IMG/VR virus record: IMGVR_UViG_3300006924_000190
Location: 1 to 23,419 of that record
Length of the DNA: 23,419 bases
Origin: a virus
Strand: one strand, 5' to 3'
Shown: positions 1-23,419 of the stretch, one piece after another
How the letters are laid out: each line of letters opens with the position of its first letter
Position numbering within the stretch: the stretch's first letter is position 1
Program-made: the position numbers and the translations under genes
The notes under the pieces: generated by a model
The model's database searches: none
Seen by the model: only the letters and a program-made list of their open reading frames with translations
Told to the model about the DNA's origin: nothing

Positions 1-632
1 AAGTAAATTACATTCAATCCTGCCTCAGCCATGTTAACACCAATGTTAGCAAGGAACAAACTCTTACCTGCACCCGAACCACCTGCAAAGATATTCAGCT
101 CTCCTCTGTTGAAACCGCCGAATAGTTTCTTATCAATTGCTCCCCAGCCTGTGCTTACTTGTCCGTTTGTACTCTTGATGCCTTCTAGTCTAGCTCTTGG
201 ATCAGCATAGTAGTCTGTACCCAAGTCTTTTTGTAGTCCTATCTGTACAGCTTTCTTGACCAAGTCTTCACACTGTCCATAGTCACCATTTTCTAACAGG
301 TCAGCACTCTTAAGGATTGCCGCTTCTAGTGCTTTGTGTTTACTAAATGTTTCAAACTCTGCTAGTAGCCAATCATAGTGATTCTCTTGTAGTTCACCTA
401 CATCTTTTAAATTAATGTCTGTTGCCGCATTGATCATATCAAGTGTAGGCAATGCATTGTGTTCCATAACATAGTTGTTGAGAAACTCTGCTGGCGCCTT
501 TAGTCTTCTATCAAAACTATCCGGATCAAATACAGCCTGACAGCGTACAAAGCTCTCAGCATCAGACAGCATCATTTCTAAATATACTTTTTGTATATCA
601 TATCCATAGTCTGTGTTTTGTCTAGTTGTCAT
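1..632 (-). CDS. 41: Replicative DNA helicase, T4 gp41 / DnaB type (partial, 3' end outside window)
   Basis: This is the N-terminal ~210 residues of a hexameric 5'-3' replicative helicase that unwinds the fork and works with the primase encoded just upstream. The frame is open from ATG at 632-630 to the window edge. The protein begins MTTRQNTDYG and has an all-alpha-looking N-terminal region, as in gp41/DnaB. It reaches a Walker A motif GGSGAGKS at about residues 184-191, preceded by FGGFNRGELNIFA, the usual RecA-fold entry of gp41. T4 gp41 is about 475 residues, so more than half is missing here. The start codon lies inside the end of the 48-residue gene upstream (11-base overlap), so the two are probably translationally coupled. 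Primase-helicase adjacency supports the call. Helicase identity is near certain; the gp41 name is by family resemblance. Confidence 0.88.
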   Translation of the reverse strand, partial: MTTRQNTDYGYDIQKVYLEMMLSDAESFVRCQAVFDPDSFDRRLKAPAEFLNNYVMEHNALPTLDMINAATDINLKDVGELQENHYDWLLAEFETFSKHKALEAAILKSADLLENGDYGQCEDLVKKAVQIGLQKDLGTDYYADPRARLEGIKSTNGQVSTGWGAIDKKLFGGFNRGELNIFAGGSGAGKSLFLANIGVNMAEAGLNVIY

Positions 633-768
633 CAAATACCCTTGGTTCTAGTTCTTCTATTGTAATTATGCTCGGCGAAAACCCAAGTGGCTCGGGTTCG
701 ATTTGTTTTTTAGTTACTGCTAAGTATAACACAGTTATTACAAAAAGTAAAGTAATCAGTCGAACCAT
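622..768 (-). CDS. Small single-span membrane protein (48 aa) between primase and helicase
   Basis: A 48-codon frame runs from ATG at 768-766 to TAG at 624-622 and overlaps both neighbours: 13 bases of the primase end and 11 bases of the helicase start. Residues 3-18 (RLITLLFVITVLYLAV) form one hydrophobic segment with positive residues nearby (R3, K20, K21). An acidic tail follows, ending EPRVFDDN. This is the layout of a tiny N-terminally anchored membrane protein. It fills exactly the gap that would otherwise separate primase from helicase, and both overlaps look like coupled junctions, which supports it being real. I do not recognise a family. It could be a membrane tether or a small host-interaction protein, but nothing in the sequence shows which. 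There is no strong Shine-Dalgarno sequence upstream. Confidence 0.55.
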   Translation of the reverse strand: MVRLITLLFVITVLYLAVTKKQIEPEPLGFSPSIITIEELEPRVFDDN

Positions 769-1739
769 TTCTTCGCTCTCAGTCTAATTTTTAATGCACT
801 GTCTTCGGCACTGCTTGCTATAGTATGTAATGCATATAACCTACCGTGTTTTTCTACTACATCACCTATGTCATTTAGTCCAGTAGGCCAATCAGGCATA
901 CTCACACTCCAACCTAGATCAATTGCTTCTTCTACTAGTTTACTTCCTGCCTTGTCACGATCAGGAACAACAATGATTTGCTTCTGTAGTCTATTGAGCA
1001 GCATTGCTTGCTGACTAGATATTTCACTACCACCTAGCGCACAACCTTCTATGTGTATAGCATCGACTTGTCCTTCACAGAGTATCGCAAATACTTTTTT
1101 ATAAGACTGCTCGTCTAGTCCGTACACAAACCCAGGTTGCACTTCGGTCAAGTACTTGGGCTTCTTGTCTGGGTTCACGCTACGTCCAGTCCATCCTACT
1201 ACCCTACCTTCAAAGTAGAAGGGTATGATCAATCTATCACGATACCCTAAGCTGGGGCTCCAGTAATAGTCTGTATCATCAACGTTTAAATTACGTGCAG
1301 CCATATACTCAAGTACTGCCATACTATACTTGTTGAAGTCTGTTATATCTGTAATCTTAACAGCATCATCTGGCAACGGAACAGTATTGAAAGTTGGTAG
1401 TTGGGCTATTTGTGTTTTAGCTTCAACCCCTTCATTTTCTCTCATAACCTCTAGTGCTACCTTATTGATTACATCGTCAGGTGCTCCCATCCATTGTAGG
1501 AGTTTACGCAGTTTATGTGAGAAGTTCCTGCCCGGTTGCCAGGACGCTTTGAAGCCGCAGTTAAAACAATGATAACTTACGCCTCCATCTGGGTTACTTA
1601 TAAGGCCACCACGGCCGCGAGTGTCTGCTGCGTGTCCATTATGGTGACAACACGTAGCATTAAAGGATAACCAGCCACTAGGCGTTTGTTTACGCTTAGC
1701 CGGCAAGTATGTCAGAACTGTTTCGCTTACTACACTCAT
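756..1739 (-). CDS. 61: DNA primase, T4 gp61 / DnaG-like
   Basis: Makes the RNA primers for lagging-strand synthesis, working with the gp41-type helicase encoded downstream. At 327 residues it is close to T4 gp61 (342). The N-terminal zinc-binding module shows CCHH at residues 30-33 and CFNC at 58-61. A central region follows (GWTGRSVNPDKKPKYL at about 182-197, a basic DnaG-like core segment), then a TOPRIM domain with the invariant glutamate in LCEGQVDAI (E222) and the metal-binding DRD in VPDRDKAG (D260, D262). ATG at 1739-1737 is the only start before the zinc motif. It has no ribosome binding site and sits six bases after a perfect -10 box, so it may be translated from a leaderless mRNA. 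The 48-residue membrane protein and the helicase follow with overlaps. Confidence 0.92.
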   Translation of the reverse strand: MSVVSETVLTYLPAKRKQTPSGWLSFNATCCHHNGHAADTRGRGGLISNPDGGVSYHCFNCGFKASWQPGRNFSHKLRKLLQWMGAPDDVINKVALEVMRENEGVEAKTQIAQLPTFNTVPLPDDAVKITDITDFNKYSMAVLEYMAARNLNVDDTDYYWSPSLGYRDRLIIPFYFEGRVVGWTGRSVNPDKKPKYLTEVQPGFVYGLDEQSYKKVFAILCEGQVDAIHIEGCALGGSEISSQQAMLLNRLQKQIIVVPDRDKAGSKLVEEAIDLGWSVSMPDWPTGLNDIGDVVEKHGRLYALHTIASSAEDSALKIRLRAKKWFD

Positions 1740-1745
1740 ACTATT

Positions 1746-1774
1746 ATTATAGCGTCAGTGTAGGGTTATGTCAA
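1746..1774 (-). promoter_or_regulatory. Consensus sigma70-type promoter for primase-helicase operon
   Basis: On the minus strand TTGACA (1774-1769), a 17-base spacer and TATAAT (1751-1746) match the bacterial vegetative consensus at 12 of 12 positions. Six bases separate the -10 box from the primase ATG, so the expected start of transcription is at about 1740-1739, on or beside the A of the ATG. The -35 box lies within or at the end of the upstream glycosyltransferase gene (stop at 1766-1768). It is read as a host-polymerase promoter for the replication genes. Confidence 0.85.
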
Positions 1775-2482
1775 TGATTTTCGGCCCGAGTATTTGTTCA
1801 AACTAGTATCTTGAAACTTTTCTTTACCAACATAATGCTTAAAGAATGATTCTATATTTTTAAATGGTGTACGTTCTAAACAGCAATTGTTTGATTGCTC
1901 GATAAATTTTCCTAGCCAAAAACCGTCCCACGGCTTTGAAAGTTCAAGCACTTGCTGATTAAGATAACCGTTCTCGTAATGTTGTATTACTAAATCTATT
2001 TCTGGGTGTTGCTTGTTAAAAATTACAAATCCAGATTCTACGTGAAGACTACCTTTCATTCGTTGAGGATAACACATTAATAATTTATCTTCACATAATG
2101 AACTTATTAAACTAGAAGGTATCTTTGATAGAGTTTCAACATCAGCATCGATCCATACAATATATTTTGTATCTATATTTTTAAGAGCATACCATATAGC
2201 AAACCCTTTATAACTCCAACGCAGTGCTTTACGTAATCTATTCTGCTCTTTTGTATCTAAAGATGGAAATAGATTTAATATATTATTTTTAAATGTTAGC
2301 TGCTCAGGAATATGTTTATAGTAATCATATACAGTATGTCCGTAGAACTGATCACTACTAAAATCTTCTGCAAATATATACAAAGGATAACGACAATAGC
2401 GTTTAAATGTATCTACAAATCTTTTTCCGTAAAGATTAATATGATCTTGAGCAAACGTAGTTATTACTACGACATCTTGCAT
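1766..2482 (-). CDS. GT-A-fold glycosyltransferase-like protein with DxD motif
   Basis: A 238-residue protein with the layout of a small nucleotide-sugar glycosyltransferase. It opens with a beta strand (VVVITTF, residues 4-10), followed by LYGKRFVDTF (18-27), a YIFAEDF strand (35-41), and the metal/sugar-nucleotide DxD motif in VWIDADVET (D112, D114). The same blocks (TTF, YG.RF.D.F, AED, W.DAD) occur in the plus-strand gene at 12670-13512, and more weakly in 20769-21512, so these are paralogues. It directly follows the probable virion gene (1-base overlap, TAATG junction), and the late-type promoter before that gene should cover both. That points to late expression and possibly to glycosylation of virion parts, which is inference. 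Donor and acceptor are unknown. Confidence 0.7.
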   Translation of the reverse strand: MQDVVVITTFAQDHINLYGKRFVDTFKRYCRYPLYIFAEDFSSDQFYGHTVYDYYKHIPEQLTFKNNILNLFPSLDTKEQNRLRKALRWSYKGFAIWYALKNIDTKYIVWIDADVETLSKIPSSLISSLCEDKLLMCYPQRMKGSLHVESGFVIFNKQHPEIDLVIQHYENGYLNQQVLELSKPWDGFWLGKFIEQSNNCCLERTPFKNIESFFKHYVGKEKFQDTSLNKYSGRKSLT

Positions 2483-3264
2483 TAGTTCCTCACTAGTATT
2501 TTGGAAATTTTGTCTGCTGGATCTGCTGTTGCTTTAACACGTAAATGATTGAATACACCGTTAAAGTTTACAGGTGTAGGTTCTGTTTCTGTTCCGTCAA
2601 ACGTTACAGTTTCAATATCAGCCCAACTTGTTGATCCAGTTACTCGGTTTTCTAGTGTGCCCTGTACTACTACATCGCCTATATAACTGTCTGTATAAAA
2701 AGCCGCAGTGTGTAGAGCTTCATTGCCGTTAATACTCGGCTGTGCGTCGATAGACTCAGATAACCAAGCATCATTATCGGATACAAATGTGCCAATTGAA
2801 TAACTTGAACTAGGACCAGGAAATGCATTACCGCTGACTTTAATAATGCCAGGTGCTTCAAACCATTCGTTAGCATAAGTTTGTACTTTAGTATCGTCAT
2901 AGTCAACTAGATATACATTGTATGATAGAAACTGATCTTTTATATTCAATAAATCATTTTCAGTTATAGTAACTTTAAATAAACCTTTTTTAGTATATGC
3001 AGTACTATCACCTTCTTGTAGGTTTACACCATCGTGTTCGATAACCATCTGATTGTTTTCATCGAACGCTACAAACTTAGGTGTGTATCTATCTACATCT
3101 AATGGTTTTTGATCTGCGTTTAATAATCTAAATTCAAGGACATTATCTATTCCTTTATATACATTTAACTGTCTGCTATACACTGGTTTATACTCCGTAA
3201 CGAATCCTGCTTCATTTGCTAGGATGTTAATTCTGTTTGATACTAAATATCGTAAAGTTTGCAT
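2482..3264 (-). CDS. Probable virion structural protein (beta-sandwich domains)
   Basis: 260 residues, predicted almost entirely beta. Residues ~35-130 (VLEFRLLNADQKPLDV, then KGLFKVTITENDLL, then FLSYNVYLVDYDD) follow the pattern of the immunoglobulin-like N-terminal domain of BppU-type receptor-binding or baseplate proteins. Residues ~190-260 (DVVVQGTLENRVTGSTSW through FNHLRVKATADPADKISKILVRN) look like a second beta-sandwich of the sort found in phage tail decoration or carbohydrate-binding modules. No catalytic motif, signal peptide or membrane segment is visible. A late-type promoter lies just upstream of ATG 3264, as expected for a virion gene, and a glycosyltransferase follows. The structural role is a fold-level guess; the position on the particle is unknown. 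Confidence 0.5.
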   Translation of the reverse strand: MQTLRYLVSNRINILANEAGFVTEYKPVYSRQLNVYKGIDNVLEFRLLNADQKPLDVDRYTPKFVAFDENNQMVIEHDGVNLQEGDSTAYTKKGLFKVTITENDLLNIKDQFLSYNVYLVDYDDTKVQTYANEWFEAPGIIKVSGNAFPGPSSSYSIGTFVSDNDAWLSESIDAQPSINGNEALHTAAFYTDSYIGDVVVQGTLENRVTGSTSWADIETVTFDGTETEPTPVNFNGVFNHLRVKATADPADKISKILVRN

Positions 3265-3269
3265 AATAG

Positions 3270-3277
3270 TATTTATC
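3270..3277 (-). promoter_or_regulatory. T4-type late promoter before the virion-protein gene
   Basis: The minus strand reads GATAAATA (3277-3270), 7 of 8 matches to the T4 late consensus TATAAATA and a full match to the NATAAATA form described for marine T4-like phages. It is followed by CTATT and then ATG at 3264. In T4 the start site is six bases past the last A of the box, which here is the A of the ATG. The same sequence and spacing recur at 17722-17729. Confidence 0.7.
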
Positions 3278-3285
3278 GGATAACA

Positions 3286-3657
3286 ATGTTACTAAAAGAT
3301 ATCGAAGAAAATTTTCCATTCATTAGCGTAGTTCATTACGGTGGCGCCGAGTACGTCGGCATCGTTATAAATCAAGATCAGTATGTTACAAGTATGTACG
3401 TATACACTGATTTAAAAAGTGAAAAAGAAAAGAAGATGTTACTTGACTTAGGTGATGTATGGTGGTGGGAATCAAATCGAATGATACCTATCAACATCTT
3501 TTTAAGAACAGAAATGGATCAATTTCGTTATGCTATTCAAACAATGAACAGCAAAGATGTAAAAGTTACAATTGGTCCGTGTGTTAATCTAAACAACTTA
3601 GCAATTAAACGAGTAAAGCGTAAGTCAGTGCAACTAGTTAAGAAACCTAAGAGTTAA
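3286..3657 (+). CDS. Conserved-looking hypothetical protein, small basic C-terminus
   Basis: One of only two plus-strand genes in the window. I start it at ATG 3286 (MLLKDIEENFPF, 123 residues). An upstream in-frame ATG at 3259 would run through the late promoter and the start of the divergent gene, so it is less likely. The protein has an alternating beta/alpha look, a striking DVWWWESN block in the middle, IPINIFLR just after it, and a lysine/arginine-rich tail (KRVKRKSVQLVKKPKS) that could touch nucleic acid. I do not recognise a named family, although the style resembles hypotheticals conserved in marine T4-like phages. A possible promoter is TTGATA (3237-3242) with CATAAT (3262-3267), but the 19-base spacer is long. 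Its 3' end overlaps the convergent DnaE-like gene by 11 bases. Confidence 0.7.
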   Translation: MLLKDIEENFPFISVVHYGGAEYVGIVINQDQYVTSMYVYTDLKSEKEKKMLLDLGDVWWWESNRMIPINIFLRTEMDQFRYAIQTMNSKDVKVTIGPCVNLNNLAIKRVKRKSVQLVKKPKS

Positions 3658-4207
3658 TTTGTTCGCATAACAAATTCATATGGACTATGACACTTGTAGC
3701 ATACGCATATGCGTGTGCTTTCTTAAAGAAGTATGCTCCGTCTGTCGGCTTTGTCCATACTTCGTTCATTATCGTTTCCCAATTTTCTTTTGCTAAGTGT
3801 CGCTTTGCTGGTCTGATAATTGCCAGTGTAGCCGCCAATTGTTGTACCGAAGTAGGCTTCAATTGCTGTAATAGTTCGTCGTGACCGCTTAGATGAAATA
3901 CTTGATCTGAGAAGTCTTTGTGTTCCAGTAGTTGCCATATTGGCTCCTTTTCCATAAGTTCTTGTAAATGTGCCTCGTCTTTAACATCTTTATATATAGA
4001 CACATTTAAAAAATCTAGTTTAAAGTAACCTCTGTCTTCTGCTGTCTTGTGTTCAATTGTACTCAAGTTGTCTACAGGGTTATGGGGAATCTCTGTAGCA
4101 TAAACACCAGTGTTGTGCTTCTTGCCGGTGTTTAATTTTGCCACACGATGTTCAAGTTGAGATAAAATAACATCTCTGTCTGCAAAGTCTATATCAATAT
4201 CAGGCAT
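3647..4207 (-). CDS. Miniature DnaE-like protein (DNA polymerase III alpha palm motifs)
   Basis: 186 residues that read like a condensed bacterial replicative polymerase alpha subunit. It begins PDIDIDF (residues 2-8), the DnaE active-site strand with the first two catalytic aspartates. KHNTGVY (30-36) sits where DnaE has KHAGGVV, and KLDFLNVSI (63-71) where DnaE has KFDFLGLRT with the third catalytic aspartate (D65). VFHLSGHDELLQQLKP (103-118) matches DnaE VFQLES..., then AIIRPAK (129-135) and KKAHAYAYA (162-170), which match ALFRPGP and KSHAAAYAL. Family members are normally about 900-1,200 residues with a PHP domain, fingers and a tau-binding region; all of that is missing. It is the last gene of the uvsW operon, with an AGGAAAG ribosome site, and overlaps the upstream gene by 8 bases. 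Whether it polymerises anything is unknown. It could be a regulator or a domesticated fragment. Confidence 0.7.
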   Translation of the reverse strand: MPDIDIDFADRDVILSQLEHRVAKLNTGKKHNTGVYATEIPHNPVDNLSTIEHKTAEDRGYFKLDFLNVSIYKDVKDEAHLQELMEKEPIWQLLEHKDFSDQVFHLSGHDELLQQLKPTSVQQLAATLAIIRPAKRHLAKENWETIMNEVWTKPTDGAYFFKKAHAYAYATSVIVHMNLLCEQINS

Positions 4208-4400
4208 TGTTCTTTCCTATTTTTTCCCAATACACATCATACAATCCACTCGGGTGCCTTGACCCAAAAGGTAAACCCATATACTCATCGCCTGTTTCCA
4301 TATCTACTAATTTATATTTTGTAGGACACTCGGTATATACTAATAGGTTATCAGCGTTCTCTTCATCCTGTACTTCACTACCGTTTAATAATTTCCTCAT
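4200..4400 (-). CDS. Small hypothetical protein (66 aa)
   Basis: A 66-residue frame from ATG 4400-4398, locked into the operon: its ATG overlaps the stop of the oxygenase gene (ATGA) and its own stop overlaps the DnaE-like gene by 8 bases. The middle (TKYKLVDMETGDEYMGLP) looks like two short beta strands around a turn, and the N-terminal third is acidic. No membrane segment, cysteine pair or known motif is visible and I do not recognise it. A ribosome-binding sequence (GAAAG) lies within the last codons of the upstream gene. The coupled overlaps on both sides are the main evidence that it is real. Confidence 0.65.
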   Translation of the reverse strand: MRKLLNGSEVQDEENADNLLVYTECPTKYKLVDMETGDEYMGLPFGSRHPSGLYDVYWEKIGKNNA

Positions 4401-4417
4401 AGTTTGCTTTCTTGTGT
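4397..4417 (-). repeat. Duplicated gene-junction element, copy 1
   Basis: This 21-base segment holds the last codons of the oxygenase gene (QESKL), its TGA, and the overlapping ATG of the next gene. It matches 4987-5007 at 18 of 21 bases. Both copies include a GAAAG ribosome-binding sequence and an ATGA stop/start overlap. Confidence 0.6.
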
Positions 4418-4990
4418 ATTATCTTTTGTTAAGGTTACATTAAACGAAATACTAATTCTATTATCCTTAGTATCATTTGATCTAACTCCGTGAAATAGCC
4501 AACTAGGAAATAAAAGAAACAAACCTTCTTTCGGTGGGTACTCTACATAATCATCTGGTGCTAGAAAATGTGAATTCATTAATGATACGATAGGATTTAA
4601 AAAATATATGTTCCCGTCTTTTTCGTTTGTCTTAAAATAATAAACACCGGAAATATGTGTAGTACCGTGATTATGTACAACTGTATGTTCTTTTGGTGCA
4701 GTGTTAGCTATCCAACAATCTTCTATAATAATATTATACTTTGTATTACTAAAACCCTTTGTATAGTTAATTACTTGTGTTTCTATTTCGTTCTTAAGTT
4801 GCGTTAAATTAAATTTAGTTATAATATTTTGATCAAAGTTAGGGCTACTTAACGAATGATTTTGCCCTCCCCAATCTGGATGTTTTTTAAAATCAATCTG
4901 TGAAGTACACGACGATATCTCTTTTTGTAAATTTTTAAAGTTAGTTGCGCTACCGATATGTATCGGTGTTTTAAACCATTCTTCTATCAT
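4397..4990 (-). CDS. Putative 2OG-Fe(II) oxygenase (TIGR02466 / 2OG-FeII_Oxy_5-like)
   Basis: 197 residues resembling the small 2-oxoglutarate/Fe(II) oxygenases often seen in marine T4-like phages. The core motif is a histidine-rich strand, HNHGTTHISGVYYF (about residues 105-118), equal in layout to the family's HxH...SGVYYl block. It is followed by GNIYFLNP, then LFLLFPSWLFHGV (about 151-163) holding the distal iron-ligand histidine, and RISISFNV, where the arginine would bind 2-oxoglutarate. The fold would be a double-stranded beta-helix acting in the cytoplasm. The substrate is unknown; hydroxylation of a protein, nucleotide or sugar are all possible. It sits between the zinc-finger gene (4-base overlap) and a 66-residue gene (4-base overlap). 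Both ends carry the same 21-base junction sequence, which may mean that it arrived as a cassette. Confidence 0.7.
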   Translation of the reverse strand: MIEEWFKTPIHIGSATNFKNLQKEISSCTSQIDFKKHPDWGGQNHSLSSPNFDQNIITKFNLTQLKNEIETQVINYTKGFSNTKYNIIIEDCWIANTAPKEHTVVHNHGTTHISGVYYFKTNEKDGNIYFLNPIVSLMNSHFLAPDDYVEYPPKEGLFLLFPSWLFHGVRSNDTKDNRISISFNVTLTKDNTQESKL

Positions 4991-5007
4991 AGTTTACTTT
5001 CCTGTGC
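4987..5007 (-). repeat. Duplicated gene-junction element, copy 2
   Basis: Contains the end of the zinc-finger gene (again QESKL then TGA) and the overlapping ATG of the oxygenase gene, with GGAAAG as the ribosome-binding sequence. It differs from 4397-4417 at three positions only. Confidence 0.6.
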
Positions 5008-5688
5008 AATCTCTTTTACTAGTTGCACATCATTTGGCAAACGTTTAAAACGCATTGCCCAGTGTTGAGGGTTAATAACGTGGAATACCATTTCAAGTTG
5101 TTCGTTGTTGAATTTACCTAGCATAGCTTTGCCAGACTTACAGTTTAGTAATAGCCAAGGACTAATCTTACCATCTTTAATATCCCATACTGCTCTGTTC
5201 AAACTAATATGGTTAAAGTAATGATCCCACGGAGCAGGATCATTATCAGCAGCCCATTCTAGCATTGTTTGTATACTACGCTCAAGTGCTGTAGTTACAT
5301 CTTCTTTTAGAATAAACTCTAATGCGTATTTTTCATACAGCTCATCTCTAGCCCAGTGATCTAATTTAACTCCACTAGTAACTACGTAGTCAATATATTT
5401 TTCAGGATATAAAGGCCGTACATTGCTAATAAAACTGCCAAATTTAACAAAAGCATTATAATAGGGTGACCCGACAAAATCTTCATACGTTTTTTCTTTT
5501 TTGTTACCTGCTGAGAGTTTATAGAATCTTTGAAATGCATATAGTCCATACCTTACTCTTTTTTCGTCTTTTTGTAGCCATCTTCTTTTCTTTTCGCACA
5601 TATGCGCCGCAAGAGTTTTCTCCCGCATATATCCATTACCACAATACTCACACTTGTATGGTTTCTCAGAGTTTGATATCAATATCAT
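4987..5688 (-). CDS. Zinc-finger protein of unknown function
   Basis: A C2HC-type finger sits at the very N-terminus: YKCEYCGNGYMREKTLAAHMC, with C13, C16, H29 and C31 counted from ATG 5688. A KKRR patch comes directly after. The remaining ~190 residues are helical and aromatic-rich (DHWARDELYEKYALEF, DPAPWDHYFNHISLNRAVWD, INPQHWAMRFKRLP) with no motif I know. It sits between the clamp-loader-like gene and an oxygenase, inside an operon headed by UvsW, so a replication or late-transcription role is plausible, but that is guilt by association. The start is uncertain. ATG 5736 would overlap the upstream gene by 71 bases. ATG 5688 has an AAAGGAG only one base away. A TTG at 5682 is ideally spaced (7 bases) from the same AAAGGAG. 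Confidence 0.75.
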   Translation of the reverse strand: MILISNSEKPYKCEYCGNGYMREKTLAAHMCEKKRRWLQKDEKRVRYGLYAFQRFYKLSAGNKKEKTYEDFVGSPYYNAFVKFGSFISNVRPLYPEKYIDYVVTSGVKLDHWARDELYEKYALEFILKEDVTTALERSIQTMLEWAADNDPAPWDHYFNHISLNRAVWDIKDGKISPWLLLNCKSGKAMLGKFNNEQLEMVFHVINPQHWAMRFKRLPNDVQLVKEIAQESKL

Positions 5689-6121
5689 ACTCCTTTGCAA
5701 GTTCTTTGAGTTCTTTTTTTGTAGATAATCCAGCAAGTAATTCTACCTCGTCTTGTTTCATATTAGGATGTATTTTTTGTAAAAGTTTTATAGCATTGTT
5801 GTTGCCTTTTTTCTTTTTAAATCCAATCCATTGATGTTTTCTAATCGCAGCAGATGCATTATGTGTTGAGCATAGCAACTGCCATTGTAATTGAGGATGT
5901 CTTGTACCTAACACATTCCAGTTCTTGTTATAGTATTCGTTAGTAAGTACAATAGCAAGTTCTTGTGCATCTCTTGATCCTTGTACACTACTTGCGTATC
6001 TGTTAAGCAACCAAAAGTTAACACACTTCTTTTGTTCGTCAGTTAATTCTTTCCAAACAGATTTAGCGTTGCTGTCAATACACGCTAGTACATCTTTTAC
6101 TGGAAATTCTTGGTATGCCAT
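5666..6121 (-). CDS. 62: Probable sliding-clamp-loader small subunit (gp62-like)
   Basis: 151 residues, all-helical in appearance. The pattern resembles the small clamp-loader subunit of marine T4-like phages: FWLLNRYASS (36-45, in the place of an INRCLS-type block), a central hydrophobic/aromatic helix with LQWQLLCS (77-84), then HQWIGFKKKKGNNNAIKLLQ (95-114), and a C-terminal helical repeat with MKQDEVELLAGLSTKKELKELAKEYDID. In T4, gp62 with gp44 loads the gp45 clamp onto primer ends. No gp44 or gp45 is in this window, which weakens the call. The ATG lies 25 bases inside the end of kdsB, with AGAGGA upstream, so a sugar gene and a replication gene are interlocked. The alternative is an unrelated small helical protein. 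I looked for an HNH motif and did not find one. Confidence 0.5.
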   Translation of the reverse strand: MAYQEFPVKDVLACIDSNAKSVWKELTDEQKKCVNFWLLNRYASSVQGSRDAQELAIVLTNEYYNKNWNVLGTRHPQLQWQLLCSTHNASAAIRKHQWIGFKKKKGNNNAIKLLQKIHPNMKQDEVELLAGLSTKKELKELAKEYDIDIKL

Positions 6122-6777
6122 TCGTCTACATCCTCTGGTGAATTTATCTCTACTCCATTATATTGTACACTCGAACAACCTATTTGCCAACCATTTTTGA
6201 GCCATCTAAGTTGTTCTAATTTTTCCGTTTCTTCTTCTACAGTTACTTTAAGAGTTTTGTACATTTCTAAAGAATTACGTTTATATCCGTATACACCTAA
6301 ATGCCAATCTCCGTACCCGGTCATACCTCTACCAAACCATAGAGCTTGATCGCCGGCACGTACCATCTTTACTGTATTAGGGTCTGCCTGTTTTTCTTTA
6401 GGCATATGCGTAAACAATGTACTGACAGGATAGTATTTTAGCCATCCAGTAGCCGTTAGAATCATCTCATCTGTTACGTCCGGCATATCGCCTTGTACAT
6501 TTATAAACTGTTCGTACTCATCTAATATGTTAAACTTAGCAACAGCGCCTGCACATCGTTCGGTTCCGTTTTCGTATTCGCTGTGATCTAATAGACAATC
6601 TGCACCTATTACATTGTATATGTTTTGATCATCAGTAAGCACATATGTTGGCTTCTTAGACGCAACACAAGCGTCATACACACGTTTTATCATAGGAACA
6701 CCGTTCAGCATAGCTAGAGGCTTTCCAGGGTAGCGTGTACTACCATATCTAGCGGGTATGAGTATTGCAGTTTTCAT
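6097..6777 (-). CDS. kdsB: CMP-Kdo synthetase (3-deoxy-manno-octulosonate cytidylyltransferase)
   Basis: Activates Kdo with CTP to give CMP-Kdo, the donor for Kdo transferases of lipopolysaccharide and capsule. 226 residues, slightly shorter than bacterial KdsB (~248). The N-terminal nucleotide-binding loop is IPARYGSTRYPGKPLAML (7-24), which corresponds to the family's PARxxSxRxPGKPL. GTERC (71-75) stands for the usual GT[DE]R, and NVQGDMPD (93-100) for NVQGDEP, with D97 as the expected magnesium ligand. The E-to-M change after that aspartate is unusual but lies outside the ligand itself. The gene starts directly on the stop of kdsA (TAAATG) with CAGGAG six bases upstream, so the two are co-translated. 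Its end overlaps the clamp-loader-like gene by 25 bases. The N-acylneuraminate cytidylyltransferase subfamily is less likely given the kdsA neighbour. Confidence 0.9.
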   Translation of the reverse strand: MKTAILIPARYGSTRYPGKPLAMLNGVPMIKRVYDACVASKKPTYVLTDDQNIYNVIGADCLLDHSEYENGTERCAGAVAKFNILDEYEQFINVQGDMPDVTDEMILTATGWLKYYPVSTLFTHMPKEKQADPNTVKMVRAGDQALWFGRGMTGYGDWHLGVYGYKRNSLEMYKTLKVTVEEETEKLEQLRWLKNGWQIGCSSVQYNGVEINSPEDVDEWHTKNFQ

Positions 6778-7605
6778 TTAGCACTCCTGATATCTAAAAC
6801 CTGTATAGTTTCTATCAAGAGGAACTTTTTCTTTAGGTGTATACGAATATGCTATAATATCTTCTACTACTTGTTCAAAATCCTCTAAACGTAGCATATT
6901 AGGTCCGTCACTGGGTGCTACATCAGGATCTGGATGGACTTCCAAGAAAAAGTCCCGTACCCCAAGAGCAGACCCGCTACGAGCCAACCCAGGCACGTAA
7001 TCACGATTGCCGCCTGAACTATCCCCTTGTCCGCCGGGTTTTTGTGCAGAGTGCGTACAATCGAAAACAATAGGATGTTCATAATTGTCGAGCATATACA
7101 TAATACCAGTATAATCAACGACAAGAGTGTTATAGCCAAAACTTGTTCCTCTCTCTGTTATCCAGACGTCTTTTGCGCCTTCACATTTACTTAGCACCCC
7201 TTTCATATCCCAAGGCGCCATAAACTGGCCTTTCTTAATATTAACAATTTTATCTGTACGACACGCTTCCTGTATAAGGTCAGTTTGTCTACATAAGAAT
7301 GCAGGTATCTGATAGACATCAACTGCATTTTTAAATTGTGCTTCTATATATTTTATTTGTTCTACAGAATGTACATCAGTTAATGTCTTTACACCATACT
7401 GTACTTTAAGAGCAAGAAAGTCTGTCAGAGTTGCTTCTAGTCCAACACCACGCTTACCCTGCATACTACTACGATTTGCTTTATCAAAACTTGCTTTAAA
7501 TATATATTCAATACCGTACTTGTCGCATACACGTTTACATTCTTTAGCAATCTCTGCACTGTGTGCTAATGATTCGTGTTGGCAAGGGCCTGCTATAATT
7601 CTCAT
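6778..7605 (-). CDS. kdsA: Kdo-8-phosphate synthase (2-dehydro-3-deoxyphosphooctonate aldolase), metal-dependent type
   Basis: Condenses phosphoenolpyruvate with arabinose-5-phosphate to Kdo-8-phosphate. 275 residues, near the family length of ~280. Motifs in order: IAGPC (4-8), KASFDKANRSS (37-47), TLTDVH (74-79), IPAFLCRQTDL (100-110), KKGQFMAPWDM (124-134), ERGTSFGYNTLVVD (151-164), FDCTHSAQKPGG (181-192), EVHPDPDVAPSDGPNML (222-238). A cysteine in the IAGPC motif (C8), with H185, E222 and D233, is the ligand set of the metal-dependent class; E. coli KdsA has Asn there. The start overlaps the upstream cupin stop by four bases, and GGAGGAAG is the ribosome site. Kdo-8-phosphate phosphatase (KdsC) and the arabinose-5-phosphate isomerase are not in the window, so the host or other phage genes must supply them. 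Confidence 0.93.
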   Translation of the reverse strand: MRIIAGPCQHESLAHSAEIAKECKRVCDKYGIEYIFKASFDKANRSSMQGKRGVGLEATLTDFLALKVQYGVKTLTDVHSVEQIKYIEAQFKNAVDVYQIPAFLCRQTDLIQEACRTDKIVNIKKGQFMAPWDMKGVLSKCEGAKDVWITERGTSFGYNTLVVDYTGIMYMLDNYEHPIVFDCTHSAQKPGGQGDSSGGNRDYVPGLARSGSALGVRDFFLEVHPDPDVAPSDGPNMLRLEDFEQVVEDIIAYSYTPKEKVPLDRNYTGFRYQEC

Positions 7606-7931
7606 TGTTTTCTTCCTCCGTCAAATACGCAAATAAATTTTAATCCAAAGTCTGTATTATTATGTACTTTGTGGAATACGTTGTCTTCAATTAGTACAGT
7701 GTCGCCTGCTGTAACATCGAATATTTTATGATCAAGTTCCATTTGTCCACTACCTTTAACAAACATATACACTTCTTCTTGTCCAGCGTGTCTATGTCCT
7801 GTTGTACTTTTATGAGCTGATAACATTGTACTGCTTACAACTAAATTTTTTAACATAGTATTATCTTTAACAATATAACGATTGTCATTTTTAACTACAT
7901 CGCCTCCTATATCCCATTCACTGTATTTCAT
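7602..7931 (-). CDS. Single-domain cupin
   Basis: 109 residues with the two conserved cupin motifs. Motif 1 is HRHAGQEEVYMFVKGSG (about 47-63), giving the HxH...E metal ligands and the glycine turn. Motif 2 is DTVLIEDNVFHKVHN (about 77-91), with the fourth histidine. This is the layout of cupin-2 proteins that bind a divalent metal in a small beta-barrel. It starts four bases inside the end of the upstream small gene (ATGA) and overlaps kdsA by four bases. The position suggests a sugar-phosphate or nucleotide-sugar step such as isomerisation or epimerisation, but no specific substrate can be assigned. AAGGAA precedes the ATG. Confidence 0.8.
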   Translation of the reverse strand: MKYSEWDIGGDVVKNDNRYIVKDNTMLKNLVVSSTMLSAHKSTTGHRHAGQEEVYMFVKGSGQMELDHKIFDVTAGDTVLIEDNVFHKVHNNTDFGLKFICVFDGGRKQ

Positions 7932-8158
7932 TTGTGTTCCTTAATTGTATAATAAGTTGTTACTAAGGTATCTAATAGTTTTTTTAGTGTTGGATATTCT
8001 TCTGACAACTCACATAATTCTTGCCACTCGGCATAACTTATTAAGTCTCCTTGAGCTCTAGCAACTCCTGCCGGGTCTCCGCCTATAATCCAGCGAGGTA
8101 TCTCGGGCCTGTTTTGATAACGAGCGTAGACAACACCATCGTTACGCTCGTATATCAA
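7928..8158 (-). CDS. Small hypothetical protein
   Basis: The clear protein-like part begins around LIYERNDGVVYARYQNRPEIPRW, then GGDPAGVARAQGDLISYAEWQELCELSEEYPTLKKLLD, and ends TYYTIKEHK. The style is that of short conserved hypotheticals in marine T4-like phages. I do not recognise a function. The start is open. An ATG at 8248 would overlap the upstream cupin by 86 bases, far more than any other junction here. A GTG at 8197 gives 35 bases of overlap. A TTG at 8158 lies four bases past the cupin stop and directly precedes the conserved part, so I use that. None has a strong ribosome site. The alternating charged/aromatic helix at residues ~40-70 could mediate protein contacts. Confidence 0.6.
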   Translation of the reverse strand: MIYERNDGVVYARYQNRPEIPRWIIGGDPAGVARAQGDLISYAEWQELCELSEEYPTLKKLLDTLVTTYYTIKEHK

Positions 8159-8162
8159 TGCT

Positions 8163-8525
8163 TCATTTGGTTTTAGTTTTGCCAATTGCTGTTCCACTTG
8201 TTCTACGTACAATATCGTTGTGATTAAACTCTGCCCAATATAGCTCAAATGCTACACCGTCTTCGATACCTTCAAACTGGTGGATCTTGCCTGGCTTTAC
8301 TTGTGTAAAGTCTCCTGCTTCAAGAATAGTTTCATCAACTAGTCCTTGGTCGTCTTGCCAAACACGCACAAGCATCTTTCCTGACTCTACATAAAAGCCG
8401 TTCCATTTAAATTGATGTTCGTGTTCGCTACATTTGTAGCCGCCTTTATATTCAATACGGTGAAACTCTAATACTCCGTTAGCGTGGATCAATTCCGTTT
8501 GACCCCAAATTTTACCTGCTTTCAT
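8163..8525 (-). CDS. Cupin-domain protein
   Basis: 120 residues from ATG 8525. An ATG two codons earlier (8531) is only one base from the GGAG ribosome site, whereas 8525 is seven bases away and is preferred. Motif 1 is CSEHEHQFKWNGFYVESGKM (HxH...), motif 2 LEAGDFTQVKPGKIHQFEG with its histidine, then FELYWAEF, a strand typical of cupins. Compared with the cupin at 7602-7931 the first motif is less standard: W/N/G replaces the usual glutamate region, though a glutamate follows in VESG. It may therefore bind metal differently or only a ligand. It is the first of the sugar-related genes in the uvsW operon. A role in Kdo or another nucleotide-sugar pathway is inferred from position. Confidence 0.72.
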   Translation of the reverse strand: MKAGKIWGQTELIHANGVLEFHRIEYKGGYKCSEHEHQFKWNGFYVESGKMLVRVWQDDQGLVDETILEAGDFTQVKPGKIHQFEGIEDGVAFELYWAEFNHNDIVRRTSGTAIGKTKTK

Positions 8526-8542
8526 TGTCATTCTCCATTTCC

Positions 8543-9049
8543 TTATAATAAGTTTGTATAATCTATTACTTCGCTTTGTCTACTTATATCCTTAATAAAG
8601 TAAGCACAGACCGACTTTGGATCTTTAGTAAGGGGAACACCAAGTAGCTGTCCGTTTTTAACTTTAGGAAAATACCATTTTACATCTGAATAAAAATTAG
8701 TTATCTTAATGTCTCCAAAGTCAAACTTATAACTCGATAAAGGATTGAATAAAAATGCTTCAAAGCCCCTATCGTTAATTGATGTTAAAGGTAGTACTTC
8801 TAAGTCGTTGCCACTTGTACTGTCTCCAACAGCTATGTGCCAATCAACTGGCATTGTAATTTCGTGACCATTAATTTCTAATACCATTGCTGGCGCACTA
8901 AATGATTCTAAAAAGATCATTGGTACAAAAAAGAAGTCAGGATTTTTAGGATCACTATTGTCTAATACCGCAAATCGAACTTCTTCTTCAAGTTCTTCTG
9001 GTATTTGTTTTAATGGAAACGTTTCGTTTTCTAATGTTAGTATTTGCAT
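8543..9049 (-). CDS. Conserved-looking hypothetical protein downstream of uvsW
   Basis: 168 residues, starting at ATG 9049, which lies six bases after the uvsW stop. A TTG at 9064 would overlap uvsW. The sequence is beta-rich and acidic, with blocks MPVDWHIAVGDSTSGNDLEVLPL (here split: MPVDWHIAVGD then STSGNDLEVLPL), FEAFLFNPLSSY, and KWYFPKVKNGQLLGVPL. It ends in KSVCAYFIKDISRQSEVIDYTNLL. Patterned blocks such as these usually mean a conserved family, and the wording resembles hypotheticals next to uvsW in cyanophages, but I cannot name one. No membrane segment, zinc motif or nucleotide-binding loop is visible. It lies between the UvsW helicase and the first cupin, so it is the boundary gene between the replication and sugar halves of the operon. 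Confidence 0.75.
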   Translation of the reverse strand: MQILTLENETFPLKQIPEELEEEVRFAVLDNSDPKNPDFFFVPMIFLESFSAPAMVLEINGHEITMPVDWHIAVGDSTSGNDLEVLPLTSINDRGFEAFLFNPLSSYKFDFGDIKITNFYSDVKWYFPKVKNGQLLGVPLTKDPKSVCAYFIKDISRQSEVIDYTNLL

Positions 9050-9054
9050 ATATT

Positions 9055-10518
9055 TTAGTTCCAATCTACTTTTTCTATAGTGAAAGGATACTGTGCTTCC
9101 TTATAGAATTTTTTACGTTGTGTTAAATGTCTCTTTGCAAATTTGCACGATGATGTGATATCCCAAATTTGTACAAAGTCTTTGTCTTTTGCCTTACGAA
9201 CGCCTCTACCAATACTTTGAATTACCCTGACAAAACTTTTGCCAGGCTCAAGCAGAACAAGATTAAAAATACGCGGTATATTAATACCAACAGCCGCGAC
9301 TCCGTATGTTGCGATAACCACGTGGTTAGTTCCTTCATTAATTTCATCATATGCTTCCTTGCGATCTTTTAATTTTACATCGCCCTTTACAAACACACTA
9401 CCTGGTATTAGTTCTTGAAGTATTTCCCCAGCACTAATTCTATCTACAAGTATAAGTGTGTTTCCTGATTCTTTTACTGTGCTTAATAATTTGCCTATGT
9501 ATTCTAATCTTGCCTGATTTGTTGTTAAATATTTTAATTCTGATTGATAATCTGAGTGTGATTGTGTATCTAATAATTGTACTACGTTAACGTGACATTG
9601 TGATAGTACACCCTTGTCTTGTAATTCTTTAGCACTAATTTGACCAATTACAGGACCAAGACTAGCGTGAATACTTTCAAACTCAAACTTCTCTCTTGGC
9701 ACAGTGCCTGTTAGTCCCCAACGTATCGGAGCGTTCTTTAAATTACGTGTAAGTAAATTCTTTAGTACTTCTGCTTTAGCCTGGTGTACTTCGTCGACAA
9801 TAATAGTGCTTACACCATCTAAGAACTCAGCTAATGATAATACTGCTGTTCCGTCCTTGTGCTTCTTGTCGAGTATATTCAAACTCTGCCAAGTGCAAAT
9901 AGTGTGAGTCTTACCTAACTCTTTTCTGTCGCCGAAGTACACCCCAGCATCGAGCCCGCAGTTAATATAGTCTTCCTCTGTTTGTGTAACAAGACTCTTG
10001 TTAGGCACGATAATAAGACTACGTCCATACGGCTCAGTTATATGTGAAAGTGTTGCTGTAGTAATTGTTTTACCTGCACCAGTAGCAATCTGTTGCAAGC
10101 TCTGTGGATGTTTTAAAAAGTTGTTAATTGACTCTACTTGATAGTCACGCAGAATAATTTCTTCACCTTCTGCAGGATGTCCTTTTGGCCAACGTACATT
10201 TTGATCAGCCCAATAACGTTCTGTTACTGGTTGGAAGTCAAATTGTATAGGATGTCTATTGTCTTCAATGTCTATTATTTGTACATTATTTTTTTGCAAA
10301 ACTTCACTAACAACATCAAGATGATTAACATAGCCAGTACCGCCAATACCAAAGAAAGCAACTTTGCCGTCCCATCGACCAAGTTTATATTGTGGCATAT
10401 ACTTTGCGTATGGCACTTCAAACTTAAGAGCATTCGCGAGCTTTCTCCGTACATCAACCTCTAGTCCTTCTAGCTTAATGTTTACTTCATCTTCAATTAT
10501 TAGTTTGCAAGTTGCCAT
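9055..10518 (-). CDS. uvsW: UvsW-type SF2 DNA/RNA helicase
   Basis: RecG-like repair and replication-fork helicase that in T4 unwinds R-loops and drives branch migration, switching replication from origins to recombination. 487 residues from ATG 10518, whose A is the last base of the upstream stop (TAATG). An in-frame ATG ten codons earlier lies inside the neighbour. The N-terminal substrate-recognition domain covers residues ~1-120 (RWDGKVAFF). SF2 motifs follow: LRDYQ (Q-motif region), Walker A ATGAGKT (145-151), DEVH (242-245), TGTVPR (motif III), VIATYGVAAVGINIP (motif V) and QSIGRGVRK (motif VI with its arginine fingers). T4 UvsW is about 500 residues, so this is full length. It follows the 405-residue unknown gene in the operon driven from 11742-11770. 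Confidence 0.93.
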   Translation of the reverse strand: MATCKLIIEDEVNIKLEGLEVDVRRKLANALKFEVPYAKYMPQYKLGRWDGKVAFFGIGGTGYVNHLDVVSEVLQKNNVQIIDIEDNRHPIQFDFQPVTERYWADQNVRWPKGHPAEGEEIILRDYQVESINNFLKHPQSLQQIATGAGKTITTATLSHITEPYGRSLIIVPNKSLVTQTEEDYINCGLDAGVYFGDRKELGKTHTICTWQSLNILDKKHKDGTAVLSLAEFLDGVSTIIVDEVHQAKAEVLKNLLTRNLKNAPIRWGLTGTVPREKFEFESIHASLGPVIGQISAKELQDKGVLSQCHVNVVQLLDTQSHSDYQSELKYLTTNQARLEYIGKLLSTVKESGNTLILVDRISAGEILQELIPGSVFVKGDVKLKDRKEAYDEINEGTNHVVIATYGVAAVGINIPRIFNLVLLEPGKSFVRVIQSIGRGVRKAKDKDFVQIWDITSSCKFAKRHLTQRKKFYKEAQYPFTIEKVDWN

Positions 10519-11735
10519 TAAAGGGTCTCTATTTGTTTTCGTTTCCAAGGACTAACATCAGAATCATAATGCATTACAAGATCTAGCATCTCAATATATG
10601 CATCTGTTTTTGCGCCAGCACTTCTATTTGAGGAAGTTGTTATAGCAGTAATCGGTAACCAATCACTTTTTAACAAAGGCTTCGGAACTTTATTATTACT
10701 AATATACACTATTTTTGTATTATTGTCAACCTTATTATTAAGATTATTAGCTTTGATATATTGATTAAATTCCTCACCTTCTGAATTATTATCTAATCTA
10801 AATAATACACTACAACGTTCATTTGGTATTATACCACTAAACGCTCTATGAAACTGTACTAATTCGTCATAACATTGTTTTTCATTTAAAACTATTACTA
10901 AAGGAAAACGATATAATTCAAGTATTACTTCTGCTAAATTATTAATTGTGTATTGTGATGAATTAACTAATACTTGGTGAGACTCTCTATTAACAATTTT
11001 TTGAGATAACGGAGTTAGATGTTTTAAACTTTCAAGTAAATCGTCTTTATCAAAATGGTATAATCCTAATCGATCTTTTTGATCGTAAAATTGACATAGA
11101 TTATCTGCTGTTGGAGTACCGACACTACTAATAGCATAGTCTAAACTTTTAGTATGTAAGTTTTTAAGTTGCATTCCGTATATGCCTGGTATATAATTCT
11201 GTTTGTTGTTTTTCATTTCTTTTAACTTTTCAAAATATACAAGAAGTTCGTCTTGAACTTCAAAATTAGTAATGTCTTTAAATGTGCTTACTACATCATA
11301 TACATTACTTTCGCTTAATTTAAAATAATGGATTTTATATTCTTTATCATAAAATGCGTCTTGTGAGTCTGACATTAATCTTTTTAATTTGTCAAGTTGT
11401 AGAATTAATTTCTTTTGAAAAATAAATCTAATGCCTATCCACAATTCGTTATCATTTAATTCAACAATCTTAATCCATCTACTTCTGTCAATAGAACGCA
11501 ATGGCATACGCAACTGCGATAACTCGTTTACTTCATAGTTATTTTTTTCAAGTTGTTCTTTGTAATAACTAATTTTTGTTTTAGCAAGGTCACATTGCCT
11601 GTCGGTAAACGGTATACTATTTGATATTTGTTTTGCAAAACTAAACATAAGAGAATGGTCACTGCTATCTAGTGTTATGTCTGCACTACCTTGGAATCCG
11701 GTAAGGAGTTCTATATAATCTTCTACTGTAAACAT
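10518..11735 (-). CDS. Unrecognised 405-aa protein, leading gene of the uvsW operon
   Basis: A full-length, well-formed gene with no family I can name. Features: an N-terminal helical part with PFTDRQCDLAKTKISYYKEQLE (here PFTDRQCDLAK and ISYYKEQLE), IDRSRWIKI and IGIRFIFQKKLI strands, a middle part with YDKEYKIHYFKL and FEVQDELLVYFEKL, and a C-terminal part that may be a Rossmann-like domain: FPLVIVLNEKQ, CSVLFRLDN, TKIVYISNNKVPKPLLKSDW. It ends SPWKRKQIETL. There is no Walker A, DEAD or zinc motif. The partition into a DNA-binding-like N-terminal half and a helicase-like second-domain pattern hints at a degenerate helicase partner of UvsW, but this is speculation. The ATG at 11735 has no ribosome site and lies six bases after a -10 box. 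Its stop overlaps the uvsW start by one base. Confidence 0.8.
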   Translation of the reverse strand: MFTVEDYIELLTGFQGSADITLDSSDHSLMFSFAKQISNSIPFTDRQCDLAKTKISYYKEQLEKNNYEVNELSQLRMPLRSIDRSRWIKIVELNDNELWIGIRFIFQKKLILQLDKLKRLMSDSQDAFYDKEYKIHYFKLSESNVYDVVSTFKDITNFEVQDELLVYFEKLKEMKNNKQNYIPGIYGMQLKNLHTKSLDYAISSVGTPTADNLCQFYDQKDRLGLYHFDKDDLLESLKHLTPLSQKIVNRESHQVLVNSSQYTINNLAEVILELYRFPLVIVLNEKQCYDELVQFHRAFSGIIPNERCSVLFRLDNNSEGEEFNQYIKANNLNNKVDNNTKIVYISNNKVPKPLLKSDWLPITAITTSSNRSAGAKTDAYIEMLDLVMHYDSDVSPWKRKQIETL

Positions 11736-11741
11736 ATATGT

Positions 11742-11770
11742 AGTATACGCTAAACTATCTTAGATGTCAA
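11742..11770 (-). promoter_or_regulatory. Sigma70-type promoter for the uvsW-kds operon
   Basis: The minus strand has TTGACA (11770-11765), a 17-base spacer and TATACT (11747-11742), matching 11 of 12 consensus positions. Six bases separate the -10 box from ATG 11735, the same geometry as the promoter at 1746-1774. The expected transcription start is on or beside the ATG. The -35 box lies in the last codons of the upstream Kps-like gene (stop at 11750-11752). Confidence 0.82.
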
Positions 11771-12628
11771 GTGTTTAAGTGGTAAGCCTTGAGAAATTTC
11801 GTCAACTGTATATTCAGTATGAGCGTAGTCGTTCAGCCATTGTGTACGATCTGGCATTACAGGATTTTCAATATCGTGTAAAAAGTCTATATCGTTGGCT
11901 ACAGGATAAGCAAGACTATGAGTGCTAACAAAACTAGGAACGCCGGCGATGATACTATGTATGCCAGGGTTACTACTGTAGCTGATAGTACAATGTACAT
12001 TATTAAACCCCATATCAAAATCATCGTAAGTATTGGCAATTTGTTTAGGTTCCTGTCTTGTTACGTGTTTAAGACCACGTTCTATGTGTTCTAGTCTACA
12101 TCGTGGGTGAGGTCGAAATATAATAGGTCGGTCAGTGTATTTACGTATTTCGTCATAGGTATTTAAGAACCAGTTGCTCATACGAGGCATACCTTGCCAT
12201 TGTAAACTCTTGTCGTGTTGACCACATATTAAAACATAATCGCCGTTGGATCTCCAAGGTTTACAAACCAGTCCCAGGCTATCAGCCCTAACCCTATCAT
12301 TGTCTTTGTCACCAAAGTAAGCAGTTCTGTTGATTCCATTTAATCCTACTTTCCAAGTTGTGCCGCGATTAATGCCGCCAACTTCTAATACTATAACAGG
12401 TTTATCTAACATACGATTTTGTTCCCAAACCGTTTGATTTTTTGACATTCTGCCGTGCCATAGTACACTCCATATAACAGCAACATCATAGTTACTATAA
12501 TGGCCGCCAACTCTATAAGGCTCATTGTATACTACTTTATGGCCAGCGTCAATTACACTCTTTGCAAATGCTTCAAACACTGGCTTACTGTTTAGTGCGC
12601 CATAATCAGTGTATAGACAGAAAATCAT
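11750..12628 (-). CDS. KpsC/KpsS-like capsule biosynthesis (Kdo-transferase-like) protein
   Basis: 292 residues, one of five related domains in this window. Shared blocks: KPWRSNGDYVLICGQHDKS (123-141, equal to the Q..D strand of capsule-synthesis proteins), KYTDRPIIFRPHPR (163-176), CTISYSSNPGIHSIIAGVPSF (a donor-site-like SSNP..H..I.G.P block), and a C-terminal tail DIENPVMPDRTQWLNDYAHTEYTVDEISQGLPLKHL. KpsC and KpsS are beta-Kdo transferases that build the poly-Kdo linker of group 2 capsules, so this may use the CMP-Kdo made by KdsA/KdsB; the link is inference. It has GGAG ten bases upstream and an AT-rich palindromic promoter region shared with the divergent glycosyltransferase. The enzyme class is plausible, the exact reaction unknown. 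Confidence 0.6.
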   Translation of the reverse strand: MIFCLYTDYGALNSKPVFEAFAKSVIDAGHKVVYNEPYRVGGHYSNYDVAVIWSVLWHGRMSKNQTVWEQNRMLDKPVIVLEVGGINRGTTWKVGLNGINRTAYFGDKDNDRVRADSLGLVCKPWRSNGDYVLICGQHDKSLQWQGMPRMSNWFLNTYDEIRKYTDRPIIFRPHPRCRLEHIERGLKHVTRQEPKQIANTYDDFDMGFNNVHCTISYSSNPGIHSIIAGVPSFVSTHSLAYPVANDIDFLHDIENPVMPDRTQWLNDYAHTEYTVDEISQGLPLKHLTSKIV

Positions 12629-12630
12629 TA

Positions 12631-12657
12631 GTTAAATACTCCATATACATATTTAAC
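12631..12657. promoter_or_regulatory. Palindromic divergent intergenic region (possible paired late-type promoters)
   Basis: GTTAAATA (12631-12638) and its exact inverse TATTTAAC (12650-12657) flank an 11-base centre. Each arm, read outward toward its own gene, resembles the late box (TTAAATA against ATAAATA). Starts placed by the T4 spacing would both fall near 12644. Unlike the leaderless cases, both genes keep a ribosome site (AGAGGA for the plus gene, GGAG for the minus gene). The palindrome could equally be an operator. Confidence 0.4.
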
Positions 12658-12669
12658 AAGAGGAACGAT

Positions 12670-13512
12670 ATGACACCAATAACAGTGGTTACAACCTTTC
12701 ATAAGCCAGGATTAGACACATACGGTCAACGATTCTTAGATAGTTTTGCAGAACGAGTTAGTAAAAAGATAAAGCTATTAGTATACGCAGAAGATTGTAA
12801 TCCAATCAACCCCGATCCGAAACAGATAACAATTCTTGATGCTAAAGAAGTATTACCTAAATTAAATGTATTTAAGGAACGTTGGAAGAATGATCCTAGA
12901 GCAAACGGCATACCTACAGACGCTATTAAAGCACGTAGACCGCGGGATTGGCACAAGAAATTTAAATGGGACGCCATACGCTTTGCTAACAAAACATATG
13001 CTGTGTATGACGCTTGTACACGTTCTAAAGGCTGGTGTGTATGGATGGATGCTGATACATTTATTCATAGTGATTGGAGCCATAAAGAATTTAATAACTT
13101 ATTACCAAATAATACCTGGTTAACATATGTAGGTAGGGGTAAAGGATCTCAGACGTGGCCAGAGTGCGGCTTCTATGGTATGAACTTAAATCATCCTGTA
13201 TGTCACGAGTTCCTTAAAGAGTTTGAACGTGTATACGAAGAAGCCGAACAAGGTATATTCTTATTAGAAGAATGGCACGATAGTTTCGTGTTCGGACACA
13301 TTCTTAATAATATGAAAAAAGAGTTTCCTAACGTGTTAGATTATAGTGCTGAAATGTATTTGAAAGAAGCTCGTACAGGCGGAGGCGGACATCCTTTAAT
13401 TAATAGTGTATTAGGTAAATGGATGGATCATATGAAAGGCGTCCGCAAGGAAGAAGGAAAAAGTCGATCACGAGATTTAATGGTTAATAGAACTGAGGAT
13501 TATTGGAAATAA
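12670..13512 (+). CDS. GT-A-fold glycosyltransferase-like protein with DxD motif
   Basis: 280 residues, starting at ATG 12670 with AGAGGA seven bases upstream; an earlier in-frame ATG lies within the divergent gene. It opens PITVVTTFHKPGLDTYGQRFLDSF (blocks ITVVTTF and LDTYGQRFLDSF), continues with KLLVYAEDC (36-43), and carries the metal-binding DxD in VWMDADTF (D127, D129), then GFYGMNLNHP and WHDSFVFG, which would form the acceptor side. It is clearly a paralogue of 1766-2482. It is the only plus-strand gene in the sugar island, divergent from the Kps-like gene and ending exactly against the stop of the next minus-strand gene (13512/13513). Donor and acceptor are unknown. A family of small phage and marine-bacterial sugar transferases is the best guess. 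Confidence 0.72.
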   Translation: MTPITVVTTFHKPGLDTYGQRFLDSFAERVSKKIKLLVYAEDCNPINPDPKQITILDAKEVLPKLNVFKERWKNDPRANGIPTDAIKARRPRDWHKKFKWDAIRFANKTYAVYDACTRSKGWCVWMDADTFIHSDWSHKEFNNLLPNNTWLTYVGRGKGSQTWPECGFYGMNLNHPVCHEFLKEFERVYEEAEQGIFLLEEWHDSFVFGHILNNMKKEFPNVLDYSAEMYLKEARTGGGGHPLINSVLGKWMDHMKGVRKEEGKSRSRDLMVNRTEDYWK

Positions 13513-14358
13513 CTAATGCTGTAAGTGTTTCCAAGCAAACCCATTATACATTTCTGTTTGTGTAAACTGACAGTAAGATAGGTGAGTTAAGAAAGCAATC
13601 ATTTCGCTCTGAGTTGGGATTTTTGGATTTTCTATATTTTTTAGATCTGTTTCACATATAGATTGTGCAGCATTTGGTCCAAGTACAATGGCAGGTTTTC
13701 CTGCCATTAATGCTTCTGTAGCAGCAATACTATTGTATGTTACTAAACAATGTATATCATCTTTTAATGCGTCTTTCATATTTTTAACAGTTTGTCTTTC
13801 AGTTCTACTAGGCTTCAAGCGTACTTCAATAGGTCTATCAGTATATTGCCTTAACTCTTTAATAACTTTCTCAGTCCACTCCTGCGGACTTGGTTGTTGG
13901 AAAAATCCCATAACTTTTTTACTAGGTGGACATATTAATATTTTTTTACCCGGAGTAAATGAATTAATCTTTTTTTCTAACGGCATTTCTACATCTTGTC
14001 CAAAATAAGAAAGAAGTTGTTGAGACAGTCTTCGTTTGTCTCGCGGTATAAATGTATTTGTGTTTTGAAATCCATTGTATGTAATTCGATGCCATACTTT
14101 TCTTTTAACATTACCAAAATACCCTGTATCAATATGATAAAATGGTAAATTATTTTTCATAGACAATAAAATATACTTGCCTACAGATTCTGACATACCT
14201 CTTCCTACCAAAGGCAACGAATTTGTAATTGCATCACTCGCAGGTAATAACTGCTTATTGATTCCTTTTGCAAACTGTTGTAAAATAGAATCGCAACGAA
14301 AGTTGCATTCATAAGAACTTGAATTCATATTAATAGCAGCGACCTTAACAACTTTCAT
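13513..14358 (-). CDS. KpsC/KpsS-like capsule biosynthesis protein, stand-alone copy
   Basis: 281 residues from ATG 14358, which overlaps the upstream stop as ATGA; an ATG 57 bases earlier is inside the neighbour. It opens MKVVKVAAINMNSSSY. Blocks: YHIDTGYFGN, KILICPPSKKVMGFFQQPSP, RQYTDRPIEVRLKP (about 171-184), HCLVTYNSIAATEALMAGKPAIVLGPNA (split: HCLVTYNSIAATEAL then MAGKPAIVLGPNA), and a tail IENPKIPTQSEMIAFLTHLSYCQF. It is very similar along most of its length to residues ~300-560 of the fusion protein at 15268-16971, so one arose from the other by duplication. A lysine replaces the histidine of RPHP found in other copies (RLKP), which may alter donor binding. Expected to act on the cytoplasmic face in polysaccharide or glycolipid assembly; substrate unknown. 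Confidence 0.62.
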   Translation of the reverse strand: MKVVKVAAINMNSSSYECNFRCDSILQQFAKGINKQLLPASDAITNSLPLVGRGMSESVGKYILLSMKNNLPFYHIDTGYFGNVKRKVWHRITYNGFQNTNTFIPRDKRRLSQQLLSYFGQDVEMPLEKKINSFTPGKKILICPPSKKVMGFFQQPSPQEWTEKVIKELRQYTDRPIEVRLKPSRTERQTVKNMKDALKDDIHCLVTYNSIAATEALMAGKPAIVLGPNAAQSICETDLKNIENPKIPTQSEMIAFLTHLSYCQFTQTEMYNGFAWKHLQH

Positions 14359-15281
14359 ACATATTCTCTCATATGTTTCCACGCTGTGCCGTCTGTTAAT
14401 TCTTGGAAGTTCCAATGAAACATACTAATACGTTCTAACCATTTTTGTCGATCAAACTCTTGAGGATTTTCTATCTTACTAAAGTCTGTGTGACAAACTT
14501 CTTCACATTGACTCTTATCTGGGTCTGTAATAAATCCAGGATATCCTTGTATTAGTGGTCCAACAATACTACTGCTATTATGATTTACAACAGCCCACGC
14601 TTTGTTTAAATCTTGATCTAAAGGCGAACCAGGCATTGAAACTTTAATGTTTTTATTGCTTCGATATTTTTGTATTAGTTGTGGCAAGTATTGAGTTATG
14701 GCTTTTTTATCACCTGGGTGCGGCCTAATAACAATAGTTCGATCGGTATGATTTAAAATTTTTGCAATAGTAGTTTCTAACCAATTAGTTACGGATAATT
14801 CTCCCATACTCCATCCTTGATTACGTTGTAAACAAATTACAATATTTTTTCCTTTCTTTCGGTTTTCAAGAGCTATATCTAAATGTTTAGAAATTTGTTG
14901 CCAACGTTTAGGATTAGGATTATCATCAAAGTAATTACCAGTATTTGGAAATACACCGTCAAAACTATATCTCAAATAGTGATGAGGACGATTAATTTTG
15001 TTTGCATATAAAAACAAGTTTGCGTCTGCTGTGCATACGTGTGTATTTGATGTATTATTCATTACACGCTGTCGTAACTGCAAGTGGGGTGCATTTTTAC
15101 CAACTGCGTGTTGCCAGCCTTGAATCATTCCAACATCGCACTTTTGTAAGTCGTATCCTTTGTGTACAATTCCAGTATCTCCGGCAGCATTTACACCTTG
15201 AATAAATTTAGTAAGTATATCAAATTTTTCTTGGCTCTTATTATAACTTGGAACTACATTATAGTAACTAACGACTTTCAT
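14355..15281 (-). CDS. KpsC/KpsS-like capsule biosynthesis protein
   Basis: 308 residues from ATG 15281 (MKVVSYYNVVPSY), overlapping the end of the upstream fusion gene by 14 bases; an alternative start 18 bases earlier adds only MLGILL. Blocks: KNIVICLQRNQGWSM (145-159, the Q strand), NHTDRTIVIRPHPGDKKA (about 177-194), AWAVVNHNSSSIVGPLIQGYPGF (NHNSSS..G.L..G.P), and the tail IENPQEFDRQKWLERISMFHWNF..LTDGTAWKHMREYV. It keeps the canonical RPHP and Q motifs, so it looks like an active-type copy. It shares the short MKVV start with the next gene, which suggests tandem duplication. Function is inferred as a Kdo or related ketose transfer because kdsA and kdsB are present. Confidence 0.62.
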   Translation of the reverse strand: MKVVSYYNVVPSYNKSQEKFDILTKFIQGVNAAGDTGIVHKGYDLQKCDVGMIQGWQHAVGKNAPHLQLRQRVMNNTSNTHVCTADANLFLYANKINRPHHYLRYSFDGVFPNTGNYFDDNPNPKRWQQISKHLDIALENRKKGKNIVICLQRNQGWSMGELSVTNWLETTIAKILNHTDRTIVIRPHPGDKKAITQYLPQLIQKYRSNKNIKVSMPGSPLDQDLNKAWAVVNHNSSSIVGPLIQGYPGFITDPDKSQCEEVCHTDFSKIENPQEFDRQKWLERISMFHWNFQELTDGTAWKHMREYV

Positions 15282-16971
15282 TAACAGTATCCCAAGCAAA
15301 GCCGTTCATCAACTCATTTCTTGAAAATTGACAATAACTAAGGTGTGACATTAAAGCAGTCATTTCATCTTTGTCTGGTATATGCAAATTTTCTACTTCT
15401 TCTAATTTAGTATTGCATACAATTGATGCGCAATTAGGACCAAGTGCGATAGCAGGTTTTCCAAAATTTAACGCTTCTAAGGCAGCAATGCTGTTGTATG
15501 TTATAAGACAATGAACATTGTTTGATAGTGCATCTTCAATAGAATTACCAGTTATTCTATGTGTTCTATTAGGTTTTAATCTAACTTCGATTGGTCGATC
15601 AGTAATGTTCTTTAATTGTGCTACTATTTGTTTTGTCCATTCCTCTGGGCTAGGTTGATCAAAGAATTTCATAACTTTGTCACTAGGAGGACATATTAAT
15701 ATTTTACTTCCTTTTTTAAATTTTTTATATTTCCATCCTAGTAACCTATCTGTAGGACGTTCGATAATTGGACCATAGTCTTGTAAATTATTTTTTGTAA
15801 CTCTATGCCAGCCTTTTGATTTACTTTTTGTATTACCAAAATATCCTGTGTCGATTGCATAAAACTCTCTACCAGTTTCCCAACAGTGCTTGACTGCTTC
15901 TCTACTAGACTTTCCAACTCCTCGAATAATTAACGGAGTATTTGTATTTTTTTCTTTATCCCAACTACTCAATTTGCCGCCGCTGCCTAAACTTAGTGCT
16001 TCTAGATATTCATCGTATACGTACGATTTATTATCGTAATTTAAGTCGTCATTAAATATTGCTGCTACCTTTGCAGTCTTTCCTTGTTGAAATTTATTCT
16101 GTATAATTTTCATAGCATTTTCCTCAGTATAGCCGTAGTAAGTTCCTTCGGGATCAATTGTTGCATATGTAAAAGCCTCAATTGATTGCCGTAAACTATC
16201 AGGCAATGATAAATTGTTAACTAATTTAGGTATTCGTTTTTCAGTACTTAGTTTATTAGATATGTTGTGATATTCACTAGTAAGATACTTACGTTCAGCT
16301 TTATAGTATTCATTTGCATATTCACAATTTTGATATCGTTCAAACCACGGGCCGCCTTCTGTATAATGTAGAAACTTAGGCTTACCATCTTCCGGTTCTT
16401 TGTACCAACCTACTAACCAATTCCATTCGTGACTAAGTTCGCCTACTTCACTGTCGTCTAACCAACTAAATCTATGCAAGTATGCTCCAGTAATTTCTTC
16501 GTTATTAACTAGCTCTTTAGTTAGTTGTTTATTAGAATGATGTCCGCAATTAATTAACATCATACTAGACCAATTTTTACGTGGATAAACTGTCTGTTGT
16601 TGTCCGTCCATTTTTATGCCCTGTTTAGGAGTATAATCGTGTTGAGCACACATTACTGCATATTTGTCATCTCTTTGATCAAATAAATTTTTAACATCTT
16701 CAAGAGCAATAAAATCACAGTCAATGAATAAAGCCCATCCATCAAACTCTTGAAGTTCAGGAACAAGGAATCTAGTAAATGTAAATTCTGTACTTGCAAG
16801 TTTATCCTTTTCTCTCCAATACAACTCGTCTTTTCTAAGTTGTTTCTGTTTTAACGGAATAATATCTACTTCGACTGTTGCTGTATTAAGAATACTCTGC
16901 TTACACGCCTGGTATGCAATGTCTTCTCTTCGGTCCCAGCCTACATAAATTTTTAATTTATCTTCTTTCAA
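15268..16971 (-). CDS. Fusion: glycosyltransferase domain plus KpsC/KpsS-like domain
   Basis: 567 residues with two modules. Residues 1-~230 form a GT-A-like transferase: KIYVGWDRREDIAYQACKQS, LFIDCDFIAL with DxD at D84/D86, CAQHDYTP, WSSMMLINCGHH, LDDSEVGELSHEWNWLVGWY and HYTEGGPWFERYQ. This is the wording of phage glycosyltransferases acting on hexoses, DxD being the metal site. After a helical linker (~240-295), residues ~300-560 repeat the Kps-like domain: IDTGYFGN, KILICPPSDKVMKFFDQPSP, ITDRPIEVRLKPNR, HCLITYNSIAALEALNFGKPAIALG. Two-domain proteins that build a disaccharide unit, as KpsC does with two Kdo-transferase modules, are a precedent for the idea but not the exact make-up. The start is a TTG at 16971, with a strong GGAGG six bases upstream, inside the end of the preceding gene. 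Confidence 0.7.
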   Translation of the reverse strand: MKEDKLKIYVGWDRREDIAYQACKQSILNTATVEVDIIPLKQKQLRKDELYWREKDKLASTEFTFTRFLVPELQEFDGWALFIDCDFIALEDVKNLFDQRDDKYAVMCAQHDYTPKQGIKMDGQQQTVYPRKNWSSMMLINCGHHSNKQLTKELVNNEEITGAYLHRFSWLDDSEVGELSHEWNWLVGWYKEPEDGKPKFLHYTEGGPWFERYQNCEYANEYYKAERKYLTSEYHNISNKLSTEKRIPKLVNNLSLPDSLRQSIEAFTYATIDPEGTYYGYTEENAMKIIQNKFQQGKTAKVAAIFNDDLNYDNKSYVYDEYLEALSLGSGGKLSSWDKEKNTNTPLIIRGVGKSSREAVKHCWETGREFYAIDTGYFGNTKSKSKGWHRVTKNNLQDYGPIIERPTDRLLGWKYKKFKKGSKILICPPSDKVMKFFDQPSPEEWTKQIVAQLKNITDRPIEVRLKPNRTHRITGNSIEDALSNNVHCLITYNSIAALEALNFGKPAIALGPNCASIVCNTKLEEVENLHIPDKDEMTALMSHLSYCQFSRNELMNGFAWDTVNESR

Positions 16972-17716
16972 TATCTTCCTCCACGCATTGTTCTCCCCAT
17001 TGTACTTCTAGTATATGAGTATTTTCTGTTCCGGGATTGCTTGCTTTGTGCCAAACTTCTTTACCAATTTCAAATGTTTTACTTTTTTGTTCTAGTAGTA
17101 TACTACTTTGTATACCATTCAGCTCAGTGTCCATTTTAACTATACCTTCTAGTACATTCCATTCTTCTGAACGTTTAAAGTGTTTTTGGTCACTGAGTGA
17201 TTTGCCGGGATATATTACAAGCTCTTTTACTTTGTAACCTTGCTTAGGTTTGTGATCTAACACACGCCAGTAGCCCCAATCACGTTCTGTCTTTTGTGTT
17301 TTCCATTCGTCGAGTATCCAACTACTGCTATTAGCTTTGTTTTCTCCGCCAACGCCAAAGACAAATTCAACATCTGTAAATTTCATTTCGGGTATGTTAG
17401 ATTTTGATCTATCTCCGCCATTGGCGAAAATAAGTTTTGATTTTGAACTTTTTGTAGATACTACTTGCATTATTGCGTGATTAGCAGTATCGTCTATGTC
17501 GTCGAACCCTATAACTTCATCTACAACACTGAGTTCTTTTATAATTGCACACCGTTCATCAAACGACATAAAAGGTCTTCCCTTTTTGCGTGTTAACCAT
17601 TCGTCACTGTTAACACCTACAACTAAGTGATCTCCTAGTTCTTTCGCTGCTTTAAAATATTCTATGTGTCCGGAGTGTAGCGGATCAAATCCACCTGTAA
17701 CTAAAACTATATCCAT
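16958..17716 (-). CDS. Fusion: RfaE/TagD-like cytidylyltransferase plus ManC-type phosphomannose isomerase cupin
   Basis: 252 residues. Residues 1-~140 are a nucleotidyltransferase with VTGGFDPLHSGHIEYFKAAKELGD: H14 and H17 form the HxGH catalytic motif, followed by GVNSDEWLTRKKGRPFMSFDER, which is typical of RfaE C-terminal and TagD proteins. These transfer CMP or AMP onto sugar or glycerol phosphates. Residues 147-252 match the cupin part of mannose-1-phosphate guanylyltransferase/mannose-6-phosphate isomerase: WGYWRVLDHKPKQGYKVKEL, PGKSLSDQKHFKRSEEWNVLEG (metal ligands Q177, H179, E184 or E185), HKASNPGTENTHILEVQWGE (H223). The usual terminal EDDI is EEDI. ManC normally pairs this cupin with a GDP-mannose transferase, so this pairing is unusual. 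A late-type promoter lies directly upstream. Confidence 0.78.
   Translation of the reverse strand: MDIVLVTGGFDPLHSGHIEYFKAAKELGDHLVVGVNSDEWLTRKKGRPFMSFDERCAIIKELSVVDEVIGFDDIDDTANHAIMQVVSTKSSKSKLIFANGGDRSKSNIPEMKFTDVEFVFGVGGENKANSSSWILDEWKTQKTERDWGYWRVLDHKPKQGYKVKELVIYPGKSLSDQKHFKRSEEWNVLEGIVKMDTELNGIQSSILLEQKSKTFEIGKEVWHKASNPGTENTHILEVQWGEQCVEEDIERR
16978..16982 (-). promoter_or_regulatory. Strong Shine-Dalgarno site for a TTG start
   Basis: The minus strand reads GGAGG (16982-16978), then six bases (AAGATA), then TTG at 16971. It decides the start of the fusion glycosyltransferase gene, as no ATG with a ribosome site lies nearby. The site is within the last codons of the cytidylyltransferase-cupin gene. 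Confidence 0.7.
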
Positions 17717-17721
17717 ACTGG

Positions 17722-17729
17722 TATTTATT
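17722..17729 (-). promoter_or_regulatory. T4-type late promoter before the cytidylyltransferase-cupin operon
   Basis: The minus strand reads AATAAATA (17729-17722), then CCAGT and ATG at 17716. By T4 spacing, transcription would begin on the A of the ATG. Motif and distance are the same as at 3270-3277. It should drive the four-gene sugar operon down to 13513. Confidence 0.68.
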
Positions 17730-17750
17730 AAGTACTAGTATTATGATTTC

Positions 17751-18233
17751 TTAGATTGGTTTGATAAAACTAACTTTTAAGTGTTTACCGTTAACTTTTA
17801 TTGGAGTTATGTTTGTAAATTTTTCTTCTTTTATTAAACAACTTAATGTGCCAAAGTTATAGCCACTTTTATGTACGTCCCATAGTTCTGTGTCGCCTTC
17901 TCTTTGCCATCCCCAAAAACCTGCTTTTGCGTGTTCTATGTTTTTCTTATTTACCCATTGGTCTATATGATAGTCAATATTAGGCAATGACATTTCACAT
18001 AACGCTCCAGGTTTCATAATATTGTACCAAGCATTTAGAGTTTTTCTTCCTTGGGAGAATGTTAAATGTTCAAAAAAATGTCTCGAAAAAATATTGTCTA
18101 CACTATTATGAGGTACTAAATTATCAATATTCCAAGCAACACAAACAAAATCTATACCAGGAAGGTTTCTTATATCACAAGTTTTATATCCTAATTTAGT
18201 AGGGTTATCTCCGCAACCAAATTCTATATTCAT
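17751..18233 (-). CDS. Class I SAM-dependent methyltransferase (Methyltransf_11-like)
   Basis: 160 residues. The SAM-binding motif I is at the very N-terminus (MNIEFGCGDNPTKLGYKTCDI, E4-G6-G8), so the domain has no N-terminal extension. CDIRNLPGIDFV corresponds to motif II, and DNIFSRHFFEHLTFSQG to the conserved EHL segment near motif IV. GALCEMSLPN is motif V. The C-terminal part (WDVHKSGYNFGTLSCLIKEEKF) matches sugar-linked predicted methyltransferases in polysaccharide clusters. It could methylate a sugar hydroxyl or carboxyl of the glycan made by its neighbours. The start sits right after the stop of the upstream gene (GGAATATAAATG, in which TAA then ATG abut). The sequence TATAAATG here is a near match to the late promoter but overlaps the stop and start codons, so it is treated as chance. 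Confidence 0.8.
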   Translation of the reverse strand: MNIEFGCGDNPTKLGYKTCDIRNLPGIDFVCVAWNIDNLVPHNSVDNIFSRHFFEHLTFSQGRKTLNAWYNIMKPGALCEMSLPNIDYHIDQWVNKKNIEHAKAGFWGWQREGDTELWDVHKSGYNFGTLSCLIKEEKFTNITPIKVNGKHLKVSFIKPI

Positions 18234-19154
18234 TTATATTCCTTTCAATAAATGGAACCAAGGTAGGCCTTGTGCTATTTCGTCTTCTCGCCATTGGCAA
18301 TAACCTAAATTATTTAACCATTGTTGTCTATCAAATAATTCTGGTGATTCTATTTGAGATAAATCTTTATTACTACAATCCCAAGCCATTGAACTAGAAC
18401 ACATACTAAATGTAGGAATGCCTTCGCATATACTTTCAGTTAATGCATTACTATTGAATCCTACTACAGCATATGCATCTTTAAAGTCTTTGTACAATCC
18501 GTCTCCACCTTCAAGTGCTCCTTGACCACTACGGCTCCCAAGAGTATTTGTACTAAGATCAATATCAAAATCTTTTAATGCTTCTAATTGTCGATCTTGA
18601 CGTAAAGGATGCATACGTACACGTATAGGGCGATCAGTATATTTTTTAATTTCATTTAATGTAAACTCAACAAAGTTTTTATACGACCCGTGCTGTGCTA
18701 ATAAGTTTTTTAAACTGCTATCTCCTGGCCGTTGCAAAATTAAAAGTATATATTCGCCTGTCGTACGCCAAGGTTTAATTTGTATATTTTGATCTCGTTG
18801 TATACGATGCCATCTGTCAGGTGGAGAGTTTTCATTACAATAGTCTCCTTCGTTTTGGAAATAACTAGTCCAACTATATCTATGATATGATCCTGGAACT
18901 CCTCTAGGTAATGCATTACGTCGAAATATCGGAGCTTCAGCAACTATAAAAGGCTTACCACTGTCTATAATGTATTGATAATATTTTTGGAACTTTTTAT
19001 TCTTTTGGCCAATTATGTTGTGTTGTAAAAATACTTCTGCTTCTTCGAGTCCAGCTTTATCGTTCCAAGATACTAACTTAAAGTTAGGAAACTTAGGTAT
19101 AGGATGATTCCTATACATTTCTTTAATAGCTACTACTAAACTATCTCTGTTCAT
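18234..19154 (-). CDS. KpsC/KpsS-like capsule biosynthesis protein
   Basis: 306 residues. The first ~120 residues are variable (MNRDSLVVAIKEMYRNHPIP; VAEAPIFRRN), then the shared family blocks follow: IKPWRTTGEYILLILQRPGDSS (126-147), KKYTDRPIRVRMHPLRQDR (170-188), AYAVVGFNSNALTESICEGIPTF (the N.S.N..E....G.P block), and the tail IESPELFDRQQWLNNLGYCQWREDEIAQGLPWFHL. The PWR..GEYILL..Q pattern is closest to the copy at 11750-12628. RMHP retains the histidine. Its start lies within the end of the methyltransferase at 19141, giving a 14-base overlap. A Kdo-type or related glycosyl transfer is inferred from the family; the substrate is not known. Confidence 0.62.
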   Translation of the reverse strand: MNRDSLVVAIKEMYRNHPIPKFPNFKLVSWNDKAGLEEAEVFLQHNIIGQKNKKFQKYYQYIIDSGKPFIVAEAPIFRRNALPRGVPGSYHRYSWTSYFQNEGDYCNENSPPDRWHRIQRDQNIQIKPWRTTGEYILLILQRPGDSSLKNLLAQHGSYKNFVEFTLNEIKKYTDRPIRVRMHPLRQDRQLEALKDFDIDLSTNTLGSRSGQGALEGGDGLYKDFKDAYAVVGFNSNALTESICEGIPTFSMCSSSMAWDCSNKDLSQIESPELFDRQQWLNNLGYCQWREDEIAQGLPWFHLLKGI

Positions 19155-19701
19155 TTTTAAATAAAAGTCCTGTTTTTTTGACGAATTGATGTTTCTTCTT
19201 TTTACCCATTGTTGACAATTGTCGCATTTGATTAGTTAAATTTTCGTCATATGTAAAGTTATATTTAGACATTGTCTCTATCCAATATTCTTGTGTATTT
19301 TCATTTACGTGATGATGGCCGCCGTGACCAATTGGTGCGTATGTCATTATTAAGTATTTTGCTTGTTGCATAGCCTGAACATAATTAGGAATATATTCTT
19401 CGTATACGTGTTCGACAAACTCTGCACTCCAAGCAAGATCGTAATTTTCTGTTATTGGAACAGGTCCTTTTGTAAAGTCGTGAATTATAAACTTACTATT
19501 ATCGTAGCGATCTAAAGTATAGTCTCCGTCTATTCCTGTTGCTTTTATTCCTATGTTATTTGCTAATTCTACCATACCGCCTGGACCACAACCAACATCT
19601 ATCATTGACTGTATGCCAAATGTAGCCTTTGCCCATTCTAGTGTTCCGCGATCTAAATGTGTCTTTCCGTTGTGGCCGCCTAGGTGTTCTTCTAATGTCA
19701 T
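19141..19701 (-). CDS. Class I SAM-dependent methyltransferase
   Basis: 186 residues with SAM motif I at MIDVGCGPGGMVELANN (residues 33-49), an acidic residue at the end of strand 2 in ATGIDGDYTLD, motif II-like KFIIHDFTKG, and motif IV-like YDLAWSAEFVEHVYEEY. YLIMTYAPIGHGGHHHVNENTQEYW follows (split: YLIMTYAPIGHGG and HHHVNENTQEYW). The HGGHHHVN stretch fits FkbM-unrelated sugar methyltransferases of phage and surface-glycan clusters, but no subtype can be named. The C-terminus is basic (GKKKKHQFVKK). Its gene starts at ATG 19701, 21 bases after the GSCFA gene, with an AAGG ribosome site, and ends overlapping the Kps-like gene. Probable role: O-methylation of the glycan. Confidence 0.8.
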   Translation of the reverse strand: MTLEEHLGGHNGKTHLDRGTLEWAKATFGIQSMIDVGCGPGGMVELANNIGIKATGIDGDYTLDRYDNSKFIIHDFTKGPVPITENYDLAWSAEFVEHVYEEYIPNYVQAMQQAKYLIMTYAPIGHGGHHHVNENTQEYWIETMSKYNFTYDENLTNQMRQLSTMGKKKKHQFVKKTGLLFKNEQR

Positions 19702-19722
19702 TTTGTACCTTGATCCTTGTAT

Positions 19723-20679
19723 CTATTGTGAACTAAAAAATTTAGAAACAAAATTTTCAATAATAATTTTTACAATATTGTTATTAACGTGTCGTGTTGT
19801 ATTATCTTCAAATAGCGTAGGTATATCTGTGTGCGCACCTACCCATCTAACCATTTCAAAGCTGGGCCAGTAATATACCCGTTTTCTTTGGGTCGTACGA
19901 AAGAATTCATCTAAACTTACACGCAATATACTTTTACTAACACAATCACTTACCATTGTAGGGCGATCACTAAAGGTTGCATTTAATGGCACAGGACTTA
20001 ACGTAAAAATTACCGCTGTATCTTTACCTGCGTAAGTTTGCACTAAATCTACAATGCGTTGCATATTTTCTACATTTTCTTGCACAGTTGATGTTACACA
20101 CTTATGCTTTGCAGGATCGTACTGAGAAGCAGGTACTCCTCGCCAAAATACATTATTTGTTTCTACATCTTTCCAAACTTCACCTAAACCAAATGTGACA
20201 ACAACTGCACTTACTTCTTTAAAATGTTGTAGTAATTTTTGCTGTTCTTGATCTGGTTCCCACTGATAAGCCCCAAGTTCGTTGTCGTTATCATACCAAT
20301 AAGCATCCGTACTACGGTCACCAGTTAACGCCCATTCTAAGTACTGTCTAACAGCAAAACTATTATTAAGTCCTTCTGGTACGTTAATATAACTTGTTCC
20401 TTTACCGTTAGCGTTTAGCCAATTACGTAGTCTATCTGCAAAGCAACTGCCCATAGTAACTACTTTATCGTTATCGCCAAATATAGGTGTATCAGGTCCA
20501 AACCCTTTGAATACAAACTCTTTTGCCATTGCATCTAAGTCAGCAAATTGCTCTTTCTTAGCAGGAAAATAATTTACATTGCCTTTATGCCAAGAACTTT
20601 TTTCTACTTTAAAATTACCAGCACTTAGTTTAGCACTTTTAGGATGGATTGTTATGTTTGCAAATTTATCTTTAGGCAT
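19723..20679 (-). CDS. GSCFA-domain protein (SGNH/GDSL-like putative acyltransferase or esterase)
   Basis: 318 residues with the family's name-giving motif in VVTMGSCFADRLRNWL (about 73-88; the serine of GSCF is the expected nucleophile). VVTFGLGEVWKDVE then fits the family's second block. IFTLSPVPLNATFSDR, DCVSKSILRVSLDEFF and RVYYWPSFEMVRW complete the order of GSCFA proteins, with the D..H-type end at about 297-303 (LFEDNTTRHV). Members are found in polysaccharide clusters and are thought to add or remove acyl groups. There is no signal peptide, so it should be cytoplasmic. The 89 bases upstream to the next gene hold no promoter I would defend, and AAAGAGA precedes the ATG. Enzyme activity is unproven for the family; the glycan link is by context. 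Confidence 0.78.
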   Translation of the reverse strand: MPKDKFANITIHPKSAKLSAGNFKVEKSSWHKGNVNYFPAKKEQFADLDAMAKEFVFKGFGPDTPIFGDNDKVVTMGSCFADRLRNWLNANGKGTSYINVPEGLNNSFAVRQYLEWALTGDRSTDAYWYDNDNELGAYQWEPDQEQQKLLQHFKEVSAVVVTFGLGEVWKDVETNNVFWRGVPASQYDPAKHKCVTSTVQENVENMQRIVDLVQTYAGKDTAVIFTLSPVPLNATFSDRPTMVSDCVSKSILRVSLDEFFRTTQRKRVYYWPSFEMVRWVGAHTDIPTLFEDNTTRHVNNNIVKIIIENFVSKFFSSQ

Positions 20680-20768
20680 ATTTTTTCTCTTTATTAAACA
20701 AATTCTATCTGAACTGTATTATGCTTTTTATATCTACCAATAGTTTCAATTATATGTTGAACCTTGTA

Positions 20769-21512
20769 TTATAATTTATGTCTTTTAATAAACTTCTGTT
20801 GCCAACGTTTTTTCTGATCGCCTTTGTTATGGACCATTTTATCTTTAAGAACACTACTGCTCACAGGATGTTTATTTGATTCTGTATTAGTATTTAAGTT
20901 TAAAAATTGACTTTGGTCTTCATAACTTAATCGTAGTTGATAAAATATCCAACTGTCGTGTGTTTCTCTATAATTATCTAGACCGTTTAAGTATGCGTCT
21001 TCAAATTTTTGTAAAAAAGTTTTAGTGAAATCATTTTTTAAATTATATCCCATAACACCGCACTCGTCGTATTCTGAAGGCCTGCCTAGATAAGCTATTG
21101 ACTTATTCTTAGGAAAGGCGTTATTAAGAAATTTTTCATCAATGTTATCAAACATTAATATATCAGCATCTAACCAAATGAGATACTCAGATTGTCTTTG
21201 AGATTCTTTAAATACTGCAAAAGTTTTATGTGCAAACTTAATACCGTTGTATCTAAATGCTCTTGGATATTCTTCTTTTGTTCCGTTGTAATGGGGGTTG
21301 TCTTTGTGTGTATTAATAAAATTTACTAATTTAGGACACTCGTTATATAAGTCATAGAATGTTAAACGAGGATGAGAATAATCTATTTTGTCTTCGCTGT
21401 AAATAACTATATTAACATTTTCCGGCAAACGCTGTATCCAAGTTTCAATATTTAATTTACTAATTTCATCCCAATATTTTTTATTTAAACTAGTAACTAT
21501 AGTATAAATCAT
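20769..21512 (-). CDS. GT-A-fold glycosyltransferase-like protein with DxD motif
   Basis: 247 residues. The start is MIYTIVTSLNKKYWDE. VNIVIYSEDK (33-42) forms the second strand, and YLIWLDADILMFD (110-122, D115/D117) is the DxD motif. AYLGRPSEYDECGVMGYNL and DSWIFYQLRL form the later conserved stretch, and the end is basic (KKRWQQKFIKRHKL). It is the third, more distant paralogue of the genes at 1766-2482 and 12670-13512; all share W[IML]DAD. It begins four bases inside the end of uvsY with GAGG upstream, so it is likely part of the same transcript as uvsX-uvsY. A transfer from a nucleotide sugar is expected, with donor and acceptor unknown. Confidence 0.7.
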   Translation of the reverse strand: MIYTIVTSLNKKYWDEISKLNIETWIQRLPENVNIVIYSEDKIDYSHPRLTFYDLYNECPKLVNFINTHKDNPHYNGTKEEYPRAFRYNGIKFAHKTFAVFKESQRQSEYLIWLDADILMFDNIDEKFLNNAFPKNKSIAYLGRPSEYDECGVMGYNLKNDFTKTFLQKFEDAYLNGLDNYRETHDSWIFYQLRLSYEDQSQFLNLNTNTESNKHPVSSSVLKDKMVHNKGDQKKRWQQKFIKRHKL

Positions 21513-21964
21513 AGTGACGCATCCTCCATACCTGCTACTCTTAACTTAACTACGTTTGTAATTTGCCATTGCTTTTGATCAAGAGCTTTGAGTACACCTA
21601 ACCATTTGTTACGCATTAGTGCAAATTCATTAATAATCTTTTCATAATCAACAACGTCTGCCTCACCGTCTACGTATTTTTCAACGTCACGGCTTGACAG
21701 AGCTCGTTGATAGTTTTCAAGATATTTCTTAAAAAATGAGCTACGCAACCTACGTAGCTCAATATTTAAATAGTTTAGTATAGCTTCAATCTCTTGAAGT
21801 TGATTGAATCGTTGTTCAACAATACCTGGCATACTTGCTGCCGCACGTTCTACATTTCCAACTAGTTTAACCTCTTTGCGAGCATCAACTATTTCGTCTT
21901 CAAAGTAAGCAATTGCTTGTGGTATTTTGCTTATGTCACGAGATACTTCGCTATACCAACCCAT
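21509..21964 (-). CDS. uvsY: UvsY recombination mediator
   Basis: Helps UvsX displace single-stranded-DNA-binding protein and load on ssDNA. 151 residues (T4 UvsY 137). It shows the family's long helical wording: QRFNQLQEIEAILNYLNIELRRLRSSFFKKYLENY (parts QLQEIEAILNYLNI and RRLRSSFFKKYLE), SSRDVEKYVDGEADVVD, EFALMRNKWLGVLKALDQK and WQITNVVKLR, ending AGMEDASL. The protein forms hexamers in T4, mediated by the C-terminal helices. It lies two genes downstream of uvsX, separated by the 77-residue acidic gene, and its ATG overlaps that gene's stop by one base (TAATG). High confidence from the pattern and neighbours. Confidence 0.92.
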   Translation of the reverse strand: MGWYSEVSRDISKIPQAIAYFEDEIVDARKEVKLVGNVERAAASMPGIVEQRFNQLQEIEAILNYLNIELRRLRSSFFKKYLENYQRALSSRDVEKYVDGEADVVDYEKIINEFALMRNKWLGVLKALDQKQWQITNVVKLRVAGMEDASL

Positions 21965-22197
21965 TATTCATCCCACTCTACTTCTTCTTCTAATACATCA
22001 TCATCATCAAGATCTAGATAATAATTAATAGCAATATCTAACGCAGTATCGTGACCTAATGCAGAAATAAATGATTGATCTTCTGTGCCACAATCAGCCA
22101 TTAAATCTACATAACGTTCAGCAGCCTGCTCAACGTGTTTTTTATCAACATATTCTTTAAACAATGTCCAGATGTCAACTATTTGCGTATCTTCCAT
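21964..22197 (-). CDS. Small acidic hypothetical protein between uvsX and uvsY
   Basis: 77 residues: MEDTQIVDIWTLFKEYVDKK, then AAERYVDLMADCGTEDQSF, then GHDTALDIAINYYLD, and a very acidic tail LDDDDVLEEEVEWDE. It is helical and negatively charged, and could mimic DNA or contact a basic partner such as UvsX or UvsY, which is speculation. The ATG has GAGGAG upstream (within the end of the uvsX gene region), lies three bases past the uvsX stop, and its own stop overlaps uvsY by one base. I do not recognise a named family, but its place between two recombination genes suggests a conserved accessory role. Confidence 0.75.
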   Translation of the reverse strand: MEDTQIVDIWTLFKEYVDKKHVEQAAERYVDLMADCGTEDQSFISALGHDTALDIAINYYLDLDDDDVLEEEVEWDE

Positions 22198-22200
22198 ATT

Positions 22201-23289
22201 CTACTCCTCGATTGGTTGTAAGTCTTCTAGTTCTACCTCATCAGTAGCCTCATCATCGGTATTTACCACTTCTGATTGTTTTACTAGATAATCTGACATA
22301 ACCTTGTCAAGATTCTCTCCTATCCATTTTTTACGATAATCAAGAATTTCTTCACCATCAAGTGTAGTGTATGCAAGCCTATTACCTTGCTTGTTAATAA
22401 TGCCTTTTGCTTCAAATAATTCAAGCAAACCACTATATGGATTCATACCAGTTTCGTATGGAATCTTTACCTGTACGCCTTCAAACGGTTTAGCATAACG
22501 AGTCTTCATAACTTTACAGCCAGCACGGATACCCATAACTTGACTGATCTTGTTACCATCTTCGTCTTCTTTTAGTTTTAGTTTCTTCATTGCTACAACA
22601 ATACTTGATGCATAAATGAAACCTTGTCCACCACTGATCTTATCATCTGGATCAAACATATCCTGTGATGCATAAGTGTGATTAGTACATACTAAACCTA
22701 CGTTGTGACTACCAATCATATTAACTGTGTTACGAACAAGTGAAGTCAATGCCTTAGGCTTACGACCCATATCACCTTTCATATCACCTTTGTTAAACTG
22801 ATCAACGTCTGTAGGTGTTAGTAACATACCTAAACTATCAATAACAAATAACACCTTAGGACGTTCTTCTTCATCCATTGCTTTGTAATCTGTCATAAAT
22901 GAACTAATAGTTTTAGCAACATCGTCAATCATTGACATATTAAGTTTAAGTAGTTTTTCTTCTGATGTATCAACATCAAGTGCATGTAACCAGCTTTCAT
23001 CAAGTGCATTCTCTGAGTCAATTAATACTACAAAGATACCTTGATCCTGTGCCGCCTTTACAATGTTACCTGAACAGATATATGATTTACCTGCGCCAGA
23101 TTCACCAGCAAACACAGTTACCTTACCAAGCGGAACACCTTTGTTAAAGTCGCCACTAATAAGATAGTTTAGTGCAAAGTTACCTGTGCTGATCCAGTCT
23201 TTAGGATCGTTAAACCCACTACTCATTCCTGAGATAGATTTTGTTAAGTCCTTACGGAACTTAGTCGGATCGAATGATTTATTCGCCAT
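22201..23289 (-). CDS. uvsX: UvsX recombinase (RecA-like)
   Basis: Strand-exchange recombinase that coats ssDNA and pairs it with a homologous duplex, with ATP. 362 residues; T4 UvsX is about 390. Walker A is GESGAGKS (62-69) in VFAGESGAGKSYI. LFVIDSLGML is Walker B (around residues 147-157), followed by QFNKGDMKGDMGRKPKALTSLVRN (parts GDMKGDMGRKPKAL and TSLVRN) and GLVCTNHTYA. KISGGQGFIYAS is the UvsX-type L2-like region. The C-terminus is acidic (DEATDEVELEDLQPIEE). ATG 23289 has an AGGAG ribosome site six bases upstream. It begins the uvsX-uvsY-sugar operon; its promoter lies outside or in the unresolved 130 bases to the right. Confidence 0.94.
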   Translation of the reverse strand: MANKSFDPTKFRKDLTKSISGMSSGFNDPKDWISTGNFALNYLISGDFNKGVPLGKVTVFAGESGAGKSYICSGNIVKAAQDQGIFVVLIDSENALDESWLHALDVDTSEEKLLKLNMSMIDDVAKTISSFMTDYKAMDEEERPKVLFVIDSLGMLLTPTDVDQFNKGDMKGDMGRKPKALTSLVRNTVNMIGSHNVGLVCTNHTYASQDMFDPDDKISGGQGFIYASSIVVAMKKLKLKEDEDGNKISQVMGIRAGCKVMKTRYAKPFEGVQVKIPYETGMNPYSGLLELFEAKGIINKQGNRLAYTTLDGEEILDYRKKWIGENLDKVMSDYLVKQSEVVNTDDEATDEVELEDLQPIEE

Positions 23290-23311
23290 ATTATTCTCCT
23301 ATCTAAAAAGT

Positions 23312-23381
23312 GCGTCTACTAGCGTTTGGAACGTTGACAGGTAAACCGTGAATCTCTGTTACCGATTTTGCTAATAGACGC
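23312..23381. repeat. Imperfect 12-base inverted repeat upstream of uvsX
   Basis: Arms GCGTCTACTAGC (23312-23323) and GCTAATAGACGC (23370-23381) pair at 11 of 12 positions, with a 46-base loop. It lies 23 bases before the uvsX ATG and could fold in the mRNA leader. The 130 bases at this edge (23290-23419) hold no gene I can support. One minus-strand frame reads well (LRLLAKSVTEIHGLPVNVPN, ending at about 23297) but has only a TTG start inside the window. Confidence 0.35.
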
Positions 23382-23419
23382 AATGCTGTTGTACTACGAC
23401 TGACGTGCTCTGATCATTG

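Follow-up and report, generated by a model that had tools for sequence, protein, structure and literature searches.

Gene and neighborhood of the C-half

The window analyzed in this study is the whole stretch of 23,419 nucleotides of the IMG/VR virus record IMGVR_UViG_3300006924_000190. In the ORF listing of the window, an ORF of 186 amino acids starts with an ATG at position 4207 and lies on the minus strand (Table 1), while the plus-strand frame over the same positions contains many stops; the ORF named in the preliminary description thus exists at the proposed length, and its strand is the minus strand. The protein matches phrog_11778, annotated as DNA polymerase (E = 3.7e-59), and phrog_405, the family of full-length DnaE (E = 1.9e-7). 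Its sole Pfam match is to DNA_pol3_finger, which is weak and sub-threshold (E = 0.017), and no Pfam match to PHP or HhH was obtained. We refer to this protein as the C-half, after the part of the DnaE polymerase core with which it aligns. A single-sequence phmmer search of the PDB gave no match, and hhalign of the C-half against the single E. coli DnaE sequence gave a weak alignment with a misplaced N-terminus; therefore, family profiles and fold comparison were needed. Relatives were found by tblastn in 61 phage records, the organism names of which cover at least 10 host genera, including RaK2, K64-1, PBECO4, 121Q, GAP32, CBB, and PA5oct, as well as Paride, Phosso, Atu_ph07, SCTP-2, XacN1, RAS14, and others, and are encoded on at least 546 IMG/VR stretches.

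A small ORF overlaps the start of the C-half gene by 8 bases, and a small gene is likewise located ahead of the C-half in Phosso; translational coupling of the two ORFs is possible. On the other side, the last 11 bases of the C-half gene are shared with the 3' end of a convergent conserved gene. Behind the C-half, a convergent gene is also located in RaK2, Paride, Phosso, Atu_ph07, GAP32, SCTP-2, and PBECO4, which include very distant jumbo phages, and in most of these seven a virion-structural gene, the gp61 primase, and/or the gp41 helicase come after the C-half as well. The gene order of the window agrees with that of these phages as far as the window extends. The gp61-type primase is a neighbor of the C-half in RaK2 and Paride as well, and UvsW is also upstream of the C-half in RaK2. 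The presence of UvsX, UvsW, and the gp61-type primase identifies the window as a fragment of a T4-superfamily phage.

Several other genes were observed in the window. Two overlapping ORFs at 5666-6121 and 4987-5736 match phrog_11758 and phrog_11058, respectively, and the latter has a weak zinc-finger-like match at its N-terminus. Positions 6097-8531 encode a cytidylyltransferase like CMP-KDO synthetase (PF02348), a protein of the DAHP/KDO8P-synthase family (PF00793), and two consecutive cupins, and these domain matches suggest a phage-encoded pathway for a KDO-like sugar. A long surface-glycan cluster at 11750-21512 contains a glycosyltransferase family 8-like protein, a CTP_transf_like domain fused to a mannose-6-phosphate-isomerase-type cupin, methyltransferase-like and GSCFA proteins, and several related ORFs without a Pfam match.

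Table 1. Positions of the C-half gene, its motifs, and neighboring genes in the window, and of the unsplit DnaE in relatives
Feature	Position	Strand	Remarks
Probable C-half of split minimal DnaE (phrog_11778; catalytic palm strands and reduced fingers)	3647..4207	-	ORF, profile, fold
MPDIDID, catalytic D3 and D5 (E. coli D401 and D403) and D7 (E. coli D405)	4187..4207	-	Invariant
KLDFL, K63 and third catalytic aspartate D65 (E. coli D555)	4007..4021	-	K63 and D65 invariant
Finger motif I131-R132-P133-x-K135 (E. coli FRPG)	3803..3817	-	Invariant
C-terminal finger motif KKAHAYAY, residues 162-169 (E. coli NKSHSAAY)	3701..3724	-	
Small 66-aa ORF, overlaps C-half start	4200..4400	-	Weak phrog_4098 match, E = 4e-4
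Convergent conserved gene (phrog_11637)	3259..3657	+	E = 2.4e-33
DNA primase, T4 gp61 type, same replication cluster	756..1739	-	phrog_47, E = 3.9e-40
UvsW-type DNA helicase, upstream of C-half on the same strand	9055..10548	-	Profile matches
UvsX-type recombinase	22201..23289	-	phrog_97, E = 3.2e-69
Unsplit compact PHP-less 551-aa DnaE (relatives)	L292 1426-3081; also L100, L101, L389-L468		

Fold and active-site residues of the C-half

The AlphaFold2 model of the 186-amino-acid protein, built on an alignment of 80 relatives (mean pLDDT = 92.9, pTM = 0.82), takes the Pol3 palm/fingers fold according to Foldseek and VIA-align 2. In VIA-align 2, 184 of the 186 residues align with residues 461 to 838 of Taq DnaE (Z-score = 9.7, RMSD = 3.7) and 180 residues with residues 400 to 781 of E. 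coli DnaE (Z-score = 9.2), within the region of about 390 to 790 proposed for comparison in the preliminary description; PolC residues 971 to 1296 also align (Z-score = 9.4). The best 14 entries are all family C polymerases (Z-scores of 9.7 to 6.5), and the next chain, which is unrelated, has a Z-score of 3.3. The top Foldseek ranks are likewise occupied only by Pol III alpha chains (best E = 2.7e-3, probability = 1.00), and in the HMMER profile the K-x-D-x-L strand of the family is aligned to the KxDFL strand in DnaE chains of solved structure. All of the DnaE motifs quoted previously (PDIDIDF, HNTGV, KLDFL, VFHLSGH...LKP, IIRPAK, and AHAYAYA) are present in the order given, and chance resemblance is ruled out by the matches to phrog_11778 and phrog_405, the existence of relatives, and the fold alignment to family C. 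The proposed DnaE origin is therefore borne out by the profiles, the fold, and the conservation described below. Both outcomes that the preliminary description had named as refuting it, a predicted fold different from that of DnaE and aspartates that vary among homologues, were looked for, and neither was observed.

Asp3, Asp5, Asp7, and Asp65 are invariant in two alignments, one of 16 diverse members and one of 81 mostly marine members, as are His31, Gly34, Lys63, Arg132, Pro133, Lys135, and His165; in the KKAHAYAY motif, which contains His165, Lys163 and Tyr169 are invariant or nearly so. The DxDxD motif is present in all 189 C-half loci, and the K-x-D-x-L strand in all or nearly all of them. 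In E. coli DnaE, Asp401, Asp403, and Asp555 are the catalytic aspartates, which are absolutely conserved in the C family (Timinskas et al., PMC3919608), and the corresponding triad of Asp3, Asp5, and Asp65, to which attention had been drawn before, is retained without exception in both alignments. Asp405 is conserved in DnaE and is replaced by Asn in PolC (PMC3919608); since the corresponding Asp7 is invariant, a PolC origin is disfavored relative to a DnaE origin. The dN/dS of the C-half against its relatives is about 0.1, which indicates strong purifying selection on the C-half gene.

The C-half lacks approximately 190 of the 382 residues of the E. coli span, most of them from two places: the stretch that separates PDIDIDF from HNTGV, which corresponds to the thumb in the E. 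coli structure, and the mid-finger region. The PHP, thumb, mid-finger, OB, and tau-binding parts, together with everything after approximately residue 781 of the E. coli enzyme, are missing from the C-half, and because the thumb and the middle of the fingers are missing, binding of a template-primer is doubtful. The PHP and tau-binding parts are thus absent as had been stated, whereas the fingers, listed with them, are reduced rather than absent: VFHLSGH...LKP, IIRPAK, and KKAHAYAYA are finger motifs, the Pfam match is to DNA_pol3_finger, and the alignment extends to residue 781. The PHP and (HhH)2 domains are nearly universal in cellular C-family polymerases (PMC3919608). As the C-half spans only residues 400 to 781 and has neither PHP nor HhH, it is derived from family C but is not a canonical DnaE.

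The N-half gene and the division of the polymerase core

When long relatives were searched with a DnaE profile, a second short gene was found in RaK2, Paride, Phosso, Atu_ph07, and the IMG/VR contig G002. Its product (phrog_11127), referred to here as the N-half, ends in GxGRGS...EFL[KR], which is followed by a stop codon. PF07733 matches the N-half of G002 (E = 1.7e-9), and the N-half profile matches residues 209 to 393 of E. coli DnaE (E = 2.6e-5). The model of the N-half alone is less confident than that of the C-half (pLDDT of 79, and about 60 for the GRGS loop). It aligns with residues 271 to 393 of E. coli DnaE, 287 to 455 of Taq DnaE, 303 to 413 of the M. smegmatis chain, and 818 to 965 of PolC, and in the same chains the C-half starts at residues 400, 461, 419, and 971, respectively. 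The gap between the two halves on the polymerase core is thus 5 to 6 residues, in the loop just ahead of PDxDxD. GRGS takes the position of the Gly-Ser motif found in palms of the Pol beta type, so that the break would divide a single active site over two chains.

The GxGRGS motif is present in all 185 N-half loci, and a stop codon is located 29 to 31 residues downstream in all of those inspected; no fused N-C gene was seen among the inspected loci of either half. The open frame before DxDxD in the C-half loci is mostly shorter than 20 residues, with a maximum of 53. Because the N-half stops so soon after GRGS and the leader of the C-half is short, neither edge of the break has room for intein halves, and a split intein of the cyanobacterial DnaE type was rejected. 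In the isolate genomes measured, the two genes are not adjacent but 14.6 to 224 kb apart, which excludes a frameshift or an assembly artifact. The N-half gene is located near a GroES-like gene and the clamp loader gene gp44 in GAP32, PBECO4, SCTP-2, and XacN1.

The N-half is present in 60 of the 61 phage records that have the C-half. The sole exception, W12-3, is an "UNVERIFIED" record of 110 kb, and related genomes are approximately 346 kb. Among the C-half-bearing IMG/VR contigs of 220 kb or more, both halves are encoded in ten (G002, G011-G016, and G027-G029). On one further contig of 262 kb (G001, locus L010), in which the C-half is 80% identical, no N-half, PolB, or unsplit DnaE was detected; this may be an incomplete contig or a phage with a different replicase. 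The N-half and C-half trees agree (r = 0.75, 0 of 2000 permutations), as those of any two core genes might.

In comparison with DnaE (E. coli and T. aquaticus) and PolC, the two halves retain the palm/fingers fold, the triad equivalent to Asp401, Asp403, and Asp555, and the HxGGV-like, KxDFL, RP, and NKSH motifs, with the additional aspartate typical of DnaE and not of PolC. They differ in forming a split enzyme without the PHP, thumb, HhH, clamp motif, OB, and tau-binding domain, in which the core is cut between E. coli residues 393 and 400 and approximately 370 residues in total stand against approximately 1160 in DnaE.

Other polymerases in the relatives and interpretation

PolB matches were found in the complete relatives, and none was found on the window fragment. 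The PolB of G002 is an intact ORF of 889 residues with exonuclease and YGDTDS motifs. Marine relatives encode a PHP-less, unsplit DnaE of 551 residues, found on contigs G008, G009, G026, and others and on at least 308 IMG/VR stretches in total, which matches PF07733 (E = 1.2e-42) and PF17657 (E = 5.5e-16); in G026 its gene is directly behind a DnaB/gp41-like helicase gene. The closest record in the annotated collection is that of a 484-kb uncultured phage (LR756508, 36% identity). The DnaE profile did not find the unsplit DnaE in G001-G007 or G010. In each of the 16 longest contigs tested, the C-half is 6 to 10 kb from the unsplit gene, which is downstream on the same strand, and this coexistence on one contig rejects the unsplit protein as the intact form of the C-half gene. 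Neither a recognizable PolB nor a stand-alone N-half was found on these 16 contigs, all of which are fragments of 22 to 101 kb. In the window, the place expected for the unsplit DnaE falls past the contig end. The arrangement observed in these relatives raises the tentative possibility, which we regard as rather doubtful, that in the marine lineage the trans-split, thumb-less pair is a specialized two-subunit polymerase beside the unsplit DnaE and that family C replaces family B in part or all of replication.

We consider it likely that the 186-amino-acid protein is the catalytic C-half of a two-chain minimal core of a family C (DnaE-type) polymerase. With the C-half would come the palm sheet and its three aspartates that bind metal, as well as a reduced fingers subdomain; the N-half would bring the GxGRGS loop and the palm helices ahead of that sheet. 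Docking across the palm, which is interrupted in the loop from DnaE residue 393 to 400, would then unite both chains in one active site. Since the thumb, HhH, and clamp-binding parts are missing, such a complex, which also has no PHP, OB, or tau-binding part, is expected to be distributive, and it would act as a non-proofreading nucleotidyltransferase beside a gp43-type polymerase. From the neighborhood and by analogy, it is most likely an accessory polymerase beside the family B gp43. Because the C-half gene is beside gp61 and gp41 and the N-half gene beside gp44, it may carry out brief primer extension or gap filling at the phage replisome before gp43 takes over. The proposed analogue is B. 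subtilis DnaE, which extends RNA primers ahead of PolC (PMC5627055) and is likewise a second enzyme of family C that is linked to primase and helicase and works beside the main polymerase of replication; it differs in being a full-length enzyme with clamp and SSB interactions, so that the parallel suggests a function. Counting against the two-chain core are the N-half gene, which is outside the 23-kb window and is known from relatives, and G001, possibly a fragment, which has neither the N-half nor PolB, as well as the lower confidence of the N-half model and the missing thumb and mid-finger parts.

The two halves might also form a complex that does not polymerize but serves as a structural or regulatory module, for example by holding the primase, helicase, or gp43, with an active site that binds only a nucleotide or metal. 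The lack of a thumb, of mid-fingers, and of every processivity part would fit this reading, as would the location of the gene beside the primase and helicase. A purely structural role, however, needs none of the residues known to be essential for DnaE catalysis, all of which are invariant in both halves, and we consider such a module unlikely. That the C-half is a small, non-processive nucleotidyltransferase in its own right, acting without any need of the N-half, is still less probable. The protein has a confidently predicted fold by itself and all three metal ligands on board, but GRGS, which belongs to the same active site, is part of the N-half, and the halves co-occur almost without exception and cover adjoining ranges of the DnaE core. 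The non-processive nucleotidyltransferase suggested in the preliminary description is possible as an activity, although hardly as a stand-alone protein, given that part of the active site is encoded by a separate gene. Also proposed in that description was a decoy to which the beta clamp or clamp loader of the host would bind. A DnaE-like fold could mimic the host replicase and compete for beta, tau, or epsilon, and there is general precedent in phage proteins that target the host clamp; however, none of the binding regions concerned, neither PHP (which binds epsilon) nor the clamp motif after HhH nor the tau domain at the C-terminus, lies within E. coli residues 400 to 781, the clamp- and tau-binding regions being C-terminal of the retained part, and a decoy has no need of an invariant triad, which makes this reading highly improbable. 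Equally implausible is a degenerate relic of an acquired dnaE gene, as had also been considered: the large deletions relative to cellular DnaE would fit, but the low dN/dS, an active site invariant over at least 189 loci and hundreds of relatives, and a gene order kept in distant jumbo phages contradict it.

In 2021, Iyer et al. (Viruses 13:63, PMC7824862) described a DNA polymerase III alpha of group 2.2 jumbo phages that is both minimal and split, with an NTP-binding N part and a Mg/template-binding C part encoded by distant genes. The protein in the window is a marine case of the same polymerase: it belongs to the same family (phrog_11778) and is a separate short C-terminal unit with the Mg-binding aspartates and a template-binding part, and the division between distant genes and the company of a family B polymerase are both seen in its relatives. 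By the same comparison, it differs in coming from a fragment of an uncultured IMG/VR virus with relatives from marine metagenomes and no N-half on the contig, and in having close relatives that add an unsplit compact DnaE. No experimental test or biochemistry of the 2021 prediction was found in the literature. Weinheimer and Aylward (2022, PMC9123017) list PF07733 as the single frequent unique domain of a large cluster of marine jumbo phages; their PF07733 records probably include the present N-half, since the N-half matches PF07733 and marine relatives abound. Only the domain is listed in that survey, and the split is not mentioned. What is new here is the exact tiling of the halves on solved structures, their near-universal pairing, the invariance of residues in both, and the possible variant with an unsplit DnaE.

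Given the tiling, the invariance, and the co-occurrence, laboratory coliphages in which both halves are encoded would lend themselves to a clean reconstitution. If the two-chain reading is true, the complex of approximately 370 residues would be the smallest family C polymerase and a gauge of how much of DnaE catalysis needs, and one active site would be common to two chains whose genes are far apart. The retention of a polymerase of the bacterial type by jumbo phages that already have one of family B would then be explained. Iyer et al. (PMC7824862) have proposed that the phage version models an ancestral form, and the two-chain reading would have a bearing on this proposal as well.
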